Assembly (NCBI RefSeq): GCF_000967965.1
Contig: NZ_LACC01000027.1
Location: 1-64,000, forward strand
Direction of reading: 5' to 3'
Source of the DNA: Pseudomonas fluorescens
Lineage (GTDB): Bacteria; Pseudomonadota; Gammaproteobacteria; Pseudomonadales; Pseudomonadaceae
DNA: 64,000 nt
The notes below the pieces were generated by a model that saw nothing but the letters and a program-made list of their open reading frames with translations, was not told where the DNA came from and ran no database searches. Position 1 is the stretch's first letter. Each line of letters opens with the position of its first letter. Position numbers and translations under genes: made by a program. Below are positions 1-64,000 of the stretch, one piece after another.

Positions 1-53
1 CTTAACTGATCGGCATTACCCTTCAAGGGCCTCTTTTTTTGCCTGGCAGATAT

Positions 54-206
54 TTAAATTCGGCCGAGCAAGAGCAGGATCAACAGCACCACCAATACGA
101 CGCCGATGATTCCGGACGGGCCGTAACCCCAACTTCTGGAGTGCGGGAAGACCGGTAAACCACCGACCAGTAACAGGATCAGAATGATGATCAGTATTGT
201 GCCCAT
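54..206 (-). CDS. DUF3309 family small membrane protein
   Basis: A 50-residue protein of the DUF3309 type. It has a hydrophobic N-terminal segment (about residues 2-15), a short Gly/Pro/Ser-rich middle ('HSRSWGYGPSG') and a second hydrophobic segment to the C-terminus, so it should be a two-segment inner-membrane peptide. Function is unknown for the family. The start was placed at the ATG at 206 because AAGGA lies just upstream; an in-frame ATG 14 codons earlier has no such support and would add a non-conserved leader. It stands alone, divergent from the SDR gene. Confidence 0.75.
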   Translation of the reverse strand: MGTILIIILILLLVGGLPVFPHSRSWGYGPSGIIGVVLVVLLILLLLGRI

Positions 207-490
207 GTCTGTTTCCTTGTCGAAAATGCAGTGGATTGACCATGCCAATCAAGGTCAGTGGGACTGAAGTAAATTCGAGCTGCTTAAAAATCCGACTCTT
301 GCGCTTGCAGGAAAATTCCAAGTTTTTTTGAAGTATTTCGGACGGGTTCTTATTTCTTTTGTAGTTGCCTTAATTGCGTCAGACGCTCCCGCAGTTTGCT
401 CGGGCCATTCAGCAATCTGATGGAGCGTGGGTCGGGCAATTTCCTTCGCTACACTCGGTGCATCTTCCGAGAACAACAAGGCTGTTTGCT
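207..490. other. Divergent intergenic region between DUF3309 and SDR genes
   Basis: This gap separates two divergently transcribed genes and should hold both promoters. I see no clear consensus sigma-70 boxes, REP sequence or hairpin in it. The reading frame of the SDR stays open through part of it (from 374), but that stretch lacks SDR-family sequence. Confidence 0.4.
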
Positions 491-1306
491 ATGCAAAATC
501 GCATGATGATCACTGGTGCAGGCTCTGGCCTGGGTCGCGAAATCGCGCTGCGCTGGGCGCGTGAAGGCTGGCAACTGGCCTTGTCGGACGTCAGCGAGCC
601 CGGCTTGCAGGAAACCCTCAAGTTGGTCCGCGAAGCGGGCGGCGACGGTTTCATCCAGCGCTGCGACGTGCGCGATTACAGCCAGTTGACAGCGTTCGCC
701 CAAGCCTGCGAAGTCAAACTCGGTGGCATCGATGTCATCGTCAACAACGCGGGTGTAGCGTCTGGCGGGTTCTTCAGTGAGTTGTCCCTGGAGGACTGGG
801 ACTGGCAGATTGCGATCAACCTGATGGGCGTAGTCAAGGGCTGCAAGGCGTTCCTGCCACTGCTGGAAAAAAGCAAAGGCAAGATCATCAACATCGCGTC
901 CATGGCCGCGCTGATGCAAGGCCCGGCGATGAGCAACTACAACGTGGCCAAGGCGGGCGTGGTGGCGTTGTCCGAAAGCCTGCTGATCGAGTTGGCGCAT
1001 CAGGAAGTCGGCGTGCATGTGGTGTGTCCGTCGTTCTTCCAGACCAACCTGCTGGACTCTTTTCGTGGCCCGACCCCGGCCATGAAAGCCCAGGTCGGCA
1101 AGTTGCTGGAAAGCTCGCCCATCAGCGCCGCCGACATCGCCGACTACATCTATCGGCAGGTCGCCGCCGGCGAGTTCATGATCCTGCCCCACGAGCAGGG
1201 GCGCATGGCCTGGGCGATCAAGCAGAAGAACCCGCAATTGCTCTACAACGAAATGACCGTCATGGCCGACAAAATGCGCGTCAAGGCCAGGCAATCCGCA
1301 AGCTGA
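491..1306 (+). CDS. SDR family oxidoreductase
   Basis: Classical short-chain dehydrogenase/reductase of 271 residues. The NAD(P)-binding motif TGAGSGLG is at residues 8-15, the NNAG motif follows near residue 85, and the catalytic set is Ser137, Tyr150 and Lys154 (YNVAK). Substrate cannot be told from sequence. The start was set at the ATG at 491, preceded by AAGG, because the family begins just before the Rossmann motif; the open frame back to 374 encodes an unrelated-looking leader. It precedes ynfA by about 65 bp and could be cotranscribed with it. Confidence 0.85.
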   Translation: MQNRMMITGAGSGLGREIALRWAREGWQLALSDVSEPGLQETLKLVREAGGDGFIQRCDVRDYSQLTAFAQACEVKLGGIDVIVNNAGVASGGFFSELSLEDWDWQIAINLMGVVKGCKAFLPLLEKSKGKIINIASMAALMQGPAMSNYNVAKAGVVALSESLLIELAHQEVGVHVVCPSFFQTNLLDSFRGPTPAMKAQVGKLLESSPISAADIADYIYRQVAAGEFMILPHEQGRMAWAIKQKNPQLLYNEMTVMADKMRVKARQSAS

Positions 1307-1370
1307 TCTTGCCCGCAGGCAACGCTGTGGTTAGGGTGGCCGCCATCGGCCATCCTCGCGAGACGCTTGC

Positions 1371-1703
1371 ATGCTCAATTACCTGTGGTTTTTCCTCGCC
1401 GCGCTGTTCGAAATTGCCGGTTGCTTTGCCTTCTGGATGTGGCTGCGCCAGGGTAAAAGCATGTGGTGGGTGGTGCCGGCGCTCCTGAGCCTGACCCTGT
1501 TCGCCCTGCTGCTGACCCGGATCGAAGCCACCTACGCCGGCCGCGCCTACGCCGCTTACGGTGGCATCTACATCATTGCCTCAATCGGCTGGTTGGCCGT
1601 GGTCGAGCGGATTCGTCCGCTGGGTTCGGACTGGCTCGGTGTGGCGCTGTGTGTGATCGGCGCGAGCATCATTCTGTTCGGGCCGCGATTCTCCGCGTCC
1701 TGA
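1371..1703 (+). CDS. ynfA: YnfA family (UPF0060) membrane protein
   Basis: A 110-residue protein with four hydrophobic segments and the family's characteristic 'YAAYGGIYI' segment in the second half. YnfA proteins resemble small multidrug resistance transporters in size and topology and sit in the inner membrane; physiological substrates are not settled. Full length for the family (about 108-112 residues). It follows the SDR gene on the same strand. Confidence 0.85.
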
Positions 1704-1857
1704 CAGATCGGCCCTACATTCAACCGGCCTGTCAGACCTTTCCGTAAGTGGTGTGCGCCAAGGGCTGTCAGTCCGGTCTGGTTTGCTGTCGGAGCATTGT
1801 AGGCGTACGGCGGGCCGGGCATCTTCAAGGGCCAGAAACCCCTGAAGGACACTCTTC

Positions 1858-2043
1858 ATGCTCGTACTCACTCGCGTTGTGGGCGAAACCATTTCCATCG
1901 GTGACAACATTACCGTGCGCGTTCTCGCGATCAACGGAAACAACATTCGCTTTGGCGTCGAAGCGCCTCAGGACGTCAATGTGCACCGCTGCGAAATCTA
2001 CGAACGCATCCAGAACAAACTGGCGAAGACCAAGGGACGCTGA
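1858..2043 (+). CDS. csrA: CsrA/Rsm family RNA-binding translational regulator (divergent paralogue)
   Basis: A 61-residue CsrA-family protein that binds GGA-containing loops in mRNA leaders and represses translation. Known RNA-contact residues Leu4, Arg6 and Arg44 (VHR) are kept, but the residue after Arg44 is Cys where CsrA, RsmA and RsmE have Glu, and the C-terminal tail ends KTKGR. It differs from the RsmA and RsmE sequences I know, so it is a third-type paralogue; RsmI is a possible name but I cannot confirm it. AAGGA lies just before the ATG, and GGA triplets in the leader could allow autoregulation (inference). No operon partner is evident. Confidence 0.85.
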
Positions 2044-2048
2044 AGACT

Positions 2049-2276
2049 TCAGTCAAACAGGTGCTTGGGTACGTCGTGCTTGAGCATCAGTTGGCATTGC
2101 TCGCTTTCCGGGTCGAAGACAATCAGTGCCTGGCCCTTGGTCAGCGCTTGGCGCACGCGCAGTACGCGGGTTTCCAGGGGGGTGTCGTCACCATTGTCCG
2201 TGCCGTCGCGGGTCACGAAATCCTCGATCAGGCGGGTGAGGGTGTCGACTTGAAGTTGGTCGTAGGGGATCAGCAT
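2049..2276 (-). CDS. YheU family protein (UPF0270)
   Basis: A 75-residue protein beginning MLIPYDQL, the typical start of the YheU/UPF0270 family; function unknown. The ATG at 2276 was chosen over an in-frame GTG two codons upstream because the ribosome-binding GAGG overlaps that GTG and is correctly spaced for the ATG. Its 3' end nearly abuts the convergent csrA stop (5 bp apart). Confidence 0.8.
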   Translation of the reverse strand: MLIPYDQLQVDTLTRLIEDFVTRDGTDNGDDTPLETRVLRVRQALTKGQALIVFDPESEQCQLMLKHDVPKHLFD

Positions 2277-2383
2277 AGGCACCTCGGTTGGATCAATGGC
2301 GCGATGCTACGGCGAATGCGAGATTGCCGCTAGTTTGGTCGTTTTATGTTGTCCGATCCGCCGCCATCGTCGGAACGCCGCCC

Positions 2384-2474
2384 GGAGCAAGCTCGCTCCC
2401 ACAGGGTTCAGCGGCGGACCGGATATTAGTGTTCACCACCGATCAACTGTGGGAGCGAGCTTGCTCGCGATAGC
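2384..2474. repeat. REPIN (inverted pair of REP sequences)
   Basis: Two inverted copies of the Pseudomonas REP core, 'gagcaagctcgctccc' at 2384-2400 and its complement 'gggagcgagcttgctcgcga' at 2451-2470, separated by about 50 bp. Located between yheU and the 3' end of the M42 peptidase gene. Confidence 0.85.
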
Positions 2475-2507
2475 GGTATACCTGGCGATAGCGGTATACC
2501 TGGCGAT
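2467..2507. repeat. 18-bp tandem repeat beside REPIN
   Basis: The unit 'gcgatagcggtatacctg' occurs twice exactly (2467-2484 and 2485-2502) and begins a third time (gcgat, 2503-2507). It starts inside the distal tail of the second REP arm and stops 13 bp before the peptidase stop codon, so it looks like a slippage duplication of the REP edge. Confidence 0.85.
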
Positions 2508-2519
2508 GAAGATCCTGGA

Positions 2520-3710
2520 TCAGTTCTCCGACCGTTGCCCCACCAGGCTGTCCACCGACGGCACTCGCGTATCGCTTTCCATCTGTGTGTCATGTTCGAG
2601 CTGATGGCTGAAGCGGTCCAGTGAGCCCTTGGCCGGTTGTGCATCGCTGGCAAACACGGGCGGGCTGAGGATATACGCACCGAGCAGGCGGCTCAGGGCG
2701 GCGAGGCTGTCGATGTGGGTGCGCTCGTAACCGTGGGTGGCGTCGCAGCCGAAGGCGAGCAGGGCGGTGCGAATGTCGTGGCCGGCGGTCACCGCCGAAT
2801 GGGCGTCGCTGAAGTAGTAGCGGAACAGGTCCCGGCGTGCCGGCAACTCGTTGTCGCTGGCCAGGCGCAAGAGGTGGCGCGACAGGTGATAGTCATAGGG
2901 GCCGCCGGAATCCTGCATCGCGATGCTCACCGCGTGCTCGTTGGAGTGTTGGCCAGGCGCGACCGGTGCGATGTCGATGCCGACGAATTCACTGACGTCC
3001 CAGGGCAAAGCCGCCGCCGCGCCGCTGCCAGTTTCCTCGGTGATGGTGAACAGCGGATGGCAGTCGATCATCAGCTCTTCGCCACTGTCGACAATGGCTT
3101 TGAGCGCGGCCAGCAGCGCGGCCACCCCGGCCTTGTCGTCGAGGTGACGGGCGCTGATGTGGCCGCTTTCGGTGAACTCCGGTAGCGGGTCGAAGGCGAC
3201 GAAATCGCCGACGCTGATGCCCAGCGATTCGCAGTCGGCACGGGTGGCGCAGTAAGCGTCCAGGCGCAATTCGATGTGATCCCAACTGATCGGCATTTCA
3301 TCCACGGCGGTATTGAACGCGTGCCCGGAAGCCATCAGCGGCAGGACGCTGCCGCGGATCACGCCATTGTCAGTAAACAGGCTGACCCGGCTGCCTTCGG
3401 CAAAACGGCTGGACCAGCAGCCGACGGGCGCGAGGCTCAGGCGGCCGTTGTCCTTTACCGCACGCACCGCCGCGCCGATGGTGTCCAGGTGGGCGGAAAC
3501 GGCGCGGTCGGGGCTGTTCTTCTTGCCCTTGAGCGTGGCACGGATGGTGCCGCGACGGGTCAGCTCGAAGGGAATGCCCAGTTCTTCAAGACGTTCGGCG
3601 ACGTAGCGCACGATGGTGTCGGTGAACCCGGTGGGGCTGGGAATGGCGAGCATTTCCAGCAGCACTTTTTGCAGGTAACCGAGGTCCGGTTCGGGGATTT
3701 TGCTGGTCAT
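2520..3710 (-). CDS. M42 family metallopeptidase of the NAGGN osmoprotectant cluster
   Basis: A 396-residue M42-family (glutamyl aminopeptidase-like) hydrolase belonging to the conserved three-gene N-acetylglutaminylglutamine amide (NAGGN) cluster; its exact role there, perhaps turnover of the dipeptide, is not established. Metal-site signatures are visible: His74-x-Asp76 (SAHLD), Asp191/Asp192 (HLDDKAG), Glu225-Glu226 (EETGSG), and Asp246. The C-terminus carries a hydrophilic tail of about 45 residues after the catalytic fold. It is downstream of ngg on the same strand, separated by about 125 bp that contain a REPIN. Confidence 0.85.
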   Translation of the reverse strand: MTSKIPEPDLGYLQKVLLEMLAIPSPTGFTDTIVRYVAERLEELGIPFELTRRGTIRATLKGKKNSPDRAVSAHLDTIGAAVRAVKDNGRLSLAPVGCWSSRFAEGSRVSLFTDNGVIRGSVLPLMASGHAFNTAVDEMPISWDHIELRLDAYCATRADCESLGISVGDFVAFDPLPEFTESGHISARHLDDKAGVAALLAALKAIVDSGEELMIDCHPLFTITEETGSGAAAALPWDVSEFVGIDIAPVAPGQHSNEHAVSIAMQDSGGPYDYHLSRHLLRLASDNELPARRDLFRYYFSDAHSAVTAGHDIRTALLAFGCDATHGYERTHIDSLAALSRLLGAYILSPPVFASDAQPAKGSLDRFSHQLEHDTQMESDTRVPSVDSLVGQRSEN

Positions 3711-3746
3711 GGAAACTCCTGATTGGTTATCGCCTATACGGCCGCC

Positions 3747-3814
3747 TTCGCGAGCAGGCTCGCTCCTACAGGGGGAACGCGATCAAAGGTGGGAGCGAGC
3801 CTGCGCGCGATAGC
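3747..3814. repeat. REPIN between ngg and M42 peptidase gene
   Basis: Inverted REP arms 'cgcgagcaggctcgctccta' (about 3749-3768) and 'gtgggagcgagcctgcgcgc' (about 3789-3808) close to each other inside the NAGGN operon. Such an inverted pair can form a hairpin in the transcript and may uncouple expression of the M42 gene from ngg (inference). Confidence 0.8.
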
Positions 3815-3835
3815 ATCAGTCCAGACAACACATGG

Positions 3836-5584
3836 CTAAGAGACCACCGGCTGACTGTATGGAAACAACAGATCCACAAACCGCTCCGCCGTTGGCTGCG
3901 GTTCATGGTTGGCCAGCCCGGCCCGTTCATTGGCTTCGATAAATGCATAGTCCGGCTGGTCAGCGGCGGACACCATCAGGTCGAGACCGACCATGGGAAT
4001 GTCCAGGGCCCGCGCGGCCCGTACCGCTGCATCCACCAGCGTCGGGTGCAGGATCGCCGTGACATCCTCAAGCACGCCGCCGGTATGAAGATTCGCCGTG
4101 CGCCGTACGAACAGGTGCTCACCGGCCGGCAGAATGCTGTCGTAGCCGTATCCGGCTGCACGCAAGGTGCGCAGGGTTTCCTGGTCCTGCGGGATCTTGC
4201 TTTCGCCGCCCGTGGCCGCTTGTCGCCGGCGGCTCTGGGCTTCGATCAATGCACCGATGGAGTGCTGGCCGTCGCCGACCACTTCGGCCGGCCGGCGAAT
4301 GGCGGCGGCGACCACTTCAAAGCCGATCACCACAATGCGCAGGTCCAGGCCTTCGTGGAAACTTTCCAGCAGTACGCGGCTGTCGAAGTGGCGAGCGGCT
4401 TCCATGGCTTGCTGCACTTCCTCGATGGTGCGCAAATCCACCGCCACCCCTTGGCCCTGTTCACCATCCAGTGGCTTGACCACCACGCGCTGGTGTTCAT
4501 CGAGGAAGGCCAGGTTGTCATCGGCGTTACCCGCCAGTTGCTGCGCCGGCAGGTTCAATCCGGCAGCCTTGAGCACTTTGTGGGTCAGGCTTTTGTCCTG
4601 GCACAGGGTCATGCTGACGGCGCTGGTCAAGTCGCTCAGGGATTCGCGGCAGCGTACCCGGCGCCCGCCATGGCTGAGGGTGAACATCCCGGCGTCGGCG
4701 TCATCGACGTGCACATCGATGCCACGACGGTGTGCTTCCTCGACAATGATCCGAGCGTAGGGGTTGAACGCGGCTTCCGGGCCGGGCCCGAGAAACAGCG
4801 GCTGATTGATGCCGTTCTTGCGCTTGATGGCGAAGGTCGTCAGGTTGCGAAAACCGAGCTTGGCGTAGAGGCTTTTCGCCTGGCGGTTGTCGTGCAGCAC
4901 CGACAGGTCGAGGCAGGCGAGCCCGCGACTCATGAAGTGTTCGATCAAATGCCGCACCAGCACTTCACCGACACCCGGCCGCGCACAATGCGGGTCGACC
5001 GCCAGGCACCACAGGCTGCTGCCGTTTTCCGGATCGTTGAAGGCCTTGTGGTGGTTGAGGCCCATGACGCTGCCGATGACCGCGCCGCTGTCCTCGTCTT
5101 CGGCCAGCCAGTACACCGGGCCGCCCAGATGACGCGGCGTCAGCAGGGTGGCATCGATCGGCAACATGCCGCGGGCCTGGTACAGCTGGTTGATTGCCTG
5201 CCAGTCGGCATCGCTTTGCGCGCGTCGAATGCGAAAACCGCGAAACACCCGGGTCGCCTGACGGTAGTCGCTGAACCACAGGCGCAAGGTATCGGACGGG
5301 TCGAGGAACAGTTGCGTCGGCTCCAGCCCCAGTACTTGCTGGGGCGCGGCGACGTACAGGGCTATGTCCCGCTCGCCGGGCTGCTCGTTGAGCAACTCCT
5401 CGGCGAGGCTCGCGGCATCGGCGAAGGTGTGGCCGATCAGCAAGCGGCCCCAGCCGCAATGCACGGCAATCGGTGCCGCGCCGAGCGCACTGCCGTCTTC
5501 GGCCAGGCGTGCCTGCAGGCGTTCGTAGGAGGGCGACTGGCCGCGCAACAGGCGTTGGCTGATGGCCGTGGCGTGAGGTTTCAT
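3836..5584 (-). CDS. ngg: N-acetylglutaminylglutamine synthetase (GNAT + ATP-grasp)
   Basis: A 582-residue two-domain enzyme that makes N-acetylglutaminylglutamine, the dipeptide precursor of the osmoprotectant NAGGN. The N-terminal half contains a GNAT acetyltransferase domain (roughly residues 115-250); the C-terminal half is an ATP-grasp ligase (roughly 290-570, with 'VVKPLDGEQGQGV' as a nucleotide-binding loop and 'FIEANERAGLANHEP' near the end). It starts 3 bp after the asnO stop, so the two are translationally close. Also called ngs in rhizobial literature. Confidence 0.9.
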   Translation of the reverse strand: MKPHATAISQRLLRGQSPSYERLQARLAEDGSALGAAPIAVHCGWGRLLIGHTFADAASLAEELLNEQPGERDIALYVAAPQQVLGLEPTQLFLDPSDTLRLWFSDYRQATRVFRGFRIRRAQSDADWQAINQLYQARGMLPIDATLLTPRHLGGPVYWLAEDEDSGAVIGSVMGLNHHKAFNDPENGSSLWCLAVDPHCARPGVGEVLVRHLIEHFMSRGLACLDLSVLHDNRQAKSLYAKLGFRNLTTFAIKRKNGINQPLFLGPGPEAAFNPYARIIVEEAHRRGIDVHVDDADAGMFTLSHGGRRVRCRESLSDLTSAVSMTLCQDKSLTHKVLKAAGLNLPAQQLAGNADDNLAFLDEHQRVVVKPLDGEQGQGVAVDLRTIEEVQQAMEAARHFDSRVLLESFHEGLDLRIVVIGFEVVAAAIRRPAEVVGDGQHSIGALIEAQSRRRQAATGGESKIPQDQETLRTLRAAGYGYDSILPAGEHLFVRRTANLHTGGVLEDVTAILHPTLVDAAVRAARALDIPMVGLDLMVSAADQPDYAFIEANERAGLANHEPQPTAERFVDLLFPYSQPVVS

Positions 5585-5587
5585 CGG

Positions 5588-7360
5588 TCAGATTCCTTGT
5601 TCGCTGAGCCACAGGTTGAGGGCCGCCAATTGCCACAGCTTGGAGCCGCGCAACGGTGTCAGTTGCCCCTGTGGATCAGTCAGCAGACGGTCGAGCATCG
5701 CGGGGTTGAACAGGCCGCGATCCTGGCTGGGATCGAGCAGCAACTCGCGCACCCATTCCAGCGTATCGCCCTGCAAATGCTTGAGGCCCGGCACCGGGAA
5801 GTAACCTTTCTTGCGGTCGATCACTTCACTGGGAATCACTTGTCGCGCAGCTTCTTTCAAGACTTGCTTGCCACCGTCCGGGAGTTTGAAACGCCCCGGA
5901 ATCCGTGCCGACAGCTCCACCAGGCGATAGTCGAGAAACGGCGTGCGCGCTTCCAGGCCCCAAGCCATGGTCATGTTGTCGACCCGTTTGACCGGGTCGT
6001 CCACCAGCATCACCGTGCTGTCCAGACGCAAGGCCTTGTCCACCGCCGCATCGGCACCGGGCTGGGCAAAATGGGCTTTGACGAAGTCACCGGCGGCGTC
6101 ATTCGCGGTCAGCCATTTCGGTTGCACAGTGGCGGCGTAGTCGTCATAACTGCGGTCGAAAAACGCTTCGCGGTACGCGGCATACGGATCACTCGCGCCG
6201 TCCACTTGCGGATACCAGTGGTAACCGGCGAACAGTTCATCGGCGCCCTGGCCGCTCTGGACGACTTTGCAGTGTTTGGCCACTTCCCGGGACAACAGGT
6301 AGAAGGCGATGCAGTCATGGCTGACCATCGGTTCGCTCATGGCGCGGAACGCGGCGGGCAGTTGTTCGATGATTTCCTTTTCTTCGATACGCAGTTGGTG
6401 ATGCTGCGTGCCGTAGTGCCGGGCGATCAGGTCCGAATACTGGAACTCGTCCCCACGCTCGCCACCGGCATCCTGAAAGCCGATGGAGAAGGTCGACAGA
6501 TTGTCCACGCCGACTTCCCGCAACAAGCCCACCAGCAAACTCGAGTCGACACCCCCGGACAGCAGCACGCCGACATCGACCGCTGCACGCTGACGAATCG
6601 CTACCGCTTCGCGGGTGCTGTCGAGCACACGGTCTCGCCAGTCTTCGAGGCTCAGGTTCTGCTCATCGGCGTGAGGGCCATAGGGCAGGGTCCACCAGGT
6701 TTTCTGCTCGGTGCGGCCAGCGGCTTCGATGCGCATCCAGGTGGCCGGCGGCAGTTTTTCAATGCCCGCCAGCAAGGTGCGAGGTGCCGGGACCACGGAG
6801 TGGAAATTCAGATAGTGATTGAGCGCCACGGGATCGAGGATCGGGTTGATGTCGCCACCCTTGAGCAATGCCGGCAGCGCTGAGGCGAAGCGCAGGCGCT
6901 GGCCGGTGCGCGACAGGTACAGTGGTTTCACGCCGAGACGGTCGCGGGCGATGAACAGGCGTTGGGCATCGCGCTCCCAGATGGCAAAGGCAAACATGCC
7001 ATTGAGTTTCGGCAGCAGTGCTTCGCCCCAGGCGTGATAGCCCTTGAGCAACACTTCGGTGTCGCCACCGGAATAGAAGGCGTAACCCAGGCTTTCAAGT
7101 TCCGCGCGCAGTTCCGGAAAGTTGTAGATTGCCCCGTTGAAGGCCAGGGACAAGCCCAATTGCGGGTCGATCATCGGCTGCGCCGAGCCGTCCGACAGGT
7201 CCATGATTTTCAGGCGTCGATGGCCCAGGGCAACCGGCCCCTGGCTATGAAATCCCCAGGCGTCGGGGCCGCGAGGGGCCAGGTGATGGGTGATTCGTTC
7301 AACGGCTGCAAGGTCTGCAGGTTGATGATCAAAACGTAACTCGCCAGCTAATCCGCACAT
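5588..7360 (-). CDS. asnO: N-acetylglutaminylglutamine amidotransferase (AsnB-like)
   Basis: A 590-residue class-II glutamine amidotransferase/asparagine-synthetase-like enzyme that amidates the acetylated dipeptide to NAGGN. The N-terminal nucleophile is Cys2 (MCGLAGE), followed by the glutaminase domain; the synthetase half has the PPi-loop SGGVDSS near residue 267. TAAGGA lies directly upstream of the ATG. It is the first gene of the minus-strand asnO-ngg-M42 operon, so the osmoregulated promoter should lie in the gap 7361-7530; I see no clear consensus boxes there. Confidence 0.9.
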   Translation of the reverse strand: MCGLAGELRFDHQPADLAAVERITHHLAPRGPDAWGFHSQGPVALGHRRLKIMDLSDGSAQPMIDPQLGLSLAFNGAIYNFPELRAELESLGYAFYSGGDTEVLLKGYHAWGEALLPKLNGMFAFAIWERDAQRLFIARDRLGVKPLYLSRTGQRLRFASALPALLKGGDINPILDPVALNHYLNFHSVVPAPRTLLAGIEKLPPATWMRIEAAGRTEQKTWWTLPYGPHADEQNLSLEDWRDRVLDSTREAVAIRQRAAVDVGVLLSGGVDSSLLVGLLREVGVDNLSTFSIGFQDAGGERGDEFQYSDLIARHYGTQHHQLRIEEKEIIEQLPAAFRAMSEPMVSHDCIAFYLLSREVAKHCKVVQSGQGADELFAGYHWYPQVDGASDPYAAYREAFFDRSYDDYAATVQPKWLTANDAAGDFVKAHFAQPGADAAVDKALRLDSTVMLVDDPVKRVDNMTMAWGLEARTPFLDYRLVELSARIPGRFKLPDGGKQVLKEAARQVIPSEVIDRKKGYFPVPGLKHLQGDTLEWVRELLLDPSQDRGLFNPAMLDRLLTDPQGQLTPLRGSKLWQLAALNLWLSEQGI

Positions 7361-7530
7361 AAATTCCTTACCGGTTTTTCCGTTGGGGAGGGTCGATCAA
7401 TACCGCGCCGGAACAGCGGGTACTCAGAAACTGACCCACCTCGGTAAGGGGAGTTTTAGATCGATGAGTTATATGCGCGCCAGACCACGGCCGAAGCGCC
7501 CCGTGAGGGCGACTTCGGCTGGTGTTTCGA

Positions 7531-9510
7531 CTACTTGCCTCGGATCAGGCGCCGCAGGGCAAACCGGTTGGGGTGACAGGCTTCGGCCACGCTTCTGGGC
7601 AATGGCAGGGGTTCGTTGTCCAGCCACGCCGCCAGCAGTTCTCCGGACAGCGGCGCGGTGATCAGGCCGCGCGAGCCGTGACCGCTGTTGATGTACAAAC
7701 CGTCAAGCCATGGGCATTCGATGTCCGGCACCTGCCGGGCATCCTTGCCCAGCGCTGCATAGGCCTGGGTGAATGCCTGGGTGTCGGCCAGCGGGCCGAC
7801 GATTGGCAAGTAGTCGGGGCTGGTGCAGCGAAACGCGGCGCGACCCTGGAGACTTTCAGGCGCCAGTTTATCGGCCTGTAAGCGCTCGACCAGATCGTGG
7901 GAAATCTCTTCGAGCATGGCCAGGTTGCCCAGGTGTTCTACTGTGGTCGGCGTCAGGTCATCGCTCTTGAAATCGAAACTGGCCCCCAGGGTGTGTTCGC
8001 CCAAACGGGCAGGGGCGACATAGCCTTCGGCACACACCACGGTGCTCAGGGCCTGGCTTTGCGGTGTTTGCGCCAGGCGGGTGATTTGTCCGCGAATGCG
8101 TTTGAGCGGCAACTCGGCGCTCTCGGGGAAACGCTGGATTTCAGCCGCACCGGCGAGCACCACCACGGGGGCGTCGGCAAGCAATCGCTCGCCGTCCCAG
8201 GCTTGCCACCGGCCCTCAACCTTGTGCAGCTCCAGCGCATCGTGATGGGTGAGCAATTGAATCTGTGGATGTGCAGCCTGCCACTGGCACAGCGCAGGTG
8301 GGTGGACCCAGCCGCCTTCGGGATAGAACAGTCCCCCCTGTGCCAGCCCGATACCGGCCACGGCCTGTGCCTCGGGTTGATCCAGCAGGTGCAGCAAGTC
8401 CGCTGGAAACGCCGCGGCCAATTGCGCCTGGCGTTCGGCTTCCTTGGCATTGAAGGCCAGTTGCAACACGCCGCAATCGTCCCAGTCACGGCCCCGTTGC
8501 AAGTGTTCGAGCAGTCGTCGGGTGTAGCCGAATCCGCTGACGATCATTTGCGACAGTGCCGTGCCGTGGGCGGATAACTTCAGGTAGAGCACACCCTGCG
8601 GGTTGCCCGAGGCTTCCTGGGCGATGTCGTCGTGGCGCTCCAGGACCGTCACTTGCCAGCCCCGCGCGGCAAGGCTGGCGGCGCTGGCACAACCGGCCAG
8701 GCCGGCACCGATCACCAGTGCCTGGCGCTCGCCGGTCAGCGGAGCCGGGCGGGCAAACCAGGGTTTGTCCAGGGCCGGGGCCGGCGTTTCCTGAGGCCAG
8801 CCGAGGAACTCGCCGCGCAGGATTTCCCATTTGTGGCCGATGCCTGGGGTGCGTTTCATCTTGAAGCCGGCGGCGTTGAGCAGGCGCCGCACCCAGCCGG
8901 TGCTGGTGAAGGTGCTGATGGATGCACCGGGAGCGGCCAGGCGTGCGAGCTCGGCAAACAGTTCGGCGGTCCACATGTCGGGGTTTTTCGCCGGAGCGAA
9001 ACCGTCGAGGAACCAGGCGTCGATTCGGGCATCGAGTTGCGGCAGTTGCTCCAGTGCATCGCCGATCAGCAGCGTCAGGGTCACGCGACCGTGGTCCAGC
9101 GTCAGGCGCTGAAAACCCTGATGGATGGCTACGTATTGCTCAAGCAGTTGATCGGCAAACACCTTGAGTTCCGGCCACAGCGCCAGGGCCCGCTGCAAGT
9201 CGTCGGGACTTAACGGGTACTTCTCGACGCTGACAAAATGCAGCCGCGCACCGGCCGCGGCGTGTTGCTCGAACACCTGCCAGGCACACAGAAAATTCAG
9301 CCCGGTGCCGAACCCCGTTTCACCGATGACCAGCCGCCCGCCCTCGGGTAAGGCAGCAAAACGTTCCGCCAAACGGTTCTGTTCGATAAAGACATATCGG
9401 GTTTCGTCCAGCCCCGACTGGTCGGAGAAATACACATCGTCGAACACTCGCGAATAGGGGCGACCTTGGTCGTCCCAGTCGAGCTGGGCGTGGGGCAATA
9501 CAGGTTTCAT
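7531..9510 (-). CDS. mnmC: Bifunctional tRNA wobble-uridine modification enzyme MnmC
   Basis: A 659-residue fusion that completes mnm5s2U34 in tRNA. The N-terminal methyltransferase (about residues 1-240) has the SAM-binding loop GETGFGTG at 63-70 and the 'DGFAPAKNPDMW' motif; the C-terminal FAD oxidoreductase begins near residue 265 with the dinucleotide fold GAGLAGCASA and removes the carboxymethyl group. Full length, with no break. Transcribed on its own, divergent from pap. Confidence 0.92.
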   Translation of the reverse strand: MKPVLPHAQLDWDDQGRPYSRVFDDVYFSDQSGLDETRYVFIEQNRLAERFAALPEGGRLVIGETGFGTGLNFLCAWQVFEQHAAAGARLHFVSVEKYPLSPDDLQRALALWPELKVFADQLLEQYVAIHQGFQRLTLDHGRVTLTLLIGDALEQLPQLDARIDAWFLDGFAPAKNPDMWTAELFAELARLAAPGASISTFTSTGWVRRLLNAAGFKMKRTPGIGHKWEILRGEFLGWPQETPAPALDKPWFARPAPLTGERQALVIGAGLAGCASAASLAARGWQVTVLERHDDIAQEASGNPQGVLYLKLSAHGTALSQMIVSGFGYTRRLLEHLQRGRDWDDCGVLQLAFNAKEAERQAQLAAAFPADLLHLLDQPEAQAVAGIGLAQGGLFYPEGGWVHPPALCQWQAAHPQIQLLTHHDALELHKVEGRWQAWDGERLLADAPVVVLAGAAEIQRFPESAELPLKRIRGQITRLAQTPQSQALSTVVCAEGYVAPARLGEHTLGASFDFKSDDLTPTTVEHLGNLAMLEEISHDLVERLQADKLAPESLQGRAAFRCTSPDYLPIVGPLADTQAFTQAYAALGKDARQVPDIECPWLDGLYINSGHGSRGLITAPLSGELLAAWLDNEPLPLPRSVAEACHPNRFALRRLIRGK

Positions 9511-9663
9511 GGCAGGCTCGGCAACGGCAAGGCCGCCATTCTAGCCGATCGACGGCGTGGTGCTTGATCCGTGGCAAGGTATGCATTGGCCGAGACCGGG
9601 AGAATCTCTGCTGGCCTTCAGTTCAATCCGCTAGTCTTGCTCACATCTGGAAGGGAGCCACCC

Positions 9664-11187
9664 ATGTTTGAATCCGCCGAAATCGATCACGCCATCGACA
9701 AAGAAACCTACGACGCCGAAATCCCGGCCCTGCGCGAAGCGTTGCTCGAAGCGCAATTCGAATTGCAGCAGCAACGCCGCTTCCCGGTGATCATTTTGAT
9801 CAATGGCATTGAAGGTGCCGGCAAGGGTGAGACGATCAAGGTGCTCAACGAGTGGATGGACCCGCGCTTGATCGAGGTCCGCACGTTCGATCAGCAAACC
9901 GACGAGGAACTGGCGCGGCCGCCGGCATGGCGGTACTGGCGGATGCTCCCGGCCAAGGGGCGCATGGGGATTTTCTTCGGCAACTGGTACAGCCAGATGC
10001 TGCAGGGGCGGGTCCATGGCGAGTTCAAGGATCCGCGACTGGACCAGGCGATCAATGCCGCCGAGCGCCTGGAAAAGATGCTCTGCGATGAAGGCGCGCT
10101 GATCTTCAAGTTCTGGTTTCACCTCTCCAAGAAGCAAATGAAGGCACGCCTCAAGGCATTGGCCGACGACCCGCTGCACAGCTGGCGCATCAGCCCGCTG
10201 GACTGGCAGCAGTCGCAAACCTACGACAGGTTCGTGAAGTATGGCGAGCGGGTGCTGCGCCGCACCAGCCGCGACTATGCACCCTGGCATGTGATCGCCG
10301 GGGCGGATGCCCATTATCGCAGCCTGGCCGTGGGGCGGATTCTGCTGGCGGGCCTGCAGGGCGCATTGACGCGGCCGACGATCCATCCGGAAAAGGTCAG
10401 TGCCGCGCCAGTGTTCCCCAGTGTCGATCAAGTGAACCTGATCGACAGCCTGGACCTGACCCTGCACCTGGACAAGGATGATTACGAGGAACAGCTGATC
10501 ACCGAGCAGGCGCGGTTTTCCGGGTTGATGCGTGACAAACGCATGCGCCGCCACGCCCTGGTGGCGGTGTTCGAAGGCAACGACGCGGCCGGCAAGGGCG
10601 GGGCGATCCGCCGAGTAGCGGCAGCGCTTGATCCACGCCAGTACAGCATCGTGCCGATTGCCGCGCCCACCGAGGAAGAACGGGCGCAGCCATATCTGTG
10701 GCGCTTCTGGCGGCACCTGCCGGCCCGGGGCAAGTTCACTGTGTTCGACCGCTCCTGGTATGGCCGGGTGTTGGTGGAGCGCATCGAAGGGTTTTGCAGC
10801 CCGGCAGACTGGCTGCGTGCCTACGGTGAAATCAACGATTTCGAAGAACAGCTCACCGACGCCGGTGTGATCGTGGTCAAATTCTGGCTGTCTATCGACA
10901 AACAGACGCAACTGGAGCGCTTCGAGGAGCGCGAGAAGATTCCCTTCAAGCGCTTCAAGATCACTGAAGACGACTGGCGCAACCGTGAAAAATGGGATGA
11001 CTATCGCGGGGCGGTCGGCGACATGGTCGACCGTACCAGCACCGAGATTGCGCCATGGACCCTGGTGGAAGCCAACGACAAGCGCTGGGCACGGGTCAAA
11101 GTCTTGCGCACCATCAACCGGGCATTGGAGGAGGCTTTCGAAAAATCCGACCGGCAAGAAGACAAAAAGCGTAAGGACAAGGATTGA
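9664..11187 (+). CDS. pap: Polyphosphate:AMP phosphotransferase (PPK2 class II)
   Basis: A 507-residue protein with two tandem PPK2 domains, the arrangement of class II PPK2 enzymes that phosphorylate AMP to ADP with polyphosphate. Each half has a P-loop: GIEGAGKG at 48-55 in the first and GNDAAGKGG near 303 in the second. The second is the better match to an active Walker A and is followed by a conserved lid region. The ATG at 9664 follows AAGGGAG; the frame is open back to 9571 but that leader is not family-like. Gene order mnmC / pap / thiolase matches P. aeruginosa. Confidence 0.9.
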   Translation: MFESAEIDHAIDKETYDAEIPALREALLEAQFELQQQRRFPVIILINGIEGAGKGETIKVLNEWMDPRLIEVRTFDQQTDEELARPPAWRYWRMLPAKGRMGIFFGNWYSQMLQGRVHGEFKDPRLDQAINAAERLEKMLCDEGALIFKFWFHLSKKQMKARLKALADDPLHSWRISPLDWQQSQTYDRFVKYGERVLRRTSRDYAPWHVIAGADAHYRSLAVGRILLAGLQGALTRPTIHPEKVSAAPVFPSVDQVNLIDSLDLTLHLDKDDYEEQLITEQARFSGLMRDKRMRRHALVAVFEGNDAAGKGGAIRRVAAALDPRQYSIVPIAAPTEEERAQPYLWRFWRHLPARGKFTVFDRSWYGRVLVERIEGFCSPADWLRAYGEINDFEEQLTDAGVIVVKFWLSIDKQTQLERFEEREKIPFKRFKITEDDWRNREKWDDYRGAVGDMVDRTSTEIAPWTLVEANDKRWARVKVLRTINRALEEAFEKSDRQEDKKRKDKD

Positions 11188-11289
11188 GGCGATGGTTACG
11201 CATATGCGAGGTGAATGATTGTCGCGGTCGGTGAAGCGCTGGACTTATGCTCGGTCCACTCTCAACCGATAACAACAATGAGGTATGTC

Positions 11290-12474
11290 ATGCGTGAAGT
11301 GGTGATCGTCGACAGCGTGCGGACCGGCCTGGCCAAATCCTTTCGCGGTAAATTCAACATGACCCGCCCGGACGACATGGCGGCACACTGTGTCGATGCA
11401 CTGTTGGCGCGCACCGGTATCGATCCGGCGAGCGTCGAGGACTGCATCGTTGGCGCCGGCTCCAACGAAGGCGCCCAGGGTTTCAATATCGGTCGCAACG
11501 TCGCGGTGCTCTCGCGCCTGGGTATCGGCACGGCCGGCATGACCCTCAACCGGTTCTGTTCCTCGGGCTTGCAGGCGATCGCCATTGCCGCCAACCAGAT
11601 CGCTTCGGGTTGCAGCGACATCATCGTCGCCGGCGGCGTCGAGTCCATCAGCCTGACCATGAATAGCGTCAATAACGACAACCTGATCAACCCGCTGCTC
11701 AAGGAGCAGGTGCCGGGCATCTACTTCCCGATGGGCCAGACTGCTGAAGTCGTCGCGCGTCGGTACAGTGTCAGCCGTGAAGAGCAGGACCTGTACGCGC
11801 TGCAAAGCCAGCAGCGTACCGCAGAGGCTCAGGCCGGCGGGCTGTTCACCGATGAAATCGTGCCGATGGCGGTGAAGTATCGCGTCGAAGACAAGGCCAC
11901 AGGTCAAGCACAGACCCTCGACGGCATCGTCGACCGCGATGACTGCAACCGCCCGGACACCACCCTGGAAAGTCTGGCCGGGTTGAAACCGGTGTTCGCC
12001 GAAGATGGCTCGGTCACGGCGGGCAACTCTTCGCAGCTGTCTGACGGCGCGTCCATGACCCTGGTGATGAGCCTGGAGAAAGCGCTGGAGCTGGGGCTCA
12101 AGCCGAAAGCGTTCTTCCGCGGCTTTACCGTGGCCGGTTGCGCGCCGGACGAAATGGGCATCGGCCCGGTGTTTTCGGTACCGAAACTGCTCAAGGCCAA
12201 AGGCTTGCGGATTGACGACATCGACCTGTGGGAGCTCAACGAAGCGTTCGCCTCGCAATGCCTGTACAGCCGCAACCGCCTGGAAATCGACAACGCCCGG
12301 TACAACGTCAACGGCGGTTCGATTTCCATCGGTCACCCGTTCGGCATGACCGGTTCGCGCCAGGTCGGGCATCTGGTTCGTGAATTGCAGCGACGCAACC
12401 TGCGTTACGGCATCGTCACCATGTGCGTGGGTGGCGGGATGGGGGCAACCGGGCTGTTTGAAGCGGTGCGGTAA
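11290..12474 (+). CDS. Acetyl-CoA C-acyltransferase (thiolase)
   Basis: A 394-residue thiolase that condenses or cleaves acyl-CoA. The acyl-binding nucleophile is Cys90 (RFCSSG), with His349 in GHPFGMTGS and the acid/base Cys379 in CVGGGMG. Length and motifs are complete. The ATG at 11290 has GAGGT five bases upstream; earlier in-frame ATGs lack this. Whether it is degradative (FadA/FadI type) or biosynthetic cannot be told; no hydratase/dehydrogenase partner lies beside it. Confidence 0.88.
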   Translation: MREVVIVDSVRTGLAKSFRGKFNMTRPDDMAAHCVDALLARTGIDPASVEDCIVGAGSNEGAQGFNIGRNVAVLSRLGIGTAGMTLNRFCSSGLQAIAIAANQIASGCSDIIVAGGVESISLTMNSVNNDNLINPLLKEQVPGIYFPMGQTAEVVARRYSVSREEQDLYALQSQQRTAEAQAGGLFTDEIVPMAVKYRVEDKATGQAQTLDGIVDRDDCNRPDTTLESLAGLKPVFAEDGSVTAGNSSQLSDGASMTLVMSLEKALELGLKPKAFFRGFTVAGCAPDEMGIGPVFSVPKLLKAKGLRIDDIDLWELNEAFASQCLYSRNRLEIDNARYNVNGGSISIGHPFGMTGSRQVGHLVRELQRRNLRYGIVTMCVGGGMGATGLFEAVR

Positions 12475-12506
12475 GCCTCTATATTTCTCGTTGTCAGTCA
12501 AATAGC

Positions 12507-12600
12507 CATCGCGAGCAAGCTCGCTCCCACAGTGTTCAGCTGCGATCACAAATCTTGTGTACGCCACAAAACCTGTGGGAACGAGCTTGCTCGCGATGGG
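12507..12600. repeat. REPIN
   Basis: Inverted REP arms 'catcgcgagcaagctcgctc' (12508-12527) and 'gaacgagcttgctcgcgatg' (about 12579-12598) between the thiolase and EamA genes. One arm has the variant 'gggaacgag' instead of 'gggagcgag'. Confidence 0.85.
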
Positions 12601-12739
12601 CGCAACTCGGTTGTAAAAAATCCCCCTCAAAGATTACGACCCGCACAGTTTCATTCGCGGCCAGTCCGAAACTGTCCCTGTGTACGCCACCGCTGCGGGC
12701 CTAGAATGACGACTCCTGTCAGTTGGCGTTGGGGTTCAC

Positions 12740-13699
12740 ATGCACATTTCATCGGGTCGCTGGGGTTACGGTCTGTTCCTGGCCTTGTTGACCGCGTTGT
12801 TGTGGGGAATCCTGCCGATCAAACTCAAGCAGGTATTGCTGGTGATGGACCCGGTAACGGTGACCTGGTTTCGCCTGCTGGTGTCCGGCGGTTGCCTGTT
12901 CATTTACCTGACGGCCACCAGGCGCCTGCCCAGCCGCAAGGTGCTCGGTCCTCGTGGTGGCTGGCTGGTGCTGATGGCGGTGCTCGGCTTGGTCGGTAAC
13001 TATGTGTTGTATTTGATGGGCCTGAACCTGCTCAGCCCCGGCACGGCGCAACTGGTGGTGCAGATGGGCCCGATCATGCTGCTGATCGCCAGTCTGTTTG
13101 TGTTCAAGGAGCGTTTCAGCCTGGGACAGGGGATTGGCTTGCTGGTGCTGCTGATCGGCTTTGCGCTGTTTTTCAACCAGCGCTTGAGCGAGTTGCTCAC
13201 GTCGCTGACCGACTACACCGCCGGCGTGCTGCTGGTGCTGCTGGCGTCCACGGTCTGGACCTTCTATGCCCTGGGGCAGAAGCAATTGCTGACGGTGTGG
13301 AATTCGCTGCAGGTGATGATGGTGATCTACCTGTTTTGCGCGGCGCTATTGACGCCGTGGGTGCATCCGCTCGAAGCGTTGCAATTGAACCCGTTGCAGG
13401 GTTGGTTGCTGCTGGCGTGCTGTCTCAACACCCTGATTGCCTATGGCGCGTTTGCCGAGGCCCTGGCCCATTGGGAAGCCTCCCGGGTCAGCGCGACGCT
13501 GGCCATCACGCCGTTGGTGACCTTTGCCGCGGTTGCCATGGCTGCGTGGCTGTGGCCCGAGTATGTGCACGCCGAAACGATCAATGGTCTGGGATATGGC
13601 GGTGCGGTGCTAGTGGTGCTGGGGTCGGCGTTGGTGGCGTTGGGGCCATCGTTGATTGCCGGGCTGAAGGCGCGGAAGGTGCGGATGGCCGCCAGTTAG
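12740..13699 (+). CDS. EamA/DMT family transporter
   Basis: A 319-residue inner-membrane protein with about ten hydrophobic helices arranged as two EamA repeats, typical of drug/metabolite exporters. The first repeat starts 'GLFLALLTALLWGILPIKLK', the second around residue 160. Substrate is unknown. Flanked by REPINs on both sides, so it is probably a single-gene transcript. Confidence 0.85.
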   Translation: MHISSGRWGYGLFLALLTALLWGILPIKLKQVLLVMDPVTVTWFRLLVSGGCLFIYLTATRRLPSRKVLGPRGGWLVLMAVLGLVGNYVLYLMGLNLLSPGTAQLVVQMGPIMLLIASLFVFKERFSLGQGIGLLVLLIGFALFFNQRLSELLTSLTDYTAGVLLVLLASTVWTFYALGQKQLLTVWNSLQVMMVIYLFCAALLTPWVHPLEALQLNPLQGWLLLACCLNTLIAYGAFAEALAHWEASRVSATLAITPLVTFAAVAMAAWLWPEYVHAETINGLGYGGAVLVVLGSALVALGPSLIAGLKARKVRMAAS

Positions 13700-13713
13700 A
13701 CCGCGTTATCGTT

Positions 13714-13790
13714 CATCGCGGGCAAGCCCGCTCCCACAGGGATCTGATGTGCGACAAAGATCCAATGTGGGAGTGGGCTTGCTCGCGAAG
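13714..13790. repeat. REPIN between convergent genes
   Basis: Inverted REP arms 'catcgcgggcaagcccgctc' (13714-13733) and 'gggagtgggcttgctcgcga' (about 13769-13788), between the convergent EamA and fumC genes. The sequence variant has 'gggcaagcccgc' rather than 'gagcaagctcgc'. Confidence 0.85.
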
Positions 13791-13814
13791 ACGGACTATC
13801 AGGCGCTACAGCAC

Positions 13815-15209
<1,395 letters not shown>

Positions 15210-15400
15210 CTTGCTCACTCCTGTAGGTCCGATTGCGCAGTTTAGGCCGTGATCGACGGCCGTGGTTCCATCAGTCTGAATTTGACCATTCAACCCCTCT
15301 AAATCAGGTGCGACAAGGCTTGGGGTTGAGCGGCACACTTTTTTAGGCGCAGAATGGACGCCCTTGGGGTCTTACCTCGCCAGTTAGAAAAGGAAACTCG

Positions 15401-15925
15401 ATGACTCGTCTTCGTGCCATCTGTACCGCCGTTGCTTTGGTCTGCGCCAGCGGCCAGGTTTTTGCCGACACCGCTAGCCATAACGCCAGTGCCGAGGCTT
15501 TCCTGACCATGGCGCACGCTGACAAACTGGGCACCCCGGTGTACATGCAAGTACAGCAGATGTTTGCCCAGCGTTTCGAACAGACCAAAGCCCCTGAGTC
15601 GAAAAAGGCCGTGCTGGAAACCTACCAGGCCAAGGCCAACGCCGCTCTGGACCAGGCCATTGGCTGGAACAAGCTGAAGCCGGACATGGTCAAGCTCTAC
15701 ACCACCAACTTCACCGAATCCGAGCTCAAGGACCTGGTTGCGTTCTACCAGTCGCCACTGGGCAAGAAAGTCCTGGAAAAAATGCCTCAGCTGACCCAGC
15801 AATCGGCCCAGATGACCCAGGCCAAGCTGGAAAGCGCGGTGCCGGTGGTCAACAAGCTGCTGGCTGACATGACCGCCGAGCTGACGCCGAAAGACGCAGC
15901 CGCGCCAGCCAAGAAAAAGCCTTAA
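15401..15925 (+). CDS. DUF2059 domain protein, exported
   Basis: A 174-residue protein with a Sec signal peptide (cleavage likely after 'GQVFA', residue 22-23) and a DUF2059 domain in the middle ('LKDLVAFYQSPLGKKVLEKMP'). Periplasmic, function unknown. The C-terminus is Ala/Lys-rich. It is 12 bp upstream of bolA and likely cotranscribed. Confidence 0.85.
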   Translation: MTRLRAICTAVALVCASGQVFADTASHNASAEAFLTMAHADKLGTPVYMQVQQMFAQRFEQTKAPESKKAVLETYQAKANAALDQAIGWNKLKPDMVKLYTTNFTESELKDLVAFYQSPLGKKVLEKMPQLTQQSAQMTQAKLESAVPVVNKLLADMTAELTPKDAAAPAKKKP

Positions 15926-15937
15926 ACGGAGTTCGGT

Positions 15938-16249
15938 ATGACCATGCAACAACGCATCGAATCGACGCTGGGCCTGCTTCAGCCCGAGCATCTGCAAGTG
16001 CTGGATGAGAGCCATATGCACAGCCGTGGGCTGCAAACCCATTTCAAGGCCGTGGTGGTCAGCGCGCAGTTCGAAGGCCTGAGTCGGGTCAAGCGTCACC
16101 AAAGCGTCTACGGCACGCTCGGCGCGCTGATGGAAGAGTTCCATGCGTTGGCGCTGCATACCTACACGCCAGAGGAATGGGCACAGATCGACGCGGCTCC
16201 GGCCTCGCCGACCTGTGCTGGCGGAGAGAAGCAGCCAAAACAGCTATAA
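15938..16249 (+). CDS. bolA: BolA family protein
   Basis: A 103-residue BolA-like protein. The core fold spans about residues 1-85 with the conserved 'DESHMHSRG' and '[17 protein letters not shown]' segments; BolA proteins bind monothiol glutaredoxins through a shared [2Fe-2S] cluster and influence envelope and biofilm traits. The tail after residue 85 (with a Cys) is variable. Same operon as the DUF2059 gene; a rho-independent terminator follows. Confidence 0.9.
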
Positions 16250-16316
16250 GCTACAAGCTGCAAGCTCAAGGCGCCGTGCTCCAAACTTGCGGCTTGAAGC
16301 TTGCCGCTTGAAGCTG
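16242..16316. repeat. AAGCTTGCAGCTT-type repeat tract
   Basis: A run of variations on 'aagctacaagctgcaagct' and 'cttgcggcttgaagcttg' begins at the end of bolA and reaches the terminator. The two halves are roughly complementary, so the tract can fold back on itself. I recall similar tracts in Pseudomonas intergenic regions, but have no name for it. Confidence 0.6.
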
Positions 16317-16335
16317 TCTTTTTGTTAGAATGCCC

Positions 16336-16365
16336 AACGCGCCGATAACCCGGCGCGTTTTTTTT
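16336..16365 (+). terminator. Rho-independent terminator after bolA
   Basis: Stem ACGCGCCG (16337-16344) pairs with CGGCGCGT (16351-16358) around a short loop and is followed by a run of eight T. Confidence 0.85.
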
Positions 16366-16412
16366 CGCATCCGGTTCACCCCTTACGAGGGTAGCCACCT
16401 GGAGATTTACCC

Positions 16413-17354
16413 ATGACACAACAGATTGTCGTGGCGGCACTGTATAAGTTCGTCACCCTGGAAGATTACGTCGCCCTGCGCGAGCCCCTGCTGCAAGCGA
16501 TGGTCGACAACGGCATCAAAGGCACCCTGCTGATTGCCGAAGAAGGCATCAACGGCACCGTGTCCGGCAGCCGCGAAGGCATCGACGGGCTGATGGCCTG
16601 GCTCAAGAACGACCCGCGCATGGACGACATCGACCATAAAGAGTCGTACTGCGACGATCAGCCGTTCTACCGCACCAAAGTCAAACTCAAGAAAGAAATC
16701 GTCACCCTTGGCGTGGAAGGCGTGGACCCGAACAAAAAGGTCGGCACCTATGTCGATCCGCAGGACTGGAACGCCCTGATCAGCGACCCGGAAGTGCTGT
16801 TGATCGACACCCGTAACGATTACGAAGTCTCGATCGGTACCTTCGAAGGCGCCATTGACCCGAAAACCACCAGTTTTCGCGAATTTCCCGATTACATCAA
16901 AGCCAACTTCGACCCGGCCGTGCACAAGAAGGTCGCGATGTTCTGCACCGGTGGCATCCGCTGCGAGAAGGCCTCGAGCTACATGCTCAGCGAGGGCTAC
17001 GGTGAGGTTTTTCACCTCAAGGGCGGCATCCTGAAGTACCTCGAAGAGGTGCCGCAGGAAGAAACCAAGTGGCAGGGCGACTGCTTCGTGTTCGACAACC
17101 GCGTGACCGTTCGTCACGACCTGAGCGAAGGCGACTACGATCAATGTCATGCCTGCCGCACGCCGGTGAGCGTGGAAGACCGCGCGTCCGAGCATTACGT
17201 GGCCGGCATCAGTTGCCCGCATTGCTGGGATAAGCTGAGTGAGAAGACCCGTCGCAGCGCGATCGACCGGCAGAAGCAGATCGAACTGGCCAAGGCTCGT
17301 AACCAGCCTCACCCGATCGGCTTCAACTACAAGCAAGCATCCTCCGAGGCCTGA
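16413..17354 (+). CDS. trhO: tRNA uridine(34) hydroxylase TrhO (rhodanese family)
   Basis: A 313-residue YceA/TrhO protein that uses O2 to hydroxylate U34 of certain tRNAs to 5-hydroxyuridine. It has an N-terminal UPF0176 domain and a central rhodanese domain with the active-site loop CTGGIRC (Cys178 to Cys184). The C-terminal part has four further Cys in CHAC and CPHC pairs. It begins after the bolA terminator and ends 3 bp before the DsbA-family gene. Confidence 0.9.
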
Positions 17355-17357
17355 ATC

Positions 17358-17993
17358 ATGTCTGCGCGCCTGCTCTATGTGATGGACCCGATGTGTTCCT
17401 GGTGCTGGGGGTTTGCTCCGGTTGCAAACGCATTGGTAGAGCAGGCGGCGGCTGCCGGTGTGGACGTGCATCTGGTGGTGGGTGGTTTGCGCACCGGTAG
17501 CGGTGCCGCGCTGGAACCGACCACCCGGCGCTACATACTTGAACACTGGCAGGCGGTCACCGAGGCTACCGGCCAGCCGTTCAAGCGCGAAGGCGCGTTG
17601 CCTGACGGTTTTGTCTATGACACCGAACCTGCCTGCCGGGCGCTGGTGACTGCGCGCAACCTGGCGCCGGATTGTGCGTGGAAACTGCTCGGGCTGATTC
17701 AGCACGCCTTTTACGCTGAAGGTCGCGATGTCACGCGCGCCAGTGTCCTGGTGGAGCTGGCAGAGCAGGCCGGTCTGCCGCGAATTGAATTCGCCGCCGC
17801 GTTCGACCGTGCCGATACGCACGCCGCGACATCTGCCGATTTCACTTGGGTCCAGGACCTGGGCATCGCCGGTTTTCCTACGTTGCTGGCTGAGCGAAAT
17901 GGACAGTTGGCGTTGTTGACCAATGGCTATCAGCCGTTGAGCGAGTTGTCCCCGCTGCTCGGCCGCTGGCTGGAGCGCGCTGCCTGTGCATGA
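17358..17993 (+). CDS. DsbA family (FrnE-like) thioredoxin-fold protein
   Basis: A 211-residue thioredoxin-fold protein with the redox motif Cys13-Ser-Trp-Cys16 right at the N-terminus (MDPMCSWCWGF). No signal peptide is seen, so it should be cytoplasmic. FrnE-like members act as oxidoreductases or isomerases on unknown partners. The 'GFPTL' cis-Pro loop lies near the C-terminus. The gene overlaps the ABC transporter start by 8 bp, implying translational coupling. Confidence 0.85.
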   Translation: MSARLLYVMDPMCSWCWGFAPVANALVEQAAAAGVDVHLVVGGLRTGSGAALEPTTRRYILEHWQAVTEATGQPFKREGALPDGFVYDTEPACRALVTARNLAPDCAWKLLGLIQHAFYAEGRDVTRASVLVELAEQAGLPRIEFAAAFDRADTHAATSADFTWVQDLGIAGFPTLLAERNGQLALLTNGYQPLSELSPLLGRWLERAACA

Positions 17994-19803
17994 CCTGCCC
18001 GATGATGTTGCTACCGCTAAACGTGTCGACCGTCTGAGCTGGGCGGAAATCCGCCGCCTGGCCCTGCATCACAAGAAATCCCTGTGGATCGCCAACGGCG
18101 TGGCCGTGCTGGCGACCTTGTGCAGCGTGCCGATTCCCTTGCTCCTGCCGTTGCTGGTGGACGAGGTGTTGCTGGGGCATGGTGATGCCGCGCTGAAGAT
18201 CATGAACCACGTGCTGCCCGACGGCTGGCAGAAAGCTGCTGGCTACATCGGCCTGATGCTGGTGGTGACCTTGACCCTGCGTTGCTCGGCGTTGCTGTTC
18301 AACGTGGTGCAGGCGAAATTGTTCGCCGGGTTGGCCAAGGACATCGTCTACCGCATTCGTATACGCCTGATCGAGCGTCTCAAGCGTATCTCCCTGGGCG
18401 AATACGAAAGCCTGGGCAGCGGCACGGTGACCACGCACCTTGTGACTGACCTGGACACGCTGGACAAATTCGTCGGCGAAACCCTCAGCCGTTTCCTCGT
18501 GGCCATGCTGACCCTGGTTGGCACGGCGGGCATTCTGATGTGGATGCACTGGAAGCTGGCATTGCTGATTCTGCTGTTCAACCCGCTGGTGATCTACGCC
18601 ACGGTGCAGTTGGGCAAGCGGGTCAAGCACCTGAAGAAACTCGAGAACGACAGCACTTCGCGCTTTACCCAGGCACTGACCGAAACACTGGACGCCATCC
18701 AGGAAGTTCGCGCCGGCAACCGCCAGGGTTTTTTCCTCGGCCGCCTGGGGCATCGCGCCCGGGACGTGCGTGACTATGCGGTGAATTCGCAATGGAAAAC
18801 CGATGCGTCGAACCGGGCCAGCGGTTTGCTGTTCCAGTTCGGCATCGATATTTTCCGCGCCGCGGCGATGCTCACGGTGCTGTTTTCCGACCTTTCAATC
18901 GGCCAGATGCTCGCGGTGTTCAGCTACCTGTGGTTCATGATCGGTCCGGTTGAACAGCTGCTGAACCTGCAATATGCCTACTACGCTGCCGGCGGTGCGC
19001 TGTCGCGGATCAACGAGCTGCTGTCCCGAGCCGATGAGCCCGAATACCCGGGCGGCGTCGACCCTTTCGTCGGTCGCGAGACGGTCGGGCTGGAAGTTCA
19101 AGGGCTGAGCTTCGGTTATGGCGATGAACTGGTCCTGAACCAGATGAACCTGTCCATTGCCCCCGGCGAAAAGGTCGCGATCGTCGGCGCCAGTGGCGGT
19201 GGCAAGAGCACACTGGTGCAACTGCTGCTGGGCTTGTACACGCCGCTGGCCGGAACCATTCGCTTCGGCGGTTCGACCCAGCAGGAGATCGGCCTGGAAA
19301 CCGTGCGAGAAAATGTTGCCGTAGTCCTACAGCATCCGGCGCTGTTCAACGACACCATCCGGGCCAACCTGACCATGGGCCGCGAGCGCAGTGACGAGGC
19401 CTGCTGGCAGGCACTGGAAATCGCCCAGTTGCACGGCACGGTCCGGGGTTTGCCCAATGGCCTGGACAGCGTCGTCGGGCGCTCCGGGGTGCGCTTGTCC
19501 GGCGGGCAACGTCAACGCCTGGCCATCGCCCGGATGGTACTGGCCGAACCCAAGGTGGTGATCCTCGACGAAGCCACCTCCGCGCTGGACGCCGCCACCG
19601 AATACAACCTGCATCAGGCACTGGCGCGCTTCCTGAGCAACCGCACCACGTTGATCATCGCCCACCGACTTTCGGCGGTAAAACAGGCTGATCGTGTGCT
19701 GGTGTTCGACGGCGGGCAAGTTGCCGAGGATGGCGACCATCAGCAACTGATCGCCGACGGTGGGTTGTACGCCAAGCTTTATGGGCATTTGCAGCGGTTG
19801 TAG
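17986..19803 (+). CDS. ABC exporter, fused permease/ATPase
   Basis: A 605-residue half-transporter with an N-terminal ABC transmembrane domain (about six helices, residues 30-330) and a C-terminal ATPase: Walker A GASGGGKST near residue 400, signature LSGGQRQR, Walker B VVILDEATSA, and the H-loop 'IIAHRLSAV'. It should work as a homodimer exporting a hydrophobic substrate that sequence does not identify. The start is a GTG overlapping the previous gene. In P. aeruginosa a matching ABC fusion gene lies next to rbdA, as here. Confidence 0.88.
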   Translation: MHDLPDDVATAKRVDRLSWAEIRRLALHHKKSLWIANGVAVLATLCSVPIPLLLPLLVDEVLLGHGDAALKIMNHVLPDGWQKAAGYIGLMLVVTLTLRCSALLFNVVQAKLFAGLAKDIVYRIRIRLIERLKRISLGEYESLGSGTVTTHLVTDLDTLDKFVGETLSRFLVAMLTLVGTAGILMWMHWKLALLILLFNPLVIYATVQLGKRVKHLKKLENDSTSRFTQALTETLDAIQEVRAGNRQGFFLGRLGHRARDVRDYAVNSQWKTDASNRASGLLFQFGIDIFRAAAMLTVLFSDLSIGQMLAVFSYLWFMIGPVEQLLNLQYAYYAAGGALSRINELLSRADEPEYPGGVDPFVGRETVGLEVQGLSFGYGDELVLNQMNLSIAPGEKVAIVGASGGGKSTLVQLLLGLYTPLAGTIRFGGSTQQEIGLETVRENVAVVLQHPALFNDTIRANLTMGRERSDEACWQALEIAQLHGTVRGLPNGLDSVVGRSGVRLSGGQRQRLAIARMVLAEPKVVILDEATSALDAATEYNLHQALARFLSNRTTLIIAHRLSAVKQADRVLVFDGGQVAEDGDHQQLIADGGLYAKLYGHLQRL

Positions 19804-19991
19804 GGAGATGACACCGAGGTTGCAGGGCGCCACTTCAATACTATAAAAAACATCATCGCGACCGGATGTCGGTGGCCGCGATACTCCCTCCGGGCAAAGC
19901 TTGTCGCTTGCCGGGATCGGAATCGCAACCTAGTCTAGCTATAGCGATTTCGTCCGGAAGACGAACAAGCAGTGCTAATGCAAGGGACCTC

Positions 19992-22451
19992 ATGAATCAA
20001 ACGCGGACTCTCGGAACGCCACGGTTGTTGGGCATCGTCTGGCCATTTATCGCCGTTGTGGTGTTTCAAGCCTTGCTGGGCGGCGTTAGCCTTTATGTGC
20101 TGTCGGCGGTTCGCGGCTATGTTGCCGGCGAAAGCCTCTGGTCCAAGGGCCAGAAAGACGCCATCTATTACCTCAACCTCTACGCCGACAGCGGCGACGA
20201 AGCGATTTTTCGTAAATACCAGCAGGCCATTTCCGTGCCTCAGGGCGGGCATGAGTTGCGCGTGGCGCTGGATCATCAACCGCCGAATATCGAGGCGGCA
20301 CGTGTGGCGATTCTCAAGGGCGGCAACCACCCGGACGACGTTTCCAGCCTGATTTGGCTGTACCTCAACTTTCGTCACTTCAGCTATCTCGAAAAAGCCA
20401 TCAACCTCTGGACCGTGGGTGATGCCTATCTGGTCCAACTCGATGACGTTGCGCGGGACATGCATCAGCACATCGCTGCCGGCCCGGTCTCCGGTGTGGA
20501 TGTACAGCGCTGGAAGGAGCAGATCTTCGCCATCAACGACGGCGTGACGCCAGCGGCAAAGGCGTTCAGCGATGCCTTGGGCGAAGGTTCGCGGGTGATT
20601 CTGCGCTTGTTGCTGGTGACGAATCTGGCCACCGCCCTGGGTTTGATTGCGTTGGCCTTGATGCGTACCCATAAACTGCTCAAGCAGCGCCATGCCTTTG
20701 CCGATGCGCTGCAGGTGGAGAAAGAACGGGCGCAGATCACCCTGCAATCAATTGGTGATGGAGTGATCACCACGGATGTTTCCGGTGCGATCGCCTACAT
20801 GAATCCGGCGGCCGAGGCGTTGACCCACTGGAAGGCCGAGCAGGCGACGGGATTGCCGCTGGCGGCGCTGTTCAACCTGCTGGACGAAAATGCCCAGACC
20901 GATGGTTTCACCCTGATCGAGCATATTCTGAGCGGTCAGCTCAGTGGTGGCAGTGAGCACTCCAAACTGATTCAACGCCTGGACGGCAGCACGGTGTCGG
21001 TCACGCTGGTGGGCGCGCCAATCCGCAATGCCGGCAAAGTCAGCGGGACGGTACTGGTGCTGCATGACATGACCCAGGAGCGGCAATACATCGCCAATCT
21101 GTCGTGGCAGGCGACCCACGATGCCTTGACCGGGCTTGCCAACCGTCGCGAGTTCGAATATCGCCTGGAACAGGCGCTGCACAACCTGACCCGCTATGCA
21201 GGTCGCCATGCACTGATGTTCCTCGATCTGGACCAGTTCAAGCTGGTCAACGATACCTGCGGCCACGCGGCGGGCGATGAACTGTTGCGGCACATCTGCG
21301 CGCTGTTGCAATCCGGGCTGCGCGAAGGCGACACCCTGGCGCGCCTGGGTGGCGACGAGTTTGGCATCCTGCTGGAAAACTGCGCACCGGAAGCGGCGGA
21401 GAAAATTGCCGAGAGCCTGCGCCAGACTGTGCAGAATCTGCATTTTGTCTGGAAGGGCCGGCCTTTCGTGACCACTGTCAGTATCGGGCTGGTCCATGTC
21501 GCGCAGAATCCGACGACGCTCGAAGCCTCGCTGCGTGCTGCCGACATGGCGTGCTACATGGCCAAGGAAAAGGGCCGCAACCGGGTCCAGGTCTATCATC
21601 CGGATGACTCGGAATTGTCCCTGCGCTTCGGCGAAATGGCCTGGGTGCAGCGTTTGCACATGGCGCTGGAGGAAGACCGCTTCTGCCTGTACGCCCAGGA
21701 AATTGTCCCCTTGGGCCATGTCGAACAGGACAGCGGGCACATTGAAATTCTACTGCGATTGCATGATGAAGCCGGGCGGATGATCTTGCCTGACAGCTTC
21801 ATTCCGGCCGCTGAACGCTATGGCCTGATGAGCTCGCTTGATCGTTGGGTGGTGCAGAACGTGTTCAAGATCATCGCCCAATGCCGGGCCGAGCAAGGCA
21901 ACGGGCCGCTGGCCATGTGTGCGATAAATCTGTCAGGCACGACGATCGGGGATGAGGCGTTCCTGGACTTCTTGCGCGAACAGTTTGTGACGTATTCGAT
22001 TCCGCCTGAAATGATTTGTTTTGAAATTACTGAAACCAGTGCTATTTCAAATCTTGGCAGCGCCATTCGATTCATTAATGAACTCAAAGGCTTAGGCTGC
22101 CATTTTTCCCTGGACGACTTTTGTGCCGGAATGTCCTCATTCGCGTACCTGAAACATTTGCCTGTAGACTTCCTGAAGATCGACGGGAGTTTCGTAAAGG
22201 ATATGCTGGACGACCCGATTAACCGCGCCATGGTCGAAGTGATCAATCACATTGGCCATGTGATGGGTAAGCGCACGATTGCCGAGTTTGTCGAAACGCC
22301 CCAGATCGAGCAGGCATTGCTGGAGATCGGGGTAGATTACGCTCAAGGGTATGTGATTGAACGCCCGCAGTTGTTTACCTGCGATAGCTTGCTGAGTCGC
22401 CCTGCCAGGCCTCAGCCGCTGTTGTTCAAGGCGCCTGGCACGTTCCGTTGA
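19992..22451 (+). CDS. rbdA: PAS-GGDEF-EAL c-di-GMP enzyme, RbdA-like
   Basis: An 819-residue membrane protein. Two transmembrane helices flank an N-terminal periplasmic sensor region; a PAS domain follows (about 240-350), then GGDEF (intact GGDEF at 453-457, with the I-site RxxD five residues before it), then EAL. The EAL signature reads E585-I-L-L-R, catalytic Glu present; the DDFG loop reads DDFCAG and 'FEITETS' is kept. Size, domain order and position beside the ABC exporter match RbdA of P. aeruginosa, which degrades c-di-GMP when GTP binds its GGDEF domain and promotes biofilm dispersal. The ATG at 19992 follows AAGGGA. Confidence 0.85.
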   Translation: MNQTRTLGTPRLLGIVWPFIAVVVFQALLGGVSLYVLSAVRGYVAGESLWSKGQKDAIYYLNLYADSGDEAIFRKYQQAISVPQGGHELRVALDHQPPNIEAARVAILKGGNHPDDVSSLIWLYLNFRHFSYLEKAINLWTVGDAYLVQLDDVARDMHQHIAAGPVSGVDVQRWKEQIFAINDGVTPAAKAFSDALGEGSRVILRLLLVTNLATALGLIALALMRTHKLLKQRHAFADALQVEKERAQITLQSIGDGVITTDVSGAIAYMNPAAEALTHWKAEQATGLPLAALFNLLDENAQTDGFTLIEHILSGQLSGGSEHSKLIQRLDGSTVSVTLVGAPIRNAGKVSGTVLVLHDMTQERQYIANLSWQATHDALTGLANRREFEYRLEQALHNLTRYAGRHALMFLDLDQFKLVNDTCGHAAGDELLRHICALLQSGLREGDTLARLGGDEFGILLENCAPEAAEKIAESLRQTVQNLHFVWKGRPFVTTVSIGLVHVAQNPTTLEASLRAADMACYMAKEKGRNRVQVYHPDDSELSLRFGEMAWVQRLHMALEEDRFCLYAQEIVPLGHVEQDSGHIEILLRLHDEAGRMILPDSFIPAAERYGLMSSLDRWVVQNVFKIIAQCRAEQGNGPLAMCAINLSGTTIGDEAFLDFLREQFVTYSIPPEMICFEITETSAISNLGSAIRFINELKGLGCHFSLDDFCAGMSSFAYLKHLPVDFLKIDGSFVKDMLDDPINRAMVEVINHIGHVMGKRTIAEFVETPQIEQALLEIGVDYAQGYVIERPQLFTCDSLLSRPARPQPLLFKAPGTFR

Positions 22452-22494
22452 AACTCCTGCCGGTCTGACAATCACAATCAAAAGGAGCTCGACA

Positions 22495-23289
22495 GTGATC
22501 GATACATTCAACCGAACCGGACCGCTCATGGAAGCTGCAAGTTACCCTGCCTGGGCCCAGCGCCTGATCCAGGATTGCAGCGAGAGCAAGCGCCGGGTTG
22601 TCGAACACGAACTGTACCAACGCATGCGAGACAACAAACTCAGTGCGAAGACCATGCGCCAGTACCTGATAGGTGGCTGGCCGGTGGTCGAACAGTTCGC
22701 GTTGTATATGGCACAAAACCTGACCAAGACTCGCTTTGCCCGTCATCCCGGCGAGGACATGGCCCGTCGCTGGCTGATGCGCAACATCCGCGTCGAACTG
22801 AACCACGCCGATTACTGGGTGCACTGGAGTCGCGCGCACGGTGTCAGCCTGGAAGAGCTGCAGGCGCAGCAGGTTCCCCCTGAGCTTCACGCCCTGAGCC
22901 ATTGGTGCTGGCACACCAGTTCCGCCGACTCGCTGATCGTCGCGATTGCCGCCACCAACTACGCCATCGAAGGGGCGACCGGGGAATGGTCGGCGGTAGT
23001 GTGTTCCAATGGTATCTACGCCGCCTCGTTCCCCGAGGAAGATCGCAAGCGGACGATGAAGTGGTTGAAGATGCATGCCCAATACGACGATGCCCATCCA
23101 TGGGAAGCCCTGGAGATCATCTGCACATTGGCGGGCACCAATCCGAGCAAATCCCTGCAGGTGGAACTGCGTCAGGCCGTTTGCAAGAGCTACGACTATA
23201 TGTACCTGTTCCTCGAACGTTGCATGCAAATGGAGCACGCAGAACGGGCACCGGTCGTGCGTGAGCGGATGGCATTGGCCGAAGGCTGA
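22495..23289 (+). CDS. TenA/PqqC-like (iron-containing redox enzyme family) protein
   Basis: A 264-residue all-helical protein of the TenA/heme-oxygenase-like superfamily, annotated in pseudomonads as a 'TenA family regulator'. Conserved His and Glu residues suitable for metal binding occur in 'NIRVELNHADYW' and 'HALSHWCWH'. It starts with GTG 7 bp after AGGAGCTCG and lies 40 bp downstream of rbdA, as in P. aeruginosa. Real biochemical activity is unknown. Confidence 0.75.
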   Translation: MIDTFNRTGPLMEAASYPAWAQRLIQDCSESKRRVVEHELYQRMRDNKLSAKTMRQYLIGGWPVVEQFALYMAQNLTKTRFARHPGEDMARRWLMRNIRVELNHADYWVHWSRAHGVSLEELQAQQVPPELHALSHWCWHTSSADSLIVAIAATNYAIEGATGEWSAVVCSNGIYAASFPEEDRKRTMKWLKMHAQYDDAHPWEALEIICTLAGTNPSKSLQVELRQAVCKSYDYMYLFLERCMQMEHAERAPVVRERMALAEG

Positions 23290-23310
23290 TACAGCTATCA
23301 CGCAATAAAA

Positions 23311-23402
23311 ACTGTGGGAGCGGGTTTGCTCGCGAAAGTGGTGTATCAGGCGGCATGGATGTCGCTGATATTCCGCATTCGCGAGCAAGCTCGCTCCCAC
23401 AT
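23311..23402. repeat. REPIN between convergent genes
   Basis: Inverted REP arms 'gtgggagcgggtttgctcgc' (about 23313-23332) and 'cgcgagcaagctcgctccca' (about 23380-23399), separating the TenA-like gene from the convergent diguanylate cyclase gene. Confidence 0.85.
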
Positions 23403-23425
23403 TGGTTTGTGACACGGCTGAAAAA

Positions 23426-24352
23426 TCAGCCCGCCATCTCCAGCCGGTTACGACCTTCGCGCTTGGCCACATACAACGCACTGTCTGCCCGCCGCAACAG
23501 GCTTTCGGCGGACTCGCCGGGCAACAGGGTCGAACAGCCGAGGCTGACCGTCAGCAGGATCCTGTGACCATCGGCCAGGTACTCTTCAGACTGCGCTGCA
23601 AACCGCAGCCGCTCACCGACCAAGGCCGCGGCCTCGCGACAGGTATTCGACAGCAGGATCAGGAACTCCTCGCCACCATAGCGGAACACCATGTCCACGT
23701 TGCGCAGCTGGTTTTTGATCGAGGTGGCGACCGCCTTGAGCACGTCATCGCCAGTGCTGTGGCCATGGGTATCATTGACCAGCTTGAAATGATCGATGTC
23801 CAGCATCAGCACCGACAACGGTTGCAGATGGCGCCGGGACAGCTCGATTTCCCTTTGCAGCGTCTGGTCCATGGCGATGCGGTTACCGGCGCCCGTCAGC
23901 GGGTCGCGCAGTGCGCTTTGGGTGGCGGTACGGTAAAGCAGCGCATTGCGCATCGGGAAAAGCAGCGCGGCCAGCAGTGATTCGAGGTGGCCCTGTTCTT
24001 GTTCGCTGAAACGCTGATTGCGACGGAAGATCAGCTCACCCAGATGTTCGCCTTCGTGGCTGAGGCTGTAACTGATGGAGTGGTGGCCGCGCTGGCCGAA
24101 CTCCAGGCGCAGGTCACTGCTCTTGTGCTGGTAGCACAAGGCGTCCAACGGCACCAGCCGCTGAATCTCGCGATAGAACGTCCCAAGAATGCGCTGAGGC
24201 TCCAGACTGGTTTGCAGCTGCAGGCTCAGTTGCTGGCGCAATTGCGCAAGACTGACAGGTCTTTCCAGAAGGGGCGGCTGCTGACCAAAGCCCAGGCGCT
24301 GCAATTTGGCGCTATCGAAGTCAATTGCGTTGGTCTGGGAAGGTGGTTTCAT
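23426..24352 (-). CDS. GGDEF domain diguanylate cyclase
   Basis: A 308-residue cytoplasmic protein with an N-terminal sensor-like region (about 40-140, GAF-like in character but not confidently assigned) and a C-terminal GGDEF domain. The active-site motif is GGEEF at 226-230, with the inhibitory I-site RNVD at 217-220, so it is predicted to synthesise c-di-GMP with product feedback. No transmembrane segment. The ATG at 24352 fits the family; the open frame further upstream is not protein-like. Confidence 0.88.
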   Translation of the reverse strand: MKPPSQTNAIDFDSAKLQRLGFGQQPPLLERPVSLAQLRQQLSLQLQTSLEPQRILGTFYREIQRLVPLDALCYQHKSSDLRLEFGQRGHHSISYSLSHEGEHLGELIFRRNQRFSEQEQGHLESLLAALLFPMRNALLYRTATQSALRDPLTGAGNRIAMDQTLQREIELSRRHLQPLSVLMLDIDHFKLVNDTHGHSTGDDVLKAVATSIKNQLRNVDMVFRYGGEEFLILLSNTCREAAALVGERLRFAAQSEEYLADGHRILLTVSLGCSTLLPGESAESLLRRADSALYVAKREGRNRLEMAG

Positions 24353-24731
24353 AAGGCGTGCGCCCCTAAGCAGTAAGGCTGTCTTACAAGCAGGGTGAGA
24401 GCGGCTTAGGGCTGCGCGTCGTACTGGTCCGTCAGTCCCGTAGGACATTTCGTACAAGTTTAATCCGCTTTGTAGAAGATGAGTAATCTCTGCACTCAAG
24501 CTCCACCCCCCTGTCTGCTTTCACGTTACGTGTCTGAGCAAACTTAGAGCGAAAGTCGTGCCATTCGGTTCATCCGAATAAAAGCTGTGTTAAATCAACT
24601 GGTTGTTGTTTGTCTGCTACCTGTATGGCGCAGTGTGTGACGTTTATTTGACAAGTGCCTGGTTCGAATCCGAGAGCCTTCGAGTGCCGCGACAGGAAGC
24701 TGGCGCGGCACCAGAAAGCGACGTACGGTCG
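24353..24731. other. Intergenic region upstream of the diguanylate cyclase
   Basis: About 380 bp between the divergent/upstream side of the cyclase gene and the 3' end of yciK. It should hold the cyclase promoter (minus strand). I see no REP, terminator or conserved ORF. A 'ggttcgaatcc' string near 24660 resembles a tRNA T-loop but does not belong to a tRNA. Confidence 0.4.
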
Positions 24732-25472
24732 TTACTGGGCGTTGAACGCCTGGCCATTGATACCAGTGCTGTCCGGGCCCATCAGGTAGAGGTAGACCGG
24801 CATGATCTCCTCGGGCGTCGGGTTGTTCAGTGGGTTTTCACCCGGGTAAGCCTGGGCGCGCATGCTGGTGCGGGTGGCGCCCGGGTTGATGCTGTTGGAA
24901 CGTACCGGGGCCACGGTATCGACTTCGTCAGCCAGGGTTTGCATCAGGCCTTCAGTGGCGAACTTGGAGACGCCGTAAGCGCCCCAGTACGCACGTCCCT
25001 TGCGGCCGACGCTGCTGGAAGTGAACACCACCGAGGCATCCTGCGACAGCTTGAGCAGCGGCAGCAGTGTGCTGGTAAGCATGAACATGGCATTGACGTT
25101 GACTTGCATGACCCGCATGAAGTTCTCGCCGGAAAGCTGCTCGATCGGCGTGCGCGGGCCGATGATCGAAGCATTGTGCAGCAGGCCGTCGAGATGCCCG
25201 AATTCGCTTTCGATCATGGCTGCCAGTTCATCGTATTGATGGGGCAGGGCGGTTTCGAGGTTGAACGGGATCACCGCCGGTTGTGGATGGCCGGCGGCTT
25301 CGATTTCGTCGTAGACCTGGGTCAGGTTGGCTTCGGTCTTGCCCAGCAGCAGCACGGTTGCGCCGTGGGCTGCGTAGGTTTTTGCCGCTGCGGCGCCGAT
25401 GCCGCGTCCTGCGCCGGTGACCAGAATGACCCGATCCTTGAGCAGTTCGGGGCGGGCGGAATAATCAAACAT
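24732..25472 (-). CDS. yciK: YciK family SDR oxidoreductase
   Basis: A 246-residue classical SDR. Cofactor motif TGAGRGIG at residues 19-26, NNAG-equivalent 'LHNAS', and catalytic YGVSK. The N-terminus (MFDYSARPELLKDRVILVTG) is typical of YciK. The ATG at 25472 follows AGAGG; the frame is open upstream through the REP region but that is not real coding. Order yciK-mupP-ubiG is the same as in P. aeruginosa. Substrate unknown. Confidence 0.88.
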   Translation of the reverse strand: MFDYSARPELLKDRVILVTGAGRGIGAAAAKTYAAHGATVLLLGKTEANLTQVYDEIEAAGHPQPAVIPFNLETALPHQYDELAAMIESEFGHLDGLLHNASIIGPRTPIEQLSGENFMRVMQVNVNAMFMLTSTLLPLLKLSQDASVVFTSSSVGRKGRAYWGAYGVSKFATEGLMQTLADEVDTVAPVRSNSINPGATRTSMRAQAYPGENPLNNPTPEEIMPVYLYLMGPDSTGINGQAFNAQ

Positions 25473-25503
25473 AAAAAACCTCTTCAAAGACCTGCATCGA
25501 ACC

Positions 25504-25635
25504 TGTGGCGAGGGAGCTTGCTCCCGCTCGGCTGCGAAGCAGTCGTAATCTTTTAATAACGGTTCCCGAGAAGGCGCATGCATAGGCAGAGGGGTCGCTT
25601 CGCGACCCAGCGGGAGCAAGCTCCCTCGCCACAAA
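25504..25635. repeat. Inverted repeat pair of a second REP class
   Basis: 'tgtggcgagggagcttgctc' (25504-25523) is repeated in inverted form as 'gagcaagctccctcgccaca' (about 25614-25633); inner segments 'ggctgcgaagcagtcg' and 'ggggtcgcttcgcgaccc' form additional hairpins. This differs from the 'gcgagcaagctcgctccc' REP class of the other gaps. Confidence 0.8.
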
Positions 25636-25663
25636 AGCAGGTGCCCACGTCAAGCTATCTGGC

Positions 25664-26335
25664 TCAGCAGCTGCAAAGTGCGCTATCAAGCACCTTACGC
25701 AACTCCAGCGGATGATCGACCACCACATCCGCACCCCAATGCCGCGGATTATCATCCGGGTGGATATAGCCGAAGGTCACGGCGGCAGTCTTGGTGCCGG
25801 CATCGCGGCCCGACTCGATGTCGCGCAGGTCATCGCCGACGAACAGCACGCTGGCCGGGTCCAGGTCGAGCATCTTGCAGGCCAGGATCAACGGTTCCGG
25901 GTCCGGTTTGCTGTTCTTCACATGATCCGGGCAGATCAGCAGCGCCGAGCGTTCAGCCAGCCCCAGCTGTTGCATGATCGGCTCGGCGAAGCGCAGCGGC
26001 TTGTTGGTGACCACGCCCCAGATCAGGTTGGCCTTCTCGATGTCCGCCAGCAGTTCGCCCATGCCGTCGAACAGCTTGCTGTGGACTGCACAACCGACGA
26101 GGTAGCGCTCCAGAAACTCCAAGCGCAGTTCCTCGAACCCCGGCGATTCCGGGTCCATGGCGAAGGTCACCGCGACCATCGCCTTGGCGCCGCCGGAAAT
26201 CTCGTCGCGAATGTGCTTGTCGTTAATCGGTGGCAAGCCACGGTCGGCACGCATCGCCTGACAGATGGCAATGAAGTCCGGCGCGGTGTCGAGCAGGGTG
26301 CCGTCCATGTCGAAAAGAACTGCTCTGATTGGCAT
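25664..26335 (-). CDS. mupP: N-acetylmuramic acid 6-phosphate phosphatase MupP
   Basis: A 223-residue HAD-superfamily phosphatase with nucleophile Asp9 and general acid Asp11 (FDMDGTLLD), the 'VVTNKP' motif II, and 'KPDPEP'/'GDDLRD' motifs III-IV. Long annotated as phosphoglycolate phosphatase (gph), but the orthologue at this position next to ubiG in Pseudomonas is MupP, which dephosphorylates MurNAc-6-P in the cell-wall recycling bypass that gives intrinsic fosfomycin resistance. GAGGAG precedes the ATG. It sits 4 bp after ubiG. Confidence 0.85.
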
Positions 26336-26339
26336 CGGC

Positions 26340-27038
26340 TTACTCCTCGCGCAGGGTCTGGATCATGTAGTTGACGTCCACGTCGGCCGCCAGCTTGTAG
26401 TGCTTGGTCAGCGGGTTGTAGGTCAGGCCGATGATGTCCTTGACGGTCAGGCCAGCCATGCGGCTCCAGGCGCCGAGTTCGGAAGGGCGGATGAATTTCT
26501 TGAAGTCGTGGGTGCCGCGCGGCAGCAGCTTCATGATGTATTCGGCGCCGACGATGGCGAACAGGTACGCCTTCGGGTTGCGGTTGATGGTCGAGAAGAA
26601 CACCTGGCCGCCGGGCTTGACCATGCGGAAGCAGGCACGGATGACCGACGAAGGGTCCGGCACGTGCTCAAGCATTTCCAGGCAGGTGACCACGTCGAAC
26701 TGCTCGGGCATTTCCTCGGCCAGGGCTTCGGCGGTGATCTGCCGGTACTCGACGCTCACGCCCGACTCCAGCTGATGCAACTGGGCAACCGCCAACGGCG
26801 CTTCGCCCATGTCGATACCCATCACGGTCGCACCGCGTTGGGCCATGGCTTCGCTGAGGATGCCGCCGCCGCAACCGACGTCGAGGACTTTCTTGCCGGC
26901 CAGATTGACCCGCTCGTCAATCCAGTTGACCCGCAGCGGGTTGATGTCGTGCAGCGGTTTGAATTCGCTTTCACGGTCCCACCAGCGATGGGCCAGGGCC
27001 TCGAATTTGGCGATTTCGGCGTAGTCGACGTTGCTCAT
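26340..27038 (-). CDS. ubiG: Ubiquinone biosynthesis O-methyltransferase UbiG
   Basis: A 232-residue SAM-dependent methyltransferase that carries out both O-methylations of ubiquinone synthesis. SAM-binding motif I is [10 protein letters not shown] at 51-60; the N-terminal '[14 protein letters not shown]' and 'INPLRVNWI' segments are diagnostic of UbiG. First gene of ubiG-mupP(-yciK). Confidence 0.93.
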
Positions 27039-27096
27039 GGTTTAAGTCCTCTAAAACTTGAAAAATCCTGTTGCCCCGGATTGTGCTCCAGGGTGC

Positions 27097-28431
27097 TTAC
27101 GATTCGGTGCGGCCGCTGATGCGCTGGCCCCAGGCCTTCGCGACAGTGACAAGCTGTTGTTCATCCAGGCGTGTCAGGCGACGGTCGTCGAGCAACTGCT
27201 TGCCGGCAACCCAAAGGTGTTTCACGCAGTCCCGGCCGGTGGCGTATATAAGCTGCGAAACCGGGTCGTAGACCGGCTGCTGGGCCAGGCCGGAGAGATC
27301 GAAAGCCACCATGTCCGCGGCCTTGCCGATTTCCAGCGAGCCGGTTTCGGCCTCGATACCCAGTGCCCGGGCACCGTTGAGGGTGGCCATGCGCAAGGCG
27401 CGATGGGCATCCAGCGCGGTGGCCGAGCCGGCAACAGCCTTGGCCAGCAGAGCCGCGGTGCGGGTTTCGCCGAGCAGGTCCAGGTCATTGTTGCTGGCCG
27501 CGCCATCGGTGCCGACCGCGACATTGACCCCGGCCTCCCACAAACGCTCGACCGGGCAGAACCCGCTGGCCAGCTTCAGGTTCGACTCCGGGCAATGAAT
27601 CACATTGCTGTTGCTTTCTACCAGCAGCGCCAGGTCTTCTTCGCTGATCTGGGTCATGTGAACCGCCTGGAAGCGCGGCCCCAGCAAGCCCAGGCGCGCC
27701 AGCCGGGCCAGCGGTCGTTCACCGCGCTGCTCGACCGATTGCTGCACTTCAAACGCCGTTTCATGCACGTGCATGTGGATCGAGGCGTCCAGTTCCTCGG
27801 CGATCACCCGGATTTTTTCCAGGTTTTCGTCACCTACGGTGTAGGGCGCATGGGGGCCGAAGGTGATTTTGATGCGCTCGTGGTGCTTGAGATCGCCAAA
27901 CAGTTCAACGCCCTGACGAATGGCTTCGTCCGCCGTAGCGGCGCCCGGAATGGGGAAGTCGAGGATCGGAATCGCGATCTGCGCACGAATGCCGCTGTTG
28001 TGCACGCGCTCGCTGGCAACCTTCGGGAAGAAGTACATGTCAGAGAAACAGGTGATGCCGCCTTTGATTTGCTCGGCGATGGCCAGATCCGTGCCGTCGC
28101 GCACGAAGTCCTCGTCGACCCACTTGGCTTCGGCGGGCCAGATGTGGTTTTCCAGCCAGGTCATCAATGGCAGGTCATCGGCCAGGCCACGGAACAGCGT
28201 CATCGCCGCGTGCCCGTGGGCATTGATCAGGCCGGGGCTGAGCAACATGTCGGGCAATTCGCGGGTTTCGGTTGCGTTAAGCTTCAGCGCGGCGGAACGT
28301 GGGCCGATAAACACGATGCGTCCATCACGGATGCCCACGCCATGTTCCTTGAGCACAACACCAGCAGGTTCGACGGGTACCAGCCAGGTCGGCAGCAATA
28401 ACAGGTCGAGCGCAGCGGCAGTGTTCGGCAT
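27097..28431 (-). CDS. TRZ/ATZ family amidohydrolase, probable 5'-methylthioadenosine deaminase
   Basis: A 444-residue metal-dependent amidohydrolase. Metal and catalytic residues: His72 and His74 (NAHGH), HMHVHE further on, and Asp in [10 protein letters not shown]. The P. aeruginosa orthologue at the same position (PA3170) is reported to deaminate 5'-methylthioadenosine to methylthioinosine. That fits the divergently transcribed mtnA next door, which handles the later methylthioribose-1-phosphate step. The ATG at 28431 gives full family length; the open frame extending to 29034 overlaps mtnA and is a shadow. Confidence 0.85.
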
Positions 28432-28500
28432 CGAGGGTCGGTTCCAGTGCTTTTGTATAGGATGGCGAAGTATACCCGAGCGTCTTCGCGGGGGGATCGC

Positions 28501-28506
28501 TATAAT
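28501..28506 (+). promoter_or_regulatory. Candidate -10 box for mtnA
   Basis: A perfect TATAAT 33 bp upstream of the mtnA ATG in the divergent gap with the MTA deaminase gene. The -35 region at 17 bp spacing is a poor match, so this is only a candidate. Confidence 0.4.
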
Positions 28507-28539
28507 CGGCGGCTTTTGTTCATGAGTGCGGGGTGAGGG

Positions 28540-29616
28540 ATGCGCGATCGACTGTTGGCTGCGGAAAAGGTGAAGGCCATCGATTGGCGTGATGGCGCTC
28601 TCCATCTGCTGGATCAGCGCATTTTGCCGTTCGAGGAAACCTGGATCGCCTACACCAGCGCTGCTGGCGTGGCCGAGGCCATTCGCTCGATGGTGGTGCG
28701 CGGTGCTCCGGCGATTGGTATCAGTGCGGCTTATGGCATCGTACTGGCTGCCCGTGCCCGTATTGCCGAAGGTGGTGACTGGTACGCGGCGCTGGAAGAG
28801 GATTTCATGCTGTTGGCCGATTCTCGTCCTACCGCGGTCAACCTGTTCTGGGCGCTGGGTCGCATGCACGACCGGCTTGATCGCCTGAAAGACAATGCCG
28901 ATCCGCTGGCGGTGCTGGAGGCCGAGGCTATCGCCATTCATGAAAGTGATCGCGAAGCCAACCTGACCATGGCCCAGCTGGGTGTGGACCTGATCCGCAA
29001 GCATCAGGGCAACGCCCAGGCGATCCTGACCCACTGCAACACCGGCGCGCTGGCCACGGGCGGCTTTGGCACGGCGTTGGGGGTGATTCGTGCAGCATTC
29101 ATCGAGGGTATGGTCGAGCAGGTCTATGTCGACGAAACCCGCCCATGGCTACAGGGCTCGCGGCTGACCGCGTGGGAACTGGCCAATGAAGGCATTCCAG
29201 TAACCCTCAATGTCGATTCTGCCGCGGCGCATATCATGAAGACCAAAGGCCCTACCTGGGTCATCGTCGGCGCTGACCGGATTACCGCCAACGGCGACGT
29301 GGCGAACAAGATCGGCACCTACCAACTGGCGGTCAACGCCATGCACCATGGCGTGCGCTTCATGGTGGTGGCGCCGAGTTCGACCATCGACATGAATCTG
29401 GCAAGTGGCGATGAGATCCCGATTGAAGAGCGTGATGGTCGCGAGTTGCTGGAGGTCGGCGGCAAGCGCGTCGGGGCTGATGTTCATGCCTTTAACCCGG
29501 TGTTCGACGTGACGCCGGCGGATCTGATCGATGCGATCGTCACCGAAAAAGGCATTGTAGAACGCCCGGATACGGCGAAAATGGCGCAGTTGATGTGCCG
29601 TAAACGTCTGCATTGA
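28540..29616 (+). CDS. mtnA: S-methyl-5-thioribose-1-phosphate isomerase
   Basis: A 358-residue eIF2B-like isomerase that converts methylthioribose-1-P to methylthioribulose-1-P in methionine salvage. Family motifs are complete: '[16 protein letters not shown]', the catalytic Cys in '[18 protein letters not shown]', and the Asp in '[19 protein letters not shown]'. Divergent from the MTA deaminase gene, giving a compact salvage divergon. Confidence 0.93.
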
Positions 29617-30032
29617 TAATCTTTGGTGTCTGGTAAGCCGCCATCGCGAGCAAGCTCGCTCCCACAGGTTTTGTGACCGCCGCAGGACACTGTGGGAGCG
29701 GGCTTGCCCGCGAAGAGGCCCTTAAAGCCAACAAATCAGCCCGAATCAGCCACAAATTCTCCATTCAACACAGCTCTAAGCCTCTCTCGTCCCCTTCAAG
29801 CCTGTCACCGGTCAACTAACTACTCTCCATGCGCATCTGGGGGATAGGTGCGTGGCGGCTCTTGTGATAACATCCGGCGGTTTCCAGGGTTGCCCCAAGT
29901 GGCGACCCGTACTGCACAGATCCATGGCATAACTCGTTGATTTGTTGTAAGCCAATGCATGGCACTGAGCCTGCAGCGGCGAGCTTCGTTGGTCCTGACG
30001 AAGTTTCACCAGAAAAAGGAATCAGGCTTCTC
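29617..30032. other. mtnA-gyrA intergenic region
   Basis: About 416 bp containing one REPIN (29641-29716) and then roughly 300 bp of gyrA upstream sequence. No strong sigma-70 consensus was recognised. The open frame from 29937 to the gyrA start is not GyrA-like, so it is leader. Confidence 0.45.
29641..29716. repeat. REPIN
   Basis: Inverted REP arms 'ccatcgcgagcaagctcgct' (29641-29660) and 'gtgggagcgggcttgcccgc' (about 29692-29711) close together, just after mtnA. Confidence 0.85.
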
Positions 30033-32687
30033 ATGGGCGAACTGGCCAAAGAAATCCTCCCGGTCAATATCGAAGACGAGCTGAAGCAGTCCTACCTCGA
30101 CTACGCGATGAGCGTAATTGTCGGGCGGGCACTGCCGGATGCGCGCGATGGCTTGAAGCCCGTGCACCGGCGCGTGCTGTTCGCGATGAGCGAGCTGGGC
30201 AACGACTTCAACAAGCCGTACAAGAAATCTGCCCGTGTTGTCGGTGACGTGATCGGTAAGTATCACCCGCACGGTGATACCGCGGTGTACGACACCATCG
30301 TTCGGATGGCGCAGCCATTCTCCCTGCGCTACCTGCTGGTAGACGGCCAGGGCAACTTCGGTTCGGTGGACGGCGACAACGCTGCGGCCATGCGATACAC
30401 CGAAGTGCGCATGACCAAGCTGGCGCACGAGCTGTTGGCTGACCTGCATAAAGAAACCGTGGACTGGGTGCCGAACTACGACGGCACCGAAATGATCCCG
30501 GCGGTCATGCCGACCCGTATTCCCAACCTGCTGGTCAACGGCTCCAGCGGTATCGCCGTGGGCATGGCGACCAACATTCCGCCGCACAACCTCGGTGAAG
30601 TCATCGACGGTTGCCTGGCGCTCATCGACAATCCAGAGCTGACTGTCGACGAGCTGATGCAATACATCCCCGGTCCGGACTTCCCGACCGCCGCGATCAT
30701 CAACGGTCGCGCCGGCATCATCGAAGCCTACCGCACCGGTCGCGGTCGCATTTACATGCGCGCCCGCTCGATGATCGAAGACATCGACAAGGTCGGTGGC
30801 CGCCAGCAGATCGTCATCACCGAACTCCCTTACCAGTTGAACAAGGCGCGTCTGATCGAGAAGATCGCCGAACTGGTAAAAGAGAAGAAGCTCGAAGGCA
30901 TCACCGAACTGCGCGACGAGTCCGACAAGGACGGTATGCGCGTCGTGATCGAATTGCGTCGCGGCGAAGTGCCTGAGGTCATCCTCAACAACCTCTACGC
31001 CCAGACCCAGCTGCAAGCGGTGTTCGGTATCAATATCGTTGCGCTGATCGACGGCCGTCCACGGATCCTGAACCTCAAGGACCTGCTGGAAGCCTTCGTT
31101 CGTCACCGTCGCGAAGTCGTTACCCGCCGTACCGTGTTCGAGCTGCGTAAAGCCCGCGAACGTGGTCACATTCTGGAAGGTCAAGCGGTTGCCCTGTCGA
31201 ACATCGACCCGGTCATCGCCCTTATCAAGGCCTCGCCAACGCCGTCGGAAGCCAAGGAAGCGCTGATCAGTACTGCCTGGGAATCCTCTGCCGTGGTGGC
31301 CATGGTCGAACGTGCCGGTGCCGACTCTTGCCGTCCAGAAACCCTGGACCCGCAATACGGCCTACGCGACGGCAAATACTTCCTGTCGCCAGAACAGGCG
31401 CAAGCCATTCTGGAACTGCGTCTGCACCGTCTGACCGGTCTGGAACACGAAAAACTGCTGGCCGAGTATCAAGAGATCCTCAACCAGATCGGCGAACTGA
31501 TCCGCATCCTCAGCAGCGCCACGCGTCTGATGGAAGTGATCCGCGAAGAGCTGGAAGTGATCCGCGCCGAGTACGGCGATGTGCGTCGCACCGAGATCCT
31601 CGATGCCCGTCTCGACTTGACCCTGGGTGACATGATCCCGGAAGAAGAGCGCGTCGTGACCATCTCCCACGGTGGCTACGCCAAGACCCAGCCATTGGCT
31701 GCGTATCAGGCTCAGCGTCGTGGCGGTAAAGGCAAGTCGGCGACCGGCGTCAAGGATGAGGACTACATTGCTCACCTGCTGGTTGCCAACAGCCACACCA
31801 CGCTGCTGCTGTTCTCCAGCAAGGGCAAAGTGTACTGGCTGAAAACCTACGAAATTCCGGAAGCGTCCCGCGCTGCCCGTGGTCGTCCGCTGGTCAACCT
31901 GCTGCCGCTGGACAGTGATGAATACATCACCACCATGCTGCCGGTCGAGGAATACACCGAAGGTCACTTCATCTTCATGGCGACTGCTAAAGGCACCGTG
32001 AAGAAGACCCCGCTGGAATCCTTCAGTCGTCAACGCAGCGTCGGTCTGATCGCGCTGGAGCTGGACGAAGGTGACGTACTGATCTCTGCCGCCATTACCG
32101 ATGGCGAGCGCGAAGTCATGCTGTTCTCCGACGGCGGCAAGGTTACCCGTTTCAAGGAAACCGACGTTCGCGCCATGGGCCGTACCGCTCGCGGTGTCCG
32201 CGGCATGCGTCTGCCGGAAGGTCAGAAGCTGATTTCCATGCTGATCCCGGAAGAAGGCAGCCAGATCCTCACCGCTTCGGCGCGTGGCTACGGCAAGCGC
32301 ACGGCGATCACCGAGTTCCCTGAGTACAAGCGTGGCGGCCAGGGCGTTATCGCCATGGTCAGCAACGAGCGTAACGGCCGTCTGGTCGGTGCAGTCCAGG
32401 TACTCGATGGCGAGGAAATCATGCTGATTTCCGACCAGGGCACCCTGGTGCGTACCCGTGTCGACGAAGTGTCCAGCCTGGGTCGTAACACTCAGGGCGT
32501 GACCCTGATCAAGCTGGCCAACGACGAAACACTGGTCGGGCTGGAGCGGGTTCAGGAGCCGTCGGAAGTCGAGGGTGAAGAGCTGGAAGGTGAAGAGGGT
32601 GAAGGGTTTGTCGGGGAAGTCGTGATCGACGACGTTGCCGAAGACCAACAACTCGACGCCGCCGCTGACGAAGAACCACAGGAATAA
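30033..32687 (+). CDS. gyrA: DNA gyrase subunit A
   Basis: An 884-residue GyrA. The catalytic Tyr122 is present in 'AAMRYTEVR'. The quinolone-resistance region reads GDTAVYD with Thr83 and Asp87, the wild-type residues of Pseudomonas, so no common resistance mutation is seen. The C-terminal beta-pinwheel begins near residue 530 with the GyrA box QRRGGKG, and the acidic tail (Glu/Asp-rich, last 40 residues) is typical. The start was set at the ATG at 30033 by homology; a weak AGGA is present upstream. Confidence 0.97.
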
Positions 32688-32698
32688 GCGGGTAAGCA

Positions 32699-32733
32699 GG
32701 GGGCGGATGAAAATTCGCCCCCTTGTTGTTTGT
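32699..32733 (+). terminator. Rho-independent terminator after gyrA
   Basis: GGGGGCG (32699-32705) pairs with CGCCCCC (32716-32722), followed by a T-rich tail 'ttgttgtttg'. It begins 11 bp past the gyrA stop. Confidence 0.8.
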
Positions 32734-32757
32734 CCCTTTGAATAATTATGTCCCTTC

Positions 32758-32860
32758 TGTAGGAGCGAGCTCGCTCGCGATGGACGTTAACGATAACGCG
32801 GGAAGCCTGGCATCCCGCGGCGTCCTCAGGTTTTTCGCGAGCAAGCTCGCTCCTACAGGG
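32758..32860. repeat. REPIN upstream of serC
   Basis: Inverted REP arms 'tgtaggagcgagctcgctcg' (32758-32777) and 'cgcgagcaagctcgctccta' (about 32837-32856). The 'taggag' variant is shared with the REPIN at 3747; the inner part contains another inverted repeat 'gcgggaagcctggcatcccgc'. Confidence 0.85.
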
Positions 32861-32917
32861 TGTCGATTGATGTTGCGATTTATTGCGTGATACCACCAAA
32901 TCAGAGCGAGATTGGAT

Positions 32918-34003
32918 GTGAGCAAGAGAGCCTATAACTTCTGTGCCGGTCCTGCGGCGCTTCCCGAAGCTGTCCTGCAGCGCGCCCAGGGTGAACTCCT
33001 CGACTGGCACGGCAAGGGTCTGTCGGTCATGGAAATGAGCCATCGCAGTGATGAGTTCGTGTCCATCGCCACCAAGGCCGAGCAGGATCTGCGTGATCTG
33101 CTGAATATCCCCTCGAACTATAAAGTGCTGTTTCTGCAAGGTGGCGCCAGCCAGCAATTCGCTCAGATTCCTCTGAACCTGTTGCCGGAAAACGGCTCGG
33201 CCGACTATATCGATACCGGTATCTGGTCGCAGAAAGCCATCGAAGAAGCTTCGCGCTACGGCCATGTCAATGTTGCCGGCACCGCCAAGCCTTACGACTA
33301 TTTCGCCATTCCCGGCCAGAACGAATGGAAGTTGTCGAAAGACGCGGCCTACGTTCACTACGCGCCGAACGAAACCATCGGCGGCCTGGAATTCCAATGG
33401 ATTCCCGAGACCGGTGATATCCCGCTGGTCGCCGACATGTCCTCGGACATCCTGTCGCGCCCGGTGGATGTTTCGCGCTTCGGCATGATCTACGCCGGCG
33501 CCCAGAAAAACATCGGCCCGAGTGGTATCGTGGTCAACATCGTTCGCGAAGACCTGCTGGGTCATGCGCGCTCCATTTGCCCGACCATGCTCAACTACAA
33601 GGTCGCGGCCGATAACGGTTCGATGTACAACACCCCGCCGACCCTGGCCTGGTACTTGTCCGGCCTGGTATTCGAGTGGCTCAAAGAGCAGGGCGGCGTC
33701 GAGGCCATCGGCAAGCTCAACGAAGTCAAGCAGCGCACGCTGTATGGCTTCATCGATGCCAGCGGCCTGTACAGCAACCCGATCAACAAGTCGGACCGCT
33801 CGTGGATGAACGTGCCGTTCCGCCTGGCTGATGATCGTCTGGACAAGCCGTTCCTGGCCGGTGCCGACGAGCGTGGCCTGTTGAACCTCAAGGGGCACCG
33901 TTCCGTGGGTGGCATGCGCGCCTCCATCTATAACGCCGTCGACATCAACGCCGTCAATGCGCTGGTTTCGTACATGGCAGAGTTCGAGAAGGAACACGGC
34001 TAA
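32918..34003 (+). CDS. serC: Phosphoserine aminotransferase
   Basis: A 361-residue class V aminotransferase that makes 3-phosphoserine (serine pathway) and serves pyridoxal-phosphate synthesis. The PLP lysine is Lys197 (AGAQKNIGPSG). The start was set at the GTG at 32918, giving the usual N-terminus (M)SKRAYNFCAGPAALP; a TTG two codons earlier is possible. The stop overlaps the pheA ATG by one base (TAATG), so pheA is translationally coupled. Confidence 0.94.
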   Translation: MSKRAYNFCAGPAALPEAVLQRAQGELLDWHGKGLSVMEMSHRSDEFVSIATKAEQDLRDLLNIPSNYKVLFLQGGASQQFAQIPLNLLPENGSADYIDTGIWSQKAIEEASRYGHVNVAGTAKPYDYFAIPGQNEWKLSKDAAYVHYAPNETIGGLEFQWIPETGDIPLVADMSSDILSRPVDVSRFGMIYAGAQKNIGPSGIVVNIVREDLLGHARSICPTMLNYKVAADNGSMYNTPPTLAWYLSGLVFEWLKEQGGVEAIGKLNEVKQRTLYGFIDASGLYSNPINKSDRSWMNVPFRLADDRLDKPFLAGADERGLLNLKGHRSVGGMRASIYNAVDINAVNALVSYMAEFEKEHG

Positions 34004-35097
34004 TGTCTGAGCAAGAACTCAAGGCACTGCGCCTGCGCATTGATGCCCTGGACGAAAAGGTCCTGGAACTGATCAGTGAGCGTGCGCGCTGCGCCCAGGA
34101 AGTCGCGCGAGTAAAGATGGCCTCGCTGGCCGAAGGCGAAGTGCCGGTGTTCTATCGTCCTGAGCGCGAAGCTCAGGTGCTCAAGCGTGTCATGGAGCGC
34201 AACCAGGGGCCGCTGGGCAACGAAGAGATGGCGCGGTTGTTCCGCGAAATCATGTCGTCGTGCCTGGCGCTCGAGCAGCCGCTGAAAGTGGCTTACCTCG
34301 GCCCTGAAGGTACGTTCACCCAGGCGGCGGCCATGAAGCACTTCGGCCACGCGGTGATCAGCAAGCCGATGGCGGCGATCGACGAAGTGTTCCGTGAAGT
34401 GGCGGCGGGGGCGGTGAATTTTGGCGTGGTGCCGGTGGAGAACTCTACCGAAGGCGCGGTCAACCACACCCTCGACAGCTTCCTTGAACACGACATGGTG
34501 ATCTGCGGCGAAGTCGAGCTGCGTATCCACCATCACCTGTTGGTCGGTGAAAACACCAAGACCGACAGCATCAGCCGCATCTACTCCCACGCCCAGTCCC
34601 TGGCCCAGTGCCGCAAGTGGCTGGACGCCCATTACCCGAATGTCGAGCGCGTGGCGGTGTCCAGCAACGCCGAAGCGGCCAAGCGGGTCAAGGGTGAGTG
34701 GAACTCGGCGGCGATTGCCGGCGACATGGCGGCCGGCCTGTACGGCTTGACACGTCTGGCCGAAAAAATCGAGGACCGCCCGGATAACTCCACGCGTTTC
34801 CTCATGATCGGCAACCAGGAAGTGCCGCCGACCGGCGACGACAAGACCTCGATCATCGTTTCGATGAGCAACAAGCCGGGTGCGCTTCACGAGTTGCTGG
34901 TGCCGTTCCACGACAATGGCATCGACCTGACGCGAATCGAGACTCGTCCGTCGCGCAGCGGTAAATGGACCTACGTGTTCTTCATCGACTTCGTCGGCCA
35001 CCACCGCGACCCGCTGGTCAAGGGTGTGCTGGAAAAGATCAGTCAGGAAGCAGTGGCACTCAAGGTGCTGGGTTCCTACCCGAAAGCAGTTCTCTAA
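34003..35097 (+). CDS. pheA: Bifunctional chorismate mutase/prephenate dehydratase
   Basis: A 364-residue P-protein for phenylalanine synthesis. Chorismate mutase occupies about residues 1-90, prephenate dehydratase about 95-275 (entry 'VAYLGPEGTFTQAA', 'VPVENSTEGAV' motif), and the ACT regulatory domain about 285-360 ('SNKPGALHELLVPF' and 'RIETRPSR', the Phe-binding ESRP-like site). Coupled to serC by a 1-bp overlap and 13 bp ahead of hisC. Confidence 0.95.
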   Translation: MSEQELKALRLRIDALDEKVLELISERARCAQEVARVKMASLAEGEVPVFYRPEREAQVLKRVMERNQGPLGNEEMARLFREIMSSCLALEQPLKVAYLGPEGTFTQAAAMKHFGHAVISKPMAAIDEVFREVAAGAVNFGVVPVENSTEGAVNHTLDSFLEHDMVICGEVELRIHHHLLVGENTKTDSISRIYSHAQSLAQCRKWLDAHYPNVERVAVSSNAEAAKRVKGEWNSAAIAGDMAAGLYGLTRLAEKIEDRPDNSTRFLMIGNQEVPPTGDDKTSIIVSMSNKPGALHELLVPFHDNGIDLTRIETRPSRSGKWTYVFFIDFVGHHRDPLVKGVLEKISQEAVALKVLGSYPKAVL

Positions 35098-35110
35098 GGG
35101 GCGGTAGCAA

Positions 35111-36223
35111 ATGAGTGGCAATTTCCTCGCTCTGGCACAGCCGGGCGTGCAACAACTTTCGCCTTACGTTCCGGGCAAGCCCGTGGACGAACTGGCACGT
35201 GAGCTGGACCTCGATCCAGCCAGCATCATCAAGTTGGCGAGCAACGAAAACCCGCTGGGCGCCGGCCCCAAGGCGCTGGCGGCGATCCGCGATGCGCTGG
35301 CCGAGCTGACCCGTTATCCGGACGGCAACGGTTTTGCCCTCAAGAGCCTGTTGGCCGAGCAGTGCCGCGTCGAACTCAACCAGGTTACGCTGGGCAACGG
35401 TTCCAACGATATCCTGGAGCTGGTTGCGCGTGCCTACCTGGCGCCGGGCCTGAATGCCGTGTTCAGCGAGCATGCGTTCGCGGTCTACCCGATTGCCACC
35501 CAGGCTGTCGGCGCGCTGGCCAAGGTGGTTCCGGCCAAGGATTGGGGGCATGACCTGCCTGCCATGCTGGCGGCGATCGATGCCAACACCCGCGTGGTGT
35601 TCATCGCCAACCCGAACAACCCGACCGGGACCTGGTTCGACGCCGAGGCGCTGGATGAATTCCTGCAGGATGTGCCGGAGCATGTGCTGGTCGTACTGGA
35701 CGAGGCTTACATCGAATACGCCGAAGGCAGCGATCTGCCGGATGGCCTGGACTTCCTGGCGGCTTATCCGAACCTGCTGGTTTCCCGCACCTTCTCCAAG
35801 GCCTATGGCCTGGCGGCGCTGCGCGTGGGTTATGGCTTGTCCACGGCGGTGGTCGCAGACGTGCTGAACCGTGTACGCCAGCCGTTCAACGTCAACAGCC
35901 TGGCCTTGGCTGCGGCCTGTGCGGCGTTGAAGGACGAAGAGTATCTGGCGCAAAGCCGTCAGTTGAACGAGTCCGGCATGCAGCAACTGGAAACCGGTTT
36001 CCGTGAGCTGGGGCTGAGCTGGATCCCGTCCAAGGGCAATTTCATTTGCGTCGATCTCGGTCAAGTCGCGGCCCCGGTGTTCCAGGGCTTGCTTCGTGAA
36101 GGCGTGATCGTGCGTCCGGTGGCCAACTACGGTATGCCGAACCACCTGCGCATCACCATTGGCCTGCCGGCAGAGAACAGCCGCTTCCTGGAAGCGCTGA
36201 CCAAGGTTCTGGCTCGTGGTTGA
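35111..36223 (+). CDS. hisC: Histidinol-phosphate aminotransferase
   Basis: A 370-residue class II PLP aminotransferase. The PLP lysine is Lys230 in 'SRTFSKAYGLAALRVGYG'; 'NPNNPTGT' is the cofactor-binding motif. Its place between pheA and tyrA suggests it mainly transaminates aromatic 2-keto acids in addition to histidinol phosphate (inference from context; the HisC2-type copy is at this place in Pseudomonas). AAGGGGCGG precedes the ATG. Confidence 0.92.
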   Translation: MSGNFLALAQPGVQQLSPYVPGKPVDELARELDLDPASIIKLASNENPLGAGPKALAAIRDALAELTRYPDGNGFALKSLLAEQCRVELNQVTLGNGSNDILELVARAYLAPGLNAVFSEHAFAVYPIATQAVGALAKVVPAKDWGHDLPAMLAAIDANTRVVFIANPNNPTGTWFDAEALDEFLQDVPEHVLVVLDEAYIEYAEGSDLPDGLDFLAAYPNLLVSRTFSKAYGLAALRVGYGLSTAVVADVLNRVRQPFNVNSLALAAACAALKDEEYLAQSRQLNESGMQQLETGFRELGLSWIPSKGNFICVDLGQVAAPVFQGLLREGVIVRPVANYGMPNHLRITIGLPAENSRFLEALTKVLARG

Positions 36224-38459
36224 TGTCACTGCGCTGCAATCTGCTGAGCCTATGATCGGTCGCCTGGTGGTGGTCGGTCTCGGTTTGATCGGCGGTTCGT
36301 TTGCCAAGGGTTTGCGTGAAAGCGGTCTGTGCCGCGAAGTGGTCGGAGTCGATCTCGATCCACAATCGTGCAAACTCGCGGTTGAGTTGGGTGTGGTGGA
36401 TCGCTGCGAGGAGGACCTGGGCGTTGCTTGTCAGGGCGCCGACGTCATCCAGCTGGCGGTGCCGATCCTGGCCATGGAAAAAGTGCTCGCGCGTCTGGCG
36501 GGCATGGATCTGGGGCAGGCGATCCTGACCGATGTCGGCAGTGCCAAGGGCAATGTGGTGCGTGCGGCCACCGAAGCATTTGGCAAGATGCCGTCATGCT
36601 TCGTGCCGGGGCACCCGATTGCCGGTTCAGAGCAGAGCGGGGTGGAAGCCTCCAATGCCGAGCTGTTCCGTCGCCACAAAGTGATCCTGACGCCGCTGGA
36701 TCAGACCGATCCGGCAGCCTTGGCGGTAGTCGACCGCTTGTGGCGCGAGTTGGGTGCCGATGTCGAGCACATGCAGGTCGAGCGTCACGACGAAGTGCTG
36801 GCCGCGACCAGCCATCTGCCGCACTTGCTGGCGTTCGGCCTGGTCGATTCGTTGGCCAAGCGCAATGAAAATCTTGAGATCTTCCGTTACGCTGCGGGCG
36901 GTTTCCGCGATTTCACAAGAATCGCCGGAAGCGACCCGGTCATGTGGCACGACATCTTCCTCGCCAACCGCGAAGCTGTCCTGCGCACACTCGATACATT
37001 TCGCAGCGATCTCGACGCATTGCGCGACGCGGTCGATGCAGGGGATGGGCACCAATTGTTGGGCGTTTTCACTCGCGCCCGGGTTGCCCGCGAGCATTTC
37101 AGTAAAATCCTGGCCCGCAGGGCCTATGTGGACGCTATGAATTCCAACGATCTGATTTTCCTGGCTCAACCTGGTGGCCGCCTGTCCGGTCGGATTCGCG
37201 TACCGGGTGACAAATCGATTTCCCACCGTTCGATCATGCTTGGCTCCCTGGCCGAAGGTGTCACCGAAGTCGAAGGTTTCCTGGAGGGCGAAGATGCCCT
37301 GGCGACCTTGCAGGCGTTCCGTGACATGGGCGTGGTCATCGAAGGTCCGCACCACGGTCGCGTGACCATTCACGGCGTCGGCCTGCATGGCCTGAAGCCG
37401 GCACCGGGCCCGATCTACCTGGGCAACTCCGGTACTTCGATGCGTCTGCTGTCCGGCCTGCTGGCTGCGCAGAACTTCGACAGCACCCTGACCGGCGACG
37501 CTTCGCTGTCCAAACGCCCGATGAATCGCGTGGCCAACCCGCTGCGTGAAATGGGCGCGGTAATCGAAACCGCCGCTGAAGGTCGCCCTCCGATGACCAT
37601 TCGTGGTGGCAACAAGCTCAAGGGCCTGACCTACACCATGCCGATGGCCAGTGCCCAGGTTAAGTCCTGCCTGCTGCTTGCCGGCCTCTATGCCGAAGGC
37701 AGGACCACGGTTACCGAGCCTGCTCCGACCCGCGACCATACCGAGCGCATGCTCCGTGGCTTCGGCTACCCGGTAACGGTCAATGGTGCGACCGCATCGG
37801 TCGAGTCCGGCAATAAACTGACCGCGACCCACATCGAGGTACCGGGCGATATTTCGTCTTCGGCGTTCTTTCTGGTGGCGGCATCGATCGCCGAAGGTTC
37901 GGAGCTGGTGCTGGAGCACGTCGGCATCAACCCGACCCGTACCGGTGTGATCGACATCCTGCGCCTGATGGGCGCCGACATCACTCTGGAAAACCAGCGT
38001 GAAGTGGGTGGCGAACCGGTGGCTGACTTGCGCGTACGTGCAGCTAAACTCAAAGGTATCGAGATTCCCGAGGCGCTGGTCCCGCTGGCGATCGACGAGT
38101 TCCCGGTGTTGTTCGTCGCCGCGGCCTGTGCCGAAGGGCGCACCGTGTTGCGTGGCGCCGAAGAGCTGCGGGTCAAGGAGTCGGATCGCATCCAGGTCAT
38201 GGCGGATGGTTTGCTGGCGCTGGGCGTCAAGTGCGAGCCAACCCCGGATGGCATCATCATCGACGGCGGCCAGATCGGCGGCGGTGAAGTGCACGGTCAT
38301 GGTGATCACCGTATTGCCATGGCGTTCAGCGTTGCTTCGCTGCGCGCCAGTGCGCCGATCCGCATTCATGATTGCGCCAACGTCGCGACGTCGTTCCCGA
38401 ATTTCCTGGCGCTGTGCGCACAGGTCGGTATTCGCGTGGCACAAGAGGCACAGTCGTGA
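36216..38459 (+). CDS. tyrA-aroA: Fused prephenate dehydrogenase / EPSP synthase
   Basis: A 747-residue fusion. Residues about 1-300 are prephenate/arogenate dehydrogenase (Rossmann motif GLGLIGGS near 21, '[11 protein letters not shown]' loop). From about residue 308 ([12 protein letters not shown]) it is 3-phosphoshikimate 1-carboxyvinyltransferase with '[12 protein letters not shown]', '[10 protein letters not shown]' and the late 'KESDRI' motif. It joins tyrosine synthesis to the common shikimate pathway in one polypeptide, as is usual in Pseudomonas. The GTG at 36216 overlaps hisC by 8 bp; the ATG at 36252 (MIGRLVVVG) is an alternative start. The last 4 bases overlap the cmk start. Confidence 0.93.
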
Positions 38460-39145
38460 TCAACATTGCACCGGTCATCACTATTGATGGGCCAAGTGGT
38501 TCGGGCAAGGGTACGGTAGCCGGGATTCTGGCCAAGCGCCTGGGCTGGAACCTGCTGGATTCCGGTGCGTTGTACCGATTGCTGGCCTTCGCCGCGCATA
38601 ACCACGGTGTCGACCTGACCAATGAAGAGCTGCTGAAGAAACTCGCCGCTCATCTGGATGTGCAGTTCATCGCGGCGACGGACGGTCAGTTGCAACGCAT
38701 CATTCTGGAAGGTGATGAAGTCAGCGATGTCATTCGCACCGAAAGCGTCGGTTCCGGCGCTTCCCAGGTGGCTGCGCTGCCCGCTGTACGCGAGGCGCTG
38801 CTGCAGCGCCAGCGAGCCTTTCAGGAGGCGCCGGGCCTTGTGGCGGATGGTCGCGACATGGGCACAGTGGTTTTTCCTGACGCGCCGCTGAAGATTTTTC
38901 TGACCGCCAGTGCCGAGGAACGGGCGCGCCGTCGATATTTGCAGTTGAAGGGCAAGGTCGAGGGTGTTAGTCTGTCGAGTCTGCTAGATGAGATACGTGC
39001 GCGCGATGAGCGTGACACCCAGCGAGCGGTAGCCCCGCTCAAACCGGCGGCTGACGCCATACAGCTGGATTCCACGGAATTATCCATCGACCAGGTGCTG
39101 GAACGCATCATGAGCGAGATCGCCATTCGCGATATCGCCGGGTGA
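38456..39145 (+). CDS. cmk: Cytidylate kinase
   Basis: A 229-residue CMP/dCMP kinase. P-loop GPSGSGKGT at residues 12-20, the CMP-binding '[13 protein letters not shown]' region, and the '[12 protein letters not shown]' lid. The start is the GTG at 38456, overlapping the tyrA-aroA stop (GTGA), which gives [12 protein letters not shown]; the open frame back to 38372 lies inside aroA. A terminator follows, then rpsA. Confidence 0.94.
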
Positions 39146-39147
39146 CC

Positions 39148-39194
39148 AAGAAGGCCGCAGGGGACCAGTCATAGTCCTGCGGTGGCTTCTTTTA
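39148..39194 (+). terminator. Terminator/attenuator between cmk and rpsA
   Basis: AAGAAGGCCGCAGG at 39148-39161 pairs with CCTGCGGTGGCTTCTT and runs into a TTTT tail. It overlaps the end of the aromatic operon and could act as an attenuator controlling read-through into rpsA. Confidence 0.8.
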
Positions 39195-39205
39195 AATGAA
39201 ACTAA

Positions 39206-39228
39206 CCCACACCGTCTGGGGTGTGGAG
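39206..39228 (+). promoter_or_regulatory. Hairpin in the rpsA mRNA leader
   Basis: 'cccacaccgtctggggtgtgg' folds into a CCACACC/GGTGTGG stem about 40 bases before the rpsA ATG. In other gammaproteobacteria S1 represses its own translation through hairpins in this leader, so this is a likely part of that control; function here is inferred. Confidence 0.55.
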
Positions 39229-39265
39229 ATGGGCGTATTCTTCGCCCTCATCAACAGGAATTAAA

Positions 39266-40957
39266 ATGAGCGAAAGCTTTGCGGAACTCTTTGAAGAAAG
39301 CCTAAAAACCCTGAACCTTCAGGCAGGCTCCATCATCACCGGTGTTATCGTTGATATCGATTACCAGGCTCGCTGGGTAACCGTTCACGCTGGCCTGAAG
39401 TCTGAAGCACTCATCCCGCTTGAGCAGTTCTACAACGACGCTGGCGAACTGAACATCAACGTCGGTGACGAAGTTCACGTTGCTCTGGACTCGGTTGAAG
39501 ACGGCTTTGGTGAAACCAAGCTGTCCCGTGAAAAAGCCAAGCGCGCTGAATGCTGGATTGTTCTGGAAGCAGCCTTCGCAGCCGAAGAAGTGGTCAAGGG
39601 CGTTATCAACGGTAAGGTTAAAGGCGGCTTCACTGTCGACGTTAACGGCATCCGTGCGTTCCTGCCAGGTTCTCTGGTTGACGTCCGTCCAGTGCGCGAC
39701 ACCACGCACCTGGAAGGCAAAGAGCTGGAATTCAAGGTCATCAAGCTGGACCAGAAGCGCAACAACGTTGTCGTTTCCCGTCGCAGCGTCCTGGAAGCCG
39801 AGAACTCCGCCGAGCGCGAAGCTCTGCTGGAATCCCTGCAGGAAGGCCAACAAGTCAAAGGTATCGTCAAGAACCTCACCGATTACGGCGCATTCGTCGA
39901 TCTGGGTGGCGTCGATGGCCTGCTGCACATTACCGACATGGCTTGGAAGCGTATCAAGCATCCTTCCGAAATCGTCAACGTTGGCGACGAGATCGATGTC
40001 AAGGTTCTGAAGTACGATCGCGAGCGCAATCGTGTTTCCCTGGGCCTGAAGCAGCTGGGCGAAGATCCATGGGTTGCTATCAAGGCTCGTTACCCAGAAA
40101 GCACTCGCGTTACCGCGCGTGTAACCAACCTGACCGACTACGGCTGCTTCGCTGAGCTGGAAGAAGGCGTTGAAGGTCTGGTACACGTTTCCGAAATGGA
40201 CTGGACCAACAAGAACATCCACCCTTCGAAAGTCGTACAAGTCGGCGACGAAGTGGAAGTTATGGTTCTGGACATCGACGAAGAGCGTCGTCGTATCTCC
40301 CTGGGCATCAAGCAGTGCAAATCTAACCCATGGGAAGATTTCTCTGGCCAGTTCAACAAGGGCGATAAAATCTCCGGCACCATCAAGTCGATCACCGATT
40401 TCGGTATCTTCATTGGTCTGGACGGCGGTATCGACGGTCTGGTTCACCTGTCCGACATCTCCTGGAACGAAGTGGGCGAAGAAGCCGTTCGCCGCTTCAA
40501 GAAGGGCGACGAGCTGGACACCGTTATCCTGTCGGTTGACCCAGAGCGCGAGCGCATCTCCCTGGGTATCAAGCAACTGGAAAGCGATCCGTTCTCCGAG
40601 TACGTTCAAGAGAACGACAAAGGCGCCATCGTTAAAGGCATCGTGAAGGAAGTTGACGCTAAAGGCGCCATCATCACTCTGGCCGACGATATCGAAGCGA
40701 CTCTGAAAGCCTCCGAAATCAGCCGTGACCGCGTTGAAGACGCGCGCAACGTTCTGAAAGAAGGCGAAGAAGTAGAAGCCAAGATCATCAGCGTTGACCG
40801 CAAGAGCCGTGTAATTCAGCTCTCGATCAAGTCGAAAGACGTTGAAGACGAGAAAGAAGCAATCCAGAGCCTGCGCGACAAGCCAGTAGCTACTGATGCT
40901 CCTGTGGCCACCACCCTGGGTGACCTGCTGCGTGCACAAATGGAAAAGCAGAACTAA
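39266..40957 (+). CDS. rpsA: 30S ribosomal protein S1
   Basis: A 563-residue S1 with six tandem S1/OB RNA-binding repeats covering about residues 20-540. The repeats at the centre share 'GxVHxSDxxW' type signatures (e.g. '[13 protein letters not shown]'). S1 unfolds mRNA at the 30S platform. The ATG at 39266 ([12 protein letters not shown]) follows CAGGAA. Codon use is visibly biased to the preferred set, as expected for a ribosomal protein. Confidence 0.97.
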
Positions 40958-40972
40958 GTTCTGATTTTCTGT

Positions 40973-41002
40973 AAAAAAGGGCGACTTCGGTCGCCCTTTT
41001 TT
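40973..41002 (+). terminator. Rho-independent terminator after rpsA
   Basis: AAAAAAGGGCGAC (40973-40985), UUCG tetraloop, GTCGCCCTTTTTT (40990-41002). A near-perfect intrinsic terminator. Confidence 0.95.
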
Positions 41003-41171
41003 GTGCCTGTAATTTAGTGAATGAATTTTGGCCAGCTTGATTTGCTCGGACCGTGAACCAAAAATGCCCAAAAAATGTCTGATTGTTTAGTCAGATCAAA
41101 CGGTTATTTGCAGCTAGTCTTTAGTCTGAGACTGATGATCGCCTGGTAGGCTTTCTGGCAAAAGGACGTGA

Positions 41172-41450
41172 ATGAACAAGCTCATTGTCGCAGTAGTAGT
41201 GCTGGTGCTAGCGGGTTGTACCACTAACGCCAAAACTCACGTAGTGCGTGGGGTTGGCGGCATTGAGGTCGATTGTTCGGGGCTCGGTTCGAAATGGGAC
41301 ATGTGTTACAAGCGCGCGACCAAGGAATGCAAGGGGGCGGGCTACCAGGTTGTTGCAAGGTCTGATGATCTCAAGGAAGAGGAGGAGGGGCTGTTTGGGT
41401 TCAACCCGGCAGGTTTCCTGACGCGCACTATGTTGGTGATTTGCCGATAA
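41172..41450 (+). CDS. Small predicted lipoprotein, unknown function
   Basis: A 92-residue protein with a type II signal peptide: hydrophobic residues 4-14 and lipobox LAGC with Cys16 as lipidation site. The mature part has three more Cys (CSG, MCY, ECK) and an acidic loop (EEEEE). AAAGGAC lies upstream of the ATG. No function can be assigned. It stands between rpsA and ihfB with its own probable promoter after the rpsA terminator. Confidence 0.75.
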   Translation: MNKLIVAVVVLVLAGCTTNAKTHVVRGVGGIEVDCSGLGSKWDMCYKRATKECKGAGYQVVARSDDLKEEEEGLFGFNPAGFLTRTMLVICR

Positions 41451-41599
41451 CAGGGTGATCGCCCAGAGTCTACCCGTTCCAGGAATCAAGCATTTTGAGG
41501 CGCTGGGATAGATGGTAAAACTCAGACTGTTCAAAATCGTGCAGGCGTGCTAAAACCTTTGAAGCGCTGACCTAGCTGCTTGAAAAAGAAGGGAAAAAT

Positions 41600-41896
41600 A
41601 TGACGAAGTCGGAGTTGATCGAACGAATTGTCACCCATCAAGGGCTGCTCTCATCCAAGGATGTGGAGCTGGCCATCAAGACCATGCTTGAGCAAATGTC
41701 CCAATGTCTGGCTACCGGAGATCGTATCGAGATCCGGGGGTTTGGCAGCTTCTCTCTGCACTATCGCGCGCCGCGAGTAGGCCGCAACCCAAAAACCGGT
41801 CAGTCCGTTAGCCTCGATGGCAAATTCGTTCCACACTTCAAGCCTGGTAAGGAGTTGAGGGATCGGGTGAATGAAGACGAGGAGGAACAACAGTGA
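41600..41896 (+). CDS. ihfB: Integration host factor subunit beta
   Basis: A 98-residue HU/IHF-family DNA-bending protein. The beta-arm signature '[10 protein letters not shown]' is intact, with the intercalating Pro in it. Starts [10 protein letters not shown], typical of IHF-beta. GAAGGG is upstream. Its stop overlaps the LapA-domain gene by 4 bp (GTGA). The position just before wzz is the standard left border of the O-antigen locus in Pseudomonas. Confidence 0.95.
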
Positions 41897-42135
41897 GTGG
41901 AAGGGCTCGTAGCGCTGCTCCAATTCGTTACGTCGGGTTGATCCTGATGATCTTGATGGTTGTATTGATAGTGGCGTTCGTACTGGAAAACCAAGAATTA
42001 GTTAGTGTGCAATTTCTAGGTTGGTTGATGCCTAAGCTTCCAGTGTCGCTGTATATGTTGCTGTCGTTGCTAATTGGTTTGGCGGTGGGACCGTTATTCA
42101 GTTGGTATGCTAGCCTTAGAAAAAGCCGAGGTTAG
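41893..42135 (+). CDS. lapA: LapA domain (DUF1049) inner-membrane protein
   Basis: An 80-residue protein with two hydrophobic segments (about 14-35 and 48-70) and the '[13 protein letters not shown]' LapA motif between them. In E. coli LapA/LapB influence LPS assembly and LpxC turnover, which fits a location between ihfB and the O-antigen genes. Start is a GTG overlapping the ihfB stop. This LapA is unrelated to the large adhesin of the same name. Confidence 0.8.
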
Positions 42136-42242
42136 AAGTCTATTCGCTTCAAGTTGAGATGAAAAAGGCTGTAGTATTTTAGTCGGTTCAAAAATTGGCG
42201 GGCTGTATTATTTCGTAGGTAAGACTTTTCTAATGTTTAAGG

Positions 42243-43325
42243 ATGTTGGTCGTCATGCTCCAGGTCTCGAACACCCCAATAAGCAGTGATGAGATAGATA
42301 TTCTTGTCTTGATCAAAGCGCTTTGGGTGCGGAAGTGGATAGTTGTCAGTGTAACCGTACTTGTGACTATTGTCTCGGCGGTATACGCCTTTGCAGCTGA
42401 GCCATTGTACGAGGCCAGAATATACGTATTGCCTCCTGCTCAAAGCAATATTGCAGATTTTAACTATGGTCGAACATTGAATTCCGACTTGCCACTCTTC
42501 TCTGTTAAAGATGTTTACGATGTATTCGTTCGTAATCTCTTTAGTGAATCCTTACGGCGATCTTTTTTCGAGGAGGTTTATCTGCCGTCATTGACTGAAA
42601 ATGCACGCCAGGGTTCGCGTGACCGTCTATATCAAAAATTCTCAAAGCAGTTGGTCATCTCTTCGGAGGGAAAGGAAAGCCCTGACCGTTATTCTGTTAC
42701 TGTGCAGAGCGGCAATCCTTCGGAAGCCGGTGAATGGGTGCGCACTTATGTAAAAAATGCCGGTGTTACAGCAAAAAGCGAATTGATCAAAAACGTGGTT
42801 AGAGAAGCTCAGGTTAGAGCGCGTAACTTGGAGCAACAGATTAATGGTCTCCGCGAAAGTACTCGGCGAGAGCGAGAGGATAAAATAAAGGTTCTAAGTG
42901 AGGCTTTGGTGATTGCCAGAGCCATTGGTTTGAACAAGCCGGTCATTATCAGTGGGAAAACTCCCGGGGAGTTATCTCTGGGTGTGGATAGTCAAGCTTT
43001 ATATATGCGTGGAAGTGATGCGCTCCAGGCCGAAATTGAAGGTTTGGAAAACCGTGAGTCTGACGATCCGTTCATTCAGAATCTGCGAGTTTTGCAAGTT
43101 AAGTACTCATTTCTTAAAAATTTGACCGTCGATTCCTCCGGTGTTTCGGTATATCGGCAGGACGGAGCGGTTGATGATCCTGATAGTCCGATCAAGCCGA
43201 ATAAATTATCAATTCTGATACAGGGGGCGTGCTTCGGGCTCTTCCTGGGGTTGGTTTTGGCGCTGTTCGGGTATGTCGCACCTTTGTTGCGCGCCAAAAT
43301 TCTGATTCCCTCCTCACATCCCTGA
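42243..43325 (+). CDS. wzz: O-antigen chain-length regulator (Wzz family)
   Basis: A 360-residue polysaccharide co-polymerase. N-terminal transmembrane helix near residues 33-50, a long periplasmic part with coiled-coil segments ('REAQVRARNLEQQINGLRES'), and a C-terminal helix (about 325-350) preceded by the Pro-containing 'PDSPIKPNK' motif. It sets the modal length of Wzy-made polymer. The first ATG abuts TAAGG; an in-frame ATG four codons on (42255) has better spacing. First gene of the O-antigen cluster. Confidence 0.88.
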   Translation: MLVVMLQVSNTPISSDEIDILVLIKALWVRKWIVVSVTVLVTIVSAVYAFAAEPLYEARIYVLPPAQSNIADFNYGRTLNSDLPLFSVKDVYDVFVRNLFSESLRRSFFEEVYLPSLTENARQGSRDRLYQKFSKQLVISSEGKESPDRYSVTVQSGNPSEAGEWVRTYVKNAGVTAKSELIKNVVREAQVRARNLEQQINGLRESTRREREDKIKVLSEALVIARAIGLNKPVIISGKTPGELSLGVDSQALYMRGSDALQAEIEGLENRESDDPFIQNLRVLQVKYSFLKNLTVDSSGVSVYRQDGAVDDPDSPIKPNKLSILIQGACFGLFLGLVLALFGYVAPLLRAKILIPSSHP

Positions 43326-43739
43326 GGTGGGTAAATTACCGTATTGGGTGCACGGGCGTCTGGGGCGTTCGTTTGGATGCTTGTGTAGCGTTCGGGAAGA
43401 TAGCGCTCGCCACGCTGAATAATCGGTTTCAGATGCGTGAAAATCCCTCCCTTTTTTGCTTGGTCGGAGGGGGGGCGGTGGATGATGCTAGTGGTGCGGC
43501 AAGCGTTCACGGTTCGATGGCTGTATCAAGCCATAAAGCGCATGCCGATACGTAGAAATGTGTCTACCTATCAAAATCTGGTAACGCTATTGTGTCATCT
43601 AGGAGATAATGGCGGGCGGGGCAAATAGAAGACTTTTGCCGGATGGCGGAAAAGTGTATACACTTTATAATTCTGTTAAAAGTTGTTGTGTTTGTTGTTG
43701 GTATATGGTAGGCGGGCTGGTTATGGTTGTTGGATAGGG
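43326..43739 (+). other. Unassigned gap between wzz and wzx
   Basis: About 414 bp without a recognisable gene. Short frames exist but show no family signature. It contains a G-rich/C-rich stretch (43444-43482), a perfect 16-bp palindrome at 43651-43666 and a TATAAT box. It may be remnant DNA left by past gene exchange at the locus plus an internal promoter. Confidence 0.5.
43651..43671 (+). promoter_or_regulatory. Palindromic operator-like site touching a -10 box
   Basis: 'aaagtgtatacacttt' at 43651-43666 is a perfect 16-bp inverted repeat. Its last base starts a perfect TATAAT (43666-43671), about 70 bp before the wzx start. No good -35 hexamer at 17 bp is visible, as expected for a regulated or activator-dependent promoter. 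The regulator is unknown. Confidence 0.5.
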
Positions 43740-45011
43740 ATGCGGAAAAGAATGATTAGGCCAATTATCAACATTGGTTGTCAGGCAGTTTTTAAACTAG
43801 TGTTCGCTGTCGCATCTCTGAAAGTAGTGGCGTTTTATGTTGGGCCGAGCGGTATGGCCGTAGTTGGGCAAATACAAGCCTTTCTTCAGATTTTAAGTGC
43901 TGGTGCATCCTCGGTAACAACTTCCGGTGTGGTGAAACTGATAGCTGAAGATAAATATCCAAAAGAGCGAATCCTGCAATCGTCATTGATGCTGCTACTG
44001 GCTTTTAGTTTTTCTTTTGTTTTGGTTTTGCTTTTTTCGAGCACCCTTATTTCCGATTTTTTCTTGCAGGGTGGGTGGGTGGAGGTGTTATTGCTTCTGC
44101 CTCTAGGTGCTTTTTTTATAGGTTTGAATAATTTATTTATTTCTTACTTTAATGGTGGTCAAAAGTACAGTGAGTATTTGTGGTATTCCGTCATAACGGC
44201 ATTTTTTACAGCTTTATTGACGTGTTCTTTTTCCATTATTTTTGGCAAGCCAGGAGCTGTTTATTCAATAGCACTGGCACCTGCTATTGCGGGTGTGTGT
44301 GTGTTGCTTCTGCCGGCGAGATTTCGACTTCCAAGACTGAGTCTGGTTAGACTGGATGTTGAAGTCATAAAGATATTGTTGTCTTACTCGCTTATGGCCT
44401 TGGGGTCGGTAATTATAGTCTACGGCGTGCAGATCGTCCTGCGAGACTATATATCTACTAATGGGTCAATGGCTGAGGCAGGCACGTGGTATGCAGTGAC
44501 CCGTCTATCCGATATATACATGGGTATATGCAGTGTCCTCTTTTCTACGTTGTTGTTACCTAAGTACAGTTCACAAGAAGGCAGGGCCTTGGCGAGTTTT
44601 GTATGTCGTATCGGGGTAATGGCACTCGGTTTCGTTGTTGTGATGGTGGTCTCGGTAAACGTATTGGCGAGCTTCGCTATTTGGTTAATTTATGGTGATG
44701 CTTTTGCGGCCGCCGCTGGGATCATGAAAGTTTATGTGATTGGCGATGCTCTCAAGTGTCTGAGCTGGGTGTTTCTTTATGTGATGATCGCTAAGCAGCA
44801 TGTTCGATTCTATCTCGTCTATGAAATGCTTAGTGCACTAATGTATCTCCTTTTCTGCATCTTGTGTTATCGGGTTTATGGCTTCAATAATATGGCTTAT
44901 GGGTATCCACTGCAGGGGGCTGTTTCTCTGACTATGGTGTTGATATGGTTTTTGGTGGTTCGATATAACTCAATGCCTTTAGAACAGAACAATAAGTATG
45001 ACGCAATATAA
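43740..45011 (+). CDS. wzx: O-antigen flippase (Wzx family)
   Basis: About 423 residues, twelve or so hydrophobic helices, MATE/polysaccharide-transporter type. 'VVAFYVGPSGMAVVGQIQAF' near the N-terminus is typical of the WzxE-like O-antigen translocases, which move undecaprenyl-PP-linked repeat units across the inner membrane. The start is uncertain: ATG at 43740 or 43752 (after GGAAAAG). Base composition is markedly AT-rich compared with flanking core genes. The 3' end overlaps wzy by 14 bp. Confidence 0.85.
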   Translation: MRKRMIRPIINIGCQAVFKLVFAVASLKVVAFYVGPSGMAVVGQIQAFLQILSAGASSVTTSGVVKLIAEDKYPKERILQSSLMLLLAFSFSFVLVLLFSSTLISDFFLQGGWVEVLLLLPLGAFFIGLNNLFISYFNGGQKYSEYLWYSVITAFFTALLTCSFSIIFGKPGAVYSIALAPAIAGVCVLLLPARFRLPRLSLVRLDVEVIKILLSYSLMALGSVIIVYGVQIVLRDYISTNGSMAEAGTWYAVTRLSDIYMGICSVLFSTLLLPKYSSQEGRALASFVCRIGVMALGFVVVMVVSVNVLASFAIWLIYGDAFAAAAGIMKVYVIGDALKCLSWVFLYVMIAKQHVRFYLVYEMLSALMYLLFCILCYRVYGFNNMAYGYPLQGAVSLTMVLIWFLVVRYNSMPLEQNNKYDAI

Positions 45012-46170
45012 TTTTGTATATGTTGTGGTTTGGTTGCTGGCCATTCTTTCATTGAAAAAAAATAATCACCCGTCGGCATGGTTGTTTTTTTTACAGGTGA
45101 CGTTGCTTGCCTTGTTCGTAGGTTTGAAGTTTCAAACCGGATATGATTGGCCAATCTATGAGGCGCATTACACAGCAGTACAAAACGGGGAAGACTTTTA
45201 TCTTGATTTTGAATTTGGGTATGAGTGGCTTGTCCAGCTTTCAGCAAGTATGGGGTTGGCGTTCGAGCAGTTTTCTGCGGTAATAAGTATATTGGAAATT
45301 GCTTTTATAGCTTTTGCAGTGAGACGCTTTTTTCCTAGGTATTGCCTGGTTGTCATGGCGATAATGTACTCGGTTCCAGATTTTTATTTGATACCTGCGT
45401 TTTCTCTGCTTAGGCAAGGCCTTGCAGTTAGTATATTTTTGATAGGTGTGTATAAGTTATTTTCAAATAAAAAAATCTCGGGCTTCGTCTTCTTTGCGAT
45501 GGCTTGCTCGTTGCACTATTCGGTAGTTGGCGGAGTTTTGCTGCTTGCATTGCTCTATATTTTTCCTTTAAGTCGAAGGACATTTTCATTGATTTTTGCT
45601 GCTTCGGTAGCGCTGTATGTATCTTCCTTTGATATCATTCGAGGTGTTGTTGAGGTTTTGATCGTTTACGTCAATCCAAAATACATGGTTTATTTGGATC
45701 GTGATGTTTTTAACGCAAGCTTTGCATATCGGGCTGCATTTGCAGTTGTTTCACTAGTGTTTTTCTTATGTATATACGGGGCTTGGGTAAGGCGTGAGTC
45801 TTCTAGTGTTGAGGTTCTTGGTGATAGGTGGGGGTTGCAAACCTATCGGTTGGCCTTGTTGGCGCTGCTCATTCCTTTGATTATATTTGGCTTCCCAACT
45901 CTATCTACCCGGTATCAGTTTTTTTTCGCCATTTTCCTTGTGGGGTGTACACTCGGTGCTTTACAGTATGTGACATACGCATGTCGTATTATTGTTGTCT
46001 TTGTGATTGCGATAATTGCATACTTGCCATTCTATAGATTTATATCAAGTCCGCTTTCTATTGTTTATATACCCTATCAAAGTCAGCTCTTTTATGATAA
46101 TAAAAATTCGACTGGGCAAGATCGAACTAATGATTTGCTCAACCAATTAGACGTGCTGTGGTCCAAATAA
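44998..46170 (+). CDS. wzy: EpsG family protein, probable O-antigen polymerase (Wzy)
   Basis: A 390-residue membrane protein with about ten to twelve helices and the EpsG-family region ('GLKFQTGYDWPIYEAHY', 'EFGYEWLVQL'). Members of this family serve as polymerases of repeat units in surface polysaccharide clusters. It is the only multi-span protein in the cluster besides Wzx and WbpL, so Wzy is the natural assignment. Very AT-rich. Starts inside wzx (14 bp overlap) and shares TAATG with the next gene. Confidence 0.8.
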   Translation: MTQYNFVYVVVWLLAILSLKKNNHPSAWLFFLQVTLLALFVGLKFQTGYDWPIYEAHYTAVQNGEDFYLDFEFGYEWLVQLSASMGLAFEQFSAVISILEIAFIAFAVRRFFPRYCLVVMAIMYSVPDFYLIPAFSLLRQGLAVSIFLIGVYKLFSNKKISGFVFFAMACSLHYSVVGGVLLLALLYIFPLSRRTFSLIFAASVALYVSSFDIIRGVVEVLIVYVNPKYMVYLDRDVFNASFAYRAAFAVVSLVFFLCIYGAWVRRESSSVEVLGDRWGLQTYRLALLALLIPLIIFGFPTLSTRYQFFFAIFLVGCTLGALQYVTYACRIIVVFVIAIIAYLPFYRFISSPLSIVYIPYQSQLFYDNKNSTGQDRTNDLLNQLDVLWSK

Positions 46171-47372
46171 TGAAATCAAGTAAAGATATCGTTCTGCTTA
46201 CTACCAAATATGCGGATGACAAAAAAGATGCTTGGTTGACTAATGAGTTGGCTTACTCATTGAATGAGGACGGGCATAATGTCTCTGTGGTTGTTTTCTC
46301 GTGGCTTAAGAATGAACCTGTGTCATTCACTAAGGTGATTGATGGTATTAAGGTTATCAGGGTCAAGCTTCCGGCTATATTTTATAACACAGGGGTCATC
46401 GGTACTTCCCTGAAGATATTCTTGTTTCCTTTCCTCGCTCGCCATGAAGTGCGAAAGCAAGTGAGTAAGTGCGACCTGTTAATTGCCAATACGCCTTGTG
46501 TGACCATTTTGGGGATGTCTCGCTATTTTAGAAAAAAATTTGACTCCCAGTCTTTTCTGGTGCTCTGGGATTTCTTTCCATATTATTTGAAAGACCTCGG
46601 TGCTATCAGAAATAAGCTGTTTTTTGGTTTTTTCCGTTATCTTGAAGAAATAATGTACAAAAGCTTTGATCGCATCGGATGTATGACTGACGGTAATGCC
46701 AGGTTCTTGTTTGATAATTTTCCGGCGGTGGATAAGCAGCGTGTGGAAATTTTACCTCTTTGGGCGAAGATCAAGCAGGTTGATCCGATAGACAAGTCTG
46801 AAATAAGGTTGAAGTACGATTTGCCATCTACAGGGTTTATTGCTGTTTATGGTGGCGCAATGTCTATTGTCCAGGAATTGGACAATATTCTCGATTTGGC
46901 TGAGCTTTACACTGGTGATGATGTGACCTTCCTTTTCATTGGTAAGGGGACTGAGAAGGAAAGGTTGGAGGAATCGGTATTTACTCGTGGTTTAAAGAAC
47001 GTAAAGTTTATCAACTACGTACCTCGTGATGAGTATCAGTATGTAGTTCAAGCCTGCGATGTGGGTCTGATTTCTCTGTCCGGGAAGTTAACTGTGCCGA
47101 GCTTTCCCTCTAAATCATTAGATTATTTTAAAGTTTCTCTTCCGGTGCTTGCATCTTTGGATTCAGTTACGGATTTTGGAGATATCCTTGAAAACAAAAT
47201 ATGTGCTGGTTTAGCCGTAGTGGCGGGGGATGTAACTAATCTAAAAAACAAATTGGATTTGTTGATTAAGGACGCTGAACTCTGTAAGGCCCTAGGGGCC
47301 AATGGTCGGCACTATTACGAAAAGTACTTGAGCGTCGAGAACGCAAGAAGTATTATCATGTCATCACTATAA
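46170..47372 (+). CDS. Glycosyltransferase family 4 protein
   Basis: A 400-residue GT-B fold glycosyltransferase. N-terminal acceptor domain up to about 190, C-terminal nucleotide-sugar domain with 'VYGGAMSIVQELDNILDLAE' and 'FIGKGTEKERLEE', and a late 'PSFPSKSLDYF' segment in place of the usual EGxP..E site (WcaI/WbuB-like). Donor unknown; by analogy with the P. aeruginosa O11 cluster it may add the third sugar of the unit. The ATG at 46170 overlaps the wzy stop by one base. Confidence 0.82.
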   Translation: MKSSKDIVLLTTKYADDKKDAWLTNELAYSLNEDGHNVSVVVFSWLKNEPVSFTKVIDGIKVIRVKLPAIFYNTGVIGTSLKIFLFPFLARHEVRKQVSKCDLLIANTPCVTILGMSRYFRKKFDSQSFLVLWDFFPYYLKDLGAIRNKLFFGFFRYLEEIMYKSFDRIGCMTDGNARFLFDNFPAVDKQRVEILPLWAKIKQVDPIDKSEIRLKYDLPSTGFIAVYGGAMSIVQELDNILDLAELYTGDDVTFLFIGKGTEKERLEESVFTRGLKNVKFINYVPRDEYQYVVQACDVGLISLSGKLTVPSFPSKSLDYFKVSLPVLASLDSVTDFGDILENKICAGLAVVAGDVTNLKNKLDLLIKDAELCKALGANGRHYYEKYLSVENARSIIMSSL

Positions 47373-47385
47373 GTGGGGTCTTCTC

Positions 47386-48423
47386 ATGGCTATTTCTTTC
47401 AGTAACTCAACGCTTTTGATCACCGGTGGCACCGGCTCGTTTGGTAATGCTGTGCTGAAACGGTTTCTCGATACTGATATCAAAGAAATTCGTGTGTTCA
47501 GCCGAGACGAGAAAAAACAAGATGACATGCGTAAAAAATACGCAAACACCAAGCTGAAGTTCTATATTGGCGACGTCAGAGATTTCCAGAGTGTACTCAA
47601 TGCTACTCGTGGAGTAGATTATATTTTTCACGCCGCTGCCTTGAAGCAGGTTCCTTCGTGTGAATTCCATCCAATGGAAGCTGTGAAAACAAACGTACTT
47701 GGTACTGATAACGTACTGGAAGCGGCGATACAAAATAACGTTAAGCGCGTAGTCTGCCTGAGTACTGATAAAGCTGTTTATCCAATCAATGCAATGGGTA
47801 TATCCAAAGCAATGATGGAAAAAGTAATGGTTGCCAAATCCCGTAACGATAACAATACGGTTATCTGCGGTACCCGTTACGGTAACGTGATGGCGTCCCG
47901 TGGTTCCGTTATTCCTTTGTTTGTTGATCAGATCCGTTCGGGCATACCGCTAAGCTTGACTGATCCAAACATGACGCGATTCATGATGACTTTGGCAGAT
48001 GCGGTCGATCTGGTTTTGTATGCTTTTGAGCATGGCACAAATGGTGACATGTTTGTCCAGAAGGCTCCCGCAGCGACTGTGGAAGTTTTGGCAAAAGCAT
48101 TGATCAATATGCTTAATGTGCCAGATCATCCCGTTCAGGTTATTGGTACCCGTCATGGTGAAAAGCTTTTTGAAGCGCTGCTTAGTCGTGAAGAAATGTC
48201 CTGCGCTGAAGATCGTGGTGACTACTTCCGCGTACCACCAGATCTGCGGGATCTGAATTACTCCAAGTTTGTGGAGCAGGGTGAGACCAAAATCTCTCGC
48301 ACTGAAGACTACAACTCGCATAATACCGAGCGCCTTGATGTAGAAGGTATGCAGAAACTGCTCCTCAAGTTGAACTTTATGCGCGCTATCCAGCGTGGTC
48401 AGCACGCTACACCTGAGGAATAA
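47386..48423 (+). CDS. wbjB: UDP-GlcNAc 4,6-dehydratase/5-epimerase (WbjB/FnlA/CapE)
   Basis: A 345-residue extended SDR that starts UDP-L-FucNAc synthesis by dehydrating and epimerising UDP-GlcNAc. Cofactor motif TGGTGSFG at about residues 13-20; the catalytic Met/Lys pair lies in 'DKAVYPINAMGISKAMMEK', where the usual SDR Tyr is Met, a hallmark of these dehydratases. Followed after 3 bp by wbjC. Composition is intermediate between host and the AT-rich genes upstream. Confidence 0.9.
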   Translation: MAISFSNSTLLITGGTGSFGNAVLKRFLDTDIKEIRVFSRDEKKQDDMRKKYANTKLKFYIGDVRDFQSVLNATRGVDYIFHAAALKQVPSCEFHPMEAVKTNVLGTDNVLEAAIQNNVKRVVCLSTDKAVYPINAMGISKAMMEKVMVAKSRNDNNTVICGTRYGNVMASRGSVIPLFVDQIRSGIPLSLTDPNMTRFMMTLADAVDLVLYAFEHGTNGDMFVQKAPAATVEVLAKALINMLNVPDHPVQVIGTRHGEKLFEALLSREEMSCAEDRGDYFRVPPDLRDLNYSKFVEQGETKISRTEDYNSHNTERLDVEGMQKLLLKLNFMRAIQRGQHATPEE

Positions 48424-48426
48424 GCA

Positions 48427-49545
48427 ATGAAGGTTCTGATTACAGGTGCCAATGGTTTTGTCGGCCAGAATCTTATTTCGCATCTGAGCGAGAAGTCCGA
48501 TATCGAAGTGGTGCGCTTTACCCGCGAGGATTCCCTGGACGTCTTGCCGAGTCTGGTTGCGCGGGTTGACTTTATTTTCCATCTGGCCGGTGTCAATCGT
48601 CCGTTGAATCCGCAGGAGTTTCATATCGGCAATACCGATTTGACTCGTGCACTCTGTGATGCTATCCGACTCAGTGGTCGGAAAGTTCCAGTGCTGTACA
48701 CGTCATCGAGTCAAGCGGAGTTGGATAACCCATACGGCAGCAGTAAACTCGGCGCCGAACAAGTATTACTTGATCTGAACTCGGAAAATGGTTCGGCAGT
48801 GCACTTGTTTCGTTTGCCTAACGTATTTGGTAAGTGGGCTCGTCCTAACTATAATTCAGCGGTTGCGACTTTTTGTAATAATATCGCTCGCGGTCTACCA
48901 ATCAATGTCAATGATCCGCATGCGCGAATTAATCTGGTTTATATAGATGACGTAGTTGCATGTTTCATTGCTGTAATGGAAGGGAAAAACTCAGGCTCGC
49001 CGTTTGTTAGTGTGGAGCCACAATACAATATTACGGTGGGTGAGCTTTCCGAGCAATTGGCGGCTTTCCGTGATAGTCGCAAGACGATGATTACCGAGTC
49101 GGTCGGAACGGGGCTTGTAAGGGCGCTTTATTCCACTTATTTGAGTTATCTGCCGCCTGAGCGTTTTACTTACGAAGTTCCCAAACACGGCGATCCGCGC
49201 GGGGTTTTTGTGGAAATGCTTAAAACCAAGGAGGCTGGGCAGTTTTCTTACTTTACTGCGCATCCAGGGATAACACGCGGCGGGCATTACCACCACTCAA
49301 AGACCGAAAAGTTCCTTGTCATCAAAGGCACGGCATGTTTCCGTTTCCGTCACATTGTTTCGGGTGAGTTTTACGAATTGTTCACTTCCGGAGAAAAGCC
49401 GGAAATTGTCGAAACAGTTCCGGGCTGGAGTCACGACATTACCAATACTGGCAGTGAAGAAATGATCGTTATGCTTTGGGCTAACGAGATTTTTGATCGT
49501 GAAGCACCTGATACGTTTACCTTTCCTGTTGGTACTGAAGCTTAA
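48427..49545 (+). CDS. wbjC: UDP-2-acetamido-2,6-dideoxy-hexulose reductase/epimerase (WbjC/FnlB/CapF)
   Basis: A 372-residue two-domain enzyme for the second step to UDP-L-FucNAc. The N-terminal SDR domain has TGANGFVG at residues 6-13 and YGSSK; the C-terminal cupin domain (about 250-370) has metal-type His in 'RGGHYHHSKTEKF' and performs C3 epimerisation. GAGGAA precedes the ATG. Downstream lies an unusual 414-bp gap before wbjD. Confidence 0.9.
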   Translation: MKVLITGANGFVGQNLISHLSEKSDIEVVRFTREDSLDVLPSLVARVDFIFHLAGVNRPLNPQEFHIGNTDLTRALCDAIRLSGRKVPVLYTSSSQAELDNPYGSSKLGAEQVLLDLNSENGSAVHLFRLPNVFGKWARPNYNSAVATFCNNIARGLPINVNDPHARINLVYIDDVVACFIAVMEGKNSGSPFVSVEPQYNITVGELSEQLAAFRDSRKTMITESVGTGLVRALYSTYLSYLPPERFTYEVPKHGDPRGVFVEMLKTKEAGQFSYFTAHPGITRGGHYHHSKTEKFLVIKGTACFRFRHIVSGEFYELFTSGEKPEIVETVPGWSHDITNTGSEEMIVMLWANEIFDREAPDTFTFPVGTEA

Positions 49546-49959
49546 TTATCGTGCGCGCCGCTTTATTCCTTAGATAAGGAGTGGGCGGCGCTGTGCTTTT
49601 GTGGGGCTTGCGATCCCTTGAAGTGGTAGTCTTGTAAATCCGATTTTTTGACAGTTTGTCACCCCCGTCACAGGCTCAAAAACAGACCGGAAAGTCTGTT
49701 GGTATTAGCTTTTTCGTTGGCGTTTTCTTCGAATTGGGCACCACGGAGTGACCGGATGTGGCCGCCGAGATCGAACGCGGTGGAGGTAAGGTGTGATCGG
49801 CGGCGGCCTTACCCGGGGTGTTGAGGCCAAGTGGCGCAGCGTCCACTCGTCCATTGATGGCCCTCATTGGGCTTCATGCATGCTAATGGATAGCTTTAGT
49901 GGCAGTTGAAGATTAGAATTGTTAATCGTTTTTATCACTTAAAAATGTGACGTTTAAAA
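49546..49959. other. Unassigned structured gap between wbjC and wbjD
   Basis: About 414 bp interrupting an otherwise contiguous operon. It holds a TTGACA with the short inverted repeat TGACA-gtt-TGTCA (49649-49661), a hairpin AACAGAC-cggaaa-GTCTGTT (49681-49700), and a long GC-rich hairpin with GGCCGCCG..GATC arms at 49761-49811. On the minus strand a 63-codon frame (49676-49867) is open, with Pseudomonas-like codons but no family I know. It looks like inserted or remnant DNA, more GC-rich than the genes around it. Confidence 0.5.
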
Positions 49960-51090
49960 ATGAAAAAATTGAAAATCGTTACCGTAGTGGGTACTCGCCC
50001 GGAAATCATTCGTCTGTCGCGCGTCATGGCCGCCCTGGACAGGGACTGTGACCATGTTTTAGTGCACACGGGGCAGAATTATGACTATGAACTGAACGAG
50101 ATTTTCTTTCAGGATCTCGGTATCCGTAAACCCGACCACTTTCTGAACGCTGCTGGCGCAACAGGCGCAGAGACCATCGGTAACGTCATTATTTCCGTTG
50201 ATCGTGTGCTGGCTGAGGTTCAGCCTGAGGCTCTTCTCGTCCTCGGCGACACGAATAGCTGCATGGCGGTCATTCCCGCCAAACGTCGTAAAATTCCGGC
50301 TTTCCATATGGAAGCTGGTAACCGTTGCTTCGACATGCGTGTGCCTGAAGAAATCAACCGACGTATTGTAGATCACACCGCTGATATCAATTTAACTTAC
50401 AGCACCATTGCGCGCGACTATCTGCTAAGTGAAGGCTTGCCACCGGACAGGGTTATCAAAACTGGTAGCCCGATGTTTGAGGTGCTTAATTATTATCGTG
50501 AAGGTATCGATTCTTCGGACGTGCTGGAGCGGCTTGGGCTTGAGCAGGGCAAATTTTTTGTAGTAAGCGCACACCGTGAAGAAAATATTGATTCTGATAC
50601 TAACTTCGGAAAGCTTGTTGAAGTACTCAACACAGTCGCAGCGCACTATGACTATCCGGTAATTGTCTCCACCCACCCGCGGACACAGAAGCGTGTCGAT
50701 GCCATGGGGGTGAAGTTTCACGAGAATGTTCGTCTGCTAAAACCGCTCGGTTTCAAGGACTACAACAAGCTGCAACTTGAGTCCAAAGCGGTACTTTCCG
50801 ATAGTGGTACGATCAATGAAGAGTCCTCTATTCTCAACTTCCCAGCGTTGAATATCCGTGAGGCGCACGAGCGTCCAGAGGGTATGGAAGAAGCCGCTGT
50901 GATGATGGTTGGCCTTGAGTCCGAGCGAGTGATGCAGGCCTTGCAGGTGCTGGACGGTCAAAGCCGAGGTGAGGTTCGCAGTCTGCGCCTGGTGGAAGAC
51001 TACAGCATGCCGAACGTTTCGGAAAAAGTGGTCAGGATCATTCACAGCTACCGCGACTATGTTATGCGTGTCGTTTGGAAAAAGTACTGA
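49960..51090 (+). CDS. wbjD: UDP-N-acetyl sugar 2-epimerase (WbjD/FnlC/CapG)
   Basis: A 376-residue non-hydrolysing UDP-GlcNAc 2-epimerase homologue that completes UDP-L-FucNAc synthesis. The GT-B-like fold starts 'VVGTRPEIIRLSRVMAAL'; 'HMEAGNRCFDMRVPEEINRR' and 'SDSGTINEESSILNFP' are the conserved substrate-site segments. It lacks an obvious strong ribosome-binding site, which is notable after the long gap. Confidence 0.9.
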   Translation: MKKLKIVTVVGTRPEIIRLSRVMAALDRDCDHVLVHTGQNYDYELNEIFFQDLGIRKPDHFLNAAGATGAETIGNVIISVDRVLAEVQPEALLVLGDTNSCMAVIPAKRRKIPAFHMEAGNRCFDMRVPEEINRRIVDHTADINLTYSTIARDYLLSEGLPPDRVIKTGSPMFEVLNYYREGIDSSDVLERLGLEQGKFFVVSAHREENIDSDTNFGKLVEVLNTVAAHYDYPVIVSTHPRTQKRVDAMGVKFHENVRLLKPLGFKDYNKLQLESKAVLSDSGTINEESSILNFPALNIREAHERPEGMEEAAVMMVGLESERVMQALQVLDGQSRGEVRSLRLVEDYSMPNVSEKVVRIIHSYRDYVMRVVWKKY

Positions 51091-51108
51091 TCAGGACGAA
51101 AAGTATTA

Positions 51109-52311
51109 ATGGCGAAGGTTTTTGTTGTTTCAGAGTATGTGGGTGCAGAACAAAATTCGACCGGTTTTTTTTGGTCGAAAATCGTTAGTAAGATTGGGGT
51201 AGAACTTGGGCGGGTAACAGTAATTTATCCAAGCGCAAGTAAGTCCTCATGCTTATTTGAGAGTCACGATGTTAAAGAAGTGGCATTCACAGCGCTGAAA
51301 TTTAACAAAAACAAGCTGATTTCCAGATTCTTCGGACAGTTTTATCAGGTGGCCGGATTCTGTTGGCATATTCTCCGGGATGTAAAAAAAAATGATGTTG
51401 TGCTGACTGGGACTAATCCGGCATTACTATTGATGGTTATTCCCCTCTTGAAGCTGATCAAACGTTTTAAGTGGGGGGTTCTGGTTCATGATGTATTTCC
51501 GGAGAACTTAGTTCCTGCCGGCATAATGAAGTCCACCAGTCGTGTCTATCCGATAATCAACCGTTTATTCTCCAGTATTTATAATTCTGCAGAGTTGCTG
51601 ATTGTTATCGGACGCGACATGCAGGAGTTAGTCAGCCTGAAGGTCACGAATACGGCTAAGGTCGTATTCGTGCCAAACTGGGCAGATGAGAAAGAGGTTT
51701 TTCCTTTACCTCGTCACACTGCGCCATTTTTAAATGAATTGGGGTGGCAGGAAAAAGTTGTATTCCAGTTTTTTGGCAATATTGGGCGTGTACAGGGAAT
51801 TGAGAATATTCTCGACGCTATTTCTCTTGTCGAAGATGATCGGGCTGCGTTCATATTTATTGGAGATGGCGCGCTCGTCGCCAAGGTCAAGGAGTTCGTA
51901 AAAAGTAACCCTACAAAAAATGTTGCCTATGCGGGCACTGTTCCATTGAGGGACAAAAATCAGGGGCTTGCTGCTTGTGATGTAGCGTTAATTACCTTGG
52001 AGAAAGGAATGCTTGGACTGGGAGTTCCCAGCAAAGCATATTTTTCTCTTGCTGCAGATAAACCTCTTTTAGCAGTAATGGATGACAATGCCGAGATATC
52101 GCGAGTTATTCGCGAAAAAGGAGTCGGATGGCAGTGCAAACCGTCTGATCCGCGTGCTTTGGCCGACGTAATAGCAACAATATGCAATTCTGATCTTGAA
52201 GCGCTAAACGGCTGCTCGCTCGCTGTTTTTCGCGAGAATTATGCTGAGCATCTCGCATTGGATAAGTTCTATGGACATGTTGCTAATCTCATTGGACCGA
52301 ACAAGGTATGA
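51109..52311 (+). CDS. wbjE: Glycosyltransferase family 4 (WbjE/WbuB, probable L-FucNAc transferase)
   Basis: A 400-residue GT-B glycosyltransferase of the WbuB type, found with the L-FucNAc synthesis genes in many O-antigen and capsule clusters and thought to transfer L-FucNAc. Features: 'LVHDVFPENLVPAG' in the N-terminal domain, 'FFGNIGRVQGIENILDAI' starting the donor domain, and 'GLGVPSKAYFSLAADKPLLA' near the end. ATGA overlap of 4 bp with the next gene. Confidence 0.87.
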   Translation: MAKVFVVSEYVGAEQNSTGFFWSKIVSKIGVELGRVTVIYPSASKSSCLFESHDVKEVAFTALKFNKNKLISRFFGQFYQVAGFCWHILRDVKKNDVVLTGTNPALLLMVIPLLKLIKRFKWGVLVHDVFPENLVPAGIMKSTSRVYPIINRLFSSIYNSAELLIVIGRDMQELVSLKVTNTAKVVFVPNWADEKEVFPLPRHTAPFLNELGWQEKVVFQFFGNIGRVQGIENILDAISLVEDDRAAFIFIGDGALVAKVKEFVKSNPTKNVAYAGTVPLRDKNQGLAACDVALITLEKGMLGLGVPSKAYFSLAADKPLLAVMDDNAEISRVIREKGVGWQCKPSDPRALADVIATICNSDLEALNGCSLAVFRENYAEHLALDKFYGHVANLIGPNKV

Positions 52312-53240
52312 AAGTTTTAATTACTGGCGCCAATGGGTTTGTCGGGCGAGGTTTGGTTAGCGTTCTTCAGTCTGAATGCCATCAACTCGTTTGTTGCTCG
52401 CGAGTCGCTGTGTCCGACCATGAATTTGTTATTTCCTCTCCCTTAAGCGCCGATGCAGATTGGAGCCAGCTCTTAACGGGGGTTGATGTCGTAGTCCACT
52501 TGGCTGGCAAGGCTCACAATCTAGGTGAGCCAAGAGAAGTAGCTTTGCAGGGGTTCAAACAGGCGAATGTCGATGGCACGGTTCGTCTCGCAGAGCAGGC
52601 AATTTCGTCTAATGTCAAAAGGTTCATTTTTATCAGTTCCATAGGTGTGAACGGATCGTCAACGGAAGGTGCGTTTGACGAATCTTCTCCGGCGGCACCT
52701 CACGCGGATTACGCTGAATCAAAATGGGCTGCTGAACGGAAACTCGAGGAGTTAAATCGGAGGTCTTCCATGGAACTGGTTATTATAAGACCTCCTTTGG
52801 TATATGCGGCGCAAGCCCCCGGCAACTTTAAACGATTGCTTAAAATAGTTTCATTAGGGCTCCCTTTACCTTTTGCAACTATCAATAACCGACGTAGCAT
52901 GATTGCGTTGGAAAACCTGGTTGACTTTATCCGTGTCTGTGTGACGCATCCAAAAGCTGCCAATAACTTGTTTCTTGTTTCTGATGGTGTGGATCTGTCC
53001 ACCGCTGAGATAGTCAGGTTTCTGGCCAGTGGTATGAATAGAAAAGCTCGGCTTATTGCAGTTCCCCGGTTTCTCTTGTTGGCTGGGAGTACGGTATTGA
53101 GACGGCGCGCTATTTATACACAGCTTTGTTGTTCTTTGGTAATTGACTCTTCGAAAGCACAATCAACTTTGGGTTGGGTCCCTGTCGTCTCTCCTCAGCA
53201 AGCGTTGACAGAGTCCGGTCGGGGTTTCAAAGCGCTCTAA
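52308..53240 (+). CDS. wbjF: NAD-dependent epimerase/reductase (WbjF/WbpV-like)
   Basis: A 310-residue extended SDR with TGANGFVG at residues 6-13 and YAESK as the catalytic motif. In Pseudomonas O-antigen loci this enzyme acts after WbpM on the UDP-4-keto-6-deoxy-HexNAc to give UDP-D-FucNAc or UDP-D-QuiNAc, the sugar that WbpL transfers first. Sequence alone does not decide between the two products. Starts inside wbjE and precedes wbpL. Confidence 0.82.
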   Translation: MKVLITGANGFVGRGLVSVLQSECHQLVCCSRVAVSDHEFVISSPLSADADWSQLLTGVDVVVHLAGKAHNLGEPREVALQGFKQANVDGTVRLAEQAISSNVKRFIFISSIGVNGSSTEGAFDESSPAAPHADYAESKWAAERKLEELNRRSSMELVIIRPPLVYAAQAPGNFKRLLKIVSLGLPLPFATINNRRSMIALENLVDFIRVCVTHPKAANNLFLVSDGVDLSTAEIVRFLASGMNRKARLIAVPRFLLLAGSTVLRRRAIYTQLCCSLVIDSSKAQSTLGWVPVVSPQQALTESGRGFKAL

Positions 53241-53267
53241 CATTTTTTTGTGTGTGGTGTTTCTATA

Positions 53268-54311
53268 ATGATAAATGCACATTTTTCAACCGAGTATTAT
53301 TGGCTCGCCTTTCCTGCGGTAATTCTTTTGTCGCTCGGTTTGACCGGGGCACTGCGTATTTACGCGTTGAAGAACAGTCTCATTGATGTGCCAAATGGCC
53401 GGAGTTCTCACTCGATCCCCACACCTCGCGGTGGAGGGGTTGCCATTGTCGTTTGTTTTCTGTTGGTCATGCCGTTACTCGCTACGACAGGACTTGTAAC
53501 CTGGTCAAATGCAATGGCATTGATTGGTGCTGGAGCCTGGGTTGCTGTGATTGGATTTCTTGACGATCACGGTCATATTGCGGCTCGCTGGCGTCTATTG
53601 GCTCATTTCGCTGGCGCGATCTGGGCATTGTTTTGGCTTGGTGGTCTGGCTCCGGTCGACGCTTTCGGCCTAACGATCGACCTCGGTTGGTTAGGTCATG
53701 TTGTTGCCGCTTTCTATCTGGTCTGGATGCTTAATCTTTACAACTTCATGGATGGAATTGATGGAATCGCCGGGGTTGAGGCCGTAACCGCGTGTATCGG
53801 TGCTTGTCTGATTTATTGGGTTACCGGTTTTGATGCTCTGGTTTGGGCACCTTTACTGCTCGCCGCTGCGGTACTGGGGTTTCTTTGCTGGAATTTTCCA
53901 CCTGCGCGAATTTTCATGGGTGATGCGGGTAGTGGGTTTCTGGGCATCATACTGGGCATTTTTTCCCTTCAGGCATCCTCTAGCGCACCACAACTATTGT
54001 GGGTCTGGTTGATTCTACTTGGCGTATTCATTGTCGATGCCACATTCACCTTGTTGCGGCGTTTAATGCGGGGCGATAAAGTTTATGAGGCGCATCGCAG
54101 TCATGCCTATCAGTTCGCCTCTAGAAGTGTCGGTCGTCATCTACCGGTAACGGTTGGTGTCTTGATGATCAACCTGTTTTGGCTGCTTCCGATAGCTCTG
54201 TGTGTTGGGGTAGGGACCTTAAATGGCCTTCTCGGCCTGCTGATAGCATACGTTCCCTTGGTTTTACTCGCCGTCAGGTACCATGCGGGCGAGCTGGAAC
54301 AAGTGAATTGA
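53268..54311 (+). CDS. wbpL: Polyprenyl-phosphate sugar-1-phosphate transferase WbpL
   Basis: A 347-residue MraY/WecA-family membrane transferase (about ten helices) that starts O-unit assembly by adding a HexNAc-1-P to undecaprenyl phosphate. Conserved catalytic segments: 'GRSSHSIPTPRGGGVAIV', 'FLDDHGHIAARWRLLAH', 'NLYNFMDGIDGIAG' and 'RIFMGDAGSGFLG'. The ATG at 53268 was chosen; a GTG at 53250 would add six residues. WbpL also primes the common D-rhamnose polymer in P. aeruginosa. Confidence 0.9.
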   Translation: MINAHFSTEYYWLAFPAVILLSLGLTGALRIYALKNSLIDVPNGRSSHSIPTPRGGGVAIVVCFLLVMPLLATTGLVTWSNAMALIGAGAWVAVIGFLDDHGHIAARWRLLAHFAGAIWALFWLGGLAPVDAFGLTIDLGWLGHVVAAFYLVWMLNLYNFMDGIDGIAGVEAVTACIGACLIYWVTGFDALVWAPLLLAAAVLGFLCWNFPPARIFMGDAGSGFLGIILGIFSLQASSSAPQLLWVWLILLGVFIVDATFTLLRRLMRGDKVYEAHRSHAYQFASRSVGRHLPVTVGVLMINLFWLLPIALCVGVGTLNGLLGLLIAYVPLVLLAVRYHAGELEQVN

Positions 54312-54422
54312 GGTGAATTTCGCCCGGTTGGTAAGGTTACAAAAAAGCTGTCATGTTAAATAATTGATCTCTGATTTTAAGTATCCAGCGCTTGAAGCTT
54401 TCAGGAGTGCGAAAGGGGTTTT

Positions 54423-56417
54423 ATGGATAATCTTCGGGCATATTTGTTAAGGCTTCCACGTAGTCGCAAACGTATCTTGCAAGTCATCACTGACTGCTCG
54501 CTCGTCTGGGTAGCGTTGTGGATGTCATTCATCGTTCGCTTGGGTATTGACGAGATGATCAATCCGTTTACCCAGCATTTTTGGTTGTTCCTGGCTGCCC
54601 CGGTCATCGCGATTCCTCTTTTCATCCGCTTCGGAATGTACCGGGCGGTGATGCGTTACTTCGGTAACGATGCCCTGATTGCGATTATCAAGGCTGTCAG
54701 CCTTTCTGCCCTGATTCTCGGGGTGGTGGTGTTCTGGTACAGCAATCATCAGAACGTTGTCCCGCGGTCAATTATTTTTAACTACTGGTGGCTTAGCCTG
54801 ATCATGGTGGGAGGGCTTCGTCTCGCTATGCGCCAGTATTTTCTGGGTGACTGGTTTGCAGCAGCACAACATGTGCCGTTTACCAATCGTGACGATGGGC
54901 TGCCACGCGTAGCTATTTATGGAGCCGGCGCGGCTGGGAACCAACTGGTTGCAGCACTTCGGATGGGGCGCGCGATGCGCCCGGTTGCATTCATTGATGA
55001 TGATAAAAGCATCGCTGATCGCGTGATCTCTGGCTTGCAGGTGTATAAGCCCAAGCATATTCAACGCATGATTGATGTTACCGGGGCGCAGGAAATTCTA
55101 CTTGCGGTTCCATCAGTGAATCGTGCTCGCCGCCGTGAGATTCTTGGCTTTCTGGAGCGATTCCCACTGCACGTACGAAGTATACCGGGGTTCATGGACC
55201 TCGCCAGCGGGCGAGTCAAGGTCGACGATATACAAGAGGTTGATATCGCGGACCTGCTCGGTCGGGATGCTGTGCCAGCACAGGGTGATTTACTGGAGCA
55301 TTGCATCAAGGATCGATCGGTTCTCGTCACGGGCGCCGGCGGCTCTATCGGCTCCGAGCTTTGTCGTCAGATCCTGGTCCTGCAACCGACGACGCTTTTG
55401 TTGTTCGAACACAGTGAGTTCAATCTTTACAGTATTCTCTCGGAGTTGGAGCAGCGTATATCGCGAGAGTCGCTGTCTGTACGTCTGTTACCAATACTTG
55501 GTTCGGTGCGTAATCAGGACAAACTTCTAGATGTAATGAAAACCTGGCATGTCGATACGGTGTATCACGCTGCCGCTTATAAACATGTCCCGATGGTTGA
55601 GCACAATATTGCCGAAGGGGTGTGGAACAATGTAGTTGGTACGTTGAATACCGCACAAGCCGCTCTTCAGGCCGGAGTTTCGAATTTCGTACTGATCTCT
55701 ACGGATAAGGCCGTGCGTCCTACGAACGTCATGGGCAGTACGAAGCGGTTGGCGGAGTTGACGCTGCAGGCATTGAGCCGCGAGGTGGCGCCGGTGATGT
55801 TTGGCGATAAGACCAATGTCTCTCGAGTCAATAAAACCAGGTTTACCATGGTGCGATTCGGCAACGTACTAGGGTCTTCCGGCTCGGTAATTCCGCTGTT
55901 TCACAAACAGATCATGTCCGGCGGTCCTTTAACGGTTACTCATCCGAAAATAACCCGTTACTTTATGACCATCCCGGAAGCGGCCCAGCTTGTGATTCAA
56001 GCTGGCTCGATGGGGCAGGGGGGGGATGTTTTTGTTCTGGATATGGGTGAACCGGTAAAAATTGTCGAGCTTGCGGAGAAAATGATTCATCTCTCCGGCT
56101 TGAGCGTACGTTCGGAAAAAAATCAACATGGCGATATCTCCATTCAGTTCACCGGTCTGAGACCTGGTGAGAAGCTTTATGAAGAATTGCTTATTGGGGA
56201 TAACGTTGCGGCTACGCCGCACCCGATGATCATGACAGCCAACGAAGACTATCTCAGTTGGGATGTCCTTAAAGTCAGGCTGAGTGAGTTACTGTCGGCT
56301 GTTGAGCGCGATGATTACACTCAAGTGCGTCAAATCTTACGTGAAACGGTGAGTGGCTATACCCCCGACGGGGAGATCGTCGACTGGATTTTCCAGCAGC
56401 GCCGCCTCGAACCCTGA
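54423..56417 (+). CDS. wbpM: UDP-GlcNAc 4,6-dehydratase WbpM, membrane-bound
   Basis: A 664-residue full-length WbpM/PglF-type enzyme: four N-terminal transmembrane helices (up to about 140), a CoA-binding-like Rossmann domain ('AIYGAGAAGNQLVAALRMG'), and the catalytic SDR domain starting 'VLVTGAGGSIGSELC' near residue 300. The catalytic Met-Lys pair is in 'DKAVRPTNVMGSTKRLAE'. It forms UDP-2-acetamido-2,6-dideoxy-D-xylo-4-hexulose from UDP-GlcNAc, the precursor for the WbjF-type enzyme. AGGAG/AAAGGGG precede the ATG. It is the standard right border of the Pseudomonas O-antigen locus. Confidence 0.94.
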   Translation: MDNLRAYLLRLPRSRKRILQVITDCSLVWVALWMSFIVRLGIDEMINPFTQHFWLFLAAPVIAIPLFIRFGMYRAVMRYFGNDALIAIIKAVSLSALILGVVVFWYSNHQNVVPRSIIFNYWWLSLIMVGGLRLAMRQYFLGDWFAAAQHVPFTNRDDGLPRVAIYGAGAAGNQLVAALRMGRAMRPVAFIDDDKSIADRVISGLQVYKPKHIQRMIDVTGAQEILLAVPSVNRARRREILGFLERFPLHVRSIPGFMDLASGRVKVDDIQEVDIADLLGRDAVPAQGDLLEHCIKDRSVLVTGAGGSIGSELCRQILVLQPTTLLLFEHSEFNLYSILSELEQRISRESLSVRLLPILGSVRNQDKLLDVMKTWHVDTVYHAAAYKHVPMVEHNIAEGVWNNVVGTLNTAQAALQAGVSNFVLISTDKAVRPTNVMGSTKRLAELTLQALSREVAPVMFGDKTNVSRVNKTRFTMVRFGNVLGSSGSVIPLFHKQIMSGGPLTVTHPKITRYFMTIPEAAQLVIQAGSMGQGGDVFVLDMGEPVKIVELAEKMIHLSGLSVRSEKNQHGDISIQFTGLRPGEKLYEELLIGDNVAATPHPMIMTANEDYLSWDVLKVRLSELLSAVERDDYTQVRQILRETVSGYTPDGEIVDWIFQQRRLEP

Positions 56418-56529
56418 TTGTTTCATATCCTGTAACGTACACATTTTTGACAGTTCCATGAGATCGCCTAAGTTTGGAGAGCAGCTTTGGAAAAGCTGCT
56501 TTCTCAGACGATGGCATGGAGCTTCACTT

Positions 56530-56865
56530 ATGCGTACAAGCAGTTTCTACTCCCTGGTTTTCGCCCTTCTTGCAAGCGCCTCTCTTGCGGCAATCGCCGC
56601 GCCTGTCAACCCACCCGAGTTGAAGAATGCTCCTCTGGTGCAGGATGTAGCCGCCAAGGCACAGTCCGGAAAAGTCGATCTCAATAGTGCTGATGCACCT
56701 ACGTTGCAACGTGAGTTGGCTGGGGTGGGCGAGGCAAAAGCCAAGGCGATTGTTGCTTATCGTGAAAGTAATGGTGCGTTTGCTTCAGTTGACGAATTAC
56801 TGGAAGTGAAGGGTATCGGGAAAGCGATTCTGGATAGGAATCGCGAGAAGATCGAGGTGAACTAA
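56530..56865 (+). CDS. ComEA-family helix-hairpin-helix DNA-binding protein
   Basis: A 111-residue exported protein: signal peptide to about residue 24 ('ASLAAIAA'), a short linker, then a double helix-hairpin-helix domain (about 50-110: 'VDLNSADAPTLQRELAGVG', 'LLEVKGIGKAILDRN'). ComEA proteins bind incoming DNA in the periplasm; in non-competent pseudomonads the role is unclear. The ATG at 56530 gives a proper signal peptide; GGAG precedes it. Always found next to wbpM in this genus as far as I recall. Confidence 0.87.
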   Translation: MRTSSFYSLVFALLASASLAAIAAPVNPPELKNAPLVQDVAAKAQSGKVDLNSADAPTLQRELAGVGEAKAKAIVAYRESNGAFASVDELLEVKGIGKAILDRNREKIEVN

Positions 56866-56882
56866 TAGTGTGATTGAATGAC

Positions 56883-56913
56883 AAAGGCCGATCATTGATC
56901 GGCCTTTTTATTT
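56883..56913 (+). terminator. Rho-independent terminator after comEA-like gene
   Basis: AAAGGCCGATC (56883-56893) pairs with GATCGGCCTTT (56897-56907), followed by TTATTTG. Symmetrical enough (A-run on the 5' side) to serve the convergent wzz2 as well. Confidence 0.9.
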
Positions 56914-56956
56914 GTGCGAGAGATTAGTCCCGAAAGTTTCTACTGCGGTGTGTTTG

Positions 56957-58231
56957 TTAATCGGGCTTTTTCGGTAGCAAGGTTGCCCGAGCGAAAGCAA
57001 GCAGGGTGCCGAGCAGTAATCCGAATATCAGCCCTGCGCCGACGATCAATGCTTTTTTCGGTTTGATAGGAAATGGTGGAGGCGAAGCAGTTCTGTCGAT
57101 ATTAACCAAGTTGAACTGGTCAGACTCGATATGTATGTTTTTCAAGTGCGCCAATTCTTCGCGGATTTTACTCAAGCCGTTCAAGAAAAGCTCTTCGTTA
57201 TTGCGTTGCCGCAGCAAAGCGACCTCGCGGTTGTTGGCAAGGAGGGTGAGTTCTTTTTGAATCTCATCAATACGAGGCTCGGTAAAATCATCAGAGTTTC
57301 GCGAGACCAATGTCGCACGCTCTGCTTCTAGCGCCGACTGACCCATAAAATATAGAGGGATTTGTTGGTTGCTTACTTCTGTTCGAATCATGTTGCCCTG
57401 CCGTGTTTGCCCGGAGTCTCCAAGGGCAGATGGCGTAGTAGGGGCAACAATACCCAGCTTCTTGGCAATTGTTATTGCCTCATCCAGTTGTTTGATGCGA
57501 TTTTGTCGGCGAGTTTGAAGCTGCTGACGCAAAGCCTTGAGTTCGTCTTGAAGCATCTCTTTTCTTAGCTGATCCTTTTCAAGGAGCTCGGCAATCTTTG
57601 AGTCCTTATCGGCTTCGTATGCTGCTTTCCTCGAGAGCAACTTTCTTTCGGTTTGTGCAATTCGGTTGTCAATAAGAGTTTTCAAGTCCGATTCGACTTT
57701 CTCTTTTTCACGTTTGACGACGAAGTCGGTAAAGTTGTTAACAATAGCGACACCATCCATTCCCAATGGGTACTCAACACCAAACTGAATGGCTTCCGAA
57801 AGATTGGCGGTTTTTTTAGGGTCGATTTGATCGACTGTAAAGCCATTGGTGTTGAAACGCTCAAGCGTTTCTTCGAGTGATTTACCATTTACTTGAATTG
57901 GCGCGAGCAATTCCGGGTTGGCCTGAAAAAATTTCAAGCGTACGGAATACGACTCCATGGAAGAACCGATACGTCTTAATGACTCTGCTGGATTGATTGT
58001 GTAAAGACCGGTTCCATTTAACATATCCAGGTCAGTTGAGGCGACCGGCCTGATATAGTTTTGTACTTTATATTGGGGTTGTGCCGTTAATGCATAAGTA
58101 ATTGCGAGCGCCGTGGAAAGACCGGTAAAGAGTAGAATTATCCCTCTTTGTTTCCATAGGTTGCGTATAAATTCTGCAACATCAATTTCATGATGCTCAA
58201 TGTCGGGGCTTATTTTTTCAGGGAAGTTCAT
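56957..58231 (-). CDS. Second chain-length regulator (Wzz family), inverted
   Basis: A 424-residue Wzz-type co-polymerase. N-terminal helix near 33-52, long periplasmic region with a pronounced heptad-rich coiled coil (about 180-260, Lys/Glu/Arg/Leu-rich), and a C-terminal helix (about 393-415) preceded by 'PPPFPIKPKKA'. It is larger than the 360-residue Wzz at 42243 and shares little beyond the fold, so it may specify a very long chain modality like Wzz2/Fep proteins. Transcribed towards comEA from a promoter in 58232-58446. Confidence 0.87.
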   Translation of the reverse strand: MNFPEKISPDIEHHEIDVAEFIRNLWKQRGIILLFTGLSTALAITYALTAQPQYKVQNYIRPVASTDLDMLNGTGLYTINPAESLRRIGSSMESYSVRLKFFQANPELLAPIQVNGKSLEETLERFNTNGFTVDQIDPKKTANLSEAIQFGVEYPLGMDGVAIVNNFTDFVVKREKEKVESDLKTLIDNRIAQTERKLLSRKAAYEADKDSKIAELLEKDQLRKEMLQDELKALRQQLQTRRQNRIKQLDEAITIAKKLGIVAPTTPSALGDSGQTRQGNMIRTEVSNQQIPLYFMGQSALEAERATLVSRNSDDFTEPRIDEIQKELTLLANNREVALLRQRNNEELFLNGLSKIREELAHLKNIHIESDQFNLVNIDRTASPPPFPIKPKKALIVGAGLIFGLLLGTLLAFARATLLPKKPD

Positions 58232-58446
58232 GAAACCCTCAATTTATAAAAGTCTGCTGCCGTTGAGGGGTGCTCAATAGGTTTAGCTGACGAGTCTGAA
58301 AAAACATTTAGAAATATTTCGCATTCTCCCGTATCTAAATTCTCACTGCAAGCAGTTGATAATTGAAACTGTCAATTTTTGTAGCCTGTTCTGGTTCGTT
58401 TTGCTGAATCGATAGCGCATGCGGAATGCAGCAGGTTGGTTGCCTA
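58232..58446. other. Upstream region of the second wzz
   Basis: AT-rich gap between the wzz2 start and the left end of the IS; it should hold the wzz2 promoter on the minus strand. Nothing else was recognised. Confidence 0.4.
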
Positions 58447-59387
58447 GGTTCTGTACGAAATCAGTCGAAACCAATTTGAATTCCACAGGCGTCGAAATTC
58501 AGTAAAGTCCGCGTCCATCAAAGGCAGGAGCCCATGATGGCCAAACGGTATGAACTCCCCGACGCAGCCTGGGATTTGGTTGCGGATGTATTCGATGAAC
58601 CTCGTCGTAGCGGGCGCCCACGAACAGATGACCGTTTAATGCTTAACGGCGTCCTTTGGGTGCTCTGTTCTGGTGCTGCTTGGCGTGACATGCCTGAGCG
58701 TTTCGGCCCTTGGTCAACGGTTTATCAACGTTTTCGTGACTGGCGCAATCGCGGAACGTTTGACCAGATGCTAAAGAGGCTTCACATCAATCTGAACGAG
58801 CAAGGGTTCATTGATCTGGAAACTTGGATGATTGACTCCACGGCAGTACGCGCAACCCGGGCCTCTTCTGGTGCTGGGAAAAAAGGGGGCCTGAAGAACC
58901 GCAAGATCATGCGCTCGGCCGCAGCCGGGGCGGCCTGACCACCAAGATTAACATGCTGTGCGATGCCAACGGTTTACCCCTGACATTTCTATTGTCGGGC
59001 GGACAAGCCAGTGACATCGCTTATGCCCAACCGTTGCTGGATGAGGCGTACATACCAAGCTTGCGCGGCGGCCCTCGCAAACGCTGCCGATGGCTGTTGG
59101 CTGATAAAGGCTATGACGCCGAAGCTTTGCGTCGTTACTGCGACCGCTATCGGATGCAGCCGGTGATTCCTCTGCGCAGCATGAAGCGCAAACCCAAGCC
59201 GGGTTTGCCGAGACTGTTTGATCGTCCCAAGTACCGGCAGCGCAACATCATCGAGCGTATGTTCGGATGGCTGAAAGAAAACCGCCGCATCCTTACGCGC
59301 TTCGACAAACTCGCGAAAAGTTATGCGGCGATGGTCTCGCTGGCCTGCGCCATGCGGTATTTACGACATTACTTTTCGTACAGAGCC
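58447..59387 (+). mobile_element. IS5-family insertion sequence (IS427-like), about 941 bp
   Basis: Imperfect terminal inverted repeats: 'ggttctgtacgaaa' at the left (58447-58460) and, read inwards from the right end, 'ggctctgtacgaaaa' (ends 59387). The flanks show CTAG on both sides (58444-58447 and 59387-59390), so the target duplication is TA or CTAG depending on where the palindromic site is divided. One frameshifted transposase fills the element. The inverted repeats differ by one base in the first 14. Confidence 0.88.
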
Positions 59388-59390
59388 TAG
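58534..59390 (+). CDS. IS5-family transposase, two frames joined by -1 frameshift
   Basis: ORF A (58534-58938, 134 residues) has the N-terminal domain and the first catalytic Asp in 'MIDSTAVRATRAS'. ORF B, in the -1 frame, continues 'EEPQDHALGRSRGGLTTK' and holds 'LLADKGYDAE' (second Asp) and 'IIERMFGWLKENRRI' (catalytic Glu). A run of six A and five G at 58879-58889 is the likely slip site, giving one DDE protein of about 285 residues. This layout is normal for the group, so the frameshift probably is programmed rather than damage. The stop codon TAG (59388-59390) lies in flanking target DNA. Confidence 0.88.
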
Positions 59391-59518
59391 TGTGCATCCG
59401 CAGTTAATCGATTATCGCTCGATTGTTGGTTAGGGATAGAAGCAGGCTGTATCGCAGGGCACCTGTCCGCTGGTCCGAGGCTGAAATTATGTGTGTCATA
59501 TATTTCTTAAATTATGCC

Positions 59519-59524
59519 TATAAT
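59519..59524 (+). promoter_or_regulatory. Candidate -10 box upstream of the SDR gene
   Basis: A perfect TATAAT 42 bp before the SDR ATG, in an AT-rich stretch downstream of the IS. No good -35 is seen. It could be the promoter of the SDR-ketosynthase pair and a site for the TetR regulator downstream (inference). Confidence 0.4.
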
Positions 59525-59566
59525 AAATCGCCATCCCATTCCTCGCATTTCTTCAGGAGCACACTC

Positions 59567-60361
59567 ATGAATTCAGTCCTGTCCCAAGGTACGGCACTCG
59601 TCACCTGCGCTTCCTCCGGTATCGGGGCGGTTTACGCTGAGCGGTTGGCAGCCCGCGGTTTTGATTTGTTGTTGGTGGCTCGTGACGAGCAGCGACTGGA
59701 GATGGCGGCGAGCAAGCTACGCTCGGAGCACGGGGTCAAGGTGGAAGTACTGAAGGCGGATCTCACTCAAAAGGAAGACGTGCGGCAAATCGAACAGCGG
59801 TTACGCAGCGATTCGAGTATCAGCCTTTTGCTCAATAACGCCGGTGTGGCGGCGGACGGGCTATTGGCTAATGCCGATACTGATCAACTGGAACGAATGA
59901 TTCAGTTGAATATCACCGCTGTCACGCGATTGGCCGCAGCGGCGGCAGCCAGTTTTACCAAGGCCGGGCGCGGCACGATTATCAATATTGCATCGGTGGT
60001 GGCCTTGTTTCCTGAGCGCTTCAACGCGACGTATAGCGCCAGCAAGGCTTACGTATTGAGTTTGACTCAATCGTTGAGCGCCGAACTGAATGGCACCGGA
60101 GTGAAGATCCAGGCGGTGCTGCCCGGCGTGACACGTACTGAAATCTGGGAGCGCTCCGGTATCGATGCCTCACAGATTCCTGCGGAGATGGTGATGGAGG
60201 CCGGTGTAATGGTCGATGCAGCGTTGTCGGGCCTGGATTCGGGTGAGTTGATCACGATTCCTTCGTTGCCCGATGCAGCGGACTGGGATTCGTTCGTGGC
60301 GGCGCGTTTTGTGATGGCGCCTAACCTTTCCAAAAGCACGGCGGCTGCCCGTTATCGGTAA
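59567..60361 (+). CDS. SDR family oxidoreductase with altered cofactor motif
   Basis: A 264-residue short-chain dehydrogenase (DltE/YqjQ-like). The active-site triad region is intact (NNAG, 'INIASVVAL', YSASK), but the glycine motif reads TCASSGIG instead of TGASSGIG because the codon is TGC rather than GGC. The first Gly of the motif is therefore Cys, which could weaken NAD(P) binding. The ATG follows CAGGAG. It lies 31 bp before a ketoacyl-ACP synthase gene and just downstream of an IS. Confidence 0.85.
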   Translation: MNSVLSQGTALVTCASSGIGAVYAERLAARGFDLLLVARDEQRLEMAASKLRSEHGVKVEVLKADLTQKEDVRQIEQRLRSDSSISLLLNNAGVAADGLLANADTDQLERMIQLNITAVTRLAAAAAASFTKAGRGTIINIASVVALFPERFNATYSASKAYVLSLTQSLSAELNGTGVKIQAVLPGVTRTEIWERSGIDASQIPAEMVMEAGVMVDAALSGLDSGELITIPSLPDAADWDSFVAARFVMAPNLSKSTAAARYR

Positions 60362-60392
60362 GCGCCATCAACTGGCTAGAGGTGTGTGCGGT

Positions 60393-61667
60393 ATGAGTGA
60401 TCGTCGAGTGGTAGTCACGGGCATGGGCCTGGTATCCCCTCTGGGGAGCGGCGTCGAAACAGTCTGGCAGCGCCTGTTGGCCGGGCGCTCCGGGTTGCGC
60501 AATCTGCCGGAAGACGTGGTGGCCGACCTGCCGGCAAAAGTCGGCGGCGCAGTACCAACGCTGGCTGATGACCCGGAAGCCGGGTTCGATCCGGACCGGG
60601 CAACGCCGCCCAAGGAACAGAAGAAGATGGACCGCTTCATTCTGTTCGCCATGGAAGCCGCGCGTCAGGCACTGGAGCAAGCCGGCTGGCAAGCGCTGGA
60701 TGCCGATGCCCAGGAGCGCACGGCCACCATCATCGGTTCAGGCGTGGGTGGTTTCGGCGCGATTGCCGACGCGGTGCGCACCACCGACAGCCGTGGTCCG
60801 CGACGTTTGTCGCCATTCACCATCCCGTCGTTTCTGGTCAACCTTGCGGCAGGCCATGTGTCGATCCAGCATGGCTTCAAGGGGCCATTGGGCGCGCCGG
60901 TCACGGCATGCGCCGCCGGGGTTCAGGCGATTGGTGACGCGGCGCGGTTGATTCGTGCGGGGGAGGCGGACATCGCGGTGTGCGGCGGAGCGGAAGCGGC
61001 GATCGATCGGGTCAGCCTTGCCGGGTTTGCGGCAGCTCGCGCCTTGTCCAGCGCTTACAATGAAACGCCCGAGCGTGCTTCGCGACCTTTCGACAGCGGC
61101 CGCGACGGTTTTGTCATGGGGGAAGGGGCCGGACTGCTGGTCATCGAGTCTCTGGACCATGCGCTGGCTCGCGGTGCTCAACCACTGGCGGAGCTGGTCG
61201 GCTACGGTACCAGCGCCGATGCCTATCACCTGACCGCCGGCCCCGAGGATGGCAGCGGTGCGCGGCGCGCGATGTCGCTGGCATTGGCACAGGCCGGTGT
61301 TTCACCGGCTCAGATCCAGCATCTGAATGCTCATGCAACCTCGACTCCGGTGGGGGATCTGGGGGAGCTGGCGGCGATCAAGGCATTGTTCGGGGCGCAA
61401 AATGGCATCGCTGTGACATCGACCAAGTCGGCGACCGGACATTTGCTCGGCGCAGCCGGTGGACTCGAAGCGATCTTTACGCTGCTGGCGATCCGCGACC
61501 AGATCGTGCCGGCGACGCTCAATTTCGAGAACCCGGACCCTGCAACTGAAGGCGTGGATATCGTTCATGGCAACGCGCGGCCGATGACCATCGAATACGC
61601 GTTGTCCAACGGCTTCGGATTTGGCGGGGTCAATGCCAGCGTATTGTTCAAGCGCTGGCAGGGTTAG
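60393..61667 (+). CDS. Beta-ketoacyl-ACP synthase II (FabF-like)
   Basis: A 424-residue condensing enzyme with the KAS II catalytic set: Cys in 'APVTACAAGVQAIGDA', His in 'NAHATSTPVGD', and His in 'SATGHLLGAAGG'. It elongates acyl-ACP with malonyl-ACP. It is not in a fab operon (no acpP, fabG or fabD nearby), so it is a second, accessory KAS II, paired with the SDR gene. AGAGGTG precedes the ATG. Its stop overlaps the convergent TetR gene stop. Confidence 0.88.
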   Translation: MSDRRVVVTGMGLVSPLGSGVETVWQRLLAGRSGLRNLPEDVVADLPAKVGGAVPTLADDPEAGFDPDRATPPKEQKKMDRFILFAMEAARQALEQAGWQALDADAQERTATIIGSGVGGFGAIADAVRTTDSRGPRRLSPFTIPSFLVNLAAGHVSIQHGFKGPLGAPVTACAAGVQAIGDAARLIRAGEADIAVCGGAEAAIDRVSLAGFAAARALSSAYNETPERASRPFDSGRDGFVMGEGAGLLVIESLDHALARGAQPLAELVGYGTSADAYHLTAGPEDGSGARRAMSLALAQAGVSPAQIQHLNAHATSTPVGDLGELAAIKALFGAQNGIAVTSTKSATGHLLGAAGGLEAIFTLLAIRDQIVPATLNFENPDPATEGVDIVHGNARPMTIEYALSNGFGFGGVNASVLFKRWQG

Positions 61668-62221
61668 CCCTGAGAGTTTTTCAGGTGTTCGCGTGCGACG
61701 TCGAGAATCCGTTGGGCAAACTCGGCGTCGGCAACGCTGCGCGATAACAGCAAGGCGCCGACCAGCGTAGACATGATGACGATGCTGCGGTCGGCGGTGT
61801 GCTCTCCGTCAAGGGTGTGCTGGATCTGATCGAGTCGCGCCTGGAGCACGACGTCGCTGGTCGGACTCGGTTGACCACGCAGCCCCAGTTCCGAAGAAAT
61901 AGTCAGCAGCGGGCAGCCTTCGTGGGGTGAGGTTTGATGCCATTCGGACAGGTAGGCGTCGATGAAGGCTTCGAGTGGCTGTTCCTCTGCGAAGATTTGC
62001 GCGCACAACTCGTCGACTTGTGCGCCAGCCTCCTGCAAGGCTTTCTCTACCAGTTCGTCTTTGGACTTGAAGTGCGAGTAAAAGCCACCGTGGGTCAAGC
62101 CCAGAGCTTTCATCAGGGGTTGCAGCCCGGTCGCGCCGATACCGTCGCGTCGAAATCGCGCTGAAGCTTCCTTGATTATGCGTTGGTGGGTCTGGGCTTT
62201 ATGGTCCTGCGAGTAACGCAT
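61664..62221 (-). CDS. TetR/AcrR family transcriptional regulator
   Basis: A 185-residue TetR-type repressor. The helix-turn-helix lies in about residues 10-57 ('RIIKEASARFRRDGIGATGL' ... 'GLTHGGFYSHFKSKDELVEKAL'); the rest is the ligand-binding domain. The ATG at 62221 follows GGAG by seven bases; the upstream open frame (to 62359) is not family-like. Convergent with the ketosynthase gene (4-bp overlap of ends), so it may regulate that pair or a divergent target; no direct evidence. Confidence 0.87.
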   Translation of the reverse strand: MRYSQDHKAQTHQRIIKEASARFRRDGIGATGLQPLMKALGLTHGGFYSHFKSKDELVEKALQEAGAQVDELCAQIFAEEQPLEAFIDAYLSEWHQTSPHEGCPLLTISSELGLRGQPSPTSDVVLQARLDQIQHTLDGEHTADRSIVIMSTLVGALLLSRSVADAEFAQRILDVAREHLKNSQG

Positions 62222-62352
62222 CTGATATCTCCGCATCAATGCGGCCATATTAACCAATGGAAATTGCATGGTGACTGTACTTCTACTTCTAATAAACATG
62301 CAGATGCTTCGATATGGGTGCAAAGCGGCATGATTCCGGGAGATTTCACGCA

Positions 62353-62384
62353 AAAACAAACCCCGCCGTTCAAGGCGGGGTTTT
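62353..62384 (-). terminator. Rho-independent terminator of the DUF2897 gene
   Basis: CCCCGCC (62361-62367) pairs with GGCGGGG (62374-62380). Read on the minus strand it is followed by GTTTGTTTTTG, just past the stop of the gene at 62388. Confidence 0.85.
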
Positions 62385-62387
62385 CAG

Positions 62388-62555
62388 TCAGCGGTCCTGC
62401 GCTTCCTTGGCGTCCATTTCCGCATTGCGTTCGGCGACGCGCTTGCGTTGTTCTTCGGTCAGTTCGACCTTGTTGGCGGTGTCGCGCAGCAGCATCAGAC
62501 CACCAACGATCGAGCCGATGGCAACGACCAGAATCAACCAGGCATACCAGGGCAT
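62388..62555 (-). CDS. DUF2897 family small membrane protein
   Basis: A 55-residue protein with one N-terminal transmembrane helix (residues 5-24) and a charged, probably helical cytoplasmic tail ('ELTEEQRKRVAERNAEMDA'). Matches the DUF2897 family in length and layout; function unknown. AAGGAG lies just before the ATG at 62555; the upstream open frame is not conserved. Its own terminator follows. Confidence 0.78.
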   Translation of the reverse strand: MPWYAWLILVVAIGSIVGGLMLLRDTANKVELTEEQRKRVAERNAEMDAKEAQDR

Positions 62556-62695
62556 AGGACTCTCCTTGAAAGCAGGCGGTCGGCGAGGGCTCGCCAACCG
62601 ATCGTGCATACCACTTTGAGTGATGGGGTTTCATCGCAGTTCCATCGCTATCACCCCCATTCTATGCCTGTTGTTCAAGGTTGACTCGAACGCTT

Positions 62696-64000
62696 TCAAT
62701 GTCCGGTCAGCATCGCATCCGCCGGCGCTTCGGCGCGCAGTTGTGCGGTGAGCATGAAGTACACGAAACCTGCCGCCATGAAGCCCAGGAAGATCAGGCC
62801 GATCAACGTGTTGAACCAGGCCATCGCCACCAGGCACACCACTGCCAGCATCAGTGCAATGAACGGCACCAGCGGGTAGCAAGGGGCGCGGAAGGTGCGT
62901 TCCAGGTTCGGCTCGGTTTTACGCAGTTTGAACAGGCTGAGCATGCTCATGATGTACATCACGATGGCGCCGAACACGGCCATGGTGATCATCGCGGCGG
63001 TCAGCGTCATGCCGCCGAGGTTGATCAAGCCGTCGCTGTAGATGGCTGCAGTGCCGATGACACCGCCGGCGATGATCGCCCGGTGCGGAGTTTGAAAACG
63101 CGACAGTCTGGCCAGGGACGCCGGCAGGTAACCGGCCCGGGCGAGGGCGAAGAACTGCCGCGAATAGCCAAGTATGATCCCGTGGAAACTCGCCACCAGA
63201 CCAAACAGGCCGATCCACACCAGCATGTGCAGCCAGCCCGAGCTTTCGCCTACCACGGTTTTCATCGCCTGGGGCAGCGGGTCGTTGATGTTCGACAGGG
63301 TGCGCCAGTCGCCGACGCCACCGGCGAAGAACATCACACCCATCGCCAGCAGCACCAGGGTCAGGATACCGCTGATGTAAGCCTTGGGAATCGTGCGTTT
63401 CGGGTCCTTGGCTTCTTCGGCGGCCATGGCAGCGCCTTCGATGGCGAGGAAGAACCAGATGGCGAAGGGGATCGCCGCGAACATCCCGGCAATCGCCGGA
63501 CCACCGAATACATCGGAACCGGCCCAGCCATTGAGGGCGAAATGGCTGAAGCTGAATGCCGGGGCGACCACACCCATGAACACCAGCAATTCTGCGACCG
63601 CCAACACGCAGACCACCAGTTCGAAGGTGGCTGCCAGTTTTACGCCGAGGATGTTGAGGCCCATGAATACGATGTAGGCACCGACTGCCGCGTGTTTCGG
63701 GTCCAGGGCTGGAAACTGGACATTGAGGTAGGCGCCGATGGCCAGGGCAATCGCCGGTGGGGCGAAGACGAATTCGATCAGTGTCGCCAGCCCGGCGATC
63801 AATCCGCCTTTCTCGCCAAAGGCGCGACGACTGTAGGCAAAGGGACCGCCGGCATGGGGAATGGCGGTGGTCAGCTCGGTGAAACTGAAGATGAAGCAGG
63901 TGTACATGGTGGCAACCATGAACGAGGTCACCAGAAAGCCCAAGGTCCCGGCCACGCCCCAGCCATAGCTCCAGCCGAAATACTCTCCGGAAATCACCAG
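62696..64000 (-). CDS. eat: APC family permease, probable ethanolamine permease (partial)
   Basis: At least 433 residues of an amino acid/polyamine/organocation permease, with eleven or so helices visible. The N-terminal 'VISGEYFGWSYGWGVAGTLGF' segment and 'FFLAIEGAAMAAEEAKDPKR' match ethanolamine permeases. The true start lies beyond the window edge, since the family has about 20 more residues. Amino acid specificity instead of ethanolamine cannot be excluded; no eutBC genes are visible here. Confidence 0.75.
   Translation of the reverse strand: MVISGEYFGWSYGWGVAGTLGFLVTSFMVATMYTCFIFSFTELTTAIPHAGGPFAYSRRAFGEKGGLIAGLATLIEFVFAPPAIALAIGAYLNVQFPALDPKHAAVGAYIVFMGLNILGVKLAATFELVVCVLAVAELLVFMGVVAPAFSFSHFALNGWAGSDVFGGPAIAGMFAAIPFAIWFFLAIEGAAMAAEEAKDPKRTIPKAYISGILTLVLLAMGVMFFAGGVGDWRTLSNINDPLPQAMKTVVGESSGWLHMLVWIGLFGLVASFHGIILGYSRQFFALARAGYLPASLARLSRFQTPHRAIIAGGVIGTAAIYSDGLINLGGMTLTAAMITMAVFGAIVMYIMSMLSLFKLRKTEPNLERTFRAPCYPLVPFIALMLAVVCLVAMAWFNTLIGLIFLGFMAAGFVYFMLTAQLRAEAPADAMLTGH

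Follow-up and report, generated by a model that had tools for sequence, protein, structure and literature searches.

A palindrome abutting a TATAAT box upstream of wzx in a Pseudomonas fluorescens O-antigen cluster, a candidate NicR-type operator-promoter

A perfect 16-bp palindrome, AAAGTGTATACACTTT, which runs directly into a TATAAT box upstream of the flippase gene wzx in an O-antigen cluster of Pseudomonas fluorescens, matches the operators found between the nicotinate-degradation genes nicC and nicX, in both sequence and layout. The site is interpreted here as a putative operator-promoter of the NicR type for wzx and the genes that follow it, a reading based on sequence comparison to which a probability of about one half is assigned.

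The analysis covers a window of 64,000 nucleotides (the whole stretch of DNA under study, contig NZ_LACC01000027.1) together with genomes of the genus, which are labelled by G numbers, the genome from which the window comes being G000; loci fetched for closer comparison are labelled by L numbers. The gene names given for L105, L111, L122, L070 and ihfB were read from translations rather than obtained by family search, unless stated.

Results

The O-antigen cluster and the gap upstream of wzx

The upstream neighbour of the site is wzz, the gene of the chain-length regulator (42243-43325, + strand; Pfam Wzz), and it is followed by the wzx-like gene (43752-45011, + strand; Pfam Polysacc_synt_3), whose orthologues in G074 and G205 are 72% and 67% identical. 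The downstream genes that the candidate promoter could serve (44998-56417, + strand, identified by Pfam families) comprise an EpsG-type (wzy-like) gene, glycosyltransferases, three sugar-nucleotide enzymes (Polysacc_synt_2, Polysacc_synt_C and Epimerase_2), an epimerase, a wbpL-like gene, and the wbpM-like gene at 54423-56417 with which the cluster ends; the names that go beyond the Pfam families are presumptive. The cluster is preceded by Pfam matches fitting gyrA, serC, pheA, tyrA-aroA and rpsA, and by an ihfB-like ORF read from its translation, an arrangement typical of Pseudomonas OSA clusters. None of the ten proteins encoded from wzz up to and including the wbpL-like gene could be recognised as a regulator, nor was one recognised at wbpM. 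In the portion of PMC6804347 consulted, wzz and wbpM are named as the border genes of the Pseudomonas OSA cluster, as they are here, but that portion describes no operator upstream of wzx.

Three further features of the region may be recorded. A second 414-bp gap within the cluster (49546-49959), between the Polysacc_synt_C and Epimerase_2 genes, has no ORF of at least 100 amino acids and is possibly the relic of a lost gene. A second wzz-like gene lies after wbpM on the opposite strand (56957-58231, - strand), and is followed, at 58534-59390 on the + strand, by an IS4/5-family transposase gene (DUF4096) and a further 145-amino acid ORF.

The palindrome occupies 43651-43666, with its core AGTGTATACACT at 43653-43664, and the TATAAT box, a candidate -10 element on the + strand directly behind the putative operator, occupies 43666-43671, the last T of AAAGTGTATACACTTT being the first T of TATAAT (43666). 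This arrangement upstream of wzx, to which a preliminary description of the DNA had drawn attention, is confirmed in the sequence. The same description placed it in a 414-bp gap after wzz, which is correct (43326-43739) if wzx begins at the ATG at 43740; that start is possible, but the ATG at 43752 is probably the true one, as the earlier of the two ATGs is missing from the orthologue in G205.

The window holds no second perfect palindrome as long as this one (16 bp) or longer. Dinucleotide-shuffled versions of the window contain a mean of 1.31 such palindromes, and at least one occurs in 72% of 200 shuffles, so that a perfect 16-bp palindrome taken alone is ordinary. When the gap alone is shuffled, a perfect palindrome that long appears in 93 of 20,000 shuffles, and one that overlaps or abuts a TATAAT in 5 of 20,000, but both figures overstate the case because the gap was picked after the fact. 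The TATAAT word is concentrated locally, with 10 of its 11 occurrences on the two strands of the window falling within 43.6-59.6 kb, the part that carries the O-antigen genes.

As a sigma-70 promoter the site combines a perfect -10 with a poor -35, ATGGCG (43643-43648, + strand), which has 3 of 6 consensus positions and stands at a spacing of 17 bp from TATAAT. A strict promoter scan of 42100-43900 gave no sites at threshold, while a weighted sigma-70-like scan placed the TATAAT site fifth in the window, counting both strands. A possible alternative promoter, TTGCCG-N17-TACACT (43636-43664, + strand), whose -10 lies inside the palindrome, comes 17th in the same scan. On the + strand, a search for terminator-like sites gave nothing between wzz and wzx. 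A 42-codon upstream ORF (43609-43737, + strand) overlaps the palindrome; its version in G074 has 8 codons, and it is not conserved. A role for the palindrome itself as a terminator or RNA hairpin was rejected, given that it has no T run and that its fold is weak.

The preliminary description suggested that other copies of the palindrome in the genome might reveal a regulon. Only one site, the present one, exists in the 6.29-Mb genome at up to 2 mismatches, and a regulon built from near-identical copies of the full palindrome was accordingly rejected. The 21-mer consisting of the palindrome and TATAAT has a single match in genome_contigs (84,980 species; the search may leave out records of, or near, the genome itself), in a Sphingobacteriaceae record, and this match is taken as chance. 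The pattern AATCTGGTAACGCTATTGT, which at 3 mismatches matches in 170 of 398 genomes, was set aside as noise, and no plasmid matches of the wzz-wzx gap were found.

The match to the nic operators

The counterparts of nicC and nicX in P. putida are repressed by NicR, a protein of the MarR family. In the present genome the 12-bp core AGYGTATACRCT occurs exactly at three sites: one before wzx, and two, as inverted copies, between the nicC-like and nicX-like genes. The 12-mer search alone is not significant (4 forward matches against 3 in the control); the argument depends on the identity of two of the exact sites, the nicC-nicX operators. When one mismatch is allowed, the forward pattern has 9 matches and its reversed control 8, so that evidential value is confined to the three exact sites; the six one-mismatch sites elsewhere, which lie on contigs C12, C13, C32 and C77 and in four cases fall within an ORF of more than 120 amino acids, were rejected.

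The nic operators can be compared across the genus. A nicX match at 1e-100 served as the sign that nic genes are present, in a set of 199 genomes, and the nicX and motif searches are taken as covering the same 199; 43 of these have nicX, and 30 loci with nicX were fetched, including the genome's own. Read towards nicC, the operator is AG[C/T]GTATACACT in all 30 loci, with C in 29 and T in L090, whose nicC operator is identical to the core of the wzx site at 12 of 12 positions. An operator pair lies between nicC and nicX in 29 of the 30 loci, with a single site in L098. The layout is also shared. TTA[A/T]AA follows the nicC operator directly in 23 of 30 loci, as it does before wzx (compare AGCGTATACACTTTATAAAAC at the nicC promoter of L086 with AGTGTATACACTTTATAATTC at wzx), and the TATAAT box is placed as is the AT-rich run behind the nicC and nicX operators, the operator thus standing directly before a -10-like sequence. 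TTGAAA is found at the -35 place in only 12 of 30 nicC promoters, so that the weak -35 of the wzx site, which has ATGGCG there instead, is not unusual for the nicC layout and TTGAAA does not define the operator. The suggestion in the preliminary description of a dedicated promoter under a dimeric DNA-binding protein accordingly acquires a candidate protein, NicR, and an operator/-10 layout like that of nicC promoters across the genus, but it still lacks a good -35.

A matrix built from 57 sites in 29 other genomes, when applied to the 20-bp stretch at 43649-43668, gives the wzx site 23.3 bits, within the range of 20.7-31.6 bits of the nic sites, although this range is somewhat generous since the training sites were picked by a pattern that contains the core. 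The next best position in the window reaches 5.3 bits, the score of the match at 42133, upstream of wzz, which is within chance, and none of 3 million random positions reaches 23.3 bits. The flanked motif WNWAGYGTATACRCTNWW is present in 36 of 43 nicX-positive genomes and in 2 of 156 nicX-negative genomes, compared with 1 of 199 for the reversed control. In the nicX-positive genomes its matches adjoin nicX with two exceptions, one in G023 (L144:6114, before the MFS gene of the cluster) and the other the wzx site. Sites outside the nic context are thus found in 1 of 43 nicX-positive and 2 of 156 nicX-negative genomes, and this comparison shows no clear enrichment of such sites where NicR exists.

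The two sites in nicX-negative genomes have the form AAGTGTATACACTT. One, in G007 (L111:1503), is upstream of what looks from its translation like a glutamate dehydrogenase gene, and the other, in G025 (L122:1503), is upstream of what looks likewise like a chemotaxis receptor gene. Both genomes have neither nicX nor a close NicR, only distant MarR proteins, and their sites, symmetric like the wzx site, could be due to chance or to another regulator.

The likelihood that an unrelated palindrome resembles the nic operators this closely can be estimated. Among 400,000 random perfect 16-bp palindromes, 18 (at 49% GC) or 60 (at 25% GC) score at least as high as the wzx site on a matrix of 34 sites. 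A genome encodes a few hundred regulators, and over that number of possible matches these frequencies amount to a coincidence of a few percent, which is small yet should not be neglected; the nic match was found after the fact.

The NicR protein and operators of plasmid-borne nic loci

The gene encoding NicR stands beside nicX in the same genome (contig C39; L105:8494-8973), and the nic locus (L105:5857-8973) carries the operators AGYGTATACRCT between nicC and nicX. The ORFs of the presumptive nic cluster read as genes for an MFS transporter, isomerase-like and hydrolase-like enzymes, NicC, NicX, the MarR protein, NicAB-like proteins and a TetR protein, and plasmid records that share this gene order carry matching annotations. 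For the nic proteins that were scanned against NCBIfam, no listed match exceeded the curated cut-off. The best PDB match of the genome's NicR is 6pco/6pcp, with an E value of 1e-55, the next entry being at 3e-19. These entries are presumed to be the Bordetella BpsR structures of PMC6837509. In the comparison of the genome's NicR with BpsR, the Tyr, His and Arg residues are kept, and a second His is aligned with Asn. Elsewhere in the genome (C56:10094-12341) there is a second nicX-like gene, 55% identical, with a distant MarR gene close by, which suggests a further degradation cluster of the pyridine type.

A NicR homologue is present in 106 plasmid records, from which 10 loci were fetched, spanning Alpha-, Beta- and Gammaproteobacteria and including one from Pseudomonas. 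Sites that score 12 bits or higher occur in 9 of these 10 plasmid-borne loci, where 0.008 would be expected per locus; the Rhizobium tropici locus (L151) has no site at that threshold. In the six loci with both flanking genes annotated, two sites lie in the divergent gap. These results support, by comparison, the assignment of the motif as the predicted operator of the NicR/BpsR group of MarR proteins. Whatever the role of the wzx site, the comparison thereby defines a NicR/BpsR-family operator, found in 30 of 30 loci of the genus and in 9 of 10 plasmid-borne loci.

The gap in related genomes

Close orthologues of wzx exist in only two of the other 397 genus genomes, G074 and G205, the remaining matches being at most 28% identical. 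The conservation in related strains that the preliminary description called for is not seen, since the palindrome is absent from the wzz-wzx gaps of both. NicR was sought in G000, G198, G074, G205, G277, G007 and G025, and at 1e-10 no match was found in G074, G205 or G277, while the controls, G000 and G198, were positive. The absence of the site in G074 and G205 consequently says little about a NicR site, because neither genome has a NicR match. Among the genomes searched, no other strain was found with both the O-antigen locus and NicR.

The element of the gap that does recur is a 46-bp block (43573-43618, + strand), which is 89% identical in the G074 gap, contains an 8-pair hairpin stem that is identical in both sequences, and includes the start-like sequence AGGAG-ATA-ATG. 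A 36-bp pattern derived from it, with 3 mismatches allowed, matches only G000 and G074 among 398 genomes, with 0 mismatches in each. The rest of the G074 gap aligns mostly poorly, and the block is absent from the G205 gap.

In G277 (L070), a genome of the same species, the interval from an rpsA-like gene to wzx holds another O-antigen cluster, whose ORFs resemble rmlB, wzz and rmlA in translation, and the identity of its wzx is about 25%. This difference suggests that serotypes have been exchanged. An ORF of that cluster, reading as a glycosyltransferase, contains a palindrome, AAATCGTATACGATTT, of the same length and centre, which scores 16.0; its position inside an ORF indicates that O-antigen clusters do produce chance palindromes of this kind.

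Discussion

The sequence of the site, its match to the nic operators, its layout and the presence of NicR in the genome are computed observations, and several explanations of them must be weighed against one another. The chief alternative, less likely than not, is that the palindrome and TATAAT came together by chance in an AT-rich, fast-evolving gap, that the likeness to nic is meaningless, and that transcription of wzx starts at some other promoter or continues into it from wzz. Such a coincidence is made easier by the 1.3 perfect palindromes expected per window and by the abundance of TATAAT in this part of it, and is also favoured by the absence of the palindrome from the two orthologous gaps, by the score of 16.0 attained by the palindrome within the G277 ORF, by sites of the same grade in 2 of 156 nicX-negative genomes, and by the lack of a terminator-like site on the + strand that would separate wzx from wzz. 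It accounts poorly, however, for the contact between palindrome and TATAAT, reproduced in 5 of 20,000 shuffled gaps, and for a core that agrees at 12 of 12 positions with the L090 nicC operator in a context that repeats the nicC layout.

Symmetry bears on a different explanation, in which the site serves as operator for a different protein that binds the consensus AAGTGTATACACTT as a dimer, such as a further member of the MarR family or one of GntR type, unrelated to nicotinate. All three non-nic sites in the 199 genomes (wzx in G000, and those in G007 and G025) are fully symmetric and appear upstream of genes, whereas 29 of 30 loci have an asymmetric nic operator in the nicC orientation; a close NicR is lacking in both G007 and G025. 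This explanation is nevertheless judged improbable, given that the genome itself has one site at up to 2 mismatches, that the three downstream genes have no evident common function, and that no regulator gene was recognised from wzz to the wbpL-like gene or at wbpM. The palindrome might also be irrelevant if the working element of the gap were the 46-bp block, as a leader or promoter element common to G074. The block's identity amid otherwise poorly aligned sequence, the restriction of its pattern to two genomes of 398, and the stem retained by the fold in both would fit that role, which is very improbable all the same, the block being absent from G205 and the comparison resting on two sequences. 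JUMPstart/ops is an element upstream of polysaccharide genes that acts on elongation rather than as a dimer operator, the E. coli-type ops word being GGCGGTAGCGTG-like. The present site resembles it in lying upstream of polysaccharide genes, but the gap contains no ops-like word: at up to 2 mismatches the GGCGGTAGCGTG-like word has 5 matches in the window and 0 in the gap, which also counts against such a role for the 46-bp block.

For the NicR-type operator-promoter, the closest known parallel is provided by the NicR-repressed promoters of nicC and nicX, which share with the wzx site the 12-bp core with AT flanks, the -10-like sequence behind the operator and a regulator encoded in the genome. 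The wzx site differs from them in that it stands before a flippase gene, is a single copy, is fully symmetric and has a poor -35. At the level of the regulator the parallel is BpsR of Bordetella, the closest solved homologue of the genome's NicR. BpsR, of the MarR family, is reported to repress nicC, nicE and the polysaccharide locus bpsA-D, and to release DNA with 6-hydroxynicotinate (PMC6837509); the Bps polysaccharide is not an O-antigen, and the likeness concerns the regulator. In Burkholderia gladioli, a nicR deletion is reported to lead to excess biofilm (PMC10269826). By analogy, since BpsR represses bpsA-D and the B. gladioli deletion mutant overproduces biofilm, a NicR-type switch before surface-polysaccharide genes would have a precedent of kind, though not one with an O-antigen target. 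No literature linking NicR and O-antigen was found, most subscription journals being outside the coverage, and the impression of the preliminary description that no such site is known for O-antigen clusters agrees with the titles and abstract beginnings searched.

If the site is such an operator, its mode of action can be outlined, in which the binding of NicR and the repression it exerts, as well as the identity of the inducer and any change in O-antigen, are what we infer from the parallels above. NicR would bind AAAGTGTATACACTTT as a dimer, covering the spacer and the TATAAT box, and in doing so would keep RNA polymerase from starting at about 43678. During nicotinate degradation an intermediate of the pathway, which for the Bordetella homologue BpsR is 6-hydroxynicotinate, would free NicR from the operator, and its release would raise transcription of wzx and of the O-antigen genes behind it, in addition to any read-through from wzz. 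The full reading, in which NicR represses wzx-wbpM through a nicC-type operator-promoter and nicotinate catabolism is thereby wired to O-antigen synthesis, is advanced tentatively, its chances being put somewhat short of even; as part of it, the operator would be a recent acquisition at a boundary of serotype exchange.

Should this reading be true, the O-antigen cluster would gain a named transcriptional switch together with a chemical inducer, and the association of BpsR in Bordetella and NicR in Burkholderia gladioli with polysaccharide or biofilm would be extended to the O-antigen of Pseudomonas. Nicotinate derived from plants or fungi would then alter the O-antigen, and hence the interactions of the bacterium with phages, tailocins and hosts.
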